Source: Rubrivivax sp. | Lineage (GTDB): Bacteria > Pseudomonadota > Gammaproteobacteria > Burkholderiales > Burkholderiaceae_C | Direction: 5' to 3' | Length of the DNA stretch: 64,000 bases | NCBI GenBank assembly: GCA_030681795.1 | Contig: JAUXRG010000114.1 | Coordinates: 1-64,000, forward strand | Part shown: one piece after another, positions 1-64,000 of the stretch | Position numbering within the stretch: the first letter of the stretch is position 1 | Layout of the letters: every line of letters starts with the position of its first letter | Notes under the pieces: generated by a model | The model's input: only the letters and a program-made list of their open reading frames with translations | Told to the model about the DNA's origin: nothing | The model's database searches: none | Translations under genes and position numbers: made by a program

Positions 1-21
1 TCACTTGCGCGCCACTCCCAT

Positions 22-138
22 CGTCCACGATCCCGCTGAAACGGCGTCCACGATCAGACTGAAACGCCGTCCACGATCACGCTGAAATCCCGTCCACGAT
101 CAGCCTGAAATGCCGTCCACGATGGGCTGAAATACGCA
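22..138. repeat. Five 23-bp tandem repeats, probable IS21-type element end
   Basis: Five consecutive copies of a 23-bp unit begin at 22, 45, 68, 91 and 114. The shared core is CGTCCACGAT followed by three or four variable bases and CTGAAA. The last copy diverges (GATGGGCTGAAATACG) and the block ends in CA at 137-138, after which the repeat disappears. Multiple internally repeated ends finishing in CA are a feature of IS21-family elements. No transposase gene lies inside the window, so the element body would be to the left of base 1. The repeat is seen directly; the IS21 assignment is inference. Confidence 0.55.
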
Positions 139-195
139 GTCAGGCGTCAGGCGTCGAAAAACTTTACAGCGGCACTCCCGTAGAACGTGTCCGCG

Positions 196-228
196 TTGAT
201 TTCGGAAGTTTTTTTTCAATGAAATCAA
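196..228. promoter_or_regulatory. Inverted repeat, candidate activator site
   Basis: A perfect 8-bp inverted repeat, TTGATTTC (196-203) and GAAATCAA (221-228), with a 17-bp T-rich spacer. Its centre lies about 42 bp upstream of the -24 element of the sigma-54 promoter at 253-268. Sigma-54 promoters need an upstream-bound activator, and PrsR is encoded in this window, so this is a candidate PrsR site. That link is inference from position only. Confidence 0.4.
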
Positions 229-252
229 TATGTTAGATGTCGTACGGAGAAC

Positions 253-268
253 TGGCACGGCTTCTGCT
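253..268 (+). promoter_or_regulatory. Sigma-54 (-24/-12) promoter of the PEP-CTERM gene
   Basis: The sequence TGGCACGGCTTCTGCT matches the -24/-12 consensus TGGCACGNNNNTTGCW with one mismatch (C for T at the first base of the -12 element). The invariant GG (254-255) and GC (266-267) are separated by exactly 10 bases. Transcription would start near 279, leaving a leader of about 40 nt before the ATG at 321. PrsR, encoded at 8.4-9.7 kb, has the GAFTGA motif needed to activate such promoters. Confidence 0.8.
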
Positions 269-320
269 TTGCTTGTGCAGCGCTCCCAGTCGGGGGGGCA
301 TTTCTCAGACGGAGGTCGCG

Positions 321-1292
321 ATGAAGAGTTTTGGAATGCGCACGGTGGCACTTGCCGCGTTGGCACTGGGCGTAACGAGCTTGGCTCAGGCGGCGCCAAC
401 CTTCGCGGCCGGCGGCAGCAACATCTACTTCACGAACGTGGAGAATCTCTACAGGACGACGGCTGCCTGCTTAGCCGGCGGCTGCCTCGCTTTTGACGCA
501 CAGAACGACCCAGCGGGTTATCAGCGTGTCAATGCCGCTCTTGCCAACAACGTCAAGGTCAACGATATCTTTGCTGGCATTTTGAGCGTGCAGAACATCA
601 AGTCGGTGGTGTCGGGCTTCGACACGTACAACTCGGTAGTGGGCGATCGGTTCACGGGCTATTTCGCGCAGCAAGTCACGGCCATCGCACTTGCGGATCC
701 GACGAAGGCGGTCGTCACCCTGGGAACGGTTGCTGCCGACCCGTTCGGTATTCTCCAAGCCAACGAGATGTACCGCTTGTATTCCGGCGTAGCCAATTTC
801 ACGTCGGGTACGACAACATTCAATGGCATCAATTTCGCCACTGGCGTTTTCGGCGGCACCTTCTGGGGCAGCCTCGGCCTTGGCAGCGAAGGCTACCAAT
901 ACACCACGACCGACCTGACCGTGCCTGTAACGACTTCGGGTACGATCTCCTATTCGGGGCTGGATCTTGTCAACCTGGGCACGACATACAGTGCCGGCAC
1001 CCTGAACAAGATCAACGACTTCAATGAGGATGTTGTCGGTGGCTTGATCGCCAACCCTGGCCCTCAACTTTGCAGTGCTGCCGAGATCGCACTGAACGTC
1101 GTTTCATGCACGGATCTCGTCGGCATCAGCAAGATCCAGCAGAACAGTGATTTCTTGCAGGGCAACTCTCCGTGGGTCTTCCAGAGCGATGATCCGTTCG
1201 ATCTCAACCGCGTCCCCGAGCCTGGCACGCTGGCGCTCGCGGGTCTCGCGCTGCTCGGCGCCGGACTTGCTCGCCGCCGTCGCGCTTCCTGA
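321..1292 (+). CDS. PEP-CTERM sorting domain-containing surface protein
   Basis: Predicted exported protein of 323 residues. The N-terminus is a typical signal peptide (MKSFGMRTVALAALALG, cleavage near AQA-A at about residue 24). The C-terminus has the PEP-CTERM sorting signal: VPEPGT at about 298, a hydrophobic helix (LALAGLALLGAGLA) and an RRRR cluster just before the end. In this family the tail is cut by an exosortase (XrtA type), leaving the protein at the surface or in the extracellular matrix. The body has no recognised enzymatic domain; it is Gly/Thr/Ser-rich and looks beta-structured. The ATG at 321 is preferred over upstream in-frame starts because GGAGGT lies at 311-316 and because it gives a clean signal peptide. 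The sigma-54 promoter at 253-268 links it to the PrsK/PrsR genes nearby. A rho-independent terminator follows at once. Confidence 0.9.
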   Translation: MKSFGMRTVALAALALGVTSLAQAAPTFAAGGSNIYFTNVENLYRTTAACLAGGCLAFDAQNDPAGYQRVNAALANNVKVNDIFAGILSVQNIKSVVSGFDTYNSVVGDRFTGYFAQQVTAIALADPTKAVVTLGTVAADPFGILQANEMYRLYSGVANFTSGTTTFNGINFATGVFGGTFWGSLGLGSEGYQYTTTDLTVPVTTSGTISYSGLDLVNLGTTYSAGTLNKINDFNEDVVGGLIANPGPQLCSAAEIALNVVSCTDLVGISKIQQNSDFLQGNSPWVFQSDDPFDLNRVPEPGTLALAGLALLGAGLARRRRAS

Positions 1293-1317
1293 CAATCAAG
1301 AGTCATTTCTTGAATTT

Positions 1318-1346
1318 AGGGCCCGGCCTTGTGCTGGGCCCTTTTT
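1318..1346 (+). terminator. Rho-independent terminator after the PEP-CTERM gene
   Basis: A stem of about ten pairs, AGGGCCCGGC with GCTGGGCCCT (one G-U pair), a five-base loop and a run of five T. It sits 26 bp after the stop codon of the PEP-CTERM gene, so that gene is likely transcribed alone. Confidence 0.85.
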
Positions 1347-1481
1347 CGTTGTGCGACCGGCAGGGCGCATTCACTTCGAAGGGAAATCGAGTCTCTCGGA
1401 GAGACCCGCTCCGAGGGGCCCACAGAGTCGGAAGACGAAGGCCCTGAACCCGAGGCGCGAACCACACCCGAGAACGCCGCC

Positions 1482-1615
1482 CTCCGATCGATCCTCGAAG
1501 CGCTGGCGCACACCAGCAACGACACCGTGGCGGCCTCGGAAAGGCTGGGCCCCATCCGGACACTCCGCTCCACGAGCCGATGTGCCGTCTACGCATCGCA
1601 TTACTGATACCAAAG
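1482..1615 (+). pseudogene. Degraded C-terminal fragment resembling PrsR (Fis-type HTH)
   Basis: One frame of this stretch reads LEALAHTSNDTVAASERLG, which lines up with ALARTSGNILRASEMLG in the Fis-type helix-turn-helix at the end of the intact PrsR (stop at 9739). After that point the similarity continues only in another frame (TPLHEPMCRLRIA against PTLYDLMHRLAI), as expected after a frameshift. It lies directly upstream of prsT1, just as intact prsR lies directly upstream of prsT2, so it looks like the last remnant of an ancestral prsR-prsT pair. The rest of the 1347-1623 interval holds no other recognisable gene. The similarity was read by eye and is short. Confidence 0.5.
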
Positions 1616-1623
1616 GGGACTTC

Positions 1624-4404
1624 TTGCATTCCACCTACATTCAGCGTATGGCCATGGCAGCCATTGCCGCGGGGGCACTCACCGTATTGCCCAGTTGCGG
1701 CGCCGACTCCGAGAGCCAGCAGATCGCCTCGGCCAAGAGCTACATCGAAAAGAACGATCAGAAGGCCGCGATCATTCAGCTCAAATCGGCCTTGCAGAAC
1801 AACCCCCAATCGGGCGAGGCCAGGTTTCTGCTCGGCCAGGCATTGTTCAACAGCGGCGACCTTACTGCGGCGATCGTGGAACTCGAGAAGGCTCGTGATC
1901 TCAAGTACAGCGCCAATGCGGTGTTGCCGCTGCTGGCCAAGGGCTTGGTGGCGATGGGGCAACCCAAGAAGGTGACCGACCAGTACGGCCAAATCGCTCT
2001 AAGCGATCGCGCTGCAGCTGCCGAGCTCCAGACCACTGTGGCCGTGGCCTACGGCGCGCAGGGGATGATCGATCGCAGCCAGGCGGCGGTCAACGCGGCG
2101 CTGCAGTCCGACCCGAAGAACACTTCCGCCCGCTTGCTCCAGGCGCGTTTGACCGCGCGTGGGGGCGCGGTCGAGAAGGCCTTGGCGCTGGTGAGTGAGG
2201 CCTTGGTCGATGACGCTAAGCGCGCCGAAGCTTGGCAACTCAAAGGTGAGTTGCTTTTGGGCGGCAAGGGAGACGTCGAAGGCGGGATCAAGGCATTTCG
2301 GGACGCCTTGGTTGCAGATCCGCAATACCTGCCTGCGCATTCTGCATTGATTTCGATGATGGTGAAGAAACACGACGTTCAAGGCTTCAAGGCACAGGTT
2401 GTTGCGCTTAAGAAGGCCGTTCCAAACGGCCCTACGACGCGCTTCTATGAAACGGAGGTGGCGTTGTTCGACGGTGACCTAAAGAGTGCACGTGAAGGGG
2501 CGCAGCAACTGCTGCGCTTCGCGCCGGCAAATGCCCGTGTACTGCAACTGGCGGGAACGGTCGAGTTCCGCAGCGGCGCGCTGATTCTTGCCAGGAGCCA
2601 TTTGAACAAGGCACTTCAGTTGGCGCCTCACCTTTTGGTGGCCCGTCGCATGTTGGCCGAGACCTACATGCGCGAGGGGCTGCCAGTCAAAGCGCTCTCG
2701 ACGCTCCAGCCGCTGCTCGAACAGGTCAATCCCGATGCCGAGTCGCTCGCGCTGGCTGCAGAGGCCCACTTGCAGAACGGCGACCCGGCCAAATCCGAGG
2801 CCTACTTCACCCTGGCGGCAAAGGCCAACCCGGCCGACACGAGAGTGCAGACGGCGCTTGCGCTGTCGCAGATCTCAACCGGCAACATCGAAACCGGTTT
2901 TGCTCAGTTGGAATCACTGGCAACCCACGACCCGAGCAGCTTCGCGGATTTGGCTCTGGTTAGCCTATGGCTGCAGCGCAACGAGTTGAACAGCGCGCTG
3001 AAGGCTGTTGACCGATTGCAGGGCAAGCTCGCCGACAAACCATTGCCTTACTACCTGCGCGGCCGCATTCTGGCGCAACTTAAGGACACTGCGGGCTCCA
3101 GGGCGAGCTTCGAGAAGGCGCTAGCTATCGATCCGGTGTACTTCCCGGCCGTGGCCGGCTTGGCGGCGATCGACATTGCCGAGAATAGGCTGGAGGACGC
3201 ACGCAAGCGCTACGAGGCGTTGCTAGCCCGCGAGCCCAGGAACTTCCAGGCGCTTCTTGCGGTGGCAGACCTGCGCAAGCGCGCCGGCGCAACGCCTGCC
3301 GAGGTCAGTGCGATATTGGTCGAAGCGGTAAAACTTAACCCTACGGAAGTTGCCCCTCGCCTGATGCTGATCGATCACCACCTCGCCCAGCGTGACGCGA
3401 AGACCGCGCGGGCGGTGGCCCAAGACGCCATCGCCGCGATACCAGACAACATCCAGTTGTTAGATGCACTGGGCCGCGCACGACTAGCGGCCGGCGAGAC
3501 GCAGCAGGCCATCATTGCGTTCGGGACAGTGGCGGCTGCGCAGCCCGGGCTTGCGCAGCCCCATCTGCGCCTTGCTGACGCGTATGTCCAAGCCAAAGAC
3601 TATGCAGCAGCGGCACGAAGCCTGCGGCGAGCGCTTGAGATCGCGCCAAACCTGCTGGTGGCTCAGCGCGGCTTGGTGCAACTTGCACTGGCGGACAAAC
3701 GGTCTGACAACGCCCTGGCAGTCGCACGTGCGGTGCAGAAACAGCGCCCCACGGAGGCCGTGGGCTACTTGCTCGAAGGTGAGATCGAATCGAGTCAAAA
3801 GCGCTGGGGTACCGCTATCGCAGCCACACGCGCGGCTTTGGAGCGCAGCCGGACCAGTGAAATCGCCATCCGCCTGCATACTCAATACGTAATCGCTGGC
3901 CGTGCGGCCGATGCCGAACGCTTCGCCGCTACCTGGGAGCATGAAAATGTGGCTGATGTCGGCTTTCATTCCCATCTGGGTTCGATGGCAATAAGTCGCA
4001 AGGATTTCGGCGCCGCCGAGGCGCGCTTTAGCAAAGTCCTAACCCTACGCCCCGACGATGCATTGGCGCTCAACAACCTCGCTTGGCTGATGGTGCAGCA
4101 AGCCAAACCCGGTGCTGTGTCTTTCGCCGAGCGTGCCAACAAGCTCTTGCCCGACCAGGCGCCGATCATGGACACTTTGGCGTCAGCCCTTGCCGCTGAG
4201 AACCTTTTGCCCAAGGCGATCGAGTGGCAGCGCAAGGCTATCGAGAAAGCGCCCGCTGCTCCCGAATACCGGCTCAGTCTGGCCAAGCTCCTGATCAAGA
4301 GCGGCGACAAGACAGCCGCGCGGTCCGAACTGGAGAGTCTTGCCAAACTCGGTGGCAGGTTCGGCGCCCAGGCCGAAGTCGCCGCACTTCTGAAATCACT
4401 CTGA
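1624..4404 (+). CDS. prsT: PEP-CTERM system TPR-repeat lipoprotein PrsT (copy 1)
   Basis: Predicted outer-envelope lipoprotein of 926 residues made almost entirely of TPR units. The N-terminus has a short hydrophobic signal ending in a lipobox (VLPSC, Cys at about 25). It is followed by the family hallmark SAKSYIEKNDQKAAIIQLKS and then repeated helical pairs to the end (ALNNLAWLMVQQ near the C-terminus). PrsT proteins accompany the XrtA exosortase and exopolysaccharide genes; their exact job is not known. I chose the TTG at 1624 because AAAGGGGA at 1612-1619 precedes it and because it gives a normal lipoprotein leader. The ATG at 1648 is the alternative and would leave a very short leader. 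The paralogue at 9757 is 924 residues and alignable throughout. This copy has a looser, less GC-biased codon choice than its neighbours. A prsR-like remnant lies just upstream. Confidence 0.85.
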   Translation: MHSTYIQRMAMAAIAAGALTVLPSCGADSESQQIASAKSYIEKNDQKAAIIQLKSALQNNPQSGEARFLLGQALFNSGDLTAAIVELEKARDLKYSANAVLPLLAKGLVAMGQPKKVTDQYGQIALSDRAAAAELQTTVAVAYGAQGMIDRSQAAVNAALQSDPKNTSARLLQARLTARGGAVEKALALVSEALVDDAKRAEAWQLKGELLLGGKGDVEGGIKAFRDALVADPQYLPAHSALISMMVKKHDVQGFKAQVVALKKAVPNGPTTRFYETEVALFDGDLKSAREGAQQLLRFAPANARVLQLAGTVEFRSGALILARSHLNKALQLAPHLLVARRMLAETYMREGLPVKALSTLQPLLEQVNPDAESLALAAEAHLQNGDPAKSEAYFTLAAKANPADTRVQTALALSQISTGNIETGFAQLESLATHDPSSFADLALVSLWLQRNELNSALKAVDRLQGKLADKPLPYYLRGRILAQLKDTAGSRASFEKALAIDPVYFPAVAGLAAIDIAENRLEDARKRYEALLAREPRNFQALLAVADLRKRAGATPAEVSAILVEAVKLNPTEVAPRLMLIDHHLAQRDAKTARAVAQDAIAAIPDNIQLLDALGRARLAAGETQQAIIAFGTVAAAQPGLAQPHLRLADAYVQAKDYAAAARSLRRALEIAPNLLVAQRGLVQLALADKRSDNALAVARAVQKQRPTEAVGYLLEGEIESSQKRWGTAIAATRAALERSRTSEIAIRLHTQYVIAGRAADAERFAATWEHENVADVGFHSHLGSMAISRKDFGAAEARFSKVLTLRPDDALALNNLAWLMVQQAKPGAVSFAERANKLLPDQAPIMDTLASALAAENLLPKAIEWQRKAIEKAPAAPEYRLSLAKLLIKSGDKTAARSELESLAKLGGRFGAQAEVAALLKSL

Positions 4405-4468
4405 CTTCAGGGAGTCGGGCGGCGATCGCACCCGTGATCGCGTCCACGGTTCGGGGCCTGGGGTGATC

Positions 4469-6595
4469 TCACGCGCCCGTCAACCGCAGGTCCGACGCCG
4501 TTCGCAAGTCGAACAGCGGCATCGCCAGCGTCACCACTGACCCCTGCCCGACTTCGCTCTTCACCTCGATGCCCCCGCCCAGCTCCTTGATGTACTGGGC
4601 GCTCTCGTACGAGCCGATGCCCATGCCGCTGCTCTTGGTGGAGTTGAAGGGGCGGAACAGCCTGGTGTGGATGAACTCCTGGCTCATGCCCGCGCCCGTG
4701 TCGCCCACCACCACCAGCGCTCGGCCCGCCGCCTGCTGGAGCTTGACCCACACCCTACCTGAAGCCGGCGTGGCATCCAGTGCGTTTTGCACGACATGGC
4801 CGATCACGCGCTCCAGCCGCTGCTCGTGGCCGCGGGTGGCGATGCGGTCGGTGATCTCGAGCTCGACCTTGCGTCCGCGCTGGTTGGCCGCAGCCTGAAT
4901 GCGCTGCAGGATGGGCGCCAGCTCCACGCCCGAGGCCACCCCCGTGGGCCGCTCGCCCTCGCGCAGCTGCAGCATCATCTGCCGCATCTTGTCGAGTGAG
5001 CTCTCCACCGTGGTGAGCATGTCCTGCTGGAACTCCGGGTTGTCGCGGTGGCGTTCGGCGTTCTTGAGCATCAGGCTCAGCTGGGTGATGATGTTCTTGA
5101 GGTCGTGCACCACGAAGGCCGACATGCGATTGAAGGCGTCGAATTTGCGCGCCTCCAGCAAGGCCTCGGTGGCGTGCATCTGCGCCAGGAAGCCCGCGGC
5201 CTGGCGCGCCGCGGTCTTGAGCAGGTCGCGCACCTCCCAGTTCAGCTCCAGCTGAGTGCGCGGCTTGGCCAGCACGACGAAGCCGAGCATCTCGTCGGCC
5301 ACCAGCAGCGGTACCACGAGCCAGGCGGCTTTCATCTCGGACAGCCACTCGGGCACCGCCTGGGCTTCTTCGTGCGGGCCGGATCCGTCGCGCACGGCGC
5401 ACAGGTCCACGATCCACTGCTTCTCGCGCATGAATTTGCACAGGGGTGAGTCGGTGGGTTCACCGTGGGCCAGCGGCGGCATGTTCCAGGTGGCGGACTG
5501 CACATATTGCCCATCGCCCAGCGCCTTGAACCACAGGCCGCCGCCGGGGCATTCGACCATATTGGCCAGCCCCTGGACGACCAGGCCACCCACCTCCTGC
5601 GGCGCACTCTTGGACGACAGCATCGCCGTGAAGTGCAGCCACTCCAGACGGTAGTCGTAGCGGTAGCTGAAGAAGTGCTTGCCCAGGAAGACCCGCACGC
5701 GCGCGCGCAGCGCCCCCGAGAACACCAGCACCGTCAGCGCGAGCATGGCGCTGGCCAGCAGCGCCACCTGCAGCGCACCCCCCCAGCTGCCGCCGAAGAA
5801 TTTGACGTAGTAGCCCGCCCCGGCGATGAAGAGCAGGTACACGCCGATCAGCAACAGCGAGGCGGAGTAGAACGCCGCCGTTTTGGACACCTGCACCTTC
5901 GTCAGCCACTTGGCGTGGCGGCGCGACGCCATCAGCAACAAGGGCACCGCCAGGGCATGAACCAGGCCACGGGCGCTCAGCGCATCGTCGTCGAAGCCGC
6001 CGAACATCACCGCCTGCGAGTACAGGTACATGTCGTACACGAAGACACTGCCCAAGCCCAGGCACAGCGGCTTGGCGGACCAGCGCGAGGCCTCCGCCTG
6101 GTTTCTGAAGACCTGCTCCACCAGCACCAGGCTGTATACCGCCCAGGCCAGCTGGCTGGCCACCAGCATGCGCAGCACCGATGCGGGGCTCTCGGGAACC
6201 ACGCCCAGGTAGAGATTGAGACCCAGCGCCGTCAACACCAGGGCCAGCGGCAAGGCCACGCGCTTCCGGAAGGGCAAGCCGGCGCTGCGGGCCGTCGGTT
6301 GCTGCAGCAGCAGCGAGAGCATGAACGCCGCCCAGGCGGCGTAGCGAAGCTGGTCGAAGAGCAGGGCCAGGTGCCAGGTCAGCCGCTTGGTCGAGCCCAG
6401 GTCGACCAGCGCCGTCAGCCCCCAGGCCGCAGTGGCCAGCACGGCCAGCATGAAGGGCCAGGCCGCGCGCTCCAGCGGGCGGCGCAGCAAGCCGGCGCGC
6501 AGGAGATACCCAGCGTAGGCTGCATGGGCCAGGCCCACCAGCGCGTATCCGGCCAGTGCCAAGCCCAAAGCCAACCCGTCCGACTCGCCCGACAT
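4469..6595 (-). CDS. prsK: XrtA/PEP-CTERM system histidine kinase PrsK
   Basis: Membrane histidine kinase of 708 residues. The first 300 or so residues form a multi-pass membrane sensor region with about eight hydrophobic segments. A GAF-like region follows, then a histidine kinase core: the H-box reads VVHDLKNIITQLSLML (His about 496), the N-box HVVQNALDATP, and the G-boxes VVVGDTGAGMS and GMGIGSYES. This domain order is that of PrsK, the partner of the sigma-54 activator PrsR in XrtA/PEP-CTERM systems. It is convergent with prsT1 (64 bp between stops) and divergent from the epsB-prsR-prsT2 run. The signal sensed is not known. The ATG at 6595 gives the expected membrane-first topology. Confidence 0.9.
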   Translation of the reverse strand: MSGESDGLALGLALAGYALVGLAHAAYAGYLLRAGLLRRPLERAAWPFMLAVLATAAWGLTALVDLGSTKRLTWHLALLFDQLRYAAWAAFMLSLLLQQPTARSAGLPFRKRVALPLALVLTALGLNLYLGVVPESPASVLRMLVASQLAWAVYSLVLVEQVFRNQAEASRWSAKPLCLGLGSVFVYDMYLYSQAVMFGGFDDDALSARGLVHALAVPLLLMASRRHAKWLTKVQVSKTAAFYSASLLLIGVYLLFIAGAGYYVKFFGGSWGGALQVALLASAMLALTVLVFSGALRARVRVFLGKHFFSYRYDYRLEWLHFTAMLSSKSAPQEVGGLVVQGLANMVECPGGGLWFKALGDGQYVQSATWNMPPLAHGEPTDSPLCKFMREKQWIVDLCAVRDGSGPHEEAQAVPEWLSEMKAAWLVVPLLVADEMLGFVVLAKPRTQLELNWEVRDLLKTAARQAAGFLAQMHATEALLEARKFDAFNRMSAFVVHDLKNIITQLSLMLKNAERHRDNPEFQQDMLTTVESSLDKMRQMMLQLREGERPTGVASGVELAPILQRIQAAANQRGRKVELEITDRIATRGHEQRLERVIGHVVQNALDATPASGRVWVKLQQAAGRALVVVGDTGAGMSQEFIHTRLFRPFNSTKSSGMGIGSYESAQYIKELGGGIEVKSEVGQGSVVTLAMPLFDLRTASDLRLTGA

Positions 6596-6917
6596 CAGTC
6601 AACGCAGGCCGACCGGCAGCCCGCCAGAAACCTGGTGCGCCGGATGGTACCGCCGACCCAGCCCGGCAGCCCGCGAGGCCCGTGACCTTCTTGGCGGTCG
6701 ATGACCGCCCATCAATGAAAGGCCGATCTCGCTCCCTATGACGTTCGTATGTCACGCGCACCCCCCGATACAGGGGTTGCCGGGTCGGACACCGCCTCCT
6801 TACAGTCCGATCAAGCGCCAAAAGTGTCGATTTTTTTGACATTGCGTCGTTCGGGCCGCCTGGCCGGGGTGCCGCCGCACCCAGCCCCACGCCCGGGTTT
6901 CGTGTTCAGGAGAGGGA
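6596..6917. promoter_or_regulatory. Divergent intergenic region, prsK / sugar transferase
   Basis: 322 bp without a plausible gene, between prsK (minus) and the sugar transferase gene (plus). It holds a small inverted repeat TGTC-N9-GACA with a T7 run in the spacer (6825-6841), and AGGAGAGGG just before the ATG at 6918, a strong ribosome binding site. I looked for GG-N10-GC sigma-54 elements on both strands and found only poor matches, so the promoter type is not clear. Confidence 0.5.
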
Positions 6918-8303
6918 ATGATCAGGTTTTTCAGCCACTTCATGCACCGAACCAGCGTGGCGCGAGCCCTGGTGGATGCGTGCGTGGTGATGGCCTCGGT
7001 ATTCGCTGCGGTCATGGCGCAATCCGGCGCGATGGGCAACGTCGTTCCGGTGGCCGGGACACATGGCGTCTCCGTCGCCGCCGGCATTCTCTTCATCAAC
7101 GCCGCCACGGGCTTCTACGCGGCGAAGAACACCCGAACCTTCGGGGAATCGCTGCTGCGCGCCACCCTGGCCCTGGCGCTGGCGCTGCCTCTGACCTACG
7201 CCGTCTTCTCCCTGTGGCCCTACGAATTCGCCAACCGGGGTGCGGTGCAGCTCGCCGCGATGGCGAGCGTGGCGGCCGTGATCGTGCACCGGGCTTATGT
7301 CGCCGCCTCGGCCTCTTCACCTTCGCGAACCCGCTCGCGCACGCTGATCTTCGGCACCGGCGAGGCCGCCCGGGTGGTCGGCGAAACGCTGCGCAGCGCC
7401 GACCCGGATGCCGAGATCGTGGGCTACTTCGCCGGGCCGAACGAACGCGAGCCCCTGGTGCCGCTGGCCGATGTGCTGCCCGCCACCTCGTCGCTGTGCC
7501 AGACCGCGCGCGAGCGCCGGGTCGACGAGATCGTCGTGGCACTCACCGAGCGTCGCTCCGGCAGCATGCCTTTGCGTGAACTGCTTGAATGCAAGCTCCT
7601 GGGGGTGAAGGTCTACGACATCAACTCGCATTTCGAGAAGCGGCTGGGCCAGATCCGCATCGACTATGTTTATGCCGGCTGGCTGATCTTCGGCGACGGC
7701 TTCAACCAGGGCATGGCGCGCTCGGTGGTCAAGCGGCTCTTCGACATCGTTTGCGCATCGGTGCTGGCCGCCCTCACGGCGCCCTTGATGCTGCTGGCCG
7801 CGCTGTTGATTCGGCTCGAAAGTCGCGGGTCGGTCCTGTACCGGCAACAGCGCACCGGCATGAACGGCAAGCCTTTCGAGGTGATCAAGTTGCGCAGCAT
7901 GCGGATCGACGCCGAAGGCGACGGCCAGCCGCGCTGGGCCACGGCCGGCGATGACCGCATCACCCGCGTGGGGCAATTCATCCGCCGCGCGCGCATCGAC
8001 GAGCTGCCCCAGCTGTTTTGCGTGCTCAGGGGCGACATGAGCCTGGTCGGCCCACGGCCCGAGCGGCCCTTCTTCGTCGACCAACTGACGCAGGAAATCC
8101 CCTTCTACTCGGTGCGCCACAGCGTCAAGCCCGGCGTGACGGGCTGGGCGCAGGTGCGCTACCAGTACGGTTCGACGATCGAGGACTCGCAGGAAAAGCT
8201 CCAGTACGACCTGTACTACGTCAAGAATCACACGCTGTTCCTGGACATCGTGGTCCTGCTCGAGACCGTTCGTGTAGTGTTGACGGGCAAGGGCGCGCGT
8301 TAG
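6918..8303 (+). CDS. epsB: XrtA/PEP-CTERM-associated sugar transferase (EpsB-type)
   Basis: Polyprenyl-phosphate sugar-1-phosphate transferase of 461 residues, expected to load the first sugar of an exopolysaccharide repeat onto undecaprenyl phosphate at the inner membrane. The first part has four or five membrane helices. A Rossmann-like middle follows (TLIFGTGEAARVVGETL near 140). The catalytic bacterial sugar transferase domain begins at about 272 (KRLFDIVCASVLA) and shows YRQQRTGMNGKPFEVIKLRS and DELPQLFCVLRGDMSLVGPR. The length and two-part layout fit the glycosyltransferase family tied to PEP-CTERM/XrtA loci. It is the first gene of a run with prsR and prsT2. A strong ribosome binding site (AGGAGA) sets the start. 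Confidence 0.9.
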   Translation: MIRFFSHFMHRTSVARALVDACVVMASVFAAVMAQSGAMGNVVPVAGTHGVSVAAGILFINAATGFYAAKNTRTFGESLLRATLALALALPLTYAVFSLWPYEFANRGAVQLAAMASVAAVIVHRAYVAASASSPSRTRSRTLIFGTGEAARVVGETLRSADPDAEIVGYFAGPNEREPLVPLADVLPATSSLCQTARERRVDEIVVALTERRSGSMPLRELLECKLLGVKVYDINSHFEKRLGQIRIDYVYAGWLIFGDGFNQGMARSVVKRLFDIVCASVLAALTAPLMLLAALLIRLESRGSVLYRQQRTGMNGKPFEVIKLRSMRIDAEGDGQPRWATAGDDRITRVGQFIRRARIDELPQLFCVLRGDMSLVGPRPERPFFVDQLTQEIPFYSVRHSVKPGVTGWAQVRYQYGSTIEDSQEKLQYDLYYVKNHTLFLDIVVLLETVRVVLTGKGAR

Positions 8304-8313
8304 CGCCGCCTGC

Positions 8314-8338
8314 GGCCCGGGCGCGCTGCCGCCGGGCC
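8314..8338 (+). other. Stem-loop between epsB and prsR
   Basis: Perfect 7-bp arms GGCCCGG and CCGGGCC with an 11-base loop, just after the sugar transferase stop codon. There is no T-run, so it may be an mRNA-stabilising or attenuating hairpin and not a true terminator. Confidence 0.35.
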
Positions 8339-8371
8339 CACAATCGTGGTCGATGTGCGCCCCCATGCTTC

Positions 8372-9739
8372 ATGAGCACCGATAACGCCTCCCCGCTGTT
8401 GATCGTCGAGGACGACCTGGCGCTGCAGAAGCAGATCAAGTGGTCGCTGGACCGCTTCGAATCCGTCACGGCCAGCGACCGCGAAAGTGCGCTGGTCCAG
8501 CTGCGGCGGCACCAGCCCAGCGTGGTGACGATGGACCTGGGCCTGCCGCCCGACCCGGACTCGGTGTCCGAGGGCTTCAAGCTGCTGGGCCAGATGCTGG
8601 ACATCGACCCGAACCTGAAGGTCATCGTGCTGACGGGCCAGAACGACCAGGCGCATGCGCTGCGCGCCGTGGCCCTGGGCGCCTACGACTTCCTGGCCAA
8701 GCCTTTCGACCCGGAAGTGCTGGGGTTGACGATCGACCGCGCCTATCGGCTCGCCGAACTGCAGGCCGAGAACCGGCGCATGCAGGCGCTGCAGCAGCCC
8801 GACGCGCTCTCGGGGCTGATCACGCGCGACCCGGAGATGTTGCGCATCGGCCGCCTGATCGAGCGGGTGGCGGCCAGCAATGCCTCGGTGTTGCTGCTGG
8901 GCGAGAGCGGCACGGGCAAGGAAGTGCTGGCCCAGGGGCTGCACCAGGCATCAAAGCGCAGCGGCAAGTTCGTGGCCATCAACTGCGCGGCGATCCCGGA
9001 AAACCTGCTCGAAAGCGAGCTCTTCGGCTACGAGAAGGGGGCTTTCACCGGCGCCGCCAAGACCACCGTCGGCAAGATCGAGACCGCCCATGGCGGCACC
9101 CTGATGCTCGACGAGATCGGCGACCTGCCCCATTCGCTTCAGGCCAAGCTCTTGCGCTTCCTGCAGGAGCGGACCATAGAGCGCCTGGGTGGGCGCCAGG
9201 AACTGCCGGTGGACGTGCGGGTGGTGGGTGCCACGCACCAGGATCTGGGCGCGCAGATCAAGACCGGGCAGTTCCGCGAGGACTTGTACTACCGGCTGGC
9301 AGAGATCGTGGTCACGATCCCGCCGCTGCGCGAACGCAACGGCGACGCCGTGCTCATGGCGCACGCCTTCCTGCGGCGCTTCGCGCAGGAGCAGCGGCGC
9401 GGCAACCTGGCACTCGCCGACGATGCCATCCAGGCCATCGAAGCCCACCCCTGGCCGGGCAATGTGCGCGAGCTGCTCAACGCGATCAAGCGCGCGGCGA
9501 TCATGGCCGACGGCGTGCGCGTGACGGCCGCCGACATCGGCATCCCCGTGCCCACCGGCGAAGGCGCGTCGCCCACGTCCAGCGACATCGACCTGCGCAC
9601 GGTGCGCGAGCAGGCCGAGCGGCAGGCCGTCATCACCGCGCTCGCACGCACCAGCGGCAATATCCTGCGCGCCTCCGAGATGCTCGGCGTGAGCCGGCCC
9701 ACGCTCTACGACCTGATGCATAGACTGGCAATTAAGTAG
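8372..9739 (+). CDS. prsR: PEP-CTERM-box sigma-54 response regulator PrsR
   Basis: Response regulator of 455 residues that activates RNA polymerase holding sigma-54. A receiver domain comes first (LLIVEDD at the start, phospho-acceptor Asp about 55 in VTMDLGL). The AAA+ central domain has Walker A GESGTGKE at about 177, the sigma-54 contact loop GAFTGA at 223-228 and a Walker B-like LMLDEIGDL. A Fis-type helix-turn-helix ends the protein (ASEMLGVSRPTLYDLMHRL). Its cognate kinase is expected to be PrsK, encoded divergently upstream. A likely target is the sigma-54 promoter at 253-268. I chose the ATG at 8372 because it places the receiver domain at the N-terminus as in the family; the ribosome binding site there is weak. 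Only 17 bp separate its stop from prsT2, so the two are probably co-transcribed. Confidence 0.92.
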   Translation: MSTDNASPLLIVEDDLALQKQIKWSLDRFESVTASDRESALVQLRRHQPSVVTMDLGLPPDPDSVSEGFKLLGQMLDIDPNLKVIVLTGQNDQAHALRAVALGAYDFLAKPFDPEVLGLTIDRAYRLAELQAENRRMQALQQPDALSGLITRDPEMLRIGRLIERVAASNASVLLLGESGTGKEVLAQGLHQASKRSGKFVAINCAAIPENLLESELFGYEKGAFTGAAKTTVGKIETAHGGTLMLDEIGDLPHSLQAKLLRFLQERTIERLGGRQELPVDVRVVGATHQDLGAQIKTGQFREDLYYRLAEIVVTIPPLRERNGDAVLMAHAFLRRFAQEQRRGNLALADDAIQAIEAHPWPGNVRELLNAIKRAAIMADGVRVTAADIGIPVPTGEGASPTSSDIDLRTVREQAERQAVITALARTSGNILRASEMLGVSRPTLYDLMHRLAIK

Positions 9740-9756
9740 CAAGTATCGGAGACCGC

Positions 9757-12531
9757 ATGAAGACCCGAAACCCCATGTCGTTGTGCGCCCTGATCGCGGT
9801 CTGCGCTTTGCTAGGCGCGTGCCAGGGCCGCTCCGACGACGCCGAAGCGGTGGCCTCGGCCAAGAACTACATCGACAAGCAGGACTACAAGGCCGCCATC
9901 ATCCGCGCGAAGAACGCGCTCCAGAGCAACCCGCAGAACGGTGAAGCGCGGCGCCTGCTCGGCCAGGCACTGCTGGAAACCGGCTCGGCGCAAGCCGCGG
10001 CGGTGGAGCTGCGCAAGGCGCTCGAATTCAATGCCGGCGAATCGAAAACCGTGCCGCTGCTGGCCCGGGCCCTGCTGGCCCAGGGCGAAACCAGCCAGCT
10101 GATCCAGCAGTTTGCCTCGACCAGGCTCGACGACGCCGCGGCATCGGCCGACCTCAAGACCAGCGTGGCGACGGCCTACGCCAGCCAGGGCGAGCGCGAC
10201 AACGCGCTGGAGACCGTGCTCTCGGCGCTCAAGGAATGGCCGCAGCATGCGCCGGCCACGCTGCTGCACGCCCGCATCAAGGCCGCCGACGGCGACACGG
10301 CCGGCGCGCTGGCGCTCATCGAACCGGTGCTGGCGCGGGACGCCAAGGACGTGAACGCGCTGATCCTCAAGGCCGACCTGCAGCGCCTTGGGCAGCAAGA
10401 CCGCGACGCCGCGCTGGCCACCTACCGCAGCGCCGTGGCGGCGAGCCCGGGCGCGGTGGCCGCGCACTCCGCGATCATTGCGATGCTGCTCGAGCAACGC
10501 GATGTGGCCGGGGCCAAGACCCAGCTCGAGCGGCTCAAGGCCGCGCAGCCCGGCCACCCCGAGACACGCCGGATCGAGGCCCAGCTGGCCTACCTGGGCA
10601 ACGATTTCGCCAAGACGCGCGAGATCACCGAGCAGTTGCTCAAGCACTTCCCCAACGACCCACGGATACTGCAGCTTGCCGGCGCCGCCGAATTGCGTTT
10701 GAACTCGTTGGCGCAGGCCGAAGTCCACCTCGGCCAGGCAATGAGGGCCGCGCCGAGGGCGCTGCTGCCGCGCCAGATGTTGGCCCAGATCCATCTGCGC
10801 ACGGGGCAGCCGCAGAAGGTTCTGGACGTGCTGCAACCAATCCTGGAGTCGACTGCGCCGGATGCCGAGAGCCTCACCCTGGCCGGGCAGGCGCACTTGC
10901 AGAGCGGGGACCTGGCGCGCTCGGAAGCCGCGTTCGCACGCGCCGCGAAGATCGACCCGAAGGCCACCACCGCGCGCACGGCGCTGGCCCTCAACCAGTT
11001 GGCCAAAGGCAACGCGGCCGGCGGCTACGCCGAGCTCGAAGCCGTGGCGGCCGGCGACACCGGCACACGCGCCGACATGGCCTTGATTGCGGCCCGGCTG
11101 CGCGCCAACGACCTGGGCGGCGCCCTCAAGGCCGTGGATGCGCTGGAGAAGAAGCAACCCGGCAAGCCCTTGGCCCAGGTGCTGCGCGCCAACATCGAGC
11201 TGCGGCGCAAGAACACCGTGGCGGCAAAGGCCAATTTCGAGAAGGCCCTGGCGATCGACGCGCTGTATTTCCCGGCGACCGCGGGGCTGGCCGCGCTGGA
11301 GATGGCCGCCGGGCGGCCCGAGGGCGCGAAGAAGCGCTTCGAAGACCTGCTGCGCGCCGACCCCAAGAACTACCGCGCCATGCTCGGCCTGGCGGAAGTG
11401 AAGGCGCGCATGGGCAGCCCCAAGGAAGAGGTGACGCAAGCGATTGCCAACGCCGCCAAGGCCAGCCCCACCGAGCCTGCGCCACGCATGCTGCTCGTCA
11501 AATACCTGCTCAGCCAGCAGGACACCAAGGCCGCGCTGGCAGCGGCCCAGGATGCCACTGCCGCGTTGCCCAACAACCTGGAAGTGCTCGACCAGCTCGG
11601 CGCCGCACAGCTCGCCGCGGGCCAGGCGCAACAGGCCGTCAGCACCTACACCAAGCTGGCGGCTGCACGCCCCGACCGGCCCGAGCCCGAACTGCGCTTG
11701 GCCCACGCGCATGTCGCCGCCAAGGACCTGGAAGCCGCCCGGCGCAGCCTGGAACGCGCGCTGAAGATCAAGCCCGGGCTGCTGTCGGCGCAACGCGCAC
11801 TCGCCGAAGTCGAGGTGCTGCAAAAGCGCTATCCGCAGGCGCTGGAAATCGCGCGGACCCTGCAGCGCGCCCAACCCAAGCAGGCCGTCGGCCACGTGCT
11901 GGAGGCCGACATTGAATCGGCCCGCGGCCGTCACGACGCCGCGGCCGCCGCCTTGCGCTTGGCGCTGCCGCTGGGCGGGGGCACCGAAGTGGCCATCAGA
12001 CTGCACCGCGCGTTGGGAGCCGCCGGGCGCAAGGACGAAGCCGAGCGCCTGATATCGACCTGGAAAAAGGAGCATCCGCAGGACACGGTCTTCCGCTTCT
12101 ATCTTGGTGACACAGCCCTGGCGCACAAGGACTTCGCCGCGGCGGAGGCGCATTACCGCAGCGTGACGGAGCTGCAGCCCGACAACGCCCTGGCGCTGAA
12201 CAACATCGCCTGGCTGATGACGAGGCAACAGAAACCGGGTGCCGTGGCGGTGGCTGAGCGCGCGAACCAGCTTCTGCCCGGCCGGCCCGCACTGATGGAT
12301 ACCCTGGCCTGGGCCATGGCGGCCGAGAACCAGGCGCCGCAGGCCATCGAGTTGCAGAAGAAGGCCATTGCGAAGGCGCCCGACGACGCCAGCCTGAAGC
12401 TCACCCTGGCCAAGATCTACCTGAAGGCCGGCGACCGCCCCCGTGCCCGCGCCGAGCTCGAGAGCCTGGCCAAGCTGGGTGACAAGTTTCCTGGCCAAAG
12501 CGAAGTCGTGGAACTGCTGAAATCGCCTTAG
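9757..12531 (+). CDS. prsT: PEP-CTERM system TPR-repeat lipoprotein PrsT (copy 2)
   Basis: Lipoprotein of 924 residues. The leader ALLGAC has the lipobox Cys at about 22. The mature protein opens with SAKNYIDKQDYKAAIIRAKN, nearly the same as copy 1, and continues as TPR units to the C-terminus (ALNNIAWLMTRQQKPGA, then ELESLAKLG). It follows prsR by 17 bp with GGAG before the ATG, so an operon prsR-prsT is likely. It is more GC- and Ala-biased than copy 1 and fits its surroundings better, so it is probably the copy in the original locus. Function in the family: associated with exopolysaccharide and PEP-CTERM protein export; mechanism unknown. Confidence 0.9.
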   Translation: MKTRNPMSLCALIAVCALLGACQGRSDDAEAVASAKNYIDKQDYKAAIIRAKNALQSNPQNGEARRLLGQALLETGSAQAAAVELRKALEFNAGESKTVPLLARALLAQGETSQLIQQFASTRLDDAAASADLKTSVATAYASQGERDNALETVLSALKEWPQHAPATLLHARIKAADGDTAGALALIEPVLARDAKDVNALILKADLQRLGQQDRDAALATYRSAVAASPGAVAAHSAIIAMLLEQRDVAGAKTQLERLKAAQPGHPETRRIEAQLAYLGNDFAKTREITEQLLKHFPNDPRILQLAGAAELRLNSLAQAEVHLGQAMRAAPRALLPRQMLAQIHLRTGQPQKVLDVLQPILESTAPDAESLTLAGQAHLQSGDLARSEAAFARAAKIDPKATTARTALALNQLAKGNAAGGYAELEAVAAGDTGTRADMALIAARLRANDLGGALKAVDALEKKQPGKPLAQVLRANIELRRKNTVAAKANFEKALAIDALYFPATAGLAALEMAAGRPEGAKKRFEDLLRADPKNYRAMLGLAEVKARMGSPKEEVTQAIANAAKASPTEPAPRMLLVKYLLSQQDTKAALAAAQDATAALPNNLEVLDQLGAAQLAAGQAQQAVSTYTKLAAARPDRPEPELRLAHAHVAAKDLEAARRSLERALKIKPGLLSAQRALAEVEVLQKRYPQALEIARTLQRAQPKQAVGHVLEADIESARGRHDAAAAALRLALPLGGGTEVAIRLHRALGAAGRKDEAERLISTWKKEHPQDTVFRFYLGDTALAHKDFAAAEAHYRSVTELQPDNALALNNIAWLMTRQQKPGAVAVAERANQLLPGRPALMDTLAWAMAAENQAPQAIELQKKAIAKAPDDASLKLTLAKIYLKAGDRPRARAELESLAKLGDKFPGQSEVVELLKSP

Positions 12532-12568
12532 ACTGACCGGTACTGGACCAGGAGGCCGGACGCACATC

Positions 12569-13834
12569 ATGAAAAAGTCCGGCTGGGCTGCCCTGCGGCA
12601 CCAATTCCGGCGGGCCATGCGGGCGGCCCTGGCCGCATTGCCGGCCTCATGGCGCTTTGCGCTGTTCCGCGGGCTGGTGGATTGCGAGCCCGCGCTGGGC
12701 GACGACTTCCAGCTCAAGATCGCCGAAACCCAGGCCGAGCTCGAGGCTTGTTTCGCGCTCCTGCACGACGCCTACGTGGCCAGCGGCTTCATGCGAGCGC
12801 ATCCCTCGGGCCTGCGCGTGACGCCCTACCACGCGCTGCCGACGACGACCACGCTGTGCGCGAAGATGGGCGATCGCGTGGTCGGTACCCTGTCCATCGT
12901 GCGCGAAGGTGTGTACGGTTTTCCGATGCAGTCGGCCTTCGACATCGCGTCGGTGCGCGCCAAGGAAGGCCGCATCGCCGAGATCTCCGCCCTGGCCGTG
13001 CATCCCGCGTACCGCAAGACCGGTGGGGCGATCCTGTTCCCGCTGATGAAGTTCATGTACGAGTACTGCACGCGGTATTTCGACACCCGGCACCTGTTGA
13101 TCGCGGTGAATCCGAACAAGATCGAGATGTACGAGTCGCTGCTGTTCTTCCGCCGCCTGACGGCGCAGGTGGTCGAGAAGTACGACTTCGCCAATGGCGC
13201 GCCGGCGGTGGGCGCCACGCTCGACCTGCACGAGGCGCCCACGTTATTCAAGCGCGCCTATGCGCACAAGCCGGGTCGGCGCAATTTGCATCGCTACTTC
13301 GTCGAGACCACGCTGCCGCAGATCAAGTTTCCGCCGCGCGAATGGAATACGAGCAACGACCCGGTGCTCACGCCGGCACTGATCGACCACTTCTTCAACC
13401 GCCGCACGCAGGGGTTCGACTTGCTCGACGAGCGCCGCAGGCTGCTGCTGCACTCCATTTACGACGGCCCGCAGTGGGCTCGGGTGCTGCCGCCGTTGGC
13501 GGCCGAGGCCACGCTCGACGGCAGCGTGCGGCGCCACCCGCGCCACACGGTGAAGTGCCCCGCTGCCTTGACGCCGATCGGGCAGCCCGCAAGCACGCAG
13601 CCGATCACCATCGTCGAGATCTCGGCCCGCGGATTCCAGGCCCGCACCGGCAGCGCGTTGCAAGTCGGGCAGCAGTGCAGCGTGGTGGCAGAACTCGCCG
13701 ATGGCATTCAGGCGAGCGTGCAGGCCGAGGTGGTGCACCAGGGGTCTGGCGACAGCGGTGAACTTTTTGGTTTTCGCGTCGACGATCCCGATCTGGCCTG
13801 GACCCGTTGTTCAGACTGGATCGACGCGGCCTGA
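12569..13834 (+). CDS. FeeM-type N-acyltransferase fused to a PilZ domain
   Basis: 421 residues in two parts. Residues about 45-240 look like the N-acyl amino acid synthase (FeeM) branch of the GNAT fold, which joins an acyl-ACP chain to an amino acid amine: EISALAVHPAYRKTGGAILF is the acyl-donor strand-loop, and HLLIAVNPNKIEMYESLLFF the second GNAT hallmark. Residues about 320-415 form a PilZ domain, with the c-di-GMP motif RRHPR (R321 and R325) and EISARG (E350-G355, the usual D/N replaced by E). The product would be an N-acyl amino acid made when c-di-GMP is bound; that is inference. It lies 37 bp after prsT2 on the same strand. FeeM-like acyltransferases are regular companions of exosortase loci. 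The ATG at 12569 is the first in frame after prsT2. Confidence 0.8.
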   Translation: MKKSGWAALRHQFRRAMRAALAALPASWRFALFRGLVDCEPALGDDFQLKIAETQAELEACFALLHDAYVASGFMRAHPSGLRVTPYHALPTTTTLCAKMGDRVVGTLSIVREGVYGFPMQSAFDIASVRAKEGRIAEISALAVHPAYRKTGGAILFPLMKFMYEYCTRYFDTRHLLIAVNPNKIEMYESLLFFRRLTAQVVEKYDFANGAPAVGATLDLHEAPTLFKRAYAHKPGRRNLHRYFVETTLPQIKFPPREWNTSNDPVLTPALIDHFFNRRTQGFDLLDERRRLLLHSIYDGPQWARVLPPLAAEATLDGSVRRHPRHTVKCPAALTPIGQPASTQPITIVEISARGFQARTGSALQVGQQCSVVAELADGIQASVQAEVVHQGSGDSGELFGFRVDDPDLAWTRCSDWIDAA

Positions 13835-13874
13835 CCCTTCGATGCTCCTGACTCGCAGCAAGGAAATACCCGCC

Positions 13875-14639
13875 ATGTCGTCGCCGCACTGGTCACGCAG
13901 GGCCTGGCTCGCCGCCTTGGCGGGGGTGGCGTTCAGCGCCCGGGCCGACCTGCCGTCGCTGATCTCGACGCTGCGGCCCTCGGTATTGCCGGTGGGCACC
14001 TACAGCGCGCTGAGCAGCCCGCGCTTCACCTTCCGAGGCAGCGGCTTCGTGGTCGAAGGCGGCTCGCTGCTGATCACCAACGCCCATGTGCTGCCGGATC
14101 CGGGCACGACCCCGGCGCCTCAGCTCGCGGTGCTGGCGGCGCGCGCCGATGGCGGCCGCGACGTGCGGGTGGCCACGCTCGTCGGCGTGGACCGGGCCCA
14201 CGACCTGGCATTGCTGCGGCTGGAGGGTGCGCCGCTGCCGGCGCTCGAACTGGCCGAAAACGGCACCGTGCGCGAGGGCATGGACGTGGCGCTGATGGGT
14301 TACCCGATCGGCGGCGTGCTGGGCTACTCGGTGGTCACGCACCGCGGTATCGTCTCGTCGGTCACCGCGATCGCGCTGCCCTCGCCGACCTCGCAGCAAC
14401 TCACTGGGAAATCCATCTCGCGGCTGCGCGAGGGGCCCTTCGAGGTCTACCAGCTCGACGCGACGGCCTACCCGGGCAACAGCGGCGGGCCACTGCTCGA
14501 CGCCCACACGGGCCGGGTCGTGGGCATCGTCAATATGGTTTTGGTGCGCAGCACACGCGAGTCGGCGTTGTCGAACCCGACCGGCATCACCTATGCGATC
14601 CCGGTGCGATTCGCGCGCGACCTCATGAAGGACCGCTGA
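13875..14639 (+). CDS. Exported trypsin-like serine protease (S1C type)
   Basis: 254 residues. The N-terminus (SPHWSRRAWLAALAGVAFSA) is a signal peptide with a twin arginine, ending near ARA-D. The catalytic triad is visible: His71 in TNAHVL, Asp110 in RAHDLALL and Ser203 in PGNSGGPLL. There is no PDZ domain, so it is shorter than DegP/HtrA. It may trim or check exported proteins. The ATG at 13875 has AAGGAA about nine bases upstream; an upstream ATG at 13842 would bury the signal peptide. It lies 40 bp after the FeeM-PilZ gene and may share its transcript. Confidence 0.85.
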   Translation: MSSPHWSRRAWLAALAGVAFSARADLPSLISTLRPSVLPVGTYSALSSPRFTFRGSGFVVEGGSLLITNAHVLPDPGTTPAPQLAVLAARADGGRDVRVATLVGVDRAHDLALLRLEGAPLPALELAENGTVREGMDVALMGYPIGGVLGYSVVTHRGIVSSVTAIALPSPTSQQLTGKSISRLREGPFEVYQLDATAYPGNSGGPLLDAHTGRVVGIVNMVLVRSTRESALSNPTGITYAIPVRFARDLMKDR

Positions 14640-14684
14640 GCAGCGCGCGCCCGCGGCGTGACCGCGGCGCGCCTGAAAGCCGCT

Positions 14685-15455
14685 TCAGTTGACGGCCAGC
14701 GACGCCGGCTTCTGCACCGTCATCAGGCGCGCGGTGATGCCCAGTTCTTCGTCAGCGGTGAACGCCAAGGGGTACAGCGACCGATCTGTAGCCGTGCGTT
14801 CGGGCTGGCCCCCCAGCTCGCGGATCTGCGCCGCGATGTAGTCGAAATCGATCGACAGCAACACGGCAGGGGCGTTGACGGCGTGGTTCAGACGCTCTTC
14901 GCCGATCACCCGCGCGCCCAGCATGCGCTCGTAGTAGCGCACATGCCGTGGGTTGACCTCCATCACCAGCGCGTCGTATCCGCGCATCCGGTGCGCCACG
15001 ATGTAGGCGACGTGGAAAAGCGCTGCCAGCACCCGTTTGGTACCCGCAACCGGGTCGATCGCAAGCTTGGTGAATTCGCAAACGCGATACCCGCGGGCCC
15101 GCAAGGCATCGATCTCTGCGGTGAACTCGTCCTCGCAGTTCATCCCTTCGTGCCCGTCGAGCCCGACCGTGATGGTGCCTATGGTGACGCTGTCTTCAAT
15201 GGCGGTCAGGGTGATCCGGTTGGCGGTCTGGTCCGCCGGCAGGCTGACCGTCTGGTAGCCGCGCCAGCCATAGCGCTCTTGAATCAGCCGGTTCACGGAC
15301 TGCCGGACGACGAAGGAGTCGGCCGATTCGATCTTGAACTGGCGGTGATTGGAATGCCCGCCCGCAGACGGGTCCATCCGAGCGTGCTCAACCAGCATGC
15401 CCGGGGGCGCTTTGCGCGACTCCAGCGGGGCGGCAATGATCGTGGTGGTGCTCAT
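14685..15455 (-). CDS. FeeM-like N-acyl amino acid synthase
   Basis: 256 residues, resembling the FeeM catalytic core: CEFTKLAIDPVAGTKRVLAA is the conserved strand and acyl-donor loop, and DALVMEVNPRHVRYYERMLG the second GNAT hallmark. The expected activity is transfer of an acyl chain from acyl-ACP to an amino acid. Unlike the protein at 12569 it has no PilZ domain. It is convergent with the protease gene and lies downstream of the minus-strand HprK-rel-A genes (201 bp after the nucleotidyltransferase stop), so it could be read through from them. The ATG at 15455 has a weak ribosome binding site. Confidence 0.78.
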   Translation of the reverse strand: MSTTTIIAAPLESRKAPPGMLVEHARMDPSAGGHSNHRQFKIESADSFVVRQSVNRLIQERYGWRGYQTVSLPADQTANRITLTAIEDSVTIGTITVGLDGHEGMNCEDEFTAEIDALRARGYRVCEFTKLAIDPVAGTKRVLAALFHVAYIVAHRMRGYDALVMEVNPRHVRYYERMLGARVIGEERLNHAVNAPAVLLSIDFDYIAAQIRELGGQPERTATDRSLYPLAFTADEELGITARLMTVQKPASLAVN

Positions 15456-15656
15456 GAGGGTGCTCTGGAACGCCTTGTTGCCTAGCCTGTAGTCTGCTCA
15501 AAAGCGGGCTCGGTAGCTGTATCCAAATATAAGTGCAAGCTCAAAAAGAGCATCCGGCCCACGCATCACAAGCAAGGCCTGTAACCAGAAGCAGCCGTCT
15601 GGATTCCTGCAACATTTTGATGCAGAGATGTCGGCATCGCCCGGTCAAAGCCAATT

Positions 15657-16745
15657 TCACGCCCGACGCCCCTGAGTCGCGCTCTTCCAGGCCTTTGTCG
15701 CAAGGTGCCGCAAGAGTTGAAGCGGGGGCATCCGAAGCCAGTGCCCGCGGAGATAAATGGCCCCGTGCGAGGCACGCGCGGCCCAGCTTCGGCGAGCCGC
15801 CTGCGGCGATTGCAGCGCTACCAAGTAGACCCGAGCGAGAACACGAGCCGAGCTGCGCGTCGCGAAACCTGGCACCAGGCGCTCGAGAATATCGTCGGGG
15901 ATGGAAGTTCCGAACAAGCGCCGGGCCAAGCGCAACCCATGCGCGACGGGAAGCGCCAAATCGTTCCCCGCGGCGGTGGAAACGAGACGCGTCCAGAAGC
16001 CGGCGCTCGCCGTGAACATCCGGACCATGCGGTCGATGTCATGGAGGTCGCGCAGCCCGTTGTGCAGTTCACCTTCGTGCATCAGGTGCGTGATGCTGTG
16101 GATCAGGAGGTCTTCGGGGCAAGGTACGCGCAGTGCTGGAAGGCCTTCGACTGGCACCGCGCGATCGATGATGGCAGACGGGTCCGGCGTGTTGCGGGCA
16201 CTCAGCGGCAGGATGGTGTGATGCACGTCCATGACGGTGCCGCGATGGACGTTCACCATCGGCGGCAGCTCATGCATCCACTGGCGGTAATAGCGCTGGT
16301 CGTAGGCGTCTTGCTTGGCACTGGCCCAGCCGCCCAGCATGAGCTGGCTCTCGACGTTGCCCAGCTGCACTCGGGGCACCAGGATGTCGATGTCGCCGAA
16401 GAGCCGCCCGCGTGCAATTTCAGGATAGCCCAGCACATAGGCCGCGCCCTTGAGCAACACGACCGGGGTGCCTAGCCCTTCAAGTGCAGCCTGCAGGCAG
16501 TGGGCTTCCCAGACGACGGACAGCTGTTGCCGCTGGCTGAGTTGTCGCGCGCCATCGAGGTGGCGTGCCGCGTCGGCTGGCCATTCGTCACTGACAGCCT
16601 CCAGGCGTTCCGCCAAAGCGCCCAGGAGATTGGCCGAACGCGCCACGGCAATCAGCCGCGACCATTCGGAGGGCCGCAAGCCGGCCGCAAGCGTCGGCCG
16701 CGCCAGGATCGCCAGCAATTCCGCGGTCTCGGACACCGGCCTCAT
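15657..16745 (-). CDS. Nucleotidyltransferase family protein of the HprK-rel-A cassette
   Basis: 362 residues. The fold is that of the large, little-studied nucleotidyltransferase family often found with exosortase and HprK-rel-A genes. The active-site pattern is VVLLKGAAYVLGYP followed by RLFGDIDILV (GDID about 117-120). A His-rich central part follows (MDVHHTILP, HSITHLMHEGEL), then a basic C-terminus. The substrate is unknown. The ATG at 16745 overlaps the stop codon of the upstream HprK-like kinase (ATGA), showing translational coupling, and this is why I reject a longer in-frame start at 16835. It is the last gene of the cassette. Confidence 0.75.
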   Translation of the reverse strand: MRPVSETAELLAILARPTLAAGLRPSEWSRLIAVARSANLLGALAERLEAVSDEWPADAARHLDGARQLSQRQQLSVVWEAHCLQAALEGLGTPVVLLKGAAYVLGYPEIARGRLFGDIDILVPRVQLGNVESQLMLGGWASAKQDAYDQRYYRQWMHELPPMVNVHRGTVMDVHHTILPLSARNTPDPSAIIDRAVPVEGLPALRVPCPEDLLIHSITHLMHEGELHNGLRDLHDIDRMVRMFTASAGFWTRLVSTAAGNDLALPVAHGLRLARRLFGTSIPDDILERLVPGFATRSSARVLARVYLVALQSPQAARRSWAARASHGAIYLRGHWLRMPPLQLLRHLATKAWKSATQGRRA

Positions 16746-17602
16746 CCGGCGCAAATCCTGCGGACGCCTTCGATCCCGTCCGTGGTCGAACCATAGGTCA
16801 GCTCGAAGCACTGCGCTGCGCTGAGCATGTCGCACAAGCCGCGAAAACCGAGCTCACCCATGCGCTCCTTGTTGAAAGACTGCTCCGAGATCCAGGAGAA
16901 CGCTTCGACACGCGTCACCGGTTCGATCTGCAACGGGCTGTCGGCGACAAAGCGGGGGAAGACCACCCACGCCGGGCGCGCAGGCTCGCCGGCGCGCTTC
17001 ATCGATGCAGGTGGGCAGGCGGCATGGGTGATGGTGCCCTTGCGGGTGTCTCGATATACGGTGCCGACACGGCTGCCCGGGAAGGCGGCAACGATATCGA
17101 TCGCCGCATTCTTCACGCTGATCGGCCGGGGGTGGGGCAAGAGCATCCCCAGCTTCGGGTCAAGAATCGCCAACTCGTCCGACAAGAGGCGCCAGCCGTC
17201 GAGGTGTGTGAGGGCCGCACACAGCGTGCTCTTCCCCGCCCCGGGGAATCCCGGCAGCACCAGCGCGCGTCCATCGCGCTCGACCACCGCGGCATGCATC
17301 ACCAGATACCCCAGCGCACGCTGGGCCACGCACCAGTTCATGCCCCACTCGAACAGCGGTGCGGCCTGTTCGGCCGGCAAGGGGAAAAAGGGCTCGATGC
17401 CCTCCAGCAGAAAGCGCGCTTGCGGCTTCCACCACCGGCGCAGGCCGCCGGCCGGAACGACCTCGACGTCGAAGTCGACAAACGAGTCGCCCACCGGGCT
17501 CATGCAATCCAGGTAGTAGAAACCGACGTGCCGCGAGACGCTGGCCAGCGGTGAACGCAAGCGGATGTGAAACGGCGGGATATGAAGGACGGCGTCGATC
17601 AA
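16742..17602 (-). CDS. HprK-related kinase A
   Basis: 286 residues. The core is HprK-like: a Walker A GFPGAGKST at 118-126, an upstream conserved MHAAVV (His103), and LLSDELAILD at about 139-148. The N-terminal part differs from true HPr kinase, and no HPr gene is nearby. This matches the HprK-rel-A family, which occurs with a dedicated PqqD-like protein, encoded here immediately upstream. Probable role: an ATP-dependent step on a peptide or protein held by the PqqD-like chaperone; this is inference. The start is a TTG at 17602 with only a weak Shine-Dalgarno; it keeps the N-terminal FHIRLRSPLA region. It is coupled by ATGA overlap to the nucleotidyltransferase. Confidence 0.8.
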   Translation of the reverse strand: MIDAVLHIPPFHIRLRSPLASVSRHVGFYYLDCMSPVGDSFVDFDVEVVPAGGLRRWWKPQARFLLEGIEPFFPLPAEQAAPLFEWGMNWCVAQRALGYLVMHAAVVERDGRALVLPGFPGAGKSTLCAALTHLDGWRLLSDELAILDPKLGMLLPHPRPISVKNAAIDIVAAFPGSRVGTVYRDTRKGTITHAACPPASMKRAGEPARPAWVVFPRFVADSPLQIEPVTRVEAFSWISEQSFNKERMGELGFRGLCDMLSAAQCFELTYGSTTDGIEGVRRICAG

Positions 17603-17621
17603 GTCCTGGGAGTCCCGACTT

Positions 17622-17951
17622 TCACCGCGCCGGGCTCATCGAAGCACCGGACTCCTGGAGCAAGCCCGCGGCAACCAAACCGGCAACGGTCGAAGTCCAA
17701 TCCTGGCCGTGCTCGGCGCCTGCAGGCGTCGATTCGAACTGACGCCGAAGCGCATCGGGGTCCAATGGGCCCTCTTGGGCCAGGCGCCCCACCAAGTGCC
17801 GACTGATGGAACTCAAGACCCAGAAGTCACCCGACGCAGCGTCGAAGACAAGATGGCCATCCGCCTCCGGCCATACCGGCCCGAAGCGCATCAGCCTGCC
17901 AGCCCGGACGGAAAGTGCCATTCGAGAAAGAGGCTTCGTGCCTACTTGCAC
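17622..17951 (-). CDS. HPr-rel-A system PqqD-like peptide chaperone
   Basis: Small protein of 109 residues with the PqqD winged-helix pattern: HLVFDAASGDFWVLSSISRH, then a helix (LDPDALRRQF), then GLVAAGLLQE near the end. PqqD proteins hold a precursor peptide for a modifying enzyme. Here the gene sits between a Tat-exported Cys-rich protein and an HprK-like kinase. The start is uncertain: GTG at 17951, or ATG at 17921, neither with a good Shine-Dalgarno. Only 13 bp separate it from the stop of the upstream gene, so one transcript is likely. Confidence 0.72.
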   Translation of the reverse strand: MQVGTKPLSRMALSVRAGRLMRFGPVWPEADGHLVFDAASGDFWVLSSISRHLVGRLAQEGPLDPDALRRQFESTPAGAEHGQDWTSTVAGLVAAGLLQESGASMSPAR

Positions 17952-17964
17952 CTGCAGAAAAAAG

Positions 17965-18717
17965 TCAATTGCTCTTTACGCAGAGATTCGCCACGGGTGC
18001 GTTGATATCGTACAGACCCTCGATGTAGGAAATCACTTTGTCGGCGGTCCAGGGCACGGAGCAACCCGACAACGACGAGGGGCAATAGACCCCGGTGTTT
18101 TTCAACTGCGTCCACATGTCGATCACCTGGGCTTTGGTGATGGGATACAGAGCCGCCGCGCTGGTGAAATACCCTGCGTTCAGCCAGGCGCAACTCAAGT
18201 GACGCAACAACTGGCCGATGCCACCTCCGCCCCCGAAAATCTTGTTGGTCGGGTCGTAGATCGCAAACCACATGCCGATCGGATCGTCGGTGCCAGCCGG
18301 CACCCAGCCCGAAAAGAGGCTCTGAAGCGTTGTTCCCGGGGTGGCGATATCGGCCTTCTTGAGTTTCGCGGATGCGATGTCACACGAAACGACCAAGCCG
18401 CCGAAGGTCGGAAACACCCCGCCTGCAGTCACCCAGTTCCCGGCATGCTGAGGCTGGACCCAATACCCCGGGGACAGCCCTCCTGAGCAAGTAGCGGCGC
18501 CGGGCCTTGGACTGGTATTGCCACTCAGGGCCGCGGAAGGGCTCTGGCAAACCACGCCGCCGATGGCACTCTTGGCGCTGACCGCCAGGAGCACGCCAGC
18601 GCCGCCGCCCACACCGCGGAAAAGACGCCGACGCCCGCTGTCTACAGGAGGAAGGCCTTCAGGCGTCACGTCAATGCGCCCGGATTCGCCATCCTGCTGA
18701 TGTCGTTCTTGGTTCAT
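17965..18717 (-). CDS. Orphan Tat-exported Cys/Gly-rich protein, first gene of the HprK-rel-A cassette
   Basis: 250 residues, not recognised as a known enzyme. A twin-arginine signal lies at about 28-50 (SGRRRLFRG, then GGGAGVLLAVSA). The mature part has seven Cys (57, 77, 112, 176, 212, 219, 246), a CSGGLSPGYW motif at 77-86, a GGGGGIG run at about 162-168, CAWLNAGYF at 176-184, and YPITKAQVIDMW. The Tat signal suggests it folds, or gains a modification, before export. It leads a run with the PqqD-like protein, the HprK-like kinase and the nucleotidyltransferase, so it is the best candidate for the cassette's substrate. That role is inference; the alternative is an unrelated secreted protein. 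Confidence 0.7.
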   Translation of the reverse strand: MNQERHQQDGESGRIDVTPEGLPPVDSGRRRLFRGVGGGAGVLLAVSAKSAIGGVVCQSPSAALSGNTSPRPGAATCSGGLSPGYWVQPQHAGNWVTAGGVFPTFGGLVVSCDIASAKLKKADIATPGTTLQSLFSGWVPAGTDDPIGMWFAIYDPTNKIFGGGGGIGQLLRHLSCAWLNAGYFTSAAALYPITKAQVIDMWTQLKNTGVYCPSSLSGCSVPWTADKVISYIEGLYDINAPVANLCVKSN

Positions 18718-18851
18718 GACACAGTCCCGTCATTCGACCAGGGACAGTTCCCTGCACCTAGATTATCGCCATCTCATCCGCGCCGCGACCCCCCTGAATC
18801 AGGGTCATCGGTCAGGCCTTTTCACAGCAAATCACGGATCGAAGCCCACTG

Positions 18852-19859
18852 TCAGACCCTGTAGTACCCCCGATACCATTCCACGAACCGCCCCACCCCG
18901 GTGCGCACATCGGTGGCTGGCGTGAAACCCACCCAGTCGCGCAGCGCGTCCACGTCGGCGTAGGTCGCCGGCACGTCGCCGTCCTGCAGCGGCAGCAGGT
19001 TCATCTGCGCCTTCATGCCCAGCGCGTCTTCGATGCAGCCGATGTAATCCATCAGTTGCACCGGGTCGTGGTTGCCGATATTGAAGACGCGGTAAGGCGC
19101 GTTGCTGGTCGCCGGGTCGGGCGTGTCGGACAGATAGGCCGGGTTGGGCACGGCGGGGCGATCCAGCACGCGGATGACACCCTCGGCGATATCGTCGACG
19201 AAGGTGAAGTCGCGCCGCATCTGGCCGTGGTTGAACACGTCGATGGGGCGGCCTTCGAGGATGGCCTTGGTGAAGAGGAACAGCGCCATATCCGGCCGGC
19301 CCCAGGGCCCGTAGACGGTGAAGAAGCGCAGCCCGGTGGTGGGCAGGCCGAAGAGGTGGCTGTAGGTGTGGGCCATCAGCTCGTTGGCCTTCTTGGTGGC
19401 CGCGTACATGCTCACCGGGTGGTCCACCGCGTCGTGCTCGGAAAACGGCATCTTGGTATTGCCGCCGTAGACGCTGGAGCTCGACGCGTACACCAGGTGC
19501 TGCACGCCGCTGTGGCGGCAGCCTTCGAGCACGTTCATGAAGCCGACGACGTTGCTGTCGACATAGGAGTGCGGGTTCTGCAGCGAATAGCGCACGCCGG
19601 CCTGCGCGGCCAGGTGGATCACGCGGTCGAAGCGCTCGGCGGCGAAAAGCTGCTCCATGCCGGCGCGGTCGGCCACGTCGAGCTTCACGAAGCGAAAATG
19701 ATCGTGAGGCGTGAGCCGCGCCAGGCGCGCTTCCTTGAGGCTGACCTCGTAGTAGTCATTGAGGTTGTCCAGGCCGACCACTTCGTCGCCGCGCGCCAGC
19801 AGGCGCAGCGAGGTGGTCATGCCGATAAAACCGGCGGCGCCGGTGAGCAGAATTTTCAT
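18852..19859 (-). CDS. NAD-dependent epimerase, UDP-glucuronate 4-epimerase type
   Basis: 335 residues of the extended short-chain dehydrogenase type. The NAD-binding motif TGAAGFIG is at the N-terminus. The catalytic set is SSSSVYGG and YAATKKANE (the Tyr-x3-Lys pair). The C-terminal part is typical of nucleotide-sugar epimerases ([20 protein letters not shown]). The length and sequence fit UDP-glucuronate 4-epimerases, which make UDP-galacturonate for surface polysaccharide. It follows the nitroreductase-like gene by two bases, so the two are coupled; the ATG at 19859 is fixed by that spacing. Confidence 0.85.
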
Positions 19860-19861
19860 AT

Positions 19862-20452
19862 TTACAGCAGCTGCGTCGCGACTTCGAATGGCAGGCGGGG
19901 GCCTCGCGGGTGGTTGCCGCTGGCGTCGCCGTAGCCCAGGTTGACGAGGAAATTGGCCTTCCAGCGCCCGTCGGGGAAGAACTCGGCGTTGAGCTTTGCC
20001 GCGTCGAAGCCGCTCATCGGCCCGCAGTCCAGGCCGAGCATGCGCGCGGCCACGATGAGGTAGGCGCCCTGCAGGGTGCCGCTGCGCGCCGCCGTGGACT
20101 CGGCCAGTGCGGCATCGCTCTCGAACATCGCCCTGCCCCCCGAAAAGGCCGGGAATTGCTCGGGCAGGAACTCGTAGAAGCGCGTATCGGTGGCCACGAT
20201 CGCCACCACCGGCGCGGCCAGGGTCTTGTCGACATTGCCCGGCGAGAGCGCGGGCTTCAGGCGCTGTTTGGCCGGCTCGCTGCGCAGGAAGACGAAGCGC
20301 GCCGGCTGGGCATTCATCGAGGTCGGACCCCATTTCAGCAGTTCGTAGAGCTCGCGCAGCGTGGCGTCGCTGACGGGCTCGGGCCTGAATTTGTTGAAAG
20401 TGCGCGCGTGGCGGAACACCAGGTCCGGGGACCGGTCGTCGAGAGGGCTCAT
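19862..20452 (-). CDS. Nitroreductase-family protein, malonic semialdehyde reductase (RutE-like)
   Basis: 196 residues from the chosen ATG. The sequence has the RutE/HadB pattern: [17 protein letters not shown] near the start, [19 protein letters not shown] (FMN-binding strand), and [20 protein letters not shown]. Members use FMN and NAD(P)H to reduce malonic semialdehyde or other aldehydes and quinones. No rut genes are near, so the substrate here is open. A GTG at 20491 is an alternative start, with GGGAAG overlapping the previous gene, but the extra 13 residues do not look like the family. The gene lies between cytochrome c and epimerase genes on one strand. Confidence 0.8.
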
Positions 20453-20496
20453 TCGGCTCACAGGAAGGAGTTGGGTGGGATGCGTGACCACAGCGC

Positions 20497-21153
20497 CTAC
20501 TTCCCGGGCACGGGGAATTGCGCCATGTAGTCTGCGACGGCTTCGATGTCGGCGACGGAGTAGCGCTTGACCACCGCCACCATCTCGGGGTGGGAATTGC
20601 GGCGCTGGCCGTCGCGGATCATCTGCACCTCACGGACCAAATACGGGTAGTGCTGTGCGGCCACCCGGGGGTAGAACTGGGCCGCCTGCCCCTGGCCGGC
20701 CGCACCGTGGCAGGAGGCGCAATCGCGCTCATAGAGCCGCTTGCCGGGCGCCAGGGCCTTGCCCGGCCCCTTGTCGTGCTCGCCGCGAACGGGCAGGCTT
20801 TGCGCGTAGGCCGCGACATCGGCGACATCCTGGGCGGTGATCGACGGGTCGTCGATGACGGCCTGCATGACCGGGTTGAAGCGCCGGCCGGCACGAATGT
20901 CGGCCAGTTGCTTCATCAGCACCGAGGCATGCTGCCCCGCCAGGGCGGGAAAGTTGCCCTTGGCGCGCCCGGCACCGTCCTTGCGATGGCAGGCCTCGCA
21001 CAGCTCGAAGACCCCGGCCCCCCGCTTGGCATCGCCCTTGGCGGCCAGAGCGGCCCGCAGGTCGGGCTTGAGCTCGAACCAGGCGGGAGCCTGGGCGAAG
21101 GCCGCAGTGCTGCACAGCGCCAGCGGCCAGGCATTCCAGAGCGACACCTTCAA
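20497..21153 (-). CDS. Periplasmic diheme cytochrome c
   Basis: 218 residues. A signal peptide ([18 protein letters not shown]) is followed by two cytochrome c domains, each with one heme motif: CEACH at about 48 and CASCH at about 145. This is the cytochrome c4/c553-like diheme type, which passes electrons between the bc1 complex and terminal reductases or oxidases. The start is probably TTG at 21153, with GGAGG seven bases upstream; GTG four codons later... in frame is a weaker option. It is divergent from narK1 and may feed periplasmic nitrogen-oxide reduction, but that is only suggested by position. Confidence 0.85.
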
Positions 21154-21389
21154 AAGCACTCCTCCATTTGTAGATGCACAGCGCGGGGTGGCAAACGGAT
21201 CCACCCGCCCAAGCCGACCGCAGTCTCGACGATAGCGCCTGGCAGCCTGGGGCTGGCGCCGTAGTTCTTCCGAACGATGGCCCGTGAACGGCCATCGTCC
21301 TTCTGCCGGCCCGTTTTTGCCCGGCGGACGGATGGCCGCCGCGGCCACGACACGGGACAGTCGAGCCCTCGCTGCGACCCATCCAAACC
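21154..21389. promoter_or_regulatory. Divergent intergenic region, cytochrome c / narK1
   Basis: 236 bp between two divergent starts. It has a perfect 8-bp inverted repeat CGATGGCC-N7-GGCCATCG at 21275-21297, followed by a second GC-rich hairpin with a T5 loop at about 21303-21325. I saw no TTGAT-N4-ATCAA site of the FNR type, which is unexpected upstream of a nitrate respiration operon. Confidence 0.5.
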
Positions 21390-22673
21390 ATGGCCTCCAC
21401 TGCAACCCCCATCCCGCGCCAGGCCTGGAGCGTGCTGGTCGTCAGCACCCTGGCCTTCACGGTGTGCTTCATGGTCTGGATGATGTTCGGCGTCATCGGC
21501 ATCCCGCTGAAGAAGACGCTGGGCCTGAACGCCACCCAGTTCGGGCTGCTCACGGCCACGCCGGTGCTCACGGGTTCGCTGATCCGCGTGCCCCTGGGCA
21601 TCTGGACCGACAGGTACGGCGGCCGCATCGTCTTGTCGGTGCTCATGGCGCTGACCGTGCCGGCGATCTGGCTCATGGCCTACGCCACGGTCTTCTGGCA
21701 CTTTCTCGTCATCGGCCTGTTCGTCGGCCTGGCCGGTGGCTCGTTCTCGGTCGGCACGCCCTATGTGGCGCGCTGGTTCCCGCGAAACCGCCAGGGCATG
21801 GCCATGGGCGTCTTCGGCGCGGGCAATTCCGGCGCCGCGGTCAACAAATTCGTCGCCCCGGCGCTGCTGGTGGCCTTCGGCTGGACGATGGTGCCGCAGG
21901 TCTATGCCGCGGTCATGCTGGGCACCCTCATCGTATTCTGGCTCGGCAGCTCGAGCGACCCCAGGCACCTGGCGTCCTCGAACACCAGCTTTGCCTCGCA
22001 GCTGCTGGCGCTAAAGGACCCCAAGGTGCTCAAGTACTGCCAGTACTACAGCATCGTGTTCGGCGGCTACGTCGCGCTGAGCCTGTGGATGGTGCAGTAC
22101 TACGTGGGCGAGTTCGGGCTGGACATCCGCATTGCGGCCCTGCTGGCGGCCTGCTTCTCGCTGCCCGGCGGCGTGCTGCGCGCCGTTGGCGGCGTGCTGG
22201 CGGACAAGTTCGGCGCCCACAGCTTCACCTGGTGGGTCATGTGGGTGAGCTGGATCTGCCTGTTCCTGCTGTCGTACCCGCAGACCGACATGACCGTGAT
22301 GACCGTGGACGGGCCGCGCACCTTTCACGTCGGCCTCAACGTGTATGCCTTCACGGCGTTGATGTTCGTGCTCGGCATCGCCTGGGCCTTCGGCAAGGCC
22401 AGCGTCTTCAAGTACGTCAGCGACGACTACGCCCACAACATCGGCGCCATCAGCGGCATCGTCGGGCTGGCCGGCGGGCTGGGCGGCTTCGTGCTGCCCA
22501 TCCTGTTCGGCGCGCTGATGGACCTCACCGGCATCCGCTCCAGCGCCTTCATGTTGATGTACGGCGTGGTCTGGGTCTCACTCATCTGGATGTACTGGAC
22601 CGAAGTGCGCAAGACCGAGCTCATGGGCCGGGACGCGCCCGAGTCACCCTTCGCGGGGCCGTCGGCCCGCTAG
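21390..22673 (+). CDS. narK1: NarK1-type nitrate transporter (MFS)
   Basis: Inner-membrane transporter of 427 residues with about 12 membrane helices. The nitrate signature regions of the NNP family are present: GAGNSGAAVNKFVAP and GLAGGLGGFVLPILFG. The first helix region (FMVWMMFGVIGIPLKK) is typical of the NarK1 half, thought to work as a nitrate/proton symporter. It opens the run narK1-narK2-narGHJI, with 39 bp to narK2. In several denitrifiers the two NarK types are fused or paired; here they are separate genes. Confidence 0.92.
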   Translation: MASTATPIPRQAWSVLVVSTLAFTVCFMVWMMFGVIGIPLKKTLGLNATQFGLLTATPVLTGSLIRVPLGIWTDRYGGRIVLSVLMALTVPAIWLMAYATVFWHFLVIGLFVGLAGGSFSVGTPYVARWFPRNRQGMAMGVFGAGNSGAAVNKFVAPALLVAFGWTMVPQVYAAVMLGTLIVFWLGSSSDPRHLASSNTSFASQLLALKDPKVLKYCQYYSIVFGGYVALSLWMVQYYVGEFGLDIRIAALLAACFSLPGGVLRAVGGVLADKFGAHSFTWWVMWVSWICLFLLSYPQTDMTVMTVDGPRTFHVGLNVYAFTALMFVLGIAWAFGKASVFKYVSDDYAHNIGAISGIVGLAGGLGGFVLPILFGALMDLTGIRSSAFMLMYGVVWVSLIWMYWTEVRKTELMGRDAPESPFAGPSAR

Positions 22674-22712
22674 GCGCAGCTTGCCCCACCCACAACCCCA
22701 AGGAGAGCCCGC

Positions 22713-24095
22713 ATGGCTTCTCACGTGATTTCGCAATGGAACCCCGAGGACAAGGCGCAGTGGGAACGCTCCGGCCGCGCCGTGGCGCAGCGCAACCTGT
22801 GGCTGTCGATCCCCGCGCTGACGCTGGCCTTCGCGGTGTGGATGGTATGGAGCGTGGTCGTCGTCAACCTGCCGAGCGTCGGCTTCAAATACAGCACCAA
22901 CCAGCTGTTCTGGCTGGCGGCCCTGCCCGCCTTGTGCGGGGCCACCTTGCGCATCTTCTATTCCTTTGCCGTGCCCATCTTCGGCGGGCGGCGCTGGACC
23001 GCCATCTCCACCGCCACGCTGCTGCTGCCCGCACTGGGCATCGGATTCGCAGTGCAGAACCCCGCCACGCCCTATGAAGCCATGGTGGTGCTGGCGCTCT
23101 TGTGCGGCTTCGGCGGGGGCAACTTCGCCAGCTCGATGGCCAACATCAGCTTCTTCTTCCCCAAGGCGCAAAAGGGCTATGCGCTGGGCATGAATGCGGG
23201 CCTGGGTAACTTGGGCGTGAGCATCGTGCAGTTCGTCGTGCCGCTGGTCATCACCGCCGGCGTATTCGGCACCATCGGCGGTGAGCCGGCCACCGTCACC
23301 AAGGCTGGCCAGACCTCGCAGATGTGGCTGCAGAACGCCGGGTTCATCTGGGTGCCGTTCATCGCGCTGTCGGCGCTGAGCGCCTGGTTCGGGATGAACG
23401 ACCTGGCCGACGCCAAGGCCAGCTTCGCCGACCAGGCCGTGATCTTCAAGCGCAAGCACAACTGGCTGATGTGCTGGCTGTACCTGGGCACCTTCGGCAG
23501 CTTCATCGGCTACTCGGCAGGTTTCCCGCTGCTCATCAAGAGCCAGTTCCCGGGCATCAACGCGCTGCAATACGCCTGGCTGGGCCCCCTGGTCGGCGCG
23601 CTGATCCGCCCGCTGGGCGGCTGGCTGAGCGACAAGCTTGGCGGCGCCCGCGTGACCTTCTGGAACTTCATCGCCATGGCCGTGGGCGTGTACGCGGTGC
23701 TGCAGTTCCTGCCCCACGGCGGCCAAGGGGGCAATTTCATCGGCTTCCTGATTTCCTTCATGGCGCTTTTTGCCTTCTCGGGCATCGGCAACGGGTCCAC
23801 CTTCCGCATGATCCCGGTGATTTTCATGACCGAGCGCCAGCGCGAAGCCGCCCAGACGCCCGCCGCGCAGGAGCAGGCGGTGAAGGACGCCAACAAGGAA
23901 GCCGCCGCGGTGCTGGGTTTCAGCTCGGCCATCGGGGCCTACGGTGGCTTCTTCATTCCCAAGAGCTATGGCACCGCAATCGCCCTGACCGGCAGCCCGG
24001 ACGCCGCGCTGTACGGCTTCATCGTCTTCTACCTGACCTGCATCGCTGCGACCTGGTGGTTCTACAGCCGCAAGAACGCCGCCATGCCCTGCTGA
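22713..24095 (+). CDS. narK2: NarK2-type nitrate/nitrite antiporter (MFS)
   Basis: 460 residues with about 12 membrane helices. The NNP signatures read GFGGGNFASSMANISFFFP and a C-terminal GAYGGFFIPKSYG. The long loops, and the start MASHVISQWNPEDKAQW, are those of the NarK2 type, expected to exchange nitrate for nitrite. The ribosome binding site is AAGGAG, ten bases before the ATG. It is followed after 16 bp by narG, so import, reduction and nitrite export are encoded together. Confidence 0.93.
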   Translation: MASHVISQWNPEDKAQWERSGRAVAQRNLWLSIPALTLAFAVWMVWSVVVVNLPSVGFKYSTNQLFWLAALPALCGATLRIFYSFAVPIFGGRRWTAISTATLLLPALGIGFAVQNPATPYEAMVVLALLCGFGGGNFASSMANISFFFPKAQKGYALGMNAGLGNLGVSIVQFVVPLVITAGVFGTIGGEPATVTKAGQTSQMWLQNAGFIWVPFIALSALSAWFGMNDLADAKASFADQAVIFKRKHNWLMCWLYLGTFGSFIGYSAGFPLLIKSQFPGINALQYAWLGPLVGALIRPLGGWLSDKLGGARVTFWNFIAMAVGVYAVLQFLPHGGQGGNFIGFLISFMALFAFSGIGNGSTFRMIPVIFMTERQREAAQTPAAQEQAVKDANKEAAAVLGFSSAIGAYGGFFIPKSYGTAIALTGSPDAALYGFIVFYLTCIAATWWFYSRKNAAMPC

Positions 24096-24111
24096 ACGCC
24101 AAGGAACCGAC

Positions 24112-27100
24112 ATGAGCCATTTCCTCGACCGCCTCACCCATTTCAGCCTGCCCAAGGAAAGCTTCTCCGACGGGCACGGCGTGACCACCGGTGAAGACCG
24201 GACCTGGGAAGACGCCTACCGCAACCGCTGGGCGCACGACAAGGTCGTGCGCAGCACGCATGGCGTGAACTGCACCGGCAGTTGCTCGTGGAAAATCTAC
24301 GTCAAGGGCGGCATCGTCACCTGGGAAACCCAGCAGACCGACTACCCGCGCACGCGCTGGGACATGCCCAACCACGAGCCGCGCGGCTGCGCGCGGGGCG
24401 CTTCGTATTCCTGGTATCTGTACAGCGCCAACCGCGTGAAGTACCCGATGGTGCGCGGGCGCTTGCTGGAACGCTGGCGCGCGGCCTTGAAGGGGGCCAG
24501 GACGCCGGTCGACGCCTGGGCCAGCATCGTCGAATGCGACGACTCACGGCGCGACTACCAGAAGGTGCGCGGCATGGGCGGCTTCGTGCGCAGCAGCTGG
24601 GACGAAGTGAACCAGCTCATCGCTGCGGCCAACGTCTACACGATCAAGACGCACGGCCCCGACCGCGTGATCGGCTTCTCGCCGATCCCGGCGATGAGCA
24701 TGGTCAGCTACGCCGCAGGCAGCCGCTACCTCAGCCTGATCGGCGGCGTGTGTCTGAGCTTCTACGACTGGTATTGCGACCTGCCACCGGCCAGCCCGCA
24801 GGTCTGGGGCGAGCAGACCGACGTGCCCGAGTCGGCCGATTGGTACAACAGCACCTACATCATCGCCTGGGGTTCCAACGTGCCGCAGACGCGCACCCCC
24901 GACGCGCACTTCTTCACCGAGGTGCGCTACAAGGGTGCCAAGACGGTGGCGGTGACGCCCGACTACAGCGAAGTGGCCAAGCTCGCCGACATCTGGATGC
25001 ACCCCAAGCAGGGCACCGATGCGGCGCTCGCCATGGCCATGGGCCACGTGGTGCTCAACGAGTTCTACTTCAAGCAGCGATCAACGTACTTCGACGACTA
25101 CGCGCGCCGCTATACCGACCTGCCGCTGCTGGTGATGCTCAAAGAGCACCAGTTGCCCGACGGCACGAAAACGCTGGTGCCCGACCGCTACCTGCGCGCC
25201 AGCGACTTCGACGGCAAGCTCGGCCAGGACAACAACCCCGAGTGGAAGACCGTGGCCTTCGACAGCGCCGGCCGCGCCGTACTGCCCAACGGCAGCATCG
25301 GTTTTCGCTGGGGGCCCGAGGGCCGCGCCGACGCCGGCAAGTGGAACCTGGAGGACAAGGAAGCCAGCCAGGGCACCGACGTCAAGCTCAAGCTCTCGGT
25401 GCTGGAGGACGGTGAGCAGGCGCACGAGATCGTGGCTGTCGGCCTGCCCTACTTCGGTGGCATCGCCACGCCGCACTTCAAGGCCAACGCGCAGCAGGGC
25501 CAGGTCAACCACACCAAGGTGCCGGCGGTGCGGCTGCGCCTGGGCGAGGGAGATCAGGCCCGCGAATCGCTCGTCGCCACCGTGTTCGACCTCCAGGCCG
25601 CGCAATACGGCATCGACCGTGGCTTGGGATCGGGCGCCAAGAGCTACGACACCGACGCGGCCTACACGCCGGCCTGGGCCGAGAGCATCACCGGCGTGCC
25701 GCGCGAGCAGATCATCACCGTGGCGCGGCAGTTCGCCGACAACGCCGACAAGACCCACGGCAAGTCGATGGTGATCATCGGCGCGGCCATGAACCACTGG
25801 TACCACGCCGACATGAACTACCGCGGCGTCATCAACCTGCTGATGATGTGCGGCTGCGTCGGCCAGAGCGGCGGCGGCTGGGCGCACTACGTGGGCCAGG
25901 AGAAGTTGCGCCCGCAGACCGGCTGGCTGCCGCTGGCCTTCGCGCTGGACTGGATCCGCCCGCCGCGGCAGATGAACAGCACCAGCTTCTTCTACGCCCA
26001 CACCGACCAGTGGCGCTACGAGAAGCTGGGCATGGAGGAGATCGTCTCGCCCACCTTGAGCGAGGCCGACAAGGCCCTCTATGGCGGCAGCATGATCGAC
26101 TACAACGTGCGCGCAGAGCGCATGGGCTGGCTGCCCAGCGCACCGCAGCTCAAGACCAACCCGCTGCAGGTGGTGAAGGACGCCACCGCGGCCGGCATGG
26201 ACCCCAAGGACTACGCCGTGCGCGCGCTCAAGGACGGCACGCTGCAGATGAGCTGCGAAGACCCCGACGCGCCGCAGAACTGGCCGCGCAACCTGTTTGT
26301 GTGGCGCTCCAACCTGCTCGGCTCCTCGGGCAAGGGCCACGAGTATTTCTGCAAGCATTTGCTGGGCACCGAAAACGGGGTGCAGGGCAAGGACCTCGGC
26401 AAGGATGAGGCCAAGCCGAGCGAAGTGACCTGGCACGACAAGGCGCCGCAAGGCAAGCTCGACCTGCTGGTGACGCTCGATTTCCGCATGAGCACGACCT
26501 GCCTGTACAGCGACATCGTGCTGCCCACCGCCAGCTGGTACGAGAAGAACGACCTCAACACCAGCGACATGCACCCCTTCATCCACCCGCTCAGCGCGGC
26601 GGTGGACCCGGTGTGGCAATCGCGCAGCGACTGGGAGATCTACAAGGGCTTCGCCAAGGCCTTCAGCGAGGTCTGCATCGGCCACCTCGGTGTCGAGCAG
26701 GAACTCGTGCTGACGCCCCTGATGCACGACACGCCCGCCGAACTGGCGCAGCCCTTCGATGTGAAGGAGTGGAAGAAGGGCCAGTGCGAGCTGATCCCGG
26801 GCAAGACCGCACCGCAGATCGCCGTGGTCGAGCGCGACTACCCCAACGTCTTCAAGCGCTTCACCGCCCTGGGCCCCTTGATGAACAAGGTCGGCAACGG
26901 CGGCAAGGGCATCGGCTGGAAGACCGAGACCGAAGTCACCCAGCTCGGCCAGCTCAACGGCCTGACGCTGGCCGAAGGCGTGACGCAGGGCATGCCGAAG
27001 ATCGTGACCGACATCGACGCCTGCGAAGTCATCCTGCAGCTCGCGCCCGAGACCAACGGGCACGTGGCGGTGAAGGCCTGGCAGGCCCTGGGCAAGGCCA

Positions 27101-27927
27101 CCGGCCGCGACCACACCCACCTGGCGCTGCACCGCGAGGACGAGAAGATCCGATTCCGCGACATCCAGGCCCAGCCGCGCAAGATCATCAGCAGCCCGAC
27201 CTGGAGCGGCATCGAGAGCGAGACCGTCAGCTACAACGCCGGCTACACCAACGTCCACGAGCTGATCCCCTGGCGCACCCTCACCGGGCGCCAGCAGTTC
27301 TACCAGGACCACCCCTGGATGGTCGCCTTCGGCGAGGGTTTCTCCAGCTACCGCCCGCCGGTGGACCTGAAGGCGACCTCGGGCATCCACAACATCAAGC
27401 CCAACGGCCATGCCGAGATCCTGCTGAACTTCATCACCCCGCACCAGAAGTGGGGCATCCACAGCACCTACAGCGACAACCTGATGATGCTCACGCTCAA
27501 CCGCGGCGGGCCCGTCGTCTGGCTGAGCGAGGACGACGCGAAGAAGGCCGGCATAGAGGACAACGACTGGGTCGAGCTCTTCAATATCAACGGCGCCATT
27601 GCGGCCCGCGCGGTGGTCAGCCAGCGCGTCAACCCGGGCATGGTGATGATGTACCACGCACAGGAAAAGATCATCAACACGCCGGGCTCGGAGATCACCG
27701 GCACGCGCGGCGGCATCCACAACTCGGTGACGCGCATCGTGCTCAAGCCCACCCACATGATCGGCGGCTACGCGCAGCTCTCCTACGGTTTCAACTACTA
27801 CGGAACCATAGGCACCAACCGCGACGAGTTCGTGGTGGTGCGCAAGATGAACAAGGTCGACTGGCTGGACACGCCGCGCGGCGATGAACGCGCCGCTCTG
27901 GTTCAGGCCCAAGGAGAAGGCGCATGA
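24112..27927 (+). CDS. narG: Respiratory nitrate reductase alpha subunit NarG
   Basis: 1271 residues, full length. It holds the Mo-bisMGD site and the FS0 [4Fe-4S] cluster, and reduces nitrate to nitrite on the cytoplasmic side of the membrane. The FS0 motif is near the N-terminus (HGVNCTGSC, with the last Cys in EPRGCARG). The region of the Asp ligand of molybdenum is conserved (YDWYCDLPPASPQ). The C-terminal molybdopterin dinucleotide binding part is intact (HSTYSDNLMMLTLNRG). There is no Tat leader, as expected for NarG. The stop overlaps narH by 4 bp. Confidence 0.97.
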   Translation: MSHFLDRLTHFSLPKESFSDGHGVTTGEDRTWEDAYRNRWAHDKVVRSTHGVNCTGSCSWKIYVKGGIVTWETQQTDYPRTRWDMPNHEPRGCARGASYSWYLYSANRVKYPMVRGRLLERWRAALKGARTPVDAWASIVECDDSRRDYQKVRGMGGFVRSSWDEVNQLIAAANVYTIKTHGPDRVIGFSPIPAMSMVSYAAGSRYLSLIGGVCLSFYDWYCDLPPASPQVWGEQTDVPESADWYNSTYIIAWGSNVPQTRTPDAHFFTEVRYKGAKTVAVTPDYSEVAKLADIWMHPKQGTDAALAMAMGHVVLNEFYFKQRSTYFDDYARRYTDLPLLVMLKEHQLPDGTKTLVPDRYLRASDFDGKLGQDNNPEWKTVAFDSAGRAVLPNGSIGFRWGPEGRADAGKWNLEDKEASQGTDVKLKLSVLEDGEQAHEIVAVGLPYFGGIATPHFKANAQQGQVNHTKVPAVRLRLGEGDQARESLVATVFDLQAAQYGIDRGLGSGAKSYDTDAAYTPAWAESITGVPREQIITVARQFADNADKTHGKSMVIIGAAMNHWYHADMNYRGVINLLMMCGCVGQSGGGWAHYVGQEKLRPQTGWLPLAFALDWIRPPRQMNSTSFFYAHTDQWRYEKLGMEEIVSPTLSEADKALYGGSMIDYNVRAERMGWLPSAPQLKTNPLQVVKDATAAGMDPKDYAVRALKDGTLQMSCEDPDAPQNWPRNLFVWRSNLLGSSGKGHEYFCKHLLGTENGVQGKDLGKDEAKPSEVTWHDKAPQGKLDLLVTLDFRMSTTCLYSDIVLPTASWYEKNDLNTSDMHPFIHPLSAAVDPVWQSRSDWEIYKGFAKAFSEVCIGHLGVEQELVLTPLMHDTPAELAQPFDVKEWKKGQCELIPGKTAPQIAVVERDYPNVFKRFTALGPLMNKVGNGGKGIGWKTETEVTQLGQLNGLTLAEGVTQGMPKIVTDIDACEVILQLAPETNGHVAVKAWQALGKATGRDHTHLALHREDEKIRFRDIQAQPRKIISSPTWSGIESETVSYNAGYTNVHELIPWRTLTGRQQFYQDHPWMVAFGEGFSSYRPPVDLKATSGIHNIKPNGHAEILLNFITPHQKWGIHSTYSDNLMMLTLNRGGPVVWLSEDDAKKAGIEDNDWVELFNINGAIAARAVVSQRVNPGMVMMYHAQEKIINTPGSEITGTRGGIHNSVTRIVLKPTHMIGGYAQLSYGFNYYGTIGTNRDEFVVVRKMNKVDWLDTPRGDERAALVQAQGEGA

Positions 27928-29447
27928 AAGTCCGCGCACAAATCGGCATGGTGCTCAACCTGGACAAGTGCATCGGCTGCCACACCTGTTCGGTCACCTG
28001 CAAGAACGTCTGGACCAGCCGCCCCGGCGTGGAATACGCCTGGTTCAACAACGTCGAGACCAAGCCCGGCATCGGCTACCCCAAGGAGTGGGAGAACCAG
28101 GACAAGTGGAACGGCGGCTGGGTGCGCCGCGGCGACGGCTCCATCGTCCCGCGCCAGGGGGGCAAGTGGCGGCTCTTGATGAAGATCTTCGCCAACCCCA
28201 ACCTGCCGCAGATCGACGACTACTACGAGCCCTACACCTTCGACTACGACCACCTGCACAGCGCGCCGGAGATGAAGGCCGCACCCACCGCGCGGCCGCG
28301 CTCGCTGATCACCGGCCAGCGCATGGAAAAGATCGAATGGGGCCCGAACTGGGAGGAGATCCTGGGCGGTGAATTCAGCAAGCGCAGCAAGGACAAGAAC
28401 TTCGACGATATCCAGAAGGACATCTACGGTCAGTTCGAGCAGACCTTCATGATGTACCTGCCCCGCCTGTGCGAGCACTGCCTGAACCCGGCCTGCGTCG
28501 CCTCCTGCCCCAGCGGCAGCATCTACAAGCGCGAGGAAGACGGCATCGTCCTCATCGACCAGGACAAGTGCCGCGGCTGGCGCATGTGCGTCAGCGGCTG
28601 CCCCTACAAGAAGATCTACTACAACTGGAAGAGCGGCAAGGCCGAGAAGTGCATCTTCTGCTACCCACGCATCGAGGCCGGGCAGCCCACGGTGTGCAGC
28701 GAGACCTGCGTCGGCCGCATCCGCTATCTCGGCGTGCTGCTCTATGACGCCGACCGCATCGAAGCCGCCGCCAGCGTGGTGGGTGACCGTGACCTGTACC
28801 AGGCCCAGCTCGACATCTTCCTCAACCCGCACGACCCCAAGGTGATCGCCCAGGCGCGTGCCGACGGCATCCCCGAGAACTGGCTGGAGGCCGCGCGCCA
28901 CAGCCCGGTCTACAAGATGGCGGTCGACTGGAAGGTGGCGCTGCCGCTGCACCCCGAGTACCGCACGCTGCCCATGGTGTGGTACGTGCCGCCGCTCTCG
29001 CCCATCACCGCCGCGGCCCAGGCGGGCCAGGTCGGCACGAATGGCGAGATCCCGGACGTCGACCAGCTGCGCATCCCCGTCAAATACCTGGCCAACCTGT
29101 TGACCGCCGGCGACACGGCGCCGGTGGTGCGCGCGCTCGAACGCCTGCTTGCGATGCGCGCCTACCAGCGTGCCAAGCATGTCGACGGCGTGGCCAACCT
29201 GGCGGCTATCGAGCAGGTGCGCATGGGCGTGAACGAGGTCGAGGAGATGTACCGCGTGATGGCCATCGCCAACTACGAAGACCGCTTCGTCATCCCCAGC
29301 ACGCACCGCGAGTACGCCGAGAACGCGTTCAACGTGCGCGGCGGCTGCGGCTTCTCCTTCGGCAACGGCTGCTCCGAAGGCGTGTCGGAGACCAGCCTGT
29401 TCGGCAGCGAAAAGAAGCGCACGATTCCGATCAAGGCGGAGGTGTGA
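27924..29447 (+). CDS. narH: Nitrate reductase beta subunit NarH
   Basis: 507 residues carrying the iron-sulphur wire between NarI and NarG. Four Cys groups are visible: CIGCHTCSVTCKNVW, CEHCLNPACVASCP, CRGWRMCVSGCP and CIFCYPRIEAGQP with CSETCVG. The Trp in CRGW replaces a Cys, giving the known [3Fe-4S] cluster in place of a fourth [4Fe-4S]. The ATG overlaps the narG stop (ATGA), so translation is coupled. narJ follows after one base. Confidence 0.97.
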   Translation: MKVRAQIGMVLNLDKCIGCHTCSVTCKNVWTSRPGVEYAWFNNVETKPGIGYPKEWENQDKWNGGWVRRGDGSIVPRQGGKWRLLMKIFANPNLPQIDDYYEPYTFDYDHLHSAPEMKAAPTARPRSLITGQRMEKIEWGPNWEEILGGEFSKRSKDKNFDDIQKDIYGQFEQTFMMYLPRLCEHCLNPACVASCPSGSIYKREEDGIVLIDQDKCRGWRMCVSGCPYKKIYYNWKSGKAEKCIFCYPRIEAGQPTVCSETCVGRIRYLGVLLYDADRIEAAASVVGDRDLYQAQLDIFLNPHDPKVIAQARADGIPENWLEAARHSPVYKMAVDWKVALPLHPEYRTLPMVWYVPPLSPITAAAQAGQVGTNGEIPDVDQLRIPVKYLANLLTAGDTAPVVRALERLLAMRAYQRAKHVDGVANLAAIEQVRMGVNEVEEMYRVMAIANYEDRFVIPSTHREYAENAFNVRGGCGFSFGNGCSEGVSETSLFGSEKKRTIPIKAEV

Positions 29448-29448
29448 C

Positions 29449-30165
29449 ATGAAGCCCTTCAAGACCGCGCCGCCGCCCACGGCGATCACCTTGCGGGTGC
29501 TGGCCAAGCTGCTGAGCTACCCCGATGCCGCCGTGCGCTCACATCTGGGCGAGATGCGCGAAGCGCTGCGCAGCGAACGCGCGCTGAGCCCCGCCCGCCT
29601 GGCCGAGATCGACGCCCTGATCGCTCGCCTGAGCCACGCACCCGCGCTGGAAGCCGAAGCCGCCTATGTGGAGCTCTTCGACCGCGGCCGCGGCACGGCG
29701 CTGCACCTGTTCGAGCACGTGCATGGCGATTCGCGTGAGCGCGGGCCGGCGATGGTCTCCCTGATCCAGACCTACGAGCAGGCCGGCCTCTTCCTGGCGC
29801 CCGGCGAGTTGCCCGACCATTTGACCGTGGTGCTCGAATACGCTTCCACGCAACCCCCGGCGCAGGCGCGCGATCTGCTGCGCGAGTTCGCCCACATCCT
29901 GCAGGTGCTCTTCAGCGCCTTGCTGCGGCGCGAGAGCGCCTACGCCAGCGTCGTCGCCGCGCTGCTCGACCTGGCCGGCGCAGCGGCACAGGCCGTGACC
30001 CTGCCCGCCGAGCCGACGCTGGACGAGAGCTGGGAAGAGCCGCTGGCCTTCGGCGGTTGCTCGAACCAGGGCCAGGCCCGCCCGGGCCAGCCGCAGCCGA
30101 TCCGGCTCGTCAAGCCGCCGATCCCCACACAGGTCGACCCCACCCCCACGGGAGCCCGCGCATGA
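29449..30165 (+). CDS. narJ: Nitrate reductase assembly chaperone NarJ
   Basis: 238 residues, all-helical chaperone of the NarJ/TorD type that binds apo-NarG during molybdenum cofactor insertion. Characteristic parts are VLAKLLSYPD at the start, YVELFDRGRGTALHLFEHVHGDSRERG in two conserved segments, and GELPDHLTVVLEY. The C-terminus is Pro/Gln-rich and variable in the family. It overlaps narI by 4 bp (ATGA). Confidence 0.94.
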   Translation: MKPFKTAPPPTAITLRVLAKLLSYPDAAVRSHLGEMREALRSERALSPARLAEIDALIARLSHAPALEAEAAYVELFDRGRGTALHLFEHVHGDSRERGPAMVSLIQTYEQAGLFLAPGELPDHLTVVLEYASTQPPAQARDLLREFAHILQVLFSALLRRESAYASVVAALLDLAGAAAQAVTLPAEPTLDESWEEPLAFGGCSNQGQARPGQPQPIRLVKPPIPTQVDPTPTGARA

Positions 30166-30890
30166 ACGCGACCATCAACAACCTCCTCTTCAACGTCTAT
30201 CCGTACCTCTGCCTGGCGGTCTTCTTCATGGGCAGCCTGGCCCGCTTCGACCGCGACCAGTACACCTGGAAGACCGATTCGTCGCAACTGCTGCGCTCCG
30301 GGCAGCTGCGCTGGGGCAGCAACCTGTTCCACATCGGCATCCTGTTCCTGTTCTTCGGCCACCTGGTCGGGCAGCTCACGCCGCACTTCCTCTACGCGCC
30401 CTTCATCACCGCGCCGCAAAAGCAGATGCTGGCCATCGTCTCGGGCGGTGCCGCCGGGCTGGTCTGCTTCGTCGGCCTGACGATGCTGCTGCACCGGCGC
30501 ATCTTCGACCCGCGCATCCGCCTCACCAGCCACCGCACCGACCTGGCCATCCTCGTCATCCTGTGGGTCCAGTTGGTCCTGGGGCTGGTCACGCTGCCGC
30601 TGTCGTTCGAGCATCGGCAGGACGCGAGTGCCATGCTGGTCCTGGCCGGCTACCTGCAAGGCATCGCCACCCTGCAGCCCGACGCCAGTGTGCTGGCGGG
30701 CATTGCCTGGCAGTTCAAGCTGCACATGTTGCTGGGCATGACGATCTTCCTGCTGCTGCCCTTCAGCCGCCTGGTGCATGTGTGGAGCGGGCTGGCCTCG
30801 GTGTTCTATATCTTCAGGCCGTACCAGATCGTGCGTTCGCGCCGGCTCAATGTGCCGGCCGGGCAGAACCAGCCGCGCCGCGCGGCCTGA
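30162..30890 (+). CDS. narI: Nitrate reductase gamma subunit NarI (cytochrome b)
   Basis: 242 residues with five membrane helices. It oxidises quinol at the periplasmic side and carries two b hemes. The four axial His ligands can be placed at 57 and 67 (FHIGILFLFFGH) and at 188 and 206 (LHMLLGM, RLVHVWSG), as in the family. The ATG at 30162 overlaps the narJ stop. It ends narGHJI; a PpiC-like isomerase gene follows closely. Confidence 0.95.
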   Translation: MNATINNLLFNVYPYLCLAVFFMGSLARFDRDQYTWKTDSSQLLRSGQLRWGSNLFHIGILFLFFGHLVGQLTPHFLYAPFITAPQKQMLAIVSGGAAGLVCFVGLTMLLHRRIFDPRIRLTSHRTDLAILVILWVQLVLGLVTLPLSFEHRQDASAMLVLAGYLQGIATLQPDASVLAGIAWQFKLHMLLGMTIFLLLPFSRLVHVWSGLASVFYIFRPYQIVRSRRLNVPAGQNQPRRAA

Positions 30891-30905
30891 GCGGTGGGCA
30901 CGGCG

Positions 30906-31682
30906 ATGGACATGAGCGAGCCCCTGCCGCGCGTCAACGGCGTCGCGCTGGCCGAACCCCAGGAGACGCTGGACGTCGAATCCCTGCGCCAGCGGGCCTG
31001 CGCCGAGTTGCTGCGCCAGGCGGCCATGGCCGCCGGCCTGCTCGACGCCGACGACCCCGAGCCCCGGGACGGCGCCATGACCGAGCGCGCCAGTGCGGCC
31101 ATCGAGACGCTGCTCGAGACGGAGTTGCGGCAGCCCGAGCCGTCGGACGAAGCCTGCCGCCGTTACCACGCCGCGCACGCCGCCCGTTACGCCGTGGGCG
31201 AGCGGGTGCGGGCGCGCCACGTGCTGTTCGCGGTGACCCCTGGCGTGGATATCGCCGCGCTGCGGCAACGGGCCGAAGCCTGTCTGCTCGACTTGCGCTG
31301 CCAGCCGGCGGACACCGCCGGCCGCTTTGCCGAAGTGGCCGGCGCCACCTCCAACTGCCCCAGCGGCGCGCAGGGCGGCGAGCTGGGCTGGCTCACGCCC
31401 GCGAACTGCGCGCCCGAGTTCGCTCGCGAGCTCTTCGGCCAACCCGAAGTGGGCGTGCTGCCGCGCTTGGTGCACAGCCGCTTCGGCCTGCACGTGGTGG
31501 AAGTGCTGGCGCGCGAGCCCGGCACCCTGCCAGCCTTCGAGGCGGTGCGCTCGGCCGTGGCGCAGACGCTGCGCCAGCAGGCCTACACCACCGCCCTGCG
31601 CCAGTACCTGCAGCGGCTGGCCGGCCGGGCGAGGGTCGAAGGCGTAGCGCTCGACGCCGCCGCCGCGCCGCTGGTGCAGTAA
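30906..31682 (+). CDS. PpiC-type peptidyl-prolyl isomerase of the nar operon
   Basis: 258 residues. A SurA/NifM-like helical N-terminus leads into a parvulin domain at about 95-200: ARHVLFAVTPGVDI, SGAQGGELGWL and FGLHVVEVLARE. There is no signal peptide, so it probably acts in the cytoplasm, perhaps on NarG folding. Such a gene follows narI in other denitrifiers (Pseudomonas and relatives). Starts at 30906 or 30912 are both possible; a GTG at 30894 is less likely. It is convergent with the next gene. Confidence 0.85.
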   Translation: MDMSEPLPRVNGVALAEPQETLDVESLRQRACAELLRQAAMAAGLLDADDPEPRDGAMTERASAAIETLLETELRQPEPSDEACRRYHAAHAARYAVGERVRARHVLFAVTPGVDIAALRQRAEACLLDLRCQPADTAGRFAEVAGATSNCPSGAQGGELGWLTPANCAPEFARELFGQPEVGVLPRLVHSRFGLHVVEVLAREPGTLPAFEAVRSAVAQTLRQQAYTTALRQYLQRLAGRARVEGVALDAAAAPLVQ

Positions 31683-31729
31683 CCCGTCGGGCCGGGCCGC
31701 CCTGGCCGGGCCCAGCTGAGAAAGACGGG

Positions 31730-32806
31730 CTAGCGTGGCGGGCGGGGGCGCAGCCGCAGCAGGCGCCGGATCATGCTCCCCAGCAGCAGCGTCCAGGCCG
31801 CCAGCGCGACCCAGATCATGCCGTGCGAGATCCACTGCAGCGGCGGGAATTCGGCCGCCAGCCCGAGCCGGGCACTGGCCACCGCATACATGCCCAGCGG
31901 GAAGACGGCACTCCACAGCGCCGGCTCGTAGCTCAGCGGCACGCGGTTGGCGACATGCTTCCAGAGCCCGAAGATGAAAAGCATCGGGATCCACCAGGTG
32001 GCCCAGGCCCAGACCATCAGCGTCACACCGTCGATGAACGGGCGCTGCGCGGCCAGGAAGGGCAGCCGCGGGTCTTCGATGATGAGCGTGGTGCCGGCGT
32101 TGGCGGTGATCGCCGCCGCGCCCATGATCACCCACAACAGCGGCGAGATGTCCTGCGGCTTGAGCGTCAGGAAGAAGATGCGGTAGCAGAACAGCGTGAC
32201 GAAGATGCCGTACAGGCACAGCCCCAGGCCCCAGAGCATGTGCACCTCGACCATCATGTACATCGCCCAGGGGCCCAGGTCGGGCGCGATGCGTGCGCCC
32301 AGCAGCACCAGCGACTGCGTGCCGACGATGGCGATCAGCCAGCCGCCATGCACGATATTGACGTTGTGCTCGTGCGTCAGGAAGGTGAGCACGCTGAACG
32401 CCAGGTACAGCAGCAGGCACCAGGCCGTGAACGCCAGCGCCCAGCAGGCGATGGCCATCCGGGCCTGGCCGTGAGCGTGCAGCAGCAGGCCCACGATGCT
32501 GGTGGCTGCCACCAGCGTGAAATACGAGAACACCATGCGCGGGTTCAGGAGATCGACACGCACGGCCGCCGCGTGGCGCAGCAGGCGCAGTGCGCTCAAG
32601 ACCAGCAGCAGCACCCAGGCCGCGATGGACAGCACGGCCATGACTGCCGCGAGCACCGGGAACTGCAGGGTGTCGAAACCGATCGAGAGGATGCCGCTGG
32701 CCATCACCCCGGCGAAGTTGCCCGGGTGCAGGCCTTGCAGCGACAAGACCTCGCGCGGGCCCTGCCCGCGGTCAGAGGCTTCGGTGGGGCGGGCGGCCTC
32801 GTTCAT
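31730..32806 (-). CDS. TDT/SLAC1-family transporter (tellurite resistance / C4-dicarboxylate type)
   Basis: 358 residues with about ten membrane helices, of the tellurite-resistance/dicarboxylate transporter (TDT) fold, which includes TehA and SLAC1 anion channels. GLHPGNFAGVMASGILSIG near the start and FEPL-like C-terminal helices fit the family. The substrate cannot be read from sequence. The gene is divergent from norC and shares its 182-bp upstream region, which contains an FNR/Dnr palindrome, so anaerobic or NO-linked expression is possible. The start is ATG 32806; an in-frame start further upstream would add a Pro-rich non-family tail. Confidence 0.78.
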   Translation of the reverse strand: MNEAARPTEASDRGQGPREVLSLQGLHPGNFAGVMASGILSIGFDTLQFPVLAAVMAVLSIAAWVLLLVLSALRLLRHAAAVRVDLLNPRMVFSYFTLVAATSIVGLLLHAHGQARMAIACWALAFTAWCLLLYLAFSVLTFLTHEHNVNIVHGGWLIAIVGTQSLVLLGARIAPDLGPWAMYMMVEVHMLWGLGLCLYGIFVTLFCYRIFFLTLKPQDISPLLWVIMGAAAITANAGTTLIIEDPRLPFLAAQRPFIDGVTLMVWAWATWWIPMLFIFGLWKHVANRVPLSYEPALWSAVFPLGMYAVASARLGLAAEFPPLQWISHGMIWVALAAWTLLLGSMIRRLLRLRPRPPR

Positions 32807-32913
32807 CGTGGCGCGATTCTGCCCAGGCTTTGCCCCCGACGGCCGAATTCGCAGCCCCTGAGGTGCTGAGGGCGGGGGCGGCGGCAAACCTCTGCGCCAC
32901 GACTTCGCGTTTT

Positions 32914-32929
32914 CTTGAACCGGTTCAAG
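32914..32929. promoter_or_regulatory. FNR/Dnr-type palindrome upstream of norC
   Basis: CTTGAACCGGTTCAAG is a perfect 16-bp palindrome with the TTGA-N6-TCAA core of the FNR/Dnr/NnrR family. Its centre at 32921.5 is about 41 bp upstream of a start point predicted from a -10-like TAGGCT at 32950-32955, the class II activator geometry. A Dnr-like regulator is encoded at 38.5 kb. The site could also serve the divergent TDT gene. Confidence 0.8.
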
Positions 32930-32988
32930 GAAATTCTTGAGCAGATCCGTAGGCTACCGATCCTCACCAGCGAAGGTCGGAGGACCCC

Positions 32989-34849
<1,861 letters not shown>

Positions 34850-34869
34850 GGCGGCCCGGGAGCATCGCC

Positions 34870-35682
34870 ATGGAAATGACCAGCGCCAGGCAGGTCGCGG
34901 CCACGCCGTTCTATGCCGAGCAGGGCCAGGAGTGCGAGCTCTTCGCGCAGGCCCATGCCAGCCGGTTGCCGCTGCTCATCAAGGGCCCCACCGGTTGCGG
35001 CAAGACGCGGCTGGTGGAGCATATGGCCGCGCGCCTGGGCCGGCCGCTGGTCACCGTGAGCTGCCATGACGACCTGAGCGCCGCCGACCTGGTGGGCCGC
35101 CATCTCATCGCCGGGGGCGACACCGTCTGGTGCGACGGCCCGCTGACGCGCGCCGTGCGCAGCGGCGCCATCTGCTACCTCGACGAAGTGGTGGAAGCGC
35201 GCAAGGACACCACCGTGGTGCTGCACCCGCTGGCCGACGACCGGCGCATGCTGCCGGTGGAGCGCACCGGCGAGCTGCTGCAGGCGCCGGCAGGCTTCAT
35301 GCTCGTGATCTCCTACAACCCGGGCTACCAGAACCTGCTCAAGGGCTTGAAGCCCAGCACGCGCCAGCGCTTCGTAGCGCTCACGCTGGGCTACCCGAGC
35401 GCGGCGCTGGAGCACAGCATCATCGTGACGGAGAGCGGCTGCACGCCGGCCACGGCGACGCGGCTGGTGCAATTGGCGCAGGCCCTGCGCCGGCTCACCG
35501 ACCACGACCTGGAAGAGACCGCCAGCACACGCTTGCTGGTGATGGCCGCGCGCCTGAACGTGGCCGGCATGGCCCTGCCGCTGGCCTGCCGCGCGGCCGT
35601 GGTGGATGCACTGACCGACGACGCCGACACCACCGCGGCGCTGGCCGAAGTCGTGCAGGCCGTGGTGGGTGATGGGCAGTGA
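34870..35682 (+). CDS. norQ: NorQ, MoxR-type AAA+ protein for NO reductase activation
   Basis: 270 residues. Walker A is LIKGPTGCGKTRL at about 39, Walker B-like AICYLDEVVEARKDTT at about 100, and a sensor segment VISYNPGYQNLLKGLKPSTR follows. This is the CbbQ/NirQ/NorQ family, which with the VWA protein NorD inserts the non-heme iron FeB into NorB. The ATG at 34870 has GGGAG about eight bases upstream. The next gene starts at the norQ stop. Confidence 0.94.
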   Translation: MEMTSARQVAATPFYAEQGQECELFAQAHASRLPLLIKGPTGCGKTRLVEHMAARLGRPLVTVSCHDDLSAADLVGRHLIAGGDTVWCDGPLTRAVRSGAICYLDEVVEARKDTTVVLHPLADDRRMLPVERTGELLQAPAGFMLVISYNPGYQNLLKGLKPSTRQRFVALTLGYPSAALEHSIIVTESGCTPATATRLVQLAQALRRLTDHDLEETASTRLLVMAARLNVAGMALPLACRAAVVDALTDDADTTAALAEVVQAVVGDGQ

Positions 35683-35689
35683 GCACGCC

Positions 35690-36685
35690 ATGGCCATGCG
35701 GCAGGCGAATCCCGCCGGGCCCAGCCGGCAGGCGAGCGCCACCGAGCCGCGCCGCCAGGCCCGGCTGCAACGCCTGCGCCGCGGTCTGCAATTCGGTTCC
35801 TTCGCGCTCTTCCTTCTCGCCCCGGCGCTGAACCTGCTGCGCTTCGACCTCAGCGAGACGCAGCTCTGGGTGCTGGGTTTTCGCTGGTCGCTGGGCATCG
35901 ACGCCTTCCTCCGTGGCGAAGCCAGCGCCACGGAGGCGGCACTGGCCATCATCTTTCGCGGCATCCTGCCCGCGCTGGCCGTGGTGGCCACCGTGCTCAC
36001 CGTGGCCTACCGCTACGGGCGGCTGTACTGCGGCTGGCTGTGCCCGCATTTCTCGATGGTGGAGACGCTCAACGACCTGCTGCACCGCGCCAGCGGCAAG
36101 TTCAGCCTGTGGGACCGCCAGCCCACGCCGCGTGCCGGCCGCAGCCCGCAGCGGCGCTGGTGGCCGCTGTTCGCGCTCTCGTGCGCGTTTTTCGGTTTTC
36201 TCTGGGCCATCACCCTGCTCACCTACCTGCTGCCGCCGGCGCAGGTCTGGGGCAACCTGCTGCAGGGCACGCTCACCCCCAACCAGGCGCGCTTCATCGC
36301 CATAGCCAGCACGATCTTCACGCTGGAATTCCTGCTCGCCCGGCATCTGTTCTGCCGCTTCGGCTGTGCGGTGGGCCTGTTCCAGAGCCTGGCCTGGATG
36401 GCCAACCCGCGCGGCCTGGTGGTGAGCTTCGACCGCGGCCGCACGCGCGACTGCCGCAGTTGCGCCACGGCCGCGTTCGCCCAGGGCAACGCCTGCGACA
36501 ACGCCTGCCCCATGCGGCTGCCCCCGCGCAGCATCAAGCGGCTGATGTTCACCTGCGTGCAGTGCGGCCAATGCGTGGATGAATGCGAGGCCTCCCACGC
36601 CGCGCACCAGCGCACGCCCAACCTGGAGTGGAAGGTCGGCCTGGAGGCATTGAAGGAGACGCTGCACCAGCGTCGGGAAGGCTGA
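35690..36685 (+). CDS. Membrane 4Fe-4S polyferredoxin between norQ and norD
   Basis: 331 residues with four or five membrane helices and several Cys groups: LYCGWLCPHFS (about 115) and CRFGCAVGLFQS on the NosR/NapH/CcoG pattern, then two ferredoxin sites CRSCATAAF...CDNACP and CVQCGQCVDEC near the C-terminus. It likely moves electrons from the quinone pool or bc1 side to a periplasmic or membrane acceptor. Its position inside the nor operon suggests it helps NO reductase maturation or electron supply; that is inference. It is not NosR: the N-terminal FMN domain is missing and no nos genes are near. Start choices are 35672 (overlapping norQ) and 35690; I use the latter. Confidence 0.8.
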   Translation: MAMRQANPAGPSRQASATEPRRQARLQRLRRGLQFGSFALFLLAPALNLLRFDLSETQLWVLGFRWSLGIDAFLRGEASATEAALAIIFRGILPALAVVATVLTVAYRYGRLYCGWLCPHFSMVETLNDLLHRASGKFSLWDRQPTPRAGRSPQRRWWPLFALSCAFFGFLWAITLLTYLLPPAQVWGNLLQGTLTPNQARFIAIASTIFTLEFLLARHLFCRFGCAVGLFQSLAWMANPRGLVVSFDRGRTRDCRSCATAAFAQGNACDNACPMRLPPRSIKRLMFTCVQCGQCVDECEASHAAHQRTPNLEWKVGLEALKETLHQRREG

Positions 36686-36689
36686 AGCC

Positions 36690-38516
36690 ATGGAAGAGTG
36701 GATCGGCGAACGCTGGCACCGCCTCATCACGCGGCTGGCCGACCCGTCGTTTGCCGACCAGGCCGTGGCGCTTCAGGCCGTGCAGCGCCCGGTGGAATTG
36801 CTCTTTCGCGCCGCCGGTGGCGCGCCCGGTGTGCGCATCGTGCCGGCGGCGGCCGCACGCATCGCCGGGGCCCGCAGCTGGCTGCAGCGCCTGGCCGGCA
36901 GCGGGCAGCGCGCGGCGCTCACCCGGCTGGACGGCGAGACGCTGGCGCTGCCGCCGGTGGTGGCGGTCTTCGACGACGCCTCGCTCAACCGCGACCTCTA
37001 TCTGTGGCTGGCCGCCCTGGCCGCCGTGCACGAACCCGGCGCGGGCTGGCTGGCCGGCAATATGGCGGCCACGCAGGCCGCGCTGCAGCGCTGCCCGGGG
37101 CTGCAGGCTCGCTGGCAAAGGCTGCTCCACGCGCACCTGATGCAGCGGCCGGCATTGAACCTGCTCAAGGGCGATGCGGCAACGGCCGAAGCGGCGGTGC
37201 AGGCCGCACTGCGCGGCCTGGCGCCCCAGGGCGATATCGCCCCCGACGCAGTGGCGCCGGTGTGGCTGTGGCTCGAGGTGCTGCCCGCGGCTGCGGCGGG
37301 CGACGCCCTCACCGAAGCGCAGGCCGCCCGCCGGGCGCAAGCGGCCCGCGCCGCATCCAGCGCCGAATCCAGCGCAACTCGCCGCCGCACACGCCGCGCC
37401 GCGCCCGAGAGCGGCCGTGCACCCCTGCTGCTGCCTTCGCGCGCCGAAGCGCTCATGACCTGGAGCGAGCACGTGCCGCTGGACCGCGGCAGCGACGACC
37501 AGGACGACGGCCACGCCACGGCCGCCGCCGACGATATGGAACAGCTCACGCTCAGCCGCAGCGGCGCGGCGCCGGCCTCGCGCGTGAAGTTCGATCTCGA
37601 CCTGCCCAGCGCCAGCGCCGACGACCCACCCCTGGGCCCCGGCGAAACGCTGCCCGAGTGGGACTGGAAGCAGCAGCGCCTGCGCCCCGCGCATTGCAGC
37701 GTCACCACGCGGGTGGCCACGCCCGGTGCGCCCTTCGTTCCCACCGCCACCTTGCGCGCCACCGCGCGGCGCGTGCGCCGCCGCCTGGAGGTGCTGCGCG
37801 CCGCGCCGCAGTGGCAGCGCGGCTGTGCCGACGGCGACGCCATCGACCTGGACGCCTGGGTGCGCCACGCCAGCGCGGGCCGCCACGGCCGCAGCGGCGA
37901 GCCCCCCGTCTTCGCGCGCCGCGTGCGCGGCGAGCGCAGCCTGGCCACGCTGCTGCTGGCCGATCTCTCTTTGTCCACCGACGCGCACGCCAATAACGAG
38001 CAACGCGTCATCGACGTCATCCGCGACGCGCTGTATGTCTTCGGCGAGGCCTTGCACGGCACCGGCGACGCCTTCGCCATGCTCGGCTTCAGCTCGGTGC
38101 GGCGCAGCCAGGTGCGCATGCAGCACCTCAAGGGTTTCGACGAGCCCTGGGGCGTGGCCACGCAGGCGCGCGTGGGTGCCATCAAGCCCGGCTACTACAC
38201 GCGAATGGGTGCGGCGCTGCGCCTGGCCACCTTGCGCCTGGGCGAGCGCAGCGAGCGCCAGCGGCTGCTGCTCATCCTGACCGACGGCAAGCCCAACGAC
38301 ATCGACGTCTACGAGGGCCGCTGGGGCCTGGAAGATACCCGCCACGCCGTGATGCAGGCGCGCCAGGCCGGCCTGCTGCCTTTCTGCCTGAGCGTCGACG
38401 AAGAGGCCCACGCCTACCTGCCGCACCTCTTCGGGCGCCAGGGCTGGGCCCATGTGCAGCGCCCGGCCGAATTGCCCGCGCGGCTGGCCACGGTGTATGC
38501 GCGGCTGACGCGATGA
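36690..38516 (+). CDS. norD: NorD, VWA-domain protein for NO reductase activation
   Basis: 608 residues. The C-terminal third is a von Willebrand A domain: LLLADLSLSTDAH (MIDAS DxSxS), then LLILTDGKPND with the MIDAS Asp. The N-terminal part is Ala-rich, helical and variable. NorD works with NorQ to build the FeB centre of NorB. It starts four bp after the polyferredoxin gene, and its stop overlaps the start of the regulator gene (ATGA). Confidence 0.93.
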   Translation: MEEWIGERWHRLITRLADPSFADQAVALQAVQRPVELLFRAAGGAPGVRIVPAAAARIAGARSWLQRLAGSGQRAALTRLDGETLALPPVVAVFDDASLNRDLYLWLAALAAVHEPGAGWLAGNMAATQAALQRCPGLQARWQRLLHAHLMQRPALNLLKGDAATAEAAVQAALRGLAPQGDIAPDAVAPVWLWLEVLPAAAAGDALTEAQAARRAQAARAASSAESSATRRRTRRAAPESGRAPLLLPSRAEALMTWSEHVPLDRGSDDQDDGHATAAADDMEQLTLSRSGAAPASRVKFDLDLPSASADDPPLGPGETLPEWDWKQQRLRPAHCSVTTRVATPGAPFVPTATLRATARRVRRRLEVLRAAPQWQRGCADGDAIDLDAWVRHASAGRHGRSGEPPVFARRVRGERSLATLLLADLSLSTDAHANNEQRVIDVIRDALYVFGEALHGTGDAFAMLGFSSVRRSQVRMQHLKGFDEPWGVATQARVGAIKPGYYTRMGAALRLATLRLGERSERQRLLLILTDGKPNDIDVYEGRWGLEDTRHAVMQARQAGLLPFCLSVDEEAHAYLPHLFGRQGWAHVQRPAELPARLATVYARLTR

Positions 38517-39265
38517 ACGCGGCTTGCCCTGACAATGGCTTTTTGGCCATGAGCGAGTCCGATCCCTTGGATCTGAGTGCCTTCGACCTGCCGGGCTACC
38601 TGGCGGCCTTGCCCGTTTTCAGCGATCTGAGCCGCCCGGAGCTGGACCGGCTGGCCGCCGGCTGCACCCTCAAGCGGCTGGCGCGCGGCGAAGCCATCTT
38701 TCGCGTCGGCCAGGCCTGCAATGAATTCCACGTCACCGTCACCGGGCAGGTGAAGCTCTTCGCGCTCTCGCCCAGCGGGGCCGAGAAGGTCATCGAGATC
38801 GTCGGCCCGGGCCACAGCTTCGCCGAGGCGCTGATGTTCACCGACCGCCCCTACATCATCAACGCGCAGACGCTCACCGAAACGCTGCTGCTCTCGGTGA
38901 GCAAGAAGGCGGTGATCGGCGAGATCGAAGCCGACTCGCGCGTGGCCCTGCGCATGCTGGCCGGCGTGTCGCGCCGCCTGCACGGCCTGGTCCAGGACGT
39001 CCAGGCCAACGCGCTGGACAGCGGCATGCAGCGCGTCATCGGCTACCTGCTGCGCGACCCGCAAGTGCAGGACGGCCACAGCGGAGAAGTCGTCACCGTG
39101 TCGCTGCCGGTGAGCAAGGCCACGCTGGCCTCGCGCCTGAGCCTCACGCCGGAATACTTCTCGCGTGTGCTGCACGAGCTCGAAGTCGCCCATCTGATCG
39201 AGGTCGACAAGCGCGACATCCGCATCCTCGACGCGCCCGGACTGGCACGTTACGCCGCACCGTGA
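38513..39265 (+). CDS. dnr: Crp/Fnr-family regulator, Dnr/NnrR type
   Basis: 250 residues. A cyclic-nucleotide-binding type beta-barrel (about 30-150) is followed by a long helix and a winged HTH with recognition helix LTPEYFSRVLHEL. The Cys cluster that holds the FNR iron-sulphur centre is absent; Cys residues are scattered (5, 50, 68). This fits the Dnr/NnrR branch, which senses NO, probably through heme, and turns on nor genes. The likely target is the palindrome at 32914-32929. The ATG at 38513 overlaps the norD stop; an internal ATG at 38549 is the alternative. Confidence 0.85.
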   Translation: MNAACPDNGFLAMSESDPLDLSAFDLPGYLAALPVFSDLSRPELDRLAAGCTLKRLARGEAIFRVGQACNEFHVTVTGQVKLFALSPSGAEKVIEIVGPGHSFAEALMFTDRPYIINAQTLTETLLLSVSKKAVIGEIEADSRVALRMLAGVSRRLHGLVQDVQANALDSGMQRVIGYLLRDPQVQDGHSGEVVTVSLPVSKATLASRLSLTPEYFSRVLHELEVAHLIEVDKRDIRILDAPGLARYAAP

Positions 39266-39383
39266 TGCGCGACTTCGACCATGCCGGCATGGGCCAGGAG
39301 ATGGCGCAGCGGCGCGGCGTGCGATGACCGCTGCGGTGGCCAGCCAAGCGCCACCGGCAGATCCGAACACGTACAGTGCAGGC

Positions 39384-41261
39384 ATGCGCCGAACCTGGAC
39401 CCTGTCCACCAAACTCGGCGCCATCGGCGGCGCACTGCTGCTCATGGCGCTGGTCTCCATCGGGCTGACGCTGTGGGTCACCTGGCAGCTCGAGGGCGGT
39501 GCGGCCGCCGTGAATGAAGCCGGGCGCATGCGCATGCAGACCTGGCGGCTGGCGCAGACCCTGGCGGGCGGGGATTCGAAGCGCATCGCCGAGCTGGTGG
39601 CCCAGTTCGACCAAAGCTTCACCGTGCTGCGCAGCGGCGATCCCGCGCGGCCGCTGTTCGTGCCGCGCGACGAGCGTTCTCAGGCGGCATTCGCCGACGT
39701 GCAGCGGGGCTGGCAGGCCCTGCGCGGCGCCTGGTCCGCGGCCGCCTTGCCCGCGGCGCCCATGGCCGCGCAGCAGGCCACCGCCTTCGTCGAACGCATC
39801 GATGCCTTCGTCTCGGCCATCGAGCTGCAGCTCGGGCGCCTGACGGCGATCCTCAACGCCTTCCAGTTCATGATGGTGGCGCTCGCCATCGCCAGCGCCG
39901 TGGCCTTGCTCTACTCGGCCTACCTGTTCGTCTTCAACCCGCTGGCCCGCCTGCAGTCGGGCCTGGGGCGCGTGGGCCAGGGCGATCTCGCCGCGCGCGT
40001 GGAAGTGGCCTCGAGCGACGAGTTCGGTGCGCTGTCCGTGGGCTTCAACCGCATGGCCGAGACCTTGCAGGGGCTGTACCAGAACCTCGAGTCCAAAGTC
40101 CAGGAGAAGACCCTGAGGCTGGAGGCCCAGCACGCCCGCCTGGCGGCGCTGTACGAGGCGGCCGCCTTCGTGGCCAATGCGGCCCGGCTCGACGAGCTGG
40201 CCCAGGGGTTCGCCCGCCAGGTGCGGCGCGCGGCACGGGCCGACGCTTCGGCGGTGCGCTGGTCGGACGAATCCAACCAGCGTTATCTGCTGCTCTCCTC
40301 CGACGGCCTGCCGCAGGACCTGGTGGACCACGAGCGCTGCATCGCCACCGGCGACTGCTTCTGTGGCCAGCCCCAGGGGCAGGCCCGCACGCGCGTCATC
40401 CCGATCCAAAGCGAAGGGGCCGCCGGCACGCTGGGCCATTGCCGACGCGCCGGCTTCGAGACGATGATCAGCGTGCCCGTGCGCCTGCAGGAGCGCATGG
40501 TCGGCGAGTTGAACCTCTTCTATCGCGGCGCAGCCACGCTGGCCGACGACGACCGCGCGCTGCTGGAAACCCTGGCCAGCCACCTGGCCGGTGCCATCGA
40601 AGGCCTGCGCGCCGGTGCGCTGGAGCGCGAGACGGCGGTGGCCGAGGAGCGTGGGCTGCTGGCGCGCGAGCTGCACGACTCCATCGCGCAGAGCCTGGCC
40701 TTCCTGAAGATCCAGGTCGCCCTGCTGCGCAGCGCGCTCAGGCGCGAGGATGCCGCGCAGATCGAGCGCACGCTGGACGAGCTGGACGCCGGTGTCCACG
40801 AAAGCCTGTCCGACGTGCGCGAGCTGCTGGTGCACTTCCGCACGCGCACCAACACCGAAGATATCGCGCCGGCGCTGCAGACCACGCTGCAGAAGTTCGA
40901 GCACCAGACGGGCCTGCCCACGCACCTGAGCATCGAAGGCAACGGCCTGCCCCTGGCCGCCGACGTGCAGGTGCAGGTGCTGCACGTGGTGCAGGAGGCG
41001 CTGTCCAACGTGCGCAAGCATGCCCGGGCGCGCGAAGTGTGGGTGGAAGTGCAGCAGGCGCCGCAGTGGCGCGTGGAAGTGCGCGACGACGGCTGCGGCT
41101 TTGCCGAAGAACCGGCGGCGACCGACGAGACGCATGTCGGCCTGCGCATCATGCGCGAGCGGGCACTGCGCATAGGCGCCCGCGTCGAAGTGGCGTCGGT
41201 GCCCGGCTCGGGCACCTGTGTGGTGCTGACGCTGCCCGAAGATCAAGGGCTGGCGGCATGA
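39384..41261 (+). CDS. narX: Nitrate/nitrite sensor histidine kinase NarX
   Basis: 625 residues. Two membrane helices (about 11-34 and 170-195) frame a periplasmic sensor whose start carries the nitrate-binding P-box, AAVNEAGRMRMQTWRLAQ. A HAMP domain and a GAF-like part with a Cys cluster (CIATGDCFCG) follow. The kinase belongs to the HPK7 type, with ARELHDSIAQSLAFLKIQVA as H-box and DDGCGF and GLRIMRERA in the ATP lobe. NarL follows with a 4-bp overlap. An upstream in-frame ATG at 39324 would add 20 residues not usual in the family; the ribosome binding site is weak at both. Confidence 0.93.
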   Translation: MRRTWTLSTKLGAIGGALLLMALVSIGLTLWVTWQLEGGAAAVNEAGRMRMQTWRLAQTLAGGDSKRIAELVAQFDQSFTVLRSGDPARPLFVPRDERSQAAFADVQRGWQALRGAWSAAALPAAPMAAQQATAFVERIDAFVSAIELQLGRLTAILNAFQFMMVALAIASAVALLYSAYLFVFNPLARLQSGLGRVGQGDLAARVEVASSDEFGALSVGFNRMAETLQGLYQNLESKVQEKTLRLEAQHARLAALYEAAAFVANAARLDELAQGFARQVRRAARADASAVRWSDESNQRYLLLSSDGLPQDLVDHERCIATGDCFCGQPQGQARTRVIPIQSEGAAGTLGHCRRAGFETMISVPVRLQERMVGELNLFYRGAATLADDDRALLETLASHLAGAIEGLRAGALERETAVAEERGLLARELHDSIAQSLAFLKIQVALLRSALRREDAAQIERTLDELDAGVHESLSDVRELLVHFRTRTNTEDIAPALQTTLQKFEHQTGLPTHLSIEGNGLPLAADVQVQVLHVVQEALSNVRKHARAREVWVEVQQAPQWRVEVRDDGCGFAEEPAATDETHVGLRIMRERALRIGARVEVASVPGSGTCVVLTLPEDQGLAA

Positions 41262-41932
41262 ACGCCGAGGCGGCCATCCGCGTGCTGGTGGTCGACGACC
41301 ACACGCTGTTCCGGCGCGGGCTGATCGCGCTGCTCGCAGGCGATGCCCGCTTCGCCGTGGTGGCCGAGGCGGGGGATGCCGGCGAGGCGCACCGCCGCGC
41401 CGGCGAAACCCAGCCCGATGTCATCCTGCTCGACAACCACTTGCCGGGCGTCAGCGGCGTCGATGCGCTGGCGGGGTTGCGCGAGGTGGCACCCCGTTCG
41501 CGCGTGCTGATGCTCACCGTGAGCGAAGACCAGGAGGACCTGGCCGCCGCGCTGCGCGGTGGCGCCCGCGGCTACCTGCTCAAGACCGTGGACAGCGAGG
41601 TCCTGGCCGCCGCCATCCTGCAGACCATGGCCGGCGAGTCGGTGGTCAGCCCCGAGATGACGAGCAAGCTGGTGAATGCCTTCCAGTCGTCCCACGGCGG
41701 CGGCCCCGGGCAGGCCCAGCCCGCGGTGGCCCCCGACCCGATCCACAGCCTTTCGCCGCGCGAACGCCAGATCCTGGTGCACATCGCCCGCGGCGCCAGC
41801 AACAAGGAAATTGCCCGCGCGCTGGAGATCGCCGAGACCACGGTGAAGATCCATGTGCAGCACATCCTGCGCAAGCTCAACCTGGCCTCGCGCGTGCAGG
41901 CCGCCGTGTACGCGGCGGGCCGCCTGTCCTGA
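41258..41932 (+). CDS. narL: Nitrate/nitrite response regulator NarL
   Basis: 224 residues. The receiver domain has VLVVDDHTLFRRGL and the phospho-acceptor Asp in VILLDNHLPG; the Lys of the switch is in GYLLKTVDS. A LuxR-type HTH ends the protein (LSPRERQILVHIARG, then ETTVKIHVQHILRKLNLAS). It is paired with NarX by an ATGA overlap and is expected to control the nar operon upstream according to nitrate. Confidence 0.95.
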   Translation: MNAEAAIRVLVVDDHTLFRRGLIALLAGDARFAVVAEAGDAGEAHRRAGETQPDVILLDNHLPGVSGVDALAGLREVAPRSRVLMLTVSEDQEDLAAALRGGARGYLLKTVDSEVLAAAILQTMAGESVVSPEMTSKLVNAFQSSHGGGPGQAQPAVAPDPIHSLSPRERQILVHIARGASNKEIARALEIAETTVKIHVQHILRKLNLASRVQAAVYAAGRLS

Positions 41933-41987
41933 GCGCGCGGCGCCGGGCTTGCCTCGGCCGGACCCGGCCGCCCCTGACAATCCACCC

Positions 41988-43100
41988 ATGAATCCCTTCG
42001 ACGACCCCACCCACGACCGCGAAATCGGCCAGCGCAACGCCACCCGCGACACCACCCGCATCGACGACACCCGCATCGACGCGGTGCGCCCGCTCATCAC
42101 TCCAGCGCTGCTGATGGAAAAACTGCCGGGCTCGGATGCCACGCTGGCCCTCGTGGAACGCAGCCGCGAGGCCCTGGCGCGCGTGCTGCACGGGCAGGAC
42201 GACCGGCTGATCGTCGTGGTCGGCCCGTGCTCGATCCACGACCACGCGCAGGCGCTGGAATACGCGGCCCGGCTCAAGGCCGCCGCCGAACCCCTGGCGG
42301 ACGCGCTGCTGGTGGTGATGCGCACCTATTTCGAGAAGCCGCGAACCACGGTGGGCTGGAAGGGCTTCATCAACGATCCGCACCTGGACGGCAGCTTCGC
42401 CATCAACGACGGGCTGGAGCGCGCGCGCAGCCTGCTGCTGCAGATCGTCGAGACCGGGCTGCCGGTGGGCACCGAATTCCTCGACCTGCTCAGCCCGCAG
42501 TTCATCAGCGACCTCGTCGCCTGGGGCGCCATCGGCGCGCGCACCACCGAAAGCCAGAGCCACCGCCAGCTGGCCTCGGGGCTGAGCTGCCCGGTGGGCT
42601 TCAAGAACGGCACCGACGGCGGCGTGAAGGTGGCGGCCGATGCGATCGTCGCCGCCGCGGCGCCGCATGCCTTCATGGGCATGACCAAGATGGGCCAGGC
42701 CGCGATCTTCGAGACCCGAGGCAACCTCGACTGCCACGCCATCCTGCGCGGCGGCAAGCGGCCCAACTACAGCGCCGCCGACGTCGATGCGGCCTGCGCC
42801 GTGCTGCGCGGCGCCGGTCTGCGCGAGCAGGTGATGATCGATGTCTCGCACGCCAACAGCGCCAAGCAGCACCGCCATCAGATCGAGATCGCAGCCGACA
42901 TCGCGGCGCGCATCGCCGCGGGCGAGCGCCGCATCATCGGCGTGATGATCGAGAGCCATCTCGAAGAAGGGCGGCAGGATCTGGAGCCGGGGCAGCCCCT
43001 GCGCCACGGTGTGTCGATCACCGATGCCTGCATCGGCTGGGCCCAGACCGTGCCGGTGCTGGAGACCCTGGCGCAGGCCGTGCGCACGCGCCGCGGCTGA
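41988..43100 (+). CDS. aroG: 3-deoxy-7-phosphoheptulonate synthase (class I, AroG type)
   Basis: 370 residues. It condenses phosphoenolpyruvate and erythrose 4-phosphate at the entry to the shikimate pathway. Class I hallmarks are VVGPCSIHDHAQALEYA, YFEKPRTTVGWKG, PVGFKNGTDGG and MIDVSHANSAKQH, which carry the substrate and metal ligands. The N-terminal extension that binds an aromatic amino acid effector is present, but which one cannot be told. There is no link to the nar genes upstream. The ATG at 41988 is the family start. Confidence 0.93.
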   Translation: MNPFDDPTHDREIGQRNATRDTTRIDDTRIDAVRPLITPALLMEKLPGSDATLALVERSREALARVLHGQDDRLIVVVGPCSIHDHAQALEYAARLKAAAEPLADALLVVMRTYFEKPRTTVGWKGFINDPHLDGSFAINDGLERARSLLLQIVETGLPVGTEFLDLLSPQFISDLVAWGAIGARTTESQSHRQLASGLSCPVGFKNGTDGGVKVAADAIVAAAAPHAFMGMTKMGQAAIFETRGNLDCHAILRGGKRPNYSAADVDAACAVLRGAGLREQVMIDVSHANSAKQHRHQIEIAADIAARIAAGERRIIGVMIESHLEEGRQDLEPGQPLRHGVSITDACIGWAQTVPVLETLAQAVRTRRG

Positions 43101-43119
43101 AGGCCGCGCCGGCCGAGCG

Positions 43120-44685
43120 ATGGGCGCCGCTTCCGACGAACTCCTGCTGGCCATCGATTGCGGCACGCAAAGCGTGCGCGCCTTGCTCGTGGGTCTGGAT
43201 GGCGAGATGGCCGCCAGGTGCCAGGTCGCACTCGACGGCTACCTGTCCTTGCACCCCGGCTGGATGGAGCATGACGCCGACGCCTTCTGGCGCGCCGCCG
43301 CGCAGGCCTGCCAGGGCCTGTGGCAGACGCACGCCGCGTTGCGCGCTCGCGTCAAGGGCGTCGTGGTCACCGCCCAGCGCGGCACGCTGGTGCCGTTGGA
43401 CGCTGCGGGGCGGCCGCTGCGGCCCTTCATCGTCTGGCTCGACCAGCGCCGGGCATCGCAAGCGCGCCGCTTCAGCCCGGGGTGGCGGCTGGCTTTCATG
43501 GCCGCGGGCGTGAGCCGCACCATCGCCGAGTTCACGCGCGCCGCCGAGCTCAACTGGATCGCCGAGCACGAGGCCGGCCTGCTGGCGCGCACGCACAAGG
43601 TGCTGCTGCTGTCGGGCTGGCTGAACTACCGCCTCACCGGCCGCCTGGCCGATTCGATCGCCTCGCAGGTGGGCTACCTACCCTTCGACTTCAAGCGCCA
43701 GCGCTGGGCCGCGGCGCGGGACTGGAAGTGGCAGGCGCTGCCGGTGCGCCGCGAGCAGATGCCCGAGCTGGTGGCGGTGGGCAGCGCGATGGGCGGGCTC
43801 ACGCGCGAGGCCGCCGCCGCCACTGGCCTGCCCGAGGGCCTGCCGGTCATCGCCGCGGCGGCCGACAAGGCCTGCGAGATCGTCGGCGCCGGTGCCGTCA
43901 CGCCCGACATCGGCGCGCTGTCGTACGCCACCGCAGCCACCATCGCCATCACCACGCCGCGCTACGTCGAAGCCACGCCCTTCGTGCCGGCCTATCCGGC
44001 CTTGCTGCCGGGTCAGTACAACACCGAGGTGCAGGTCTCGCGCGGCTACTGGATGGTGAGCTGGTTCAAGGAGCAGTTCGGGCAGCCCGAGTGCGCCGCC
44101 GCGGCCGCTGCAGGCGTGACGCCCGAAGCCCTGCTCGACCGCCTGCTGGACAGCGTGGCGCCGGGCTGCGAGGGCCTGGTGCTGCAGCCCTACTGGAGCC
44201 CCGGCATCCGCCACCCCGGCCCCGACGCACGCGGCGCGGTGATCGGCTTCACCGACGTCCACACGCGCGCCCACCTGTACCGGGCCATGCTCGAAGGCGT
44301 GGCCTACGCGCTGCGCGAAGGCAAGGAGCGCATCGAAGGCCGCAGCCGCTTGCCCATCACCAGCCTGCGTGTCTCTGGCGGCGGGTCGCAATCCGACGCC
44401 GCCATGCAGCTCACGGCCGACATCTTCAACCTGCCCGCGGCACGGCCCCACACCAGCGAGACCTCGGGCCTGGGCGCGGCCATTGCGGGCGCGGTCGGGC
44501 TGGGCCTGCACCGCGATTTTTCGACGGCCGTCGCGGCCATGACACGCCTGGGCCACCGCTTCGAGCCCGTGCCGGCCCATGTGGCGACCTACGACGCAAT
44601 CCACCGCCAGGTCTACCGTCGCCTGTACGACCGGCTGGAGCCGTTGTACGCGGCGCTGCGCAAGCTCACGCCACCAGAGAGCTGA
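43120..44685 (+). CDS. FGGY-family carbohydrate kinase
   Basis: 521 residues. The ATPase fold of the xylulokinase/glycerol kinase superfamily is clear: LAIDCGTQSVRALL at the N-terminus, FIVWLDQR, and a C-terminal SGGGSQSDAAMQLTADIFN. The sugar is not predictable. No transporter or isomerase gene is near. It follows the DAHP synthase gene by 19 bp and may be co-transcribed with it. Confidence 0.85.
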   Translation: MGAASDELLLAIDCGTQSVRALLVGLDGEMAARCQVALDGYLSLHPGWMEHDADAFWRAAAQACQGLWQTHAALRARVKGVVVTAQRGTLVPLDAAGRPLRPFIVWLDQRRASQARRFSPGWRLAFMAAGVSRTIAEFTRAAELNWIAEHEAGLLARTHKVLLLSGWLNYRLTGRLADSIASQVGYLPFDFKRQRWAAARDWKWQALPVRREQMPELVAVGSAMGGLTREAAAATGLPEGLPVIAAAADKACEIVGAGAVTPDIGALSYATAATIAITTPRYVEATPFVPAYPALLPGQYNTEVQVSRGYWMVSWFKEQFGQPECAAAAAAGVTPEALLDRLLDSVAPGCEGLVLQPYWSPGIRHPGPDARGAVIGFTDVHTRAHLYRAMLEGVAYALREGKERIEGRSRLPITSLRVSGGGSQSDAAMQLTADIFNLPAARPHTSETSGLGAAIAGAVGLGLHRDFSTAVAAMTRLGHRFEPVPAHVATYDAIHRQVYRRLYDRLEPLYAALRKLTPPES

Positions 44686-44737
44686 AGCCGCCGCCTGCCA
44701 GGCTGGGCGGGTGACCGCACTGCCAATTACATATGCA

Positions 44738-44767
44738 TTCTTCCGGTATAGTGGAATTATGGAAGAA
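44738..44767 (+). promoter_or_regulatory. arsR promoter/operator, predicted leaderless start
   Basis: A 7-bp inverted repeat TTCTTCC (44738-44744) and GGAAGAA (44761-44767) brackets a -10-like TATAGT (44747-44752). A start point seven bases after the -10 falls on or next to the ATG at 44759, and there is no Shine-Dalgarno, so the message may be leaderless. The repeat overlapping the promoter would be the ArsR operator. Confidence 0.55.
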
Positions 44768-45085
44768 CAAGTCGCCGTCGCGTCACTCGCTGCATTGGCC
44801 CAGGGCATGCGCCTGCGCATCTTTCGCGCCTTGATCGGCGCCGGACCGCAAGGCATGACGCCAGGCGCGCTAGCGGCCACGCTGGGCCTGCCCGGCTCGA
44901 CGCTGTCGTTTCACCTCAAGGAGCTGATGCACGCCGGCCTCGTGTCGCAGGAGCGCGATGGCCGCCACCTCATCTACCGGCCGTCCATAGCGCAGATGAA
45001 CGCGCTGCTGGCCTATCTCACCGCCCATTGCTGCCAGGGCGCCGAATGCGACGTGGCAGCCGCTCCGGGCTGTTCGACCTGCTGA
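44759..45085 (+). CDS. arsR: ArsR-family arsenic-responsive repressor
   Basis: 108 residues, winged-helix repressor of the ArsR/SmtB type (LRIFRALIGAGPQGMTPGALA, then LSFHLKELMHAGLVSQERDGR). Cys residues are at the C-terminus (HCC near 91, GAEC, CSTC at the end), as in ArsR proteins whose As(III) site lies near the C-terminus and not in the usual CVC motif of the alpha3 helix. It heads the cluster arsR-arsI-arsC-arsC-acr3 and probably represses it from the overlapping operator. Confidence 0.9.
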   Translation: MEEQVAVASLAALAQGMRLRIFRALIGAGPQGMTPGALAATLGLPGSTLSFHLKELMHAGLVSQERDGRHLIYRPSIAQMNALLAYLTAHCCQGAECDVAAAPGCSTC

Positions 45086-45119
45086 CCCTTTCGACCTGCT
45101 GACCCACCCAGGACCCACC

Positions 45120-45593
45120 ATGAAACGCTTCCATGTCCATCTGCACGTCGACGACCTCGCCCAGAGCATTGGCTTCTATTCCCTGCTCTTCGCCGCCGAG
45201 CCTGCACGCACCGAGGTCGATTACGCCAAGTGGATGCTCGAAGACCCGCCGGTCAACTTCGCGATTTCGACCCGCGGTACCCAACCGGGCATAGACCACC
45301 TGGGCATCCAGACCGACGACCCCGCCGAACTGGTGGCGATGAAGGCGCGCGCCCGGGCCGCCGACATGGCGCTGCTGGACGAGGGCCAGACCAGTTGCTG
45401 CTACGCGCGCAGCGAAAAGCACTGGGTGACCGACCCGCAGGGCATCGCCTGGGAGCACTTCCACACGCTGGGCAATATCCCGGTGTTCAACGAAGCCTCG
45501 ACACCGGGAGATGCGCGGTCCGCCTGCTGCGCGCCCGCGCCGCGCGGCAAGCCGGTGGGCGTGGCCGTCGCGTCGTCGCCCTCTTGTTGCTGA
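45120..45593 (+). CDS. arsI: ArsI/CadI-family metalloenzyme (organoarsenical C-As lyase type)
   Basis: 157 residues of the vicinal-oxygen-chelate fold. Metal ligand positions are suggested by HVHLHVDDL at the start, PGIDHLGIQTDD in the middle and AWEHFHTLG. The Cys pair that binds trivalent organoarsenicals is present (QTSCCYARSEKHWV). ArsI enzymes cleave the carbon-arsenic bond of methylarsenite using Fe(II) and O2. A C-terminal tail rich in Cys (SACC, SCC) might add metal binding. It follows arsR by 34 bp. Confidence 0.88.
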   Translation: MKRFHVHLHVDDLAQSIGFYSLLFAAEPARTEVDYAKWMLEDPPVNFAISTRGTQPGIDHLGIQTDDPAELVAMKARARAADMALLDEGQTSCCYARSEKHWVTDPQGIAWEHFHTLGNIPVFNEASTPGDARSACCAPAPRGKPVGVAVASSPSCC

Positions 45594-45600
45594 GCCGGGC

Positions 45601-46101
45601 ATGAGCGAGCGAACCTACAACGTTCTCTTCATCTGCACCGGCAATTCGGCGCGCTCCATCATCGCCGAGGGCCTGATGAACCACTTCGGCGCGGGGCGCT
45701 TCAAGGCCTTCTCGGCGGGCAGTCATCCCGCTGGCTCGGTCAACCCTTTCGCCCTGCAGACCCTGGACCAGTGGCGCGTCGCCACCGACGGGTTGCGCAG
45801 CAAGGGCTGGGACGAGTTCGCCCGTCCCGGCGCGCCGGCACTCGACTTCGTCTTCACCGTCTGCGACAAGGCGGCCGGAGAGGTCTGCCCCTTGTGGCCG
45901 GGCCAGCCGATGACAGCGCATTGGGGCGTGCCGGACCCGGCGGCCGTCGAGGGCACCGACGCGTTCAAGGCCAAGGCCTTCATGAACACCGCCCTCACCC
46001 TCAAGCGGCGCATCGAGCTGATGCTGGCACTGCCGCTGGACAAGCTTGCAGGCCTGTCGCTACAGCACGAGATCGACCAGATCGGCAAGGCCGGTGCCTG
46101 A
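45601..46101 (+). CDS. arsC: Arsenate reductase ArsC, low-molecular-weight phosphatase type (copy 1)
   Basis: 166 residues. The phosphatase P-loop FICTGNSARS holds the CX5R catalytic site. Further Cys residues are in FTVCDKAAGEVCP, which suit the thioredoxin-coupled disulfide cascade of this ArsC class. It reduces arsenate to arsenite for export by Acr3. It starts seven bp after arsI and is followed after three bp by a second ArsC. Confidence 0.9.
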   Translation: MSERTYNVLFICTGNSARSIIAEGLMNHFGAGRFKAFSAGSHPAGSVNPFALQTLDQWRVATDGLRSKGWDEFARPGAPALDFVFTVCDKAAGEVCPLWPGQPMTAHWGVPDPAAVEGTDAFKAKAFMNTALTLKRRIELMLALPLDKLAGLSLQHEIDQIGKAGA

Positions 46102-46104
46102 GCC

Positions 46105-46611
46105 ATGACCACCCACATCCTCGTTCTCTGCACCCACAACTCCGCGCGCAGCGTGCTCGCCGAAGCCATGCTGAATCACTGGGCAGGCCGGCTCGGCCGG
46201 GACCTGCTGGCGCACAGCGCGGGCAGCGCACCCAGTGGCCGCATCAACCCCCTGGCGATCGAGGCCCTCCAGCACGCCGGCATAGCCACGGGCAGCGTCC
46301 GCAGCAAGAGCTGGAACGAGTTCAGCGGGGAAGGCGCACCGCCGCTGTCCATCGTCATCACGGTGTGCGACAGCGCCGCGGCGGAGACCTGCCCCGTCTT
46401 CTTCGGCGTCAGCGGGGGGCAGCCGGTCAAGGTGCACTGGGGCTACCCCGACCCATCCAACGCCGAAGGGGGCGACGCCGGCAAGCGCCGCGCCTTCGAG
46501 CTGACGCGCCAGGCCATCGGCTACCGCATGCTGCAGCTGCTGGCCTTGCCGCTGGAAACCCTGGACCGCGCCGCGCTGCAGGCCGCGCTGGTCGAGATCG
46601 GCCGCAGCTGA
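46105..46611 (+). CDS. arsC: Arsenate reductase ArsC, low-molecular-weight phosphatase type (copy 2)
   Basis: 168 residues, same fold as the gene before it but clearly different in sequence: the P-loop is LVLCTHNSARSVLAEAM, and the second Cys pair is ITVCDSAAAETCP. It carries an insertion at GVSGGQPVKVHWGYPDPSNAEG. The two copies are in tandem, so they may differ in reductant or affinity. It precedes acr3 by ten bp. Confidence 0.88.
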   Translation: MTTHILVLCTHNSARSVLAEAMLNHWAGRLGRDLLAHSAGSAPSGRINPLAIEALQHAGIATGSVRSKSWNEFSGEGAPPLSIVITVCDSAAAETCPVFFGVSGGQPVKVHWGYPDPSNAEGGDAGKRRAFELTRQAIGYRMLQLLALPLETLDRAALQAALVEIGRS

Positions 46612-46621
46612 AGAGACCGCC

Positions 46622-47740
46622 ATGAACACCACCCCCATTCCCGCAGCTCCCGCAGCCCCCGCAGCCCCCGTCACCTCGGGCTCCATGAGCCTCTTCGAAC
46701 GCTACCTCACGGTCTGGGTGTTCCTGTGCATCGTCGTGGGCATCGTGCTCGGCCAGCTCTTCCCCGGGCCTTTCCAGGCCATCGGCCGCATGGAGATCGC
46801 ACGCGTCAACCTGCCGGTGGGCGGGCTGATCTGGGTCATGATCATCCCGATGCTGCTGAAGGTCGACTTCGGCGCACTGCACCAGGTGCGCCAGCATTGG
46901 CGTGGCATCGGCGTCACGTTGTTCGTCAACTGGGCCGTCAAGCCCTTCTCGATGGCGCTGCTGGGCTGGATCTTCATCCGCCACGTCTTCGCGCCCTACC
47001 TGCCTGCGGGCCAGGCCGACAGCTATATCGCCGGCCTCATCCTGCTCGCCGCCGCGCCTTGCACGGCGATGGTCTTCGTGTGGAGCCGGCTGACCGGTGG
47101 GCACCCGCTGTTCACGCTGTCGCAGGTGGCGCTCAACGACACCATCATGGTCTTCGCCTTCGCGCCCATCGTGGCGCTGTTGCTCGGCCTGTCGTCCATC
47201 ACCGTGCCCTGGGACACGCTGATCACTTCGGTGGTGCTGTATATCGCGATCCCGGTCGTGCTCGCCCAGCTCTGGCGCAAGGCCCTGCTGCGGCGCAGCC
47301 CGGGTGCGCTGGAGGCCACGCTCGCAAAGATCGGCCCCTGGTCGATCACGGCCTTGCTGGCGACGCTGGTGCTGCTCTTCGCCTTCCAGGGCCAGGCGAT
47401 CATCGAGCAGCCGCTGGTCATCGCGATGCTGGCGGTGCCCATCCTCATCCAGGTGTTCTTCAACTCGGGCCTGGCCTACTGGCTGAACCGCCGGCTGGGC
47501 GAATCGCACAGCGTGGCCTGCCCCTCGGCGCTGATCGGCGCGAGCAACTTCTTCGAGCTCGCCGTGGCCGCCGCGATCAGCCTGTTCGGCTTCGAGTCCG
47601 GCGCCGCCCTGGCCACCGTGGTGGGCGTCCTCATCGAGGTGCCGGTGATGCTGCTGGTGGTGCGCATCGTCAATCGGAGCAAAGGCTGGTACGAGCAGGG
47701 CTTGCCGCATCAACGCGAACGTGCTCGGCCCAGTCGATGA
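46622..47740 (+). CDS. acr3: Arsenite efflux transporter, ACR3 family
   Basis: 372 residues with ten membrane helices. The conserved Cys needed in ACR3 proteins is in AAAPCTAMVFVWSRLTGG. The end of the last helix is VMLLVVRIVNRSKGWYEQG, where most family members finish; here about 18 more residues follow, encoded on the strand opposite the end of the phosphatase gene. It exports arsenite made by the two ArsC enzymes. Confidence 0.93.
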   Translation: MNTTPIPAAPAAPAAPVTSGSMSLFERYLTVWVFLCIVVGIVLGQLFPGPFQAIGRMEIARVNLPVGGLIWVMIIPMLLKVDFGALHQVRQHWRGIGVTLFVNWAVKPFSMALLGWIFIRHVFAPYLPAGQADSYIAGLILLAAAPCTAMVFVWSRLTGGHPLFTLSQVALNDTIMVFAFAPIVALLLGLSSITVPWDTLITSVVLYIAIPVVLAQLWRKALLRRSPGALEATLAKIGPWSITALLATLVLLFAFQGQAIIEQPLVIAMLAVPILIQVFFNSGLAYWLNRRLGESHSVACPSALIGASNFFELAVAAAISLFGFESGAALATVVGVLIEVPVMLLVVRIVNRSKGWYEQGLPHQRERARPSR

Positions 47741-48518
47741 TCTGCAACCGGCCATCGCCGTGCTCGACGAGTGCGGTGAGGCTTTCCACCCAGTCGCCGT
47801 CGTTGCAATAGAGCACGCCGTCGATCATGCGCATCTCGGCGTGGTGGATGTGCCCGCAGACCACGCCTTGCACGCCGCGCGAACGCGCCTCGCGGGCCAC
47901 CGCGGATTCGAAGTCGCCCACATAGCTCACCGCACGCTTGACCTTGAGCTTGAGGTAGCGCGACAGGCTCCAGTACGGCAGGCCCACGCGGGCACGCAGC
48001 GAATTGAGGTGGCTGTTCATGCGCAACGTGAACTCGTAGGCCGAGTCGCCCAGGTAGGCCAGCCACTTGGCGCACTGGATGACGCCGTCGTAGAGGTCGC
48101 CGTGCGTGACCCATAGCCGGCGGCCGTCGGCGAGGTGGTGGATGTACTCGCTGACCACGTCGACGCCGCCGAAGTTGTGCCCCAGGTATTTGCGCGCGAA
48201 CTCGTCGTGGTTGCCGGGCACGAAGATCACGCGCGTGCCCTTGCGCGCCTTGCGCAGCAGCTTTTGCACCACGTCGTTGTGGGCCTGCGGCCAGTACCAC
48301 TGGCGCTTGAGCTGCCAGCCGTCGATGATGTCGCCCACCAGAAATAGCGTCTCGCACTCCACGTGGCGCAGGAACTCCAGCAGGGCCTCGGCCTGGCAGC
48401 CCGGCGTGCCCAGGTGCAGGTCCGAGATCCACACCGTGCGCACGCGCAGCCGGCCCACCGAGGGGGCATCGTCATCAGGCGGGGCGGGGAGGTCGTCGCG
48501 TCGCATGGCGAACGCCAT
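47670..48518 (-). CDS. PlcP-like metallophosphatase (LpxH-type fold)
   Basis: 282 residues. All calcineurin-type metal motifs are present: WISDLHLG, VGDIIDGW, PGNHDEF, THGDLYDG and CGHIHHAEM. The stretches HNDVVQKLLRKARKGTRV and VGLPYWSLSRYLKLKVK, as I recall, closely follow PlcP of rhizobia, a phospholipase C that removes phospholipid headgroups under phosphate limitation, more than classical LpxH of lipid A synthesis. It is the last gene of a minus-strand run with the decarboxylase and the MGDG-synthase-like glycosyltransferase, which could use the diacylglycerol it forms. Its 3' end overlaps acr3 by 71 bp on the opposite strand. An internal ATG at 48506 is another possible start. Confidence 0.82.
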   Translation of the reverse strand: MAFAMRRDDLPAPPDDDAPSVGRLRVRTVWISDLHLGTPGCQAEALLEFLRHVECETLFLVGDIIDGWQLKRQWYWPQAHNDVVQKLLRKARKGTRVIFVPGNHDEFARKYLGHNFGGVDVVSEYIHHLADGRRLWVTHGDLYDGVIQCAKWLAYLGDSAYEFTLRMNSHLNSLRARVGLPYWSLSRYLKLKVKRAVSYVGDFESAVAREARSRGVQGVVCGHIHHAEMRMIDGVLYCNDGDWVESLTALVEHGDGRLQIIDWAEHVRVDAASPARTSLCSD

Positions 48519-48557
48519 CTTCGGGGCCTGGCACGACGGCGTCGTGACAGGCGCGAG

Positions 48558-49730
48558 TCAGGCTGATGACGCAGCCAGGGCGATGGCGGTGGCCGCCTCG
48601 GCGGCCGCGCGCTCCTGCCGCAGGATGCGCTCGAGGATCTCGGGCACCTCGAATACGGCACGGTTCTCGATGCGCTGCACGCGGGCCTGGAACTCCGGCA
48701 GGCGTGGCGTCAGCGCGGCCACGGCAGCTCGCACCTCGCGAAAGCTGCGCAGCACCAGACCCAAGCCTTGCTGCTGCACCCAGCCCGTATTCCAGCGCTC
48801 CTGAGGCATGGTCCAGGCATTGCGCGTCACGATCACCGGCAGCCCCAGGTGCACGGCCTCGCTCAGGCTGCCCGGCCCGGGCTTGCCGATGAAAAAATCG
48901 GCCAGACGCATCCACCGCGCCACCTCGGGCGTGTAGCCCACCACCACGCGCGGCGCGCGGCCGGTGGGCAAGGCGCGCAGTTCGGCGGCCAGGGTTTCGT
49001 TGCGGCCACACATCAGGATCAATGGCGTATCAGACAGCTGCAGGGCGATGCGCTTCATCACCCGCGAGCCGGTGCCGCCGAAGAGCACCAGGCCGGTGGG
49101 CGTGGCCTCGTCCAGGCCCTCGCGCAGGCGCTCGGCGGTGCGGTGGGTGGACGGCCCGAAGTAGAACTCCGGCCGCAGGATCATGCCGCTCGCGCGGTGC
49201 ACCCGGCCCGCCTCGCAGCCCGCGGCCAGCGCCTGCGCCACGGCGTGCTCGGTGCCGCACACCACGTGTTGCGCCAGCCCGGGCGGGATCCAGAAATTCG
49301 GTGGGTGGTCGGCCATATCGGTGAGCACGGTGACGAAAGGCACGCCGGGCCGCGCCAGCGCCAGGGCGTCGTGCAAGGCGCGGTTGAAGTTGGGCACCAG
49401 CGACACCACCAGGTCGGGCTGCGTGGCGCTCCAGTACCCCGCCAGGCGCTGCACCAGGCGCGCGTGGCTGACGCGGATCAGGCCCTGCAGCAGCTTGAGC
49501 TCCTGCGCCAGCCCGAGCGTGAAGCCGCTCGCCAGGCGCTTGTTGTAGAGGTCCTCGGGTTCGAACCCTGTGAGGCGCTTGAACAGGCCCGTGGGGTCGA
49601 GCACCTCGGTGAGGTTGACTCTGCGCACGCGCCAGGGCCGACCCTGCGCCAGCATCACCTGTTCGAGCGCCTGTGCCGCGGCGCGGTGGCCGCCGCCGGC
49701 GTTGAACCAGATCAGGTCGATGGTCGTCAT
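48558..49730 (-). CDS. MGDG-synthase-like glycosyltransferase (GT28 type)
   Basis: 390 residues. The start LIWFNAGGGHRAAAQALEQVM is the Gly-rich acceptor motif of monogalactosyldiacylglycerol synthase and MurG-like enzymes. The C-terminal domain has LVLFGGTGSRVMKRIA and FIGKPGPGSLSEAVHLGLPV, the nucleotide-sugar site. The expected reaction is transfer of a sugar to diacylglycerol to give a glycolipid. It starts at the stop of the decarboxylase gene (ATGA overlap) and is followed after 39 bp by the PlcP-like gene. Confidence 0.82.
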   Translation of the reverse strand: MTTIDLIWFNAGGGHRAAAQALEQVMLAQGRPWRVRRVNLTEVLDPTGLFKRLTGFEPEDLYNKRLASGFTLGLAQELKLLQGLIRVSHARLVQRLAGYWSATQPDLVVSLVPNFNRALHDALALARPGVPFVTVLTDMADHPPNFWIPPGLAQHVVCGTEHAVAQALAAGCEAGRVHRASGMILRPEFYFGPSTHRTAERLREGLDEATPTGLVLFGGTGSRVMKRIALQLSDTPLILMCGRNETLAAELRALPTGRAPRVVVGYTPEVARWMRLADFFIGKPGPGSLSEAVHLGLPVIVTRNAWTMPQERWNTGWVQQQGLGLVLRSFREVRAAVAALTPRLPEFQARVQRIENRAVFEVPEILERILRQERAAAEAATAIALAASSA

Positions 49731-50683
49731 GGCGCCGGATGCTCGGGGCGGTGTGTGACCGTCGCGTGAAGGCTCGCCCGTTCGCCTGCCGCGGGCAGGT
49801 GCATCAAGGCCTGCCCCATGCGGATGCGCTGGCCCGTGGCAATGCCGCTGGCCAGCGTAAAGCCCGGTGGCGCGAAGACGATGATCGTCGAGCCATGCTC
49901 GAACCAGCCGAGTTCCTGGCCCTTGGCCACATGCGCATCGCAGGGCATCTCGTTGGGGCCGGGCCAGCGCAGGTGCAGCAACACGTCCAGGAAGTGCAGC
50001 CGGATGCTCGCCACCAGGATCGCCGCCACCGGCACCAGGGCCAGGGGCGCGCCGTTGGCCAGCACCATGCAGATCACCGCGCGCTCGTTGCGGCAGAACA
50101 GGCGCTGCACCCGCTTGAGCGCGATCGGGTTGACATTCCAGGTATCGCCGCCGAGGTAGCTCACATGCGCTATGCGGCCGTCGTGCGGCGCATGGAAGCG
50201 GTGGTACATGCTCGACGTGAGCCGCAACGTGACATAGCAGCCGCCCTCGAAGGGTGCGGCGCGCTCGGCCTGGCCGAAGAGCTCATCGATGCGGTACGGG
50301 TAGCCCTTGGCCTGCAGCACGCTGCCGGCCTGCACCTGGCCGCACTCGCCGACGATGGCGTCGCAGGGGCTGGCGAGCACTTCCGCACGCGCATCCACCT
50401 TGCGCGCGCCGGGCTTGAGTTGGCGCGTGAAGCACTCGTGCAGGCTGGCGAAGCGCTGCTGCCTGGCCTCGCTCAGGTCGAGGTCGGTGAAGAGCTTCCA
50501 CACCGCGATCGACGCGCGGCACACCCAGGGGTGGCGGATCTGGCTGAACCAGCCCATGAAGTGCGTCAACGCCGCGCGCGGCACGCGGTTGGTGAGCAGG
50601 AAGTTGAGGTCCTCCTGCAGCAGCAAGCGGTCGCGCCAGGCGGTCAGCCGGGTGGTGGAGGGCAGGCGGTGGGGCAGCGGCAT
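49727..50683 (-). CDS. Phosphatidylserine decarboxylase-family protein
   Basis: 318 residues. The C-terminal third has the self-cleavage site of the family, WFEHGSTIIVF: the Gly-Ser bond is kept, and the Leu of the usual LGST is replaced by His. Upstream parts also fit (SPCDAIVGECGQVQ, SSMYHRFHAPHDGRI, VNPIALKRV). The product would be phosphatidylethanolamine or a related amine lipid. The ATG at 50683 has AAGG eight bases upstream; GTG 50692 is possible. It opens a coupled run with the glycosyltransferase. Confidence 0.85.
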   Translation of the reverse strand: MPLPHRLPSTTRLTAWRDRLLLQEDLNFLLTNRVPRAALTHFMGWFSQIRHPWVCRASIAVWKLFTDLDLSEARQQRFASLHECFTRQLKPGARKVDARAEVLASPCDAIVGECGQVQAGSVLQAKGYPYRIDELFGQAERAAPFEGGCYVTLRLTSSMYHRFHAPHDGRIAHVSYLGGDTWNVNPIALKRVQRLFCRNERAVICMVLANGAPLALVPVAAILVASIRLHFLDVLLHLRWPGPNEMPCDAHVAKGQELGWFEHGSTIIVFAPPGFTLASGIATGQRIRMGQALMHLPAAGERASLHATVTHRPEHPAP

Positions 50684-50742
50684 TTTCATCACCTTGTCAA
50701 CGAGAAGAAATACACAGGGGCCTCCCCCAGACCGGACCCCCC

Positions 50743-52395
50743 ATGCCCGATACCTTCACCCTCACCGCCCTCGCCGCAGCCGCCGGCCTGGCCCTGGCCT
50801 GGCCGCGCCTGGCGCAGCGGCTGGCGCTGTCGCGCGCCAAGCACCCCTCGCTGACCGGGCATTCGCGCCTGGCCAAGCGCATTGCCGCGCAGGTGCCGGG
50901 CTATGCCTACGACGAAGCGCGCTTCTTCGGCTCGGACGGCGCGCCGGCCGCGGTGCAGGAACGCCGCCGCGCAGGCTTTGCGCGGCTGGCCGGGCAGCTC
51001 AATGCGCGGCACGCCAAGTCCATCGCCCTCACGCGCCGCGCGCGAGAGAGCATCTCCGACCTGCAGTTCACCGGTGCCTACCGCGTGCCCTTCCAGTACG
51101 GCCCCTACCTGCGCCAGCACCTCCAGGTGGGCGCCTTCGTGCAGCGCAGCGACGGCGTCACGCTGACCGACCTGGACGGCCAGCGCTTCTACGACCTCAC
51201 CGGCTCCTACGGCGTCAACGTCTTCGGCCACGATTTCTACAAGGACTGCATCGCGCAGGGCAGCGCGCGTGTCGCCGAGCTCGGCCCCGTGCTGGGCAGC
51301 TACCACCCGGCGGTGGCCTGGAACGTGGAACAGCTGCGCGCGCTCTCCGGGCTCGACGAGGTGAGCTTTCACATGAGCGGCACCGAGGCCGTGATGCAGG
51401 CCGTGCGCCTGGCGCGTTATCACACCCGGCGCAAATGCCTGGTGCGCTTCTCGGGGGCGTACCACGGCTGGTGGGAAGACGTGCAGCCCGGCCCGGGCAA
51501 CCCGCTGCCGCCGGGGCACACCTACACGCTGCGGGAGATGGACGAACGCACGCTGCGCGTGCTGCGCCAGCGCCGCGACATCGCCTGCGTGCTCGTCAAC
51601 CCGCTGCAGGCGCTGCACCCCAACGCCGGCGCGCCGGGCGACAGCGCTCTCGTCGACAGCGCGCGGCGCGCGCAGTTCGATCGCGCGGCCTACACCGCGT
51701 GGCTCGAACAGCTGCGCCAGGTGTGCAGCGAGCGCGGCATCGTGCTCATCTTCGACGAGGTCTTCATGGGCTTTCGCCTGGCGCCGGGCGGGGCGCAGGA
51801 GTATTTCGGCGTGCGTGCCGATATGGTCACCTACGGCAAGACCCTGGGCGGCGGCCTGCCGGTGGGCGTGGTGTGCGGCAAGCGTGAGCTGATGAAGCGC
51901 TACCGCGAAGAGCGGCCGGCCGATATCTGCTTCGCCCGCGGCACCTTCAACTCGCACCCCTATGTGATGGGGGCGATGCAGGTCTTTCTGGAGAAGCTGC
52001 AGAGTGAGGCGGTGCAGGCCTTGTATGCCGATCTCGACGGCGTGTGGAACCGCCGCGCCATGCAGCTCAACCACGCGCTGCGCGAAGCCGGTCTGCCGGT
52101 GCAGGTGGCGAACCTGAGCACCGTGTGGACGGTCTTCTATACCCAGCCCTCGCGCTATAACTGGATGCTGCAGTTCTACCTGCGCGAGCAGGGCCTGGCG
52201 CTGTCCTGGGTGGGCACGGGGCGGCTGATCTTCAGCCTGAACTGGTCGCAGGCCGACTTCGATGCCGTCTGCCAGCGCTTCGTGGCCGCCGCCGCCGCGA
52301 TGCAGGCCGATGGCTGGTGGTGGCACGACGATGCGCTGACCAACCAGGGCATTCGCCGCAGCCTGCTGCGCGAGATGTGGCAGCACCGCCTCTGA
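50743..52395 (+). CDS. Class III aminotransferase with N-terminal membrane-anchor extension
   Basis: 550 residues. The PLP-dependent domain is of the glutamate-1-semialdehyde aminotransferase-like type: VSFHMSGTEAVMQAVRLAR, FSGAYHGWWEDV, VLIFDEVFMGFR (PLP Asp) and VTYGKTLGGGLPVG (PLP Lys). About 100 residues precede it, with one hydrophobic helix (TALAAAAGLALAWPRLAQ), so it may sit at the membrane. It is divergent from the decarboxylase gene with 59 bp between starts. Within this lipid cluster it could act on a lipid-linked aldehyde or an amino headgroup; that is inference, and a role in tetrapyrrole synthesis is unlikely. Confidence 0.78.
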   Translation: MPDTFTLTALAAAAGLALAWPRLAQRLALSRAKHPSLTGHSRLAKRIAAQVPGYAYDEARFFGSDGAPAAVQERRRAGFARLAGQLNARHAKSIALTRRARESISDLQFTGAYRVPFQYGPYLRQHLQVGAFVQRSDGVTLTDLDGQRFYDLTGSYGVNVFGHDFYKDCIAQGSARVAELGPVLGSYHPAVAWNVEQLRALSGLDEVSFHMSGTEAVMQAVRLARYHTRRKCLVRFSGAYHGWWEDVQPGPGNPLPPGHTYTLREMDERTLRVLRQRRDIACVLVNPLQALHPNAGAPGDSALVDSARRAQFDRAAYTAWLEQLRQVCSERGIVLIFDEVFMGFRLAPGGAQEYFGVRADMVTYGKTLGGGLPVGVVCGKRELMKRYREERPADICFARGTFNSHPYVMGAMQVFLEKLQSEAVQALYADLDGVWNRRAMQLNHALREAGLPVQVANLSTVWTVFYTQPSRYNWMLQFYLREQGLALSWVGTGRLIFSLNWSQADFDAVCQRFVAAAAAMQADGWWWHDDALTNQGIRRSLLREMWQHRL

Positions 52396-52445
52396 CGCAC
52401 CGAGCCCGAGCCCGTGCCGCAGGGCGCGGGCCGGGGTGCCGACGA

Positions 52446-53054
52446 TCACGAACGATGCACGTGGTGCATCGGGTCGATCCGTTCGCCGCGCAGCAGATGC
52501 AGCGGGGCGCGCCAGTACAGGATGACGTCGTGGAACGGGTCGGTGAGGATCTTGGTGGCCCAGGCCAGCCCGCTGCGCACATCCTTCAGCCAGAACAGGT
52601 GGAGGGTTCGGAGCAGCACGCCGCCCACGCCCAGGGCCAGCCAGGCGATGCCCACGTCGTGCAAAAAGCCGCGGAAATCGGTGGCCGGGGCGATCAGCCC
52701 GCCCACCGAGGGCGCCAGCCACAGCGCCACCGGCGCCGCGACCCAGACTGCCAGCAGCACCACCTTGCGCCGCAGGTTGTAGCCGACCTTGATGGCTTCC
52801 TTGTATTCGTTGCTCGCCTGGTTGACTTCGTCGTAGCCCTGGGGCTCGAAGAAGAAGTGGCCGGCCTGGCGCGTGGTCATCGACACCCCCCAGCCGAGCA
52901 GCGCCGCGCTCGCCGGGTCGATGAACAACAGGGCGTAGGCGCCGAGGAAGGCCAGGGCACTGACGAAGTGCAGGCTCTGGTTGATGCGGCTTTGGTGGTA
53001 GTAGCGGTGGTCGTCCCAGCGCTGCACTTCGAGTGTCTTCAGAAACTCTTTCAC
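52446..53054 (-). CDS. Mpo1-like (DUF962-type) multi-pass membrane protein
   Basis: 202 residues with about four membrane helices. The first half has a pattern like Mpo1/DUF962: DDHRYYHQSRINQSLHFVSA and RQAGHFFFEPQGYD, with His residues that in yeast Mpo1 bind iron for alpha-oxidation of 2-hydroxy fatty acids. The second half (WATKILTDPFHDVILYWRAP) is longer than the core family. The start is GTG 53054 with AGGAG seven bases upstream. It is divergent from the GT4 gene and convergent with the aminotransferase gene. The family call is by eye. Confidence 0.6.
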   Translation of the reverse strand: MKEFLKTLEVQRWDDHRYYHQSRINQSLHFVSALAFLGAYALLFIDPASAALLGWGVSMTTRQAGHFFFEPQGYDEVNQASNEYKEAIKVGYNLRRKVVLLAVWVAAPVALWLAPSVGGLIAPATDFRGFLHDVGIAWLALGVGGVLLRTLHLFWLKDVRSGLAWATKILTDPFHDVILYWRAPLHLLRGERIDPMHHVHRS

Positions 53055-53183
53055 CGGCTGTCTCCTGTCCTGTGTGGCATGGCGGCGCGGGGCACCCCCG
53101 CGTGACGCGCATCCTGACGATGCGCGATGAACGCGCCGTGAACGAGGCGTGACGGTTGTGTGTCCGATGTCGGCCCCGGGCGC

Positions 53184-53201
53184 CTGTCATCGAACTGTTG
53201 C
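53184..53201 (+). promoter_or_regulatory. Candidate Pho box upstream of the GT4 gene
   Basis: CTGTCAT-CGAA-CTGTTGC has the two 7-bp repeats and 4-bp spacing of a PhoB site (CTGTCAT-N4-CTGTCAT). The first repeat is perfect and the second keeps CTGT. It lies 22 bp before the ATG at 53224, in the region shared with the divergent Mpo1-like gene. Confidence 0.6.
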
Positions 53202-53223
53202 GCGGCCACGCCACCATGCCTGC

Positions 53224-54462
53224 ATGGACGCGCAACCCGGGGACTGCATCTTGGTCGATGACCATCTGCCCGCGAGGCGGTCGCTGCGCGTGGCGCTGGT
53301 GACGGAAACCTATCCCCCCGAGGTCAACGGCGTGGCCGCGTCATTCGCCCGCGTCGTCAGCGGTCTGCTTGGGCGTGGTCATGAATTGCAGCTGGTGCGG
53401 CCGCGGCAGGACCGCGCCGACACCGCCCGCAGCGACGGCCAGATGGCGGAGGTGCTGATGCGCGGCCTGCCCATCCCACGCTACCCGCAGCTCAAGATGG
53501 GGCTGCCTTCGCGGCGCGCACTCGTCAAGCTGTGGACCGCGAGACGGCCCGACGTGGTGCACATCGTCACCGAAGGGCCGCTGGGCTGGTCGGCGCTGCA
53601 GGCCGCGCTGCAGATGCGCCTGCCCGTGGTGAGCGACTTCCGCACCAACTTCCACGCCTACAGCCGGCACTACGGCGTGGCCTGGCTGCGCGCGCCCATC
53701 ATGGCCTACCTGCGCAAGTTCCATAACCGCACCGCCTGCACCATGGTGCCCACGGACGAGCTGCGGGGCGAGCTCGCCGCGGCGGGCTTCAAGGGCTTGC
53801 GCGTCGTCTCGCGCGGTGTCGATGCGCAGCTCTTCGACCCCAGGCACCGCAGCGACACCTTGCGCGCCGGCTGGGGCGCGGGCCCTGGCACCACCGTGGC
53901 CTTGTGCGTGGGACGCCTGGCGCCCGAGAAGAACCTGGGCACCCTGCTGGCCGCTGTGCAGGCCATGCGCGCCGAGGAGCCCCGGCTGCGCCTCGTGCTG
54001 GTGGGCGACGGGCCCGAGAAGGCCGCGCTGATGCAATGCTGCCCCGATGCCGTCTTCGCCGGCATCCGGCGCGGCGAAGACCTGGCGGCGCACTACGCGT
54101 CGGCCGACGTCTTCCTCTTTCCCAGCCTCACCGAGACCTTCGGCAACGTGGTGCTCGAAGCCATGGCCAGCGGCCTGGCGGTGGTGGCCTACGACCACGC
54201 CGCCGCAGGGCAACTGCTGCGCCATGGCGACAACGGCCTGCTCGCGCGGCGGGGCGACGAGCCCGACTTCTGCCGCTGGGCACGGCGCCTGGCCGGCGAC
54301 CTGGAGCACACCCGTGCACTCGGGACCCAGGCGCGCCAGACGGCGCTGCGCCACGACTGGGGCCACATCGTCGAAGCCATCGAAACCGAGTACGCCGCGG
54401 CGATGGCCGCGCCCGGCGTGCACCCGGCCCTGGCCTGGAAACCCGTGCTGCCCGCCACCTGA
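53224..54462 (+). CDS. GT4 glycosyltransferase, glycolipid-forming type
   Basis: 412 residues with two Rossmann-like domains. The N-terminal one opens VALVTETYPPEVNGVAASFARVV (in two segments) and has DFRTNFHAYSRHYG; the C-terminal one has ALCVGRLAPEKNLGTLLAA and the donor motif LFPSLTETFGNVVLEAMASGL. This pattern is that of lipid glycosyltransferases such as SqdX, Agt and MgtA, which use nucleotide sugars to glycosylate diacylglycerol. The Pho box just upstream fits synthesis of non-phosphorus lipids under phosphate stress. It is convergent with the LplT-like gene. Confidence 0.83.
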   Translation: MDAQPGDCILVDDHLPARRSLRVALVTETYPPEVNGVAASFARVVSGLLGRGHELQLVRPRQDRADTARSDGQMAEVLMRGLPIPRYPQLKMGLPSRRALVKLWTARRPDVVHIVTEGPLGWSALQAALQMRLPVVSDFRTNFHAYSRHYGVAWLRAPIMAYLRKFHNRTACTMVPTDELRGELAAAGFKGLRVVSRGVDAQLFDPRHRSDTLRAGWGAGPGTTVALCVGRLAPEKNLGTLLAAVQAMRAEEPRLRLVLVGDGPEKAALMQCCPDAVFAGIRRGEDLAAHYASADVFLFPSLTETFGNVVLEAMASGLAVVAYDHAAAGQLLRHGDNGLLARRGDEPDFCRWARRLAGDLEHTRALGTQARQTALRHDWGHIVEAIETEYAAAMAAPGVHPALAWKPVLPAT

Positions 54463-54494
54463 GCGCGAGCCGAGCCCCCCTTGCGGCCGCTCGT

Positions 54495-55724
54495 TCAGAA
54501 CACCGCAGTGCCCGCCTGCCCCGCCTGGCGCAGCCTCTCGCGCCAGGCCAGCGCCGCCACCAAGACCGCGACCAGGGCGCCCAGTCCGGCCATGAGGGCG
54601 CGGATATCGATGCCCAGCGCGAGCAGTGCCGTGTAGACACCCAGCATCACCAGCACGCTGAGGTTCTCGTTGAAGTTCTGCACGGCGATCGACCGACCCG
54701 CCGTCAGCAACTGGTGCCCGCGATGCTGCAGCAGCGCATTCAGCGGCACGACCATGGCGCCGCCCAGCGCACCCACCATCATCAGCAGCGGCAAGGCCAA
54801 CGGCCACGAGGGCACCCAGGCCACCAGCGGCACGGCCAGGCCCATCAACACGCCCAGCGGCAGCACGCGCGCGGCCTGCGTCAGGCCGACGAGGCGGCCC
54901 GCCAGGCCCGCCCCGGCGACGATGCCCAGCGCCACCGCCGCCTGCAGATAGGCCGCGCGGTCCAGGCTCAGGCCCAGGTGATCGACGGCCCAGCGCAGCA
55001 CCGCGAACTGCAGCACGGCGGCGGCGCCCCAGAAGAGCGTGGTCACGGCCATCGACAGGCCGCCCTCGGCGTCGGCCCACAGGCGGCGCTGCGAGCGCCA
55101 GAAGGCGCGCCACAGGGCCCGCGGCGCCTTGTGCGCGCGGCGGTAGCGCACGCCGCTGTCGGGGATGCCAAGGTTGAGCAGCGCGGCCAGGGCGTAGCCC
55201 GACAGCAGCAGCCCGGCCGCTGCGTCCAGCGGCGCCACGCCCGGCCACCAGTGCAGCGACCAGCGCACGGCCAGCGGGCTGATCAGCACGCCCCCCAGCC
55301 CGGTGCCCAGGAGCACGGCGCAGACCGTGGAGATCTCGATCCAGCCGTTGGCGCGCACGAGCAGACGCGGCGGCACCAGTTCGGTGACCAGGCCGTATTT
55401 CGCCGGCGCGTAGGCCGCCGCGCCGATGCCGAGCACGCCGAAGGCCAGCAAGGGGTTCAGGCCGGCGAGCAGCAGCGCCGCGCCCAGCACCTTGAGCGCG
55501 TTCATCGCCATCATCAGCCGCGCCTTGACGAAGGCATCGGCCAGCGGGCCGACGAAAGGCGCCAGCACGACGTAGGCGAGGGTCAGGCTGAACTTGAGCA
55601 AGGGCGCCCACCACGCCGGCAGGCCCTGCTGCTGCAGCAAGGCGATGGCCACGATCAACAGGGCGTTGTCGGAGAGCGCGGAGACGAACTGGGCCGCGAT
55701 CAGAAGATGGAAGCCTGGCGGCAT
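54495..55724 (-). CDS. lplT: LplT-like lysophospholipid transporter (MFS)
   Basis: 409 residues with about twelve membrane helices. The start FHLLIAAQFVSALSDNALLI and the segments PLADAFVKARLMM and GAAAYAPAKYGLVTELVPP are those of LplT, which flips lysophospholipids inwards for re-acylation. In Escherichia coli it is paired with the acyltransferase Aas; no aas is next to it here. It fits a cluster for membrane lipid turnover. The start ATG at 55724 is fixed by the first helix; a longer in-frame start would add a basic tail. Confidence 0.83.
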   Translation of the reverse strand: MPPGFHLLIAAQFVSALSDNALLIVAIALLQQQGLPAWWAPLLKFSLTLAYVVLAPFVGPLADAFVKARLMMAMNALKVLGAALLLAGLNPLLAFGVLGIGAAAYAPAKYGLVTELVPPRLLVRANGWIEISTVCAVLLGTGLGGVLISPLAVRWSLHWWPGVAPLDAAAGLLLSGYALAALLNLGIPDSGVRYRRAHKAPRALWRAFWRSQRRLWADAEGGLSMAVTTLFWGAAAVLQFAVLRWAVDHLGLSLDRAAYLQAAVALGIVAGAGLAGRLVGLTQAARVLPLGVLMGLAVPLVAWVPSWPLALPLLMMVGALGGAMVVPLNALLQHRGHQLLTAGRSIAVQNFNENLSVLVMLGVYTALLALGIDIRALMAGLGALVAVLVAALAWRERLRQAGQAGTAVF

Positions 55725-55818
55725 CGAAGGGCGAGTGGGCTGCGGCGATTGCAGCGCGATTGCAGCGCGCTCGCGTGCCCGGCGTGTGACGGCCTGGCGA
55801 CGGTTCGATGACAGGCGG

Positions 55819-57288
55819 CTAACCCCAGAAGCGAGGCGCCTTGCCGACCCTTCGCAGCAGCTTGCGCCCGGCCCGCGCGGTGGTGGCCAGATGCGCGTGC
55901 AGCACGCCGGCCGCGGCGGCGGCGTGTGCGTCGGTGCGCACCTGGCACTGGAAGCGCTGCGCGGCCACCGCGATATCGTTGTGGGCGCCCAGCGCATCCT
56001 GCGCCGGTTCAAGCCGGCTCAGATAGCGGTCCACCGCCTTGGCCGGCCAGAGCGACCGCACGAACTCGGCCAGGTAGCGCAAACGCTTGATCTGCTTGCG
56101 CACGCGGTGCTGCTGCGCCAGCGGCAGGCGGTCGAAGCGGCGTCCGGCGCAGGAGACCCGTTTGTGCAGGCGCTCCAGCCGCCGCGCCAGGTGCTTGCGG
56201 GTGGCGTCGGCAGGCTTGCACGAGGACAGCCCGCCGCCGGCATGCGCCAGGCCCAGCAGCCCGACCAGCGCCGCCTGGAAGGCCGGCGCGCGCACGGCCT
56301 CGATGGCGTCGCCTGCGCTCGGCGCCACCCGGGCCGGCATCACCGCACCTTCGGCCTGCAGCAGCGGCCCGACGACCTTCGCCATGGCCTCTTCGTCGCG
56401 GAAATCTCCGAGGCGGGAGAAGGTCTCGCCCACCGCCGCGAGCCATCGGGCGTCGACGGCGGGCGCCAGCGCCGCCAGCTCGCGCAGCGCGGTGCGCAGC
56501 CGCCGCAGGCCCACGCGCAGCTGATGGATGAGTTCGGCATCGGTGTGGCCCTGCGCCACCTCGCCGGCGTTGGCGAGCACATGGTCGAGCACTGAACGCA
56601 ACACATGGCGCCACACGGAACTGCCGTCTGGGGATGCCGGCAGCGCAACCGGGTGCGCCTGCACGGCAAGGGCCGGCTGGGCGCACATTGCACGCTCGCC
56701 ACGCTGCGACTTGGTGAGCGCACTCAGGCACAGGCCGCCGTGCGCCACCCACGATTGCGCAAATTCGAACAACCCCTCGGGCGGACCGGCCTTCAGCTCC
56801 AGCTCCAGTTCGGCAAAGGGGGTGCGGTCCTTGCCGACGAGGACATGGCCGATGTCCAGGGCGATCTCGATCTCGCTGCCATGCTCGGTCGTCACGGCAA
56901 GGCGCAGGCGCTCGACGTCGACTGTGAAGCGTTCGACCAGCGCACGGGGTGGCGCCCCACCGAGAGCGGCCTGCAATACCGCCTGCGCTGGCCCCTCGGC
57001 GTGGCGCGCGAGATCCAGGCCGTGCGCCTTGCGCCCCTGGGGCGGGACGGGCACCTCGTGCTCGAAGCGCTGCACCCGGCTGTCCGCGCCCGCCTTCAGC
57101 GTCTGCCGCCATTCGCGGCCTTCGCGCCGCAGCCGCAGCGAGACCCCGGCGCGGGCCAGCCGTGCGTCCGCGGTGTCGAAGTACCGCGCCCGCAATGGCA
57201 CCAGGCGGGCCCCACGCACGGTCAACGCCGCGCGCAGGCTGGCCAGGGCACTGCCATGCAGCGAGAACTTGAGCTCGAGCTCGGTCAT
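55819..57288 (-). CDS. CYTH-CHAD protein (inorganic triphosphatase / polyphosphate-binding)
   Basis: 489 residues. A CYTH domain (about 1-200) starts with the signature ELELKF (ExExK) and keeps YFDTADARLARAGVSLRLR and LELELKAG. A CHAD domain (about 225-489) has His/Arg helices: HQLRVGLRRLRTALREL and RKQIKRLRYLAEFVRSLW. CYTH enzymes hydrolyse triphosphate with Mg2+, and CHAD domains bind polyphosphate. It may act at polyphosphate granules. ATG 57288 directly precedes the ExExK motif; a TTG two codons upstream is possible. Confidence 0.9.
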   Translation of the reverse strand: MTELELKFSLHGSALASLRAALTVRGARLVPLRARYFDTADARLARAGVSLRLRREGREWRQTLKAGADSRVQRFEHEVPVPPQGRKAHGLDLARHAEGPAQAVLQAALGGAPPRALVERFTVDVERLRLAVTTEHGSEIEIALDIGHVLVGKDRTPFAELELELKAGPPEGLFEFAQSWVAHGGLCLSALTKSQRGERAMCAQPALAVQAHPVALPASPDGSSVWRHVLRSVLDHVLANAGEVAQGHTDAELIHQLRVGLRRLRTALRELAALAPAVDARWLAAVGETFSRLGDFRDEEAMAKVVGPLLQAEGAVMPARVAPSAGDAIEAVRAPAFQAALVGLLGLAHAGGGLSSCKPADATRKHLARRLERLHKRVSCAGRRFDRLPLAQQHRVRKQIKRLRYLAEFVRSLWPAKAVDRYLSRLEPAQDALGAHNDIAVAAQRFQCQVRTDAHAAAAAGVLHAHLATTARAGRKLLRRVGKAPRFWG

Positions 57289-57328
57289 GGGCAAACGCTT
57301 CGGGCCGGCGCACTACGGCGCCAATGGC

Positions 57329-57832
57329 TCAGGACTTCTTGCCGGCCCGCTTCTTGCCCTTGCCGGCGCCTGCGGTTTCGTCCGCGGGCTTGCCGGCTTG
57401 CGGCCGGCCGGTCTTGATGGTCGGGGTGGCCACCAGCGCCGCCAGCAGCGTCTCGTCGCTCATGGCCGCGAGCGCCTTCAACCCGGCTCTGAGGAGCTCG
57501 CTCTTCTTCGCCGGGCGCGCCAGCGCCACCGCGCGCTGCTTGAGCTGGCCGATCAGCGCGTACTCGCCGGCAGGCATGGTGAAGCTGTCGCGCATGAGCT
57601 TCTCGCGGTGCGGCTTGGCCGGGCTCGCGGCCGGCGGCGGCGCGACGGGCGGCGGCGACATGACGGCGAGCCTGGACTTGGCGGCGGCGCGGGCGGCCGG
57701 CGCGCGCACGGCACGCTTGGCCGCCGGGGCGCGCTTCACGGGGGTCTTGGTGGCCGGGGCCACCGGTGCCACCGGGGCCGTCGCTTGCGCGGAGGGGGTT
57801 GGACTTTGGCGCGGAGTGCGTGAAGCTGCCAT
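57329..57832 (-). CDS. Basic Ala/Pro/Lys-tailed protein with possible ribbon-helix-helix core
   Basis: 167 residues, not assigned to a named family. The first 90 or so are low-complexity Ala/Pro/Lys/Thr (APATKTPVKRAPAAKRAV), like a histone H1-type tail. A compact core follows (MRDSFTMPAGEYALIGQLKQ, then KSELLRAGLKALAAM), which has the beta strand plus two helices of a ribbon-helix-helix DNA-binding domain. The end is again basic (KGKKRAGKKS). An inverted repeat at 57853-57875, just upstream, may be its own operator. It could be a nucleoid-associated or regulatory protein; this is inference. Confidence 0.65.
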   Translation of the reverse strand: MAASRTPRQSPTPSAQATAPVAPVAPATKTPVKRAPAAKRAVRAPAARAAAKSRLAVMSPPPVAPPPAASPAKPHREKLMRDSFTMPAGEYALIGQLKQRAVALARPAKKSELLRAGLKALAAMSDETLLAALVATPTIKTGRPQAGKPADETAGAGKGKKRAGKKS

Positions 57833-57852
57833 GACGATACACCTCGGGTTGA

Positions 57853-57875
57853 ACGGTGTATACAGTTTATACCGT
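57853..57875. promoter_or_regulatory. AT-rich inverted repeat upstream of the RHH-like gene
   Basis: ACGGTGTATAC and GTTTATACCGT form an imperfect palindrome around one base (9 of 11 positions pair). It is AT-rich in very GC-rich surroundings and 21 bp upstream of the minus-strand start at 57832. Probably a promoter with an overlapping operator. Confidence 0.5.
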
Positions 57876-57984
57876 TGATCCGCGACGAACAAGACGATGC
57901 GCCCGAAATTCGGCCCCGGAATCCGAACCGCAGCGCCGGCGCGATAGACTTCACCGGGCCGCCAAGTCCTTCAAGAGCGAACCG

Positions 57985-58203
57985 ATGAACCTCCCCACGC
58001 AGATCACGGTCTACAGCTTCTACATGTTCGAGCACGGCTTCGAGTCTGCCCGTGTCTCGCCCTGCAAGGCCACGCGCCAGGCCATCCTGGACACCTTCCT
58101 CGGCGACCCGATCGAAAGCACGGCCGAGGCCGTCGAACCCGAGGCGCTGGACGCCAGGGGGTGCTACCGCCGCTTGCCCACCGGCTGGGGCGCGCTCAAC
58201 TGA
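57985..58203 (+). CDS. Small orphan protein
   Basis: 72 residues, not recognised. It begins MNLPTQITVYSFYMFEHGFE and ends CYRRLPTGWGALN, with two Cys and no membrane helix or signal peptide. AGAGCGA before the ATG at 57985 is a weak ribosome binding site. Its last 8 bases overlap the end of the convergent DUF1045 gene. It could be a spurious reading frame, but the non-low-complexity composition and codon use look genuine. Confidence 0.5.
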   Translation: MNLPTQITVYSFYMFEHGFESARVSPCKATRQAILDTFLGDPIESTAEAVEPEALDARGCYRRLPTGWGALN

Positions 58204-58906
58204 CCTGCCGCAGCGCGAAGCGCTGCCTGAGCCGAAAAGGCTCGCCCGGTGCGGGCTCTTCGAACAGGCTGATCGAAGCCATTTCCAGCGGGGCCGCCAG
58301 CGCGTCGGCGAAATGTTGCCGGGCCGCCGCCAGCCATGACTGCCGCGCCGCAGCGTCGGCTATCGAGTCGCTGAGCGTGAGGTGGAATCGCCAGGCCTGC
58401 AGCACGTGGGGGTAGCCCCAGCGCTGCAGCAACGCGCGCCGCTCCTCGCTCAAGCCGGCGGCGCGGCGTTCCAGTTCACCCGGCGCCAGCGGCGCACGCC
58501 AGGGGTCGAGGCGCGTGACGCAGGCGTCGGCCAGGGCCTGGAGCCGGGGGGGCGTGCAGGGCGGCCGCAACGCCACGAAGCGCCCCAGCGTGGCCACGCC
58601 CAGGGGCTGCAAGGCAAAGCGCGGCGTCGCCTCGGCCAGGCGCTGCAGTTCGGTGCACAGGCCCGCCAGCTCGCGGCCCGGCGCCAGGTGCATCGGCGGC
58701 TTGAGCGTGGCATGCAAGCCGTAGCGCCAGGGCGCGGCGCGCCCCGGTGGTGGACCGCCCTCGTGCAGGGCCGGTGCGCTCGGGTCGCGCCCCAGCCAGG
58801 CGCAGCCGGCGGCCCACAGCGGGTGGCCGGGCTCGGGGGTCCAGTACACGGCATGGCGCGGCGAGGTCAACAAAGTGTCACGGCGGCTCTGGATACTGCG
58901 GCGCAT
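58196..58906 (-). CDS. DUF1045 phosphonate-metabolism protein (2H phosphoesterase type)
   Basis: 236 residues. Two HxT motifs, GLHATLKPP and RFHLTLSDS, mark the 2H phosphoesterase fold. The start RHAVYWTPEPGHPLW and GRDPSAPAL fit the DUF1045 family, a regular partner of phn operons with a suspected cyclic phosphate or nucleotide-sugar-phosphate substrate. It is divergent from phnG with only 26 bp between start codons. ATG 58906 is used; the family would also allow a start a few residues later. Confidence 0.82.
   Translation of the reverse strand: MRRSIQSRRDTLLTSPRHAVYWTPEPGHPLWAAGCAWLGRDPSAPALHEGGPPPGRAAPWRYGLHATLKPPMHLAPGRELAGLCTELQRLAEATPRFALQPLGVATLGRFVALRPPCTPPRLQALADACVTRLDPWRAPLAPGELERRAAGLSEERRALLQRWGYPHVLQAWRFHLTLSDSIADAAARQSWLAAARQHFADALAAPLEMASISLFEEPAPGEPFRLRQRFALRQVS
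58864..58881 (+). promoter_or_regulatory. Candidate Pho box for the phn operon
   Basis: AGGTCAA-CAAA-GTGTCAC has two repeats spaced like a PhoB site (CTGTCAT-N4-CTGTCAT): the first keeps GTCA and the second TGTCAC. It lies about 52 bp before the phnG start and inside the 5' end of the divergent DUF1045 gene. Moderate match only. Confidence 0.4.
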
Positions 58907-58932
58907 TGTGAAGCCGCCTGCATGACAACGAA

Positions 58933-59421
58933 ATGAAGCCGCCCCACGCGGAGGCGCCGGATACCGCCGACGCACGCCGTGCCCAATGGCTGCGCACCCT
59001 GGCGCTGGCGGACCCGGCGCTGCTGGCCTTGCATGCCGACCCGGTGCTGGCGGACTTCCGCTTCGAGCCGCTGCGCGCCAGCGAGACCGGGCTGGCCCTG
59101 GTTCGTGCGCGCGTCGGCGGCGGGGGCGGGCGCTTCAACCTGGGCGAAGCGACGATGACGCGCTGCGTGGTGCGACACCGCGCGCCCGACGGACAGGTGG
59201 TGGCCGGCGTCGGCTACGCGCTGGGCCGCGACGCGCGGCGGGTCGAGCGCATCGCCCAGCTCGATGCGCTGCTGCAGCGCGCCGACCTGCATGGCCTGCT
59301 GCAACGTTCGGTATTGCAGCCGCTGGAGCAGGCGCTGGCGCACGCCCGTGACCAGGCCGCTGCCGCCACCCAAGCCAGCCGCGTGCGCTTCTTCACCGTG
59401 CAACCCGAGCAGACCTCATGA
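58933..59421 (+). CDS. phnG: C-P lyase core subunit PhnG
   Basis: 162 residues. The conserved centre reads RFNLGEATMTRCVVR, and GVGYALGRD and ALLQRADLHGLL follow, as in PhnG. With PhnI, H and L it makes the first step of phosphonate breakdown, the exchange of ATP adenine for phosphonate. The last four bases overlap phnH (ATGA). Confidence 0.93.
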   Translation: MKPPHAEAPDTADARRAQWLRTLALADPALLALHADPVLADFRFEPLRASETGLALVRARVGGGGGRFNLGEATMTRCVVRHRAPDGQVVAGVGYALGRDARRVERIAQLDALLQRADLHGLLQRSVLQPLEQALAHARDQAAAATQASRVRFFTVQPEQTS

Positions 59422-60065
59422 ACGCCACCGAGCTCGCCACCCTGCCCGCCGGATTTGCCACGCCGGGGCCGACGTCACAGGCCGTCTTCAGGCGCACGCT
59501 CGAGGCCCTGTCGCGCCCCGGGCGGACCCAGTCGCTGGCGCTGCCGCAGCTTGCCGCATTCGCACCACCGCCGCCGCTGTCCACCGCCATGGCTGCGCTG
59601 TTGCTGACCTTGCTCGACGGCGAAACCAGCCTGTGGCTGTCGCCGGCTTTCGATACCCAGATGCTGCGTGCCTGGCTGCCCTTTCACACCGGCGTGAATT
59701 TCACGCAGCGCATCGCCCAGGCCGATTTTGTTGCGGCGCGCGCCGACGAACTCGATCCCGAGTTGTGGTCCGCCCTGGGCCGCGGCAGCGACGAGCAGCC
59801 GCAGGACGGCGCCACGCTGCTGCTGGAGGTGAGGGGCCTGGGTCACGGCCTGGGCCACCGCCGGATCGACGGCCTGGCCCTGACTCTTGCCGGGCCCGGC
59901 ATCGAAACCCGGCAGCGGCTCGCCGTGGCGGGCGTGAATGCCGAGGTCTGGCAACTGCGCCGCGACGACGAAGCCCTGTTCCCGCGGGGTGTGGACCTGC
60001 TGCTGTGTTGCGGCGACGCGCTGGTGGCCCTGCCCCGCAGCACGAACCTGACACTGGAAGGCTGA
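59418..60065 (+). CDS. phnH: C-P lyase core subunit PhnH
   Basis: 215 residues. The family start SQAVFRRTLEALSRPGRTQ and the segment LLTLLDGETSLWLSPAF are present, and GVDLLLCCGDALVALPRST ends the protein. PhnH is a structural subunit of the PhnGHIJ complex with a PLP-transferase-like fold but no cofactor. It overlaps phnG and is followed after three bp by phnI. Confidence 0.93.
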   Translation: MNATELATLPAGFATPGPTSQAVFRRTLEALSRPGRTQSLALPQLAAFAPPPPLSTAMAALLLTLLDGETSLWLSPAFDTQMLRAWLPFHTGVNFTQRIAQADFVAARADELDPELWSALGRGSDEQPQDGATLLLEVRGLGHGLGHRRIDGLALTLAGPGIETRQRLAVAGVNAEVWQLRRDDEALFPRGVDLLLCCGDALVALPRSTNLTLEG

Positions 60066-60068
60066 GCG

Positions 60069-61145
60069 ATGTATATCGCCGTGAAGGGGGGCGAGGCCGC
60101 CATCCGGGCTTCGCAGCAATTGCTCGACGACCGACGCCGTGGCGACCCCGCCGTGCCGGCCCTGCAAGTGCCGCAGATCGCGCAACAGTTGCGCCTGCTG
60201 GTGGCCCGCGTGATGGCCGAGGCTTCGCTGTACGACACCGAAGGGGCCGCCTTGGCGGTGCAGCAGGCCCAGGGCGACGTCACCGAAGCGGTATTCCTGC
60301 TGCGCGCCTACCGCACCACCCTGCCCCGGCTGCTGCACACGCGGCCGCTGGACCTGCAGCGCATGCAGGTGGCGCGGCGCGTCTCGGCGGTATTCAAGGA
60401 CATCCCCGGCGGCCAGGTCCTCGGGCCCAGCTTCGACTACACCCAGCGCCTGCTCGACTTCGGCCTTTTGCACGGCGCGCAGCCCGCGGCGAGCGCGCCG
60501 ACCCCGCCGATGGATGCGGCCCACGAGCCGCTGCCCGGTGCCCTGGAGGCGCTGTGCGCCGAGGGCCTGATCGAAAGCGGGGCGGGCCTGGATGGCGACC
60601 CCGAACCGCCGGACATCACGCGCGACCCGCCGATCTACCCGCTGCCCCGCGCCGCACGGCTGCAGATGCTGGCGCGTGCCGACGAGGGTTGGCTGCTCGG
60701 CATGGGCTACTCGACGCAGCGCGGCTACGCGCACACGCATCCGTTCGCCGGGGAGATCAAGGTCGGCACCGTGCCGGTGGAAATCGTTCCCGAGGAGCTG
60801 GGCTTCGCCATCGACATCGGCGAGATCGAAGTCACCGATTGCCAGATGATCAACCAGTTCACCGGCGGCGCCGGCAAGCCGCCGCAGTTCACGCGCGGCC
60901 AGGGCCTGGTCTTCGGGCACGGCGAACGCAAGGCCATGGCCATGTCGCTGGTGGACCGCGCGCTGCGCGCCGACGAGTTCGGCGACGAGCTCACCAGCCC
61001 GGCGCAGGACGGCGAGTTCGTGCTCTCGCACGGCGACAGCGTCGAGGCCTCGGGCTTCGTGCAGCACCTCAAGCTGCCGCACTACGTGACCTTCGAATCG
61101 GAACTGCAGCTCATCCGCGCGCTGCGCCAGGAGCACGCGAAATGA
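60069..61145 (+). CDS. phnI: C-P lyase core subunit PhnI (nucleosidase)
   Basis: 358 residues. The start MYIAVKGGEAAIRASQQLLD is the PhnI signature, and LLRAYRTTLPRL, MGYSTQRGYAHTHPFAGEI and SHGDSVEASGFVQHLKLPHY follow. PhnI is the catalytic subunit that removes adenine from the nucleotide while the phosphonate is attached at C1'. It overlaps phnJ by 4 bp. Confidence 0.95.
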   Translation: MYIAVKGGEAAIRASQQLLDDRRRGDPAVPALQVPQIAQQLRLLVARVMAEASLYDTEGAALAVQQAQGDVTEAVFLLRAYRTTLPRLLHTRPLDLQRMQVARRVSAVFKDIPGGQVLGPSFDYTQRLLDFGLLHGAQPAASAPTPPMDAAHEPLPGALEALCAEGLIESGAGLDGDPEPPDITRDPPIYPLPRAARLQMLARADEGWLLGMGYSTQRGYAHTHPFAGEIKVGTVPVEIVPEELGFAIDIGEIEVTDCQMINQFTGGAGKPPQFTRGQGLVFGHGERKAMAMSLVDRALRADEFGDELTSPAQDGEFVLSHGDSVEASGFVQHLKLPHYVTFESELQLIRALRQEHAK

Positions 61146-61996
61146 CCACCGAGGGGTACAACTTCGCCTACCTCGACGAGCGCACCAAGCGCATGATCCG
61201 CCGCGCCTTGCTCAAGGCGGTGGCGCTGCCCGGGCATCAGGTGCCTTTCGGCTCGCGCGAGATGCCGCTGGCCTACGGCTGGGGCACGGGCGGCATCCAG
61301 GTGACGGCGGCCCTCCTCGGCGCGGGCGACGTGCTCAAGGTCATCGACCAGGGCGCCGACGACACCACCAACGCCGTCAATATCCGCCGCTTCTTCGCGC
61401 GCACCGCCGGTGTGGCCACCACCGAGCACACGCGCCAGGCCAGCCTCATCCAGACCCGCCACCGCATCCCCGAGGCGCCGCTGACCGAGACCCAGATCCT
61501 CGTCTACCAGGTGCCGCAGCCCGAGCCGCTGTACCGCCTGGAGCCGCGCCGCACCGAGGCGCGCCGCCTGCACGCCTGGGGCGAGTACGGGCTGATGCAC
61601 GTGAAGCTCTACGAGGACGTGGCGCACTGGGGTCGCATCGACCTGGCCTACGACCACCCGGTGCGAGTGAACGGGCGCTACGTGATGTCGCCCTCGCCGA
61701 TCCCGAGCTTCGACAACCCGAAGATGCACCGCATGCCGGCGCTGCAACTCTTCGGCGCCGGGCGCGAGAAGCGGCTGTATGCCATCCCGCCCTACACCGA
61801 CGTGCAAAGCCTGGACTTCGAGGACCACCCCTTCCACGTGCCGCGCCAGCCGCACGCCTGCGCGCTGTGCGGCTGCGCGACGAGCTGGCTCGACGAGATG
61901 CCGCTGGACGATGGGCAGACCCTGTGGACCTGCTCCGACACCGACTGGTGCCGCGAGCAGCAGGCGCAAGGCAGCCAGGCCGGCCATGCGGACTGA
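61142..61996 (+). CDS. phnJ: C-P lyase PhnJ (radical SAM-type)
   Basis: 284 residues. The iron-sulphur Cys set is near the C-terminus: CALC, about 20 residues, then CSDTDWC, matching the CX2CX(20-21)CX5C of the family, where the last Cys gives the thiyl radical. The start YNFAYLDERTKRMIRRALLK and GYGLMH-like and GWGTGGIQVT segments agree. It splits the C-P bond to leave a cyclic phosphate and free alkane. It overlaps phnI and phnK. Confidence 0.96.
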   Translation: MTTEGYNFAYLDERTKRMIRRALLKAVALPGHQVPFGSREMPLAYGWGTGGIQVTAALLGAGDVLKVIDQGADDTTNAVNIRRFFARTAGVATTEHTRQASLIQTRHRIPEAPLTETQILVYQVPQPEPLYRLEPRRTEARRLHAWGEYGLMHVKLYEDVAHWGRIDLAYDHPVRVNGRYVMSPSPIPSFDNPKMHRMPALQLFGAGREKRLYAIPPYTDVQSLDFEDHPFHVPRQPHACALCGCATSWLDEMPLDDGQTLWTCSDTDWCREQQAQGSQAGHAD

Positions 61997-62780
61997 AGCG
62001 CAAGCGCTGCTCAGCGTGCGCGACCTCAGCGTGCGTTTCGCGTCCGCGCCTCCCGGGGTCTACGCCGTGCACCAGGCCAGCCTGGAGCTGTACCCGGGCG
62101 AGGTGGTGGCCATCGTCGGCGAATCGGGCTCGGGCAAGACGACCCTGCTGCGCAGCGTGGCCGCTCGCGTCGCGCCGCAGAGCGGACAAGTGCGTTACCG
62201 CAATGCCCGCGGCACCTGGCTGGACGTGCACGAAATGACGGAACGCGAGCGCCGCGCGCTGATGCGCAGTGAGTGGGGATTCGTCGAGCAGCATGCCGTT
62301 GAGGGCCTGCGCATGGGCGTGAGCGCGGGGGCCAATATCGGCGAACGCCTGATGGACGCCGGCGGCCGCCACTACGCCACGCTGCGCAGCGAAGCCCAGG
62401 CCTGGCTCACGCGGGTGGAGCTGGATGCGGCACGCATCGACGACACGCCGCGCAGCTACTCCGGCGGCATGCGCCAGCGCCTGCAGATCGCACGCAACCT
62501 CGTCACCCGGCCGCGCCTGGTGCTGATGGACGAGCCGACCTCGGGGCTGGACGTCTCGGTGCAGGCGAGGCTGCTGGACTTGTTGCGCTCGCTGGTCAGC
62601 CGCCTGCACCTCAGTGCCCTGGTGGTGACGCACGACCTCGGCGTGGCGCGCCTGCTCGCGCACCGCACGCTGGTGATGCGCGGCGGCTGCATCGTCGAGC
62701 AGGGCCTCACGGACCGCGTCTTCGACGATCCGCGCCACCCCTATACGCAGCTGCTGGTGGCTTCGGTGGTGAGCGCATGA
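61986..62780 (+). CDS. phnK: C-P lyase ABC-type subunit PhnK
   Basis: 264 residues, an ATP-binding cassette protein: Walker A GESGSGKTTLL at about 37, signature YSGGMRQRLQIARN, Walker B RLVLMDEPTSGLDVS. PhnK docks on the PhnGHIJ core and is needed for C-P lyase function in vivo; it has no permease partner. The ATG at 61986 overlaps phnJ by 11 bp. Confidence 0.94.
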   Translation: MRTEAQALLSVRDLSVRFASAPPGVYAVHQASLELYPGEVVAIVGESGSGKTTLLRSVAARVAPQSGQVRYRNARGTWLDVHEMTERERRALMRSEWGFVEQHAVEGLRMGVSAGANIGERLMDAGGRHYATLRSEAQAWLTRVELDAARIDDTPRSYSGGMRQRLQIARNLVTRPRLVLMDEPTSGLDVSVQARLLDLLRSLVSRLHLSALVVTHDLGVARLLAHRTLVMRGGCIVEQGLTDRVFDDPRHPYTQLLVASVVSA

Positions 62781-62835
62781 GCCGCAGGGCCGCTCCCAAG
62801 GCGAATACCGCAGTGCGCAGCACGGAGGCTGCCTG

Positions 62836-63588
62836 ATGAACGGCGCGAACGGCGCGAACGGCCACCACGTGCTGCAGGTGCGCGACCTGCACAAGGCCTT
62901 CACGCTGCACCTGCGCGACGGCCTCACCCTGCCCGTGCTGCAGGGGCTGAGCTTCGAGGTCGGCGCGGGCGAGTGCGTGGCCCTGGTCGGTGCCTCGGGG
63001 CGCGGCAAGTCCACCCTCATCAAATGCCTGCACGGCAGCTATGGGGTCGACCAGGGCACGCTGCTCTACCGGACGGCGGACGGCGCCGTGGTCGACCTGG
63101 CGCAGGCCACGCCGCGGCAGGTGATCGCCCTGCGCCGCCAGGAGCTCGCCTACGTCAGCCAGTTCCTGCGCGCCGTGCCGCGCGTGGCGGCGCTGGATGT
63201 GGTGGCCGAGCGCCGCCTGGCCTTGGCCGCCCCGCTGCCCGAGGGCACGGTCTTCGACGAACCATTGCACGATCAGCAACTCGAGGCGGCACGCGCACCG
63301 GCGCGCGCGCTGCTGGCGCGCCTGAACCTGCCCGAGAGCCTGTGGCTGCTGCCGCCGGCCACCTTCTCGGGCGGCGAGCAGCAGCGCGTCAATATCGCAC
63401 GCGGCTTCGTGCAGCCGGCGCGGCTGCTGCTGCTGGACGAACCGACGGCATCGCTGGACGCGATGAACCGCCGCGTCGTGATCGAGCTGATCCGTGAAGC
63501 CCGCGCCGCGGGCAGCGCCATCGTGGGCATCTTCCACGACGAAGAAGTGCGCGACGCCGTGGCCACGCGCTGCATCGAATTCCACTGA
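62836..63588 (+). CDS. phnL: C-P lyase ABC-type subunit PhnL
   Basis: 250 residues, ATP-binding cassette: Walker A GASGRGKSTLIK, signature FSGGEQQRVNIARG, Walker B RLLLLDEPTASLDAM. PhnL takes part in the first step with PhnGHI and sits on PhnK in the complex. The gap of 55 bp to phnK is the largest inside the operon and contains no gene. Ten bp separate it from phnM. Confidence 0.94.
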   Translation: MNGANGANGHHVLQVRDLHKAFTLHLRDGLTLPVLQGLSFEVGAGECVALVGASGRGKSTLIKCLHGSYGVDQGTLLYRTADGAVVDLAQATPRQVIALRRQELAYVSQFLRAVPRVAALDVVAERRLALAAPLPEGTVFDEPLHDQQLEAARAPARALLARLNLPESLWLLPPATFSGGEQQRVNIARGFVQPARLLLLDEPTASLDAMNRRVVIELIREARAAGSAIVGIFHDEEVRDAVATRCIEFH

Positions 63589-63597
63589 ACGGCGGCG

Positions 63598-64000
63598 ATG
63601 ACCACCGACCTCATCCTCACCAACGCGCGCGTCGTGCTGCGCCACGAAGTGCTGCTACGCGGCACCGTGCGCGTGCGCGCGGGCCGGGTCGACGAGGTGA
63701 GCAGCACACCCACCAGTCTGCCCTCGGCCATCGACCTGGGCGGCGACTGGCTGCTGCCGGGCCTGGTGGAAGTGCACACCGACAACCTCGAACGCCATGT
63801 CACGCCGCGGCCGCGCGCCACGTTTCCCATGGCCGGCGCGGTGCAGGCGCACGACGCGGAGATGGCCTCCGCGGGCATCACCACGGTGCTCGATGCGATC
63901 GGCGTGGGCGACCCCTACGGCGAAGGCTTTCGCTCGCGCGACCAGAGCGCGCTGCTCGAAGCGCTGGACCAGCTCGAGGCCGCCGGCGCGCTGCGCGTGG
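63598..64000 (+). CDS. phnM: PhnM, triphosphoribosyl-phosphonate diphosphohydrolase (partial, cut by window end)
   Basis: The first 134 codons are visible. The start TDLILTNARVVLRHEVLLRG and the metal motif LVEVHTDNLERHVTPRP are those of PhnM, an amidohydrolase-fold enzyme that removes pyrophosphate from the ribose triphosphate phosphonate. GITTVLDAIGVGDPYGEGFR follows. The reading frame is open at base 64000, so the gene continues beyond the window. It belongs to the phnGHIJKL run. Confidence 0.93.
   Translation, partial: MTTDLILTNARVVLRHEVLLRGTVRVRAGRVDEVSSTPTSLPSAIDLGGDWLLPGLVEVHTDNLERHVTPRPRATFPMAGAVQAHDAEMASAGITTVLDAIGVGDPYGEGFRSRDQSALLEALDQLEAAGALRV

Follow-up and report, generated by a model that had tools for sequence, protein, structure and literature searches.

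A candidate pre-export protein-modification cassette pairing a discrete RRE, an HprK-related kinase and a nucleotidyltransferase with a predicted Tat substrate

The window analyzed here is a 64,000-nucleotide stretch of DNA from a Rubrivivax sp. genome (contig JAUXRG010000114.1) and harbors four minus-strand genes, the start codons of which are all predictions:

17965..18717, minus strand: precursor gene, class I candidate substrate (predicted ORF, ATG start, 250 aa)
17622..17951, minus strand: gene for a PqqD-like protein, a discrete RiPP recognition element (RRE) (predicted ORF, GTG start, 109 aa)
16742..17602, minus strand: HprK-related kinase A gene (predicted ORF, TTG start, 286 aa)
15657..16745, minus strand: PF14907 nucleotidyltransferase gene (predicted ORF, ATG start, 362 aa)

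An earlier note on this DNA had described four packed genes with spacings of 13, 19, and −4 bp, and the ORF calls confirm these coordinates and gaps, with 13 bp between the precursor and RRE genes, 19 bp between the RRE and kinase genes, and a 4-bp ATGA overlap joining the kinase and nucleotidyltransferase genes. This arrangement is beyond chance, since related cassettes are found again both elsewhere in the class, in further families, and in further classes of the same phylum. Sugar-transferase and epimerase genes are also found near the cassette within the window.

The kinase corresponds to NCBIfam TIGR04352 (HprK_rel_A; 353.7 bits, cut-off 200) and the nucleotidyltransferase to Pfam PF14907 (183.2 bits, cut-off 31.2), a family that Pfam describes as an uncharacterized nucleotidyltransferase. 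Kinase residues His103, G121-x-GKST126, and Asp142-Glu143 are invariant in 105/105 distinct sequences (the window's counted in), as are Lys98-Gly99, Arg113, and Asp117-x-Asp119 of the nucleotidyltransferase (numbered from ORF residue 2) in 102/102 distinct sequences, and both enzymes thus retain their catalytic residues. The kinase had been described as lacking an HPr, which is true of the cassette but not of the genome, where one HPr-domain protein is encoded on a separate contig; no second HprK-type match was found in this genome. What had been read as a PqqD-like chaperone is resolved by profile and fold matches as a discrete RRE of the lasso-B1 type. Its family profile (A4) matches TfuB1 (7.4e-8) and TbiB1 (4.2e-4), and Foldseek ranks 6jx3_B first with a probability of 1.00 but an E value of only 0.021. 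The protein scores 25.7 bits against TIGR04353, under the cut-off of 35 that a relative at locus L172 clears with 62.5 bits, and the Pfam PqqD profile gives zero matches in the whole genome.

The first gene bears out its earlier description as an unrecognized protein with a Tat-type signal: an RR signal is present, and the product has zero matches in Pfam and NCBIfam, with 215 homologs retrieved at E ≤ 0.001. Two conserved features occupy its N-terminal region:

18559..18633, minus strand: Tat-type signal and candidate RRE leader, residues 29–53, RRRLFRG...GVLLAVSAKSAIG (conservation of R29/R30; putative leader role)
18511..18549, minus strand: conserved Ser cluster and predicted phosphorylation region, residues 57–69, CQSPSAALSGNTS (Ser conservation)

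Among 60 nonredundant precursor sequences, the window's counted in, R29 is conserved in 60 and R30 in 59; given this twin-arginine signal, and because the genome also encodes TatC (231 bits), the precursor is a predicted Tat substrate. Ser61 and Ser65 are nearly as well conserved (58/60 and 57/60) and Ser69 less so (46/60), in a stretch modeled with moderate confidence (pLDDT block means of 60–71) ahead of the folded domain. From residue 81 onward, ten-residue pLDDT means of 79–98 predict a folded mature domain of ≈170 aa in the class I precursor, for which neither Foldseek nor VIA-align returned a PDB match. NCBIfam and Pfam reveal no PEP-CTERM sorting signal at the C terminus, which reads ...APVANLCVKSN. 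The mature domain may be of a generic extracellular type, because the precursor profile also matches giant ORFs at L177 (1295 aa, with SdrD_B domains by Pfam), at L178 (2208 aa), and in genome G168 (1907 aa).

A precursor homolog adjoins the kinase in 81/81 loci in a search iterated on those same loci, which represent 80 distinct kinases since L101 equals L023, and all 83 matches of the precursor profile in 1.39 Mb lie ≤3 kb from a kinase. With the profile not retrained, an independent set of 24 loci yielded a precursor in 23, the single miss lying at a contig end (24/25 before removal of L122, which equals training locus L020), and in 0/3 loci with below-cut-off kinases. Two mini-precursors that adjoin below-cut-off kinases have a single Ser, within AKA-GS, and zero Thr. 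Across 200 related genomes, a precursor is present in 49/49 genomes with the kinase versus 2/151 without it, both of the latter being weak matches. A phylum sample of 51 over-cut-off genomes yielded 48 loci for examination, 42 of them outside the class, after two already in other sets and the fragmentary G658 were left out, as were three genomes with below-cut-off matches only. Of these loci, 41/48 have a precursor with an RR signal, although its mature part is often a different one. This count draws on a class II profile trained on 15 of the 48 and a class III profile trained on four loci picked by eye; without retraining, the class I profile by itself finds 34/48. Its occurrence follows that of the RRE, with an RR precursor in 39/40 loci with a detected RRE and 2/8 loci without, and in five over-cut-off kinase loci (L225, L226, L232, L240, and L248) both the RRE and the precursor went undetected. 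The first gene is thus kept in most homologous cassettes (81/81, 23/24, and 41/48 loci), as the earlier note's substrate model had supposed. That the Tat protein is an unmodified neighbor kept in the operon by history finds nothing specific in its favor beyond the few kinases without a precursor; linkage is kept across the phylum sample despite differing mature parts, and the near-perfect match of presence and absence in the 200 genomes makes this explanation very improbable.

The mature part outside class I bears no recognizable relation to that of class I, and what the cassettes have in common is an RR signal peptide followed shortly by Ser residues. A crude cleavage rule places a Ser at mature residues 1–4 in 37/46 non-class I precursors. 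The CSGGxSPGYW motif, once put forward as a shared signature, holds in 28 aligned close relatives (where F may replace Y and x is L, R, or M) and was rejected as a general cassette signature, since it does not extend beyond close relatives and some of class I. RR is present in 146/146 precursors, partly by construction because the scan looked for RR or R[HK]. We hypothesize that the signal peptide doubles as the RRE leader, and tests of this idea are mixed. A 27-residue leader-only profile gives class II precursors 4.2–23.8 bits (20/32 scored) versus ≤15.0 bits for controls from 30 loci, and was rejected as a class II discriminator, since class II leaders are not separated from generic Tat signals. 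With the longer class I profile, 30/32 class II precursors score higher than the best control does (12.5 bits), and none of the five class III precursors exceeds the Tat controls with either profile (7.2–10.9 bits with the longer one). A P-motif, picked post hoc from these data, occurs in 78/146 precursors versus 0/24 control signals, the latter from the 24 usable of 30 loci and including several mutual homologs; the window signal lacks this motif because its h-region has G in place of P. Neither the window precursor nor the N-terminal regions of two further sets of 80 and 41 precursors contain [YW]xxPx[LVIFA], the RRE-binding motif of lasso and linear polyphosphorylated peptide (LPP) systems.

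Exosortase A is encoded in 46/49 cassette genomes versus 5/151 others among the 200 related genomes and in 22/27 versus 29/247 in a second genome set. XrtA/EPS marker genes, defined as ten gene clusters of which two were named by eye, lie within the flank in only 38/81 loci, or have a count of 36/81 without those two. Because the cassette co-occurs with exosortase A, the site of action of its product is probably the cell surface or the exopolysaccharide matrix. The same co-occurrence would also suit a trio that acts on some other target, for example a precursor of exopolysaccharide, a protein of the exosortase system, or the HPr of this genome, with the Tat protein as a dedicated partner or effector. 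The sugar-transferase and epimerase genes nearby in the window are compatible with this, and a classical HPr target is conceivable, given the HPr-domain protein encoded on another contig and no second HprK-type match found in this genome. We nonetheless consider another target unlikely: the precursor tracks the RRE in the phylum sample, and RREs bind precursor peptides in the characterized lasso and LPP systems (PMC10368454, PMC13381572). Furthermore, mature parts vary between classes but the signal region is kept, as is the Ser close to it, and the Tat protein therefore fits a substrate better than a partner.

We thus favor, as the rather probable reading, a pre-export protein-modification operon in which the first gene encodes the substrate of an RRE–kinase–nucleotidyltransferase line. 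The RRE protein would dock on the N-terminal signal region of the precursor in the cytoplasm and present the segment behind the signal to the HprK-like kinase, which would phosphorylate a conserved Ser, namely Ser61 and/or Ser65 in the window precursor and, in most other precursors, a Ser ≈1–4 residues behind the signal. The PF14907 enzyme likely elaborates this phosphate before export, most likely with a sugar or nucleotidyl group, a role we infer, and the finished product would then be exported by Tat and its signal peptide removed outside. HprK enzymes can act as phosphorylases. This activity, the Pfam description of PF14907, and the Asp-Glu of the kinase, which counts against the favored model in that lasso kinases are reported with Asp-Asp, would suit a precursor that is nucleotidylated directly by the PF14907 enzyme, with the HprK-like protein mainly a phosphorylase or regulator; nucleotidylation by PsmN is likewise left open in a review (PMC9266682, PMC10368454). 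Direct nucleotidylation is improbable in our estimation, given that PadeK, ThcoK, SyanK, PsmK, and BsfK (PMC9266682, PMC10368454) and LppK (PMC13381572) are described as phosphorylating precursor Ser, and that the hexoses added in the PsmK/PsmN system, where phosphorylation comes first, are reported on phosphorylated Ser (PMC9266682, PMC10368454). On the modification-operon reading, the cassette points to a route, as yet undescribed, by which proteins are tagged prior to export. More tentatively, the Tat signal may itself be the RRE-bound leader, such that one conserved N terminus routes unrelated folded or short proteins through the enzyme line and then out. Pseudomonadota would then have a general export pathway for phospho(glyco)proteins, from which exosortase-A exopolysaccharide systems receive their tagged surface proteins; we hold this extension possible, with the balance somewhat against it.

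Among known systems, the cassette resembles the NCBIfam "HPr-rel-A system" in that its kinase clears TIGR04352, but differs in an RRE protein under the TIGR04353 cut-off. A plasmid search for lasso-type neighbors found HPr-rel-A kinases in four records and weak kinase matches elsewhere; a Sphingomonas record carries both HPr-rel-A names (TIGR04352 kinase and TIGR04353 PqqD-like protein) and a Vibrio record the kinase name, with the first gene annotated "hypothetical protein" in both. DUF2063/DUF2282 systems use modifying enzymes different from those of the cassette. The DUF2063-linked RREs and their DUF2282 precursors share with it an RRE-associated precursor with an export signal, theirs being Sec and the cassette's predicted Tat (PMC12710340).

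Phosphorylated or glycosylated lasso peptides (paeninodin with PadeK, pseudomycoidin with PsmK/PsmN, and the BsfK system) are alike in combining a kinase, nucleotidyltransferase, and RRE with a ribosomal precursor, and BsfK, helped by its RRE, phosphorylates core Ser3 and also an engineered Thr (PMC9266682, PMC10368454). The cassette differs in a substrate predicted to be an exported protein rather than a threaded peptide and in a kinase with His-Lys-Asp-Glu rather than the His-Lys-Asp-Asp reported for lasso kinases; neither a lasso macrolactam cyclase nor a B2 protease was found with Pfam and NCBIfam in the 12 other ORFs of window positions 4469–24095.

Together with these lasso peptides, the closest known systems are the LPPs (Popov et al. 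2026, PMC13381572), which combine a discrete RRE, an HprK-like kinase, an NTP transferase, and a precursor. Both have a conserved precursor N terminus with a variable remainder, a polysaccharide-locus context, and no macrolactam cyclase. As described there, LPPs are restricted to Bacillota and have precursors of 35–200 aa with a YxxPxVLxHQxIxFETxxS or [Y/W]xxP leader motif; the phosphosite is a Ser shortly behind the cleavage site, LppK acting on Ser3 of the core, the effect of LppN was undetectable in the heterologous host, and the clusters include a dedicated peptidase of SpI-like type plus an MsbA-like exporter. Neither a SpI-like signal peptidase nor an MsbA-like exporter was found by Pfam and NCBIfam in the same 12 ORFs, and the cassette further differs in its occurrence in Pseudomonadota, an RR (Tat-type) signal lacking the [YW]xxPx motif, a predicted folded domain of ≈170 aa in class I, a conserved class I Ser that sits farther from the signal, and a statistical tie to exosortase A. 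The claim that the biochemistry of the cassette is undescribed stands in part: we found no substrate for "HPr-rel-A" enzymes in the open-licence literature, but closely similar chemistry was published in 2026 for Bacillota. The precursors provide these enzymes with a specific, testable candidate substrate family and, if the favored model is true, would show that RRE-guided modification of Ser is not limited to small peptides of Bacillota but also reaches folded proteins that Pseudomonadota export by Tat, and would tie this chemistry to exosortase A. The RRE–kinase–nucleotidyltransferase trio is already known from lasso peptides and LPPs; what appears new here is its pairing with candidate substrates that carry Tat-type signals.

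The earlier note had described a cassette of four packed minus-strand genes, and their positions, the spacings of 13 bp and 19 bp and an ATGA overlap were all confirmed in the window. The kinase scores 353.7 bits against NCBIfam HprK_rel_A, the last gene encodes a PF14907 nucleotidyltransferase (183.2 bits), and the second gene matches the PqqD-like model TIGR04353 weakly (25.7 bits, cut-off 35); “HPr-rel-A system” is the NCBIfam name for the cassette enzymes. The first gene, which encodes the 250-residue precursor with a twin-arginine (RR) Tat-type signal, matched no model in Pfam or NCBIfam and is labeled hypothetical in two annotated plasmid records. The same genome harbors a TatC gene and, on a separate contig, encodes one HPr-domain protein. 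Most of the closest cassettes come from Rubrivivax, Roseateles and other Burkholderiales.

The proposal that the first gene encodes the substrate required that it be kept in homologous cassettes, and this is what we find. After iterating a profile built from the first gene, we detected a homolog in 81/81 loci (29 named genome contigs that carry a relative of the kinase, 51 loci from 200 family genomes and the window; two are identical, leaving 80 distinct), positioned upstream of the kinase in 79 and downstream of the nucleotidyltransferase in 2. All 83 matches of the precursor profile in 1.39 Mb fall within 3 kb of a kinase, and the first, uniterated profile already recovers the precursor in 27 of the 29 named-contig loci. 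Without retraining, the profile finds it in 24/25 loci belonging to other families within the class, or 23/24 independent loci once one identical to a training locus is removed, the sole miss being truncated at a contig end; the unretrained profile found no precursor at three class-set loci with kinases below the cut-off (TIGR04352, 200 bits). A precursor-alignment search of the 200 genomes gave a match in 49/49 with an over-cut-off kinase versus 2/151 others (Fisher 8e-45), both of the latter weak or partial. Secondary matches in these genomes comprise a related domain in giant ORFs and a few weak signal-like ones, and short signal-only matches adjoin below-cut-off kinases in two genomes. Relatives of the mature domain of class I precursors (the type encoded by the window's first gene, with a folded mature domain) lie inside giant repeat ORFs at two loci, L177:2-3886 (1295 aa) and L178:4267-10890 (2208 aa); a Pfam scan places SdrD_B domains in the L177 ORF and reported no match for its class I-like domain.

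At the phylum level, 51/299 genomes harbor an over-cut-off kinase, and we analyzed 48 loci not already sampled above, of which 42 lie outside the class. An RR-signal precursor is present in 41/48, 35 of these outside the class, and the unretrained class I profile alone recovers a precursor in 34/48. Outside the class, this profile aligns chiefly across the signal region, and the mature sequence is not the same: class II precursors mostly have SCWxSF-like C-terminal ends, and class III precursors (5 loci) end in CFASLQMPRG. The precursor is found in 39/40 phylum loci with a detected RiPP recognition element (RRE) versus 2/8 without. Five loci (L225, L226, L232, L240 and L248) harbor an over-cut-off HprK_rel_A kinase with neither RRE nor precursor detected adjacent to it; they count against a simple kinase–RRE–precursor rule, and their kinases perhaps do a different job. 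Locus L246 is truncated at a contig end, and at L256 an RRE was detected and no precursor found. At two further loci, L170:1398-3058 and L171:4564-6070, below-cut-off kinases neighbor an RRE and very small precursors with an RR signal. The mature parts of these precursors contain a single Ser, within AKA-GS, and no Thr, and their cores are of low complexity, Gly/Asn or Gly/Lys; the two loci may represent a separate RiPP-like branch.

Among 60 nonredundant class I sequences, including that of the window, conservation is highest at R29 (60/60), R30 (59/60), L179 (55/56), Ser61 (58/60) and Ser65 (57/60). The precursor model is of high confidence from about residue 81 onward, with Ser61-65 in a moderate-confidence stretch that links signal to domain; a PDB search returned no match to the fold. 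With the cleavage site placed only roughly, 37/46 non-class-I precursors carry a Ser at mature positions 1 to 4. A P-containing h-region motif, picked post hoc, is present in 78/146 precursors versus 0/24 control Tat signals, which include mutual homologs; the signal of the window precursor lacks it. A leader-only profile failed to distinguish the leaders of class II from generic Tat signals, and a longer profile sets 30/32 class II and 0/5 class III precursors apart from them. The [YW]xxPx motif was found in none of the precursors checked. Taken together, the case for a signal peptide that doubles as leader is suggestive only.

The PqqD-like protein is an RRE, as judged by profile and structure model. 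In the PDB, the profile of its family hits two lasso B1 proteins, TfuB1 (7.4e-8) and TbiB1 (4.2e-4), and Foldseek with the confident model (mean pLDDT 88.9) ranks the TfuB1–leader complex first with probability 1.00, at an E-value of only 0.021. At a lenient threshold, an RRE-type ORF is present in 76/81 loci. Without exception, the 105 distinct kinase sequences share His103, G121-x-GKST126 and Asp142-Glu143, and the 102 distinct nucleotidyltransferase sequences share Lys98-Gly99, Arg113 and Asp117-x-Asp119.

Near the cassette, the window encodes PrsT, a sugar transferase, an NAD-dependent epimerase and two FeeM-like proteins, the genes for which flank a trypsin-like protease gene:

12569-13834, plus strand, FeeM-like N-acyl amino acid synthase (PF21926, 147.1 bits) with a C-terminal PilZ domain
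13701-14639, trypsin-like protease, beside PrsT in an exosortase-type neighborhood
14685-15455, minus strand, FeeM-like N-acyl amino acid synthase (PF21926, 163.6 bits)

Exosortase A (XrtA)/exopolysaccharide markers flank 38/81 loci, or 36/81 without two markers named by eye. The tie between cassette and exosortase A is far stronger genome-wide: in counts that ignore kinship, over-cut-off exosortase A occurs in 46/49 cassette genomes versus 5/151 others in the family set, and exosortase A in 22/27 versus 29/247 in the class set. XrtA of the window's genome is on a separate contig. A PafA-like alkaline phosphatase gene lies within ~9 kb of the cassette, in mixed orientation, in 16/81 loci (L003-L006, L008, L066, L068, L070, L079, L082, L087, L095, L098, L100, L102 and L104), an uncontrolled count; a representative scores 452.6 bits, under the PafA cut-off of 650. 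Both plasmid cassettes viewed are flanked by pst and phosphonate genes. A link of the cassette to phosphate is possible.

Among the matches listed in the open-licence literature, we found no description of this cassette, nor any that joins HprK, exosortase and a third queried term; two RRE papers, searched by term, showed no mention of either kinase or twin-arginine. The combination found here, an RRE with an HprK-like kinase and a nucleotidyltransferase, is the same as that described for lasso peptides and linear polyphosphorylated peptides (LPPs) (PMC9266682, PMC10368454, PMC13381572), the latter stated to be limited to Bacillota (PMC13381572). There, the phosphosite of PadeK is its precursor's C-terminal Ser, PsmN decorates phospho-Ser with one or two hexoses (PMC9266682), BsfK phosphorylates core Ser3, faster with its RRE (PMC10368454), and LppK places up to four phosphates on Ser3, with deletion of LppN causing no detectable change (PMC13381572). 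The cassette kinase, with Asp-Glu, differs from lasso-peptide kinases, which are reported to carry His-Lys-Asp-Asp (PMC9266682, PMC10368454). By analogy with the lasso-peptide and LPP trio, the window kinase would phosphorylate the post-signal Ser cluster of the precursor in the cytoplasm, the nucleotidyltransferase would elaborate the phosphorylated cluster, and the product would then be exported via Tat.
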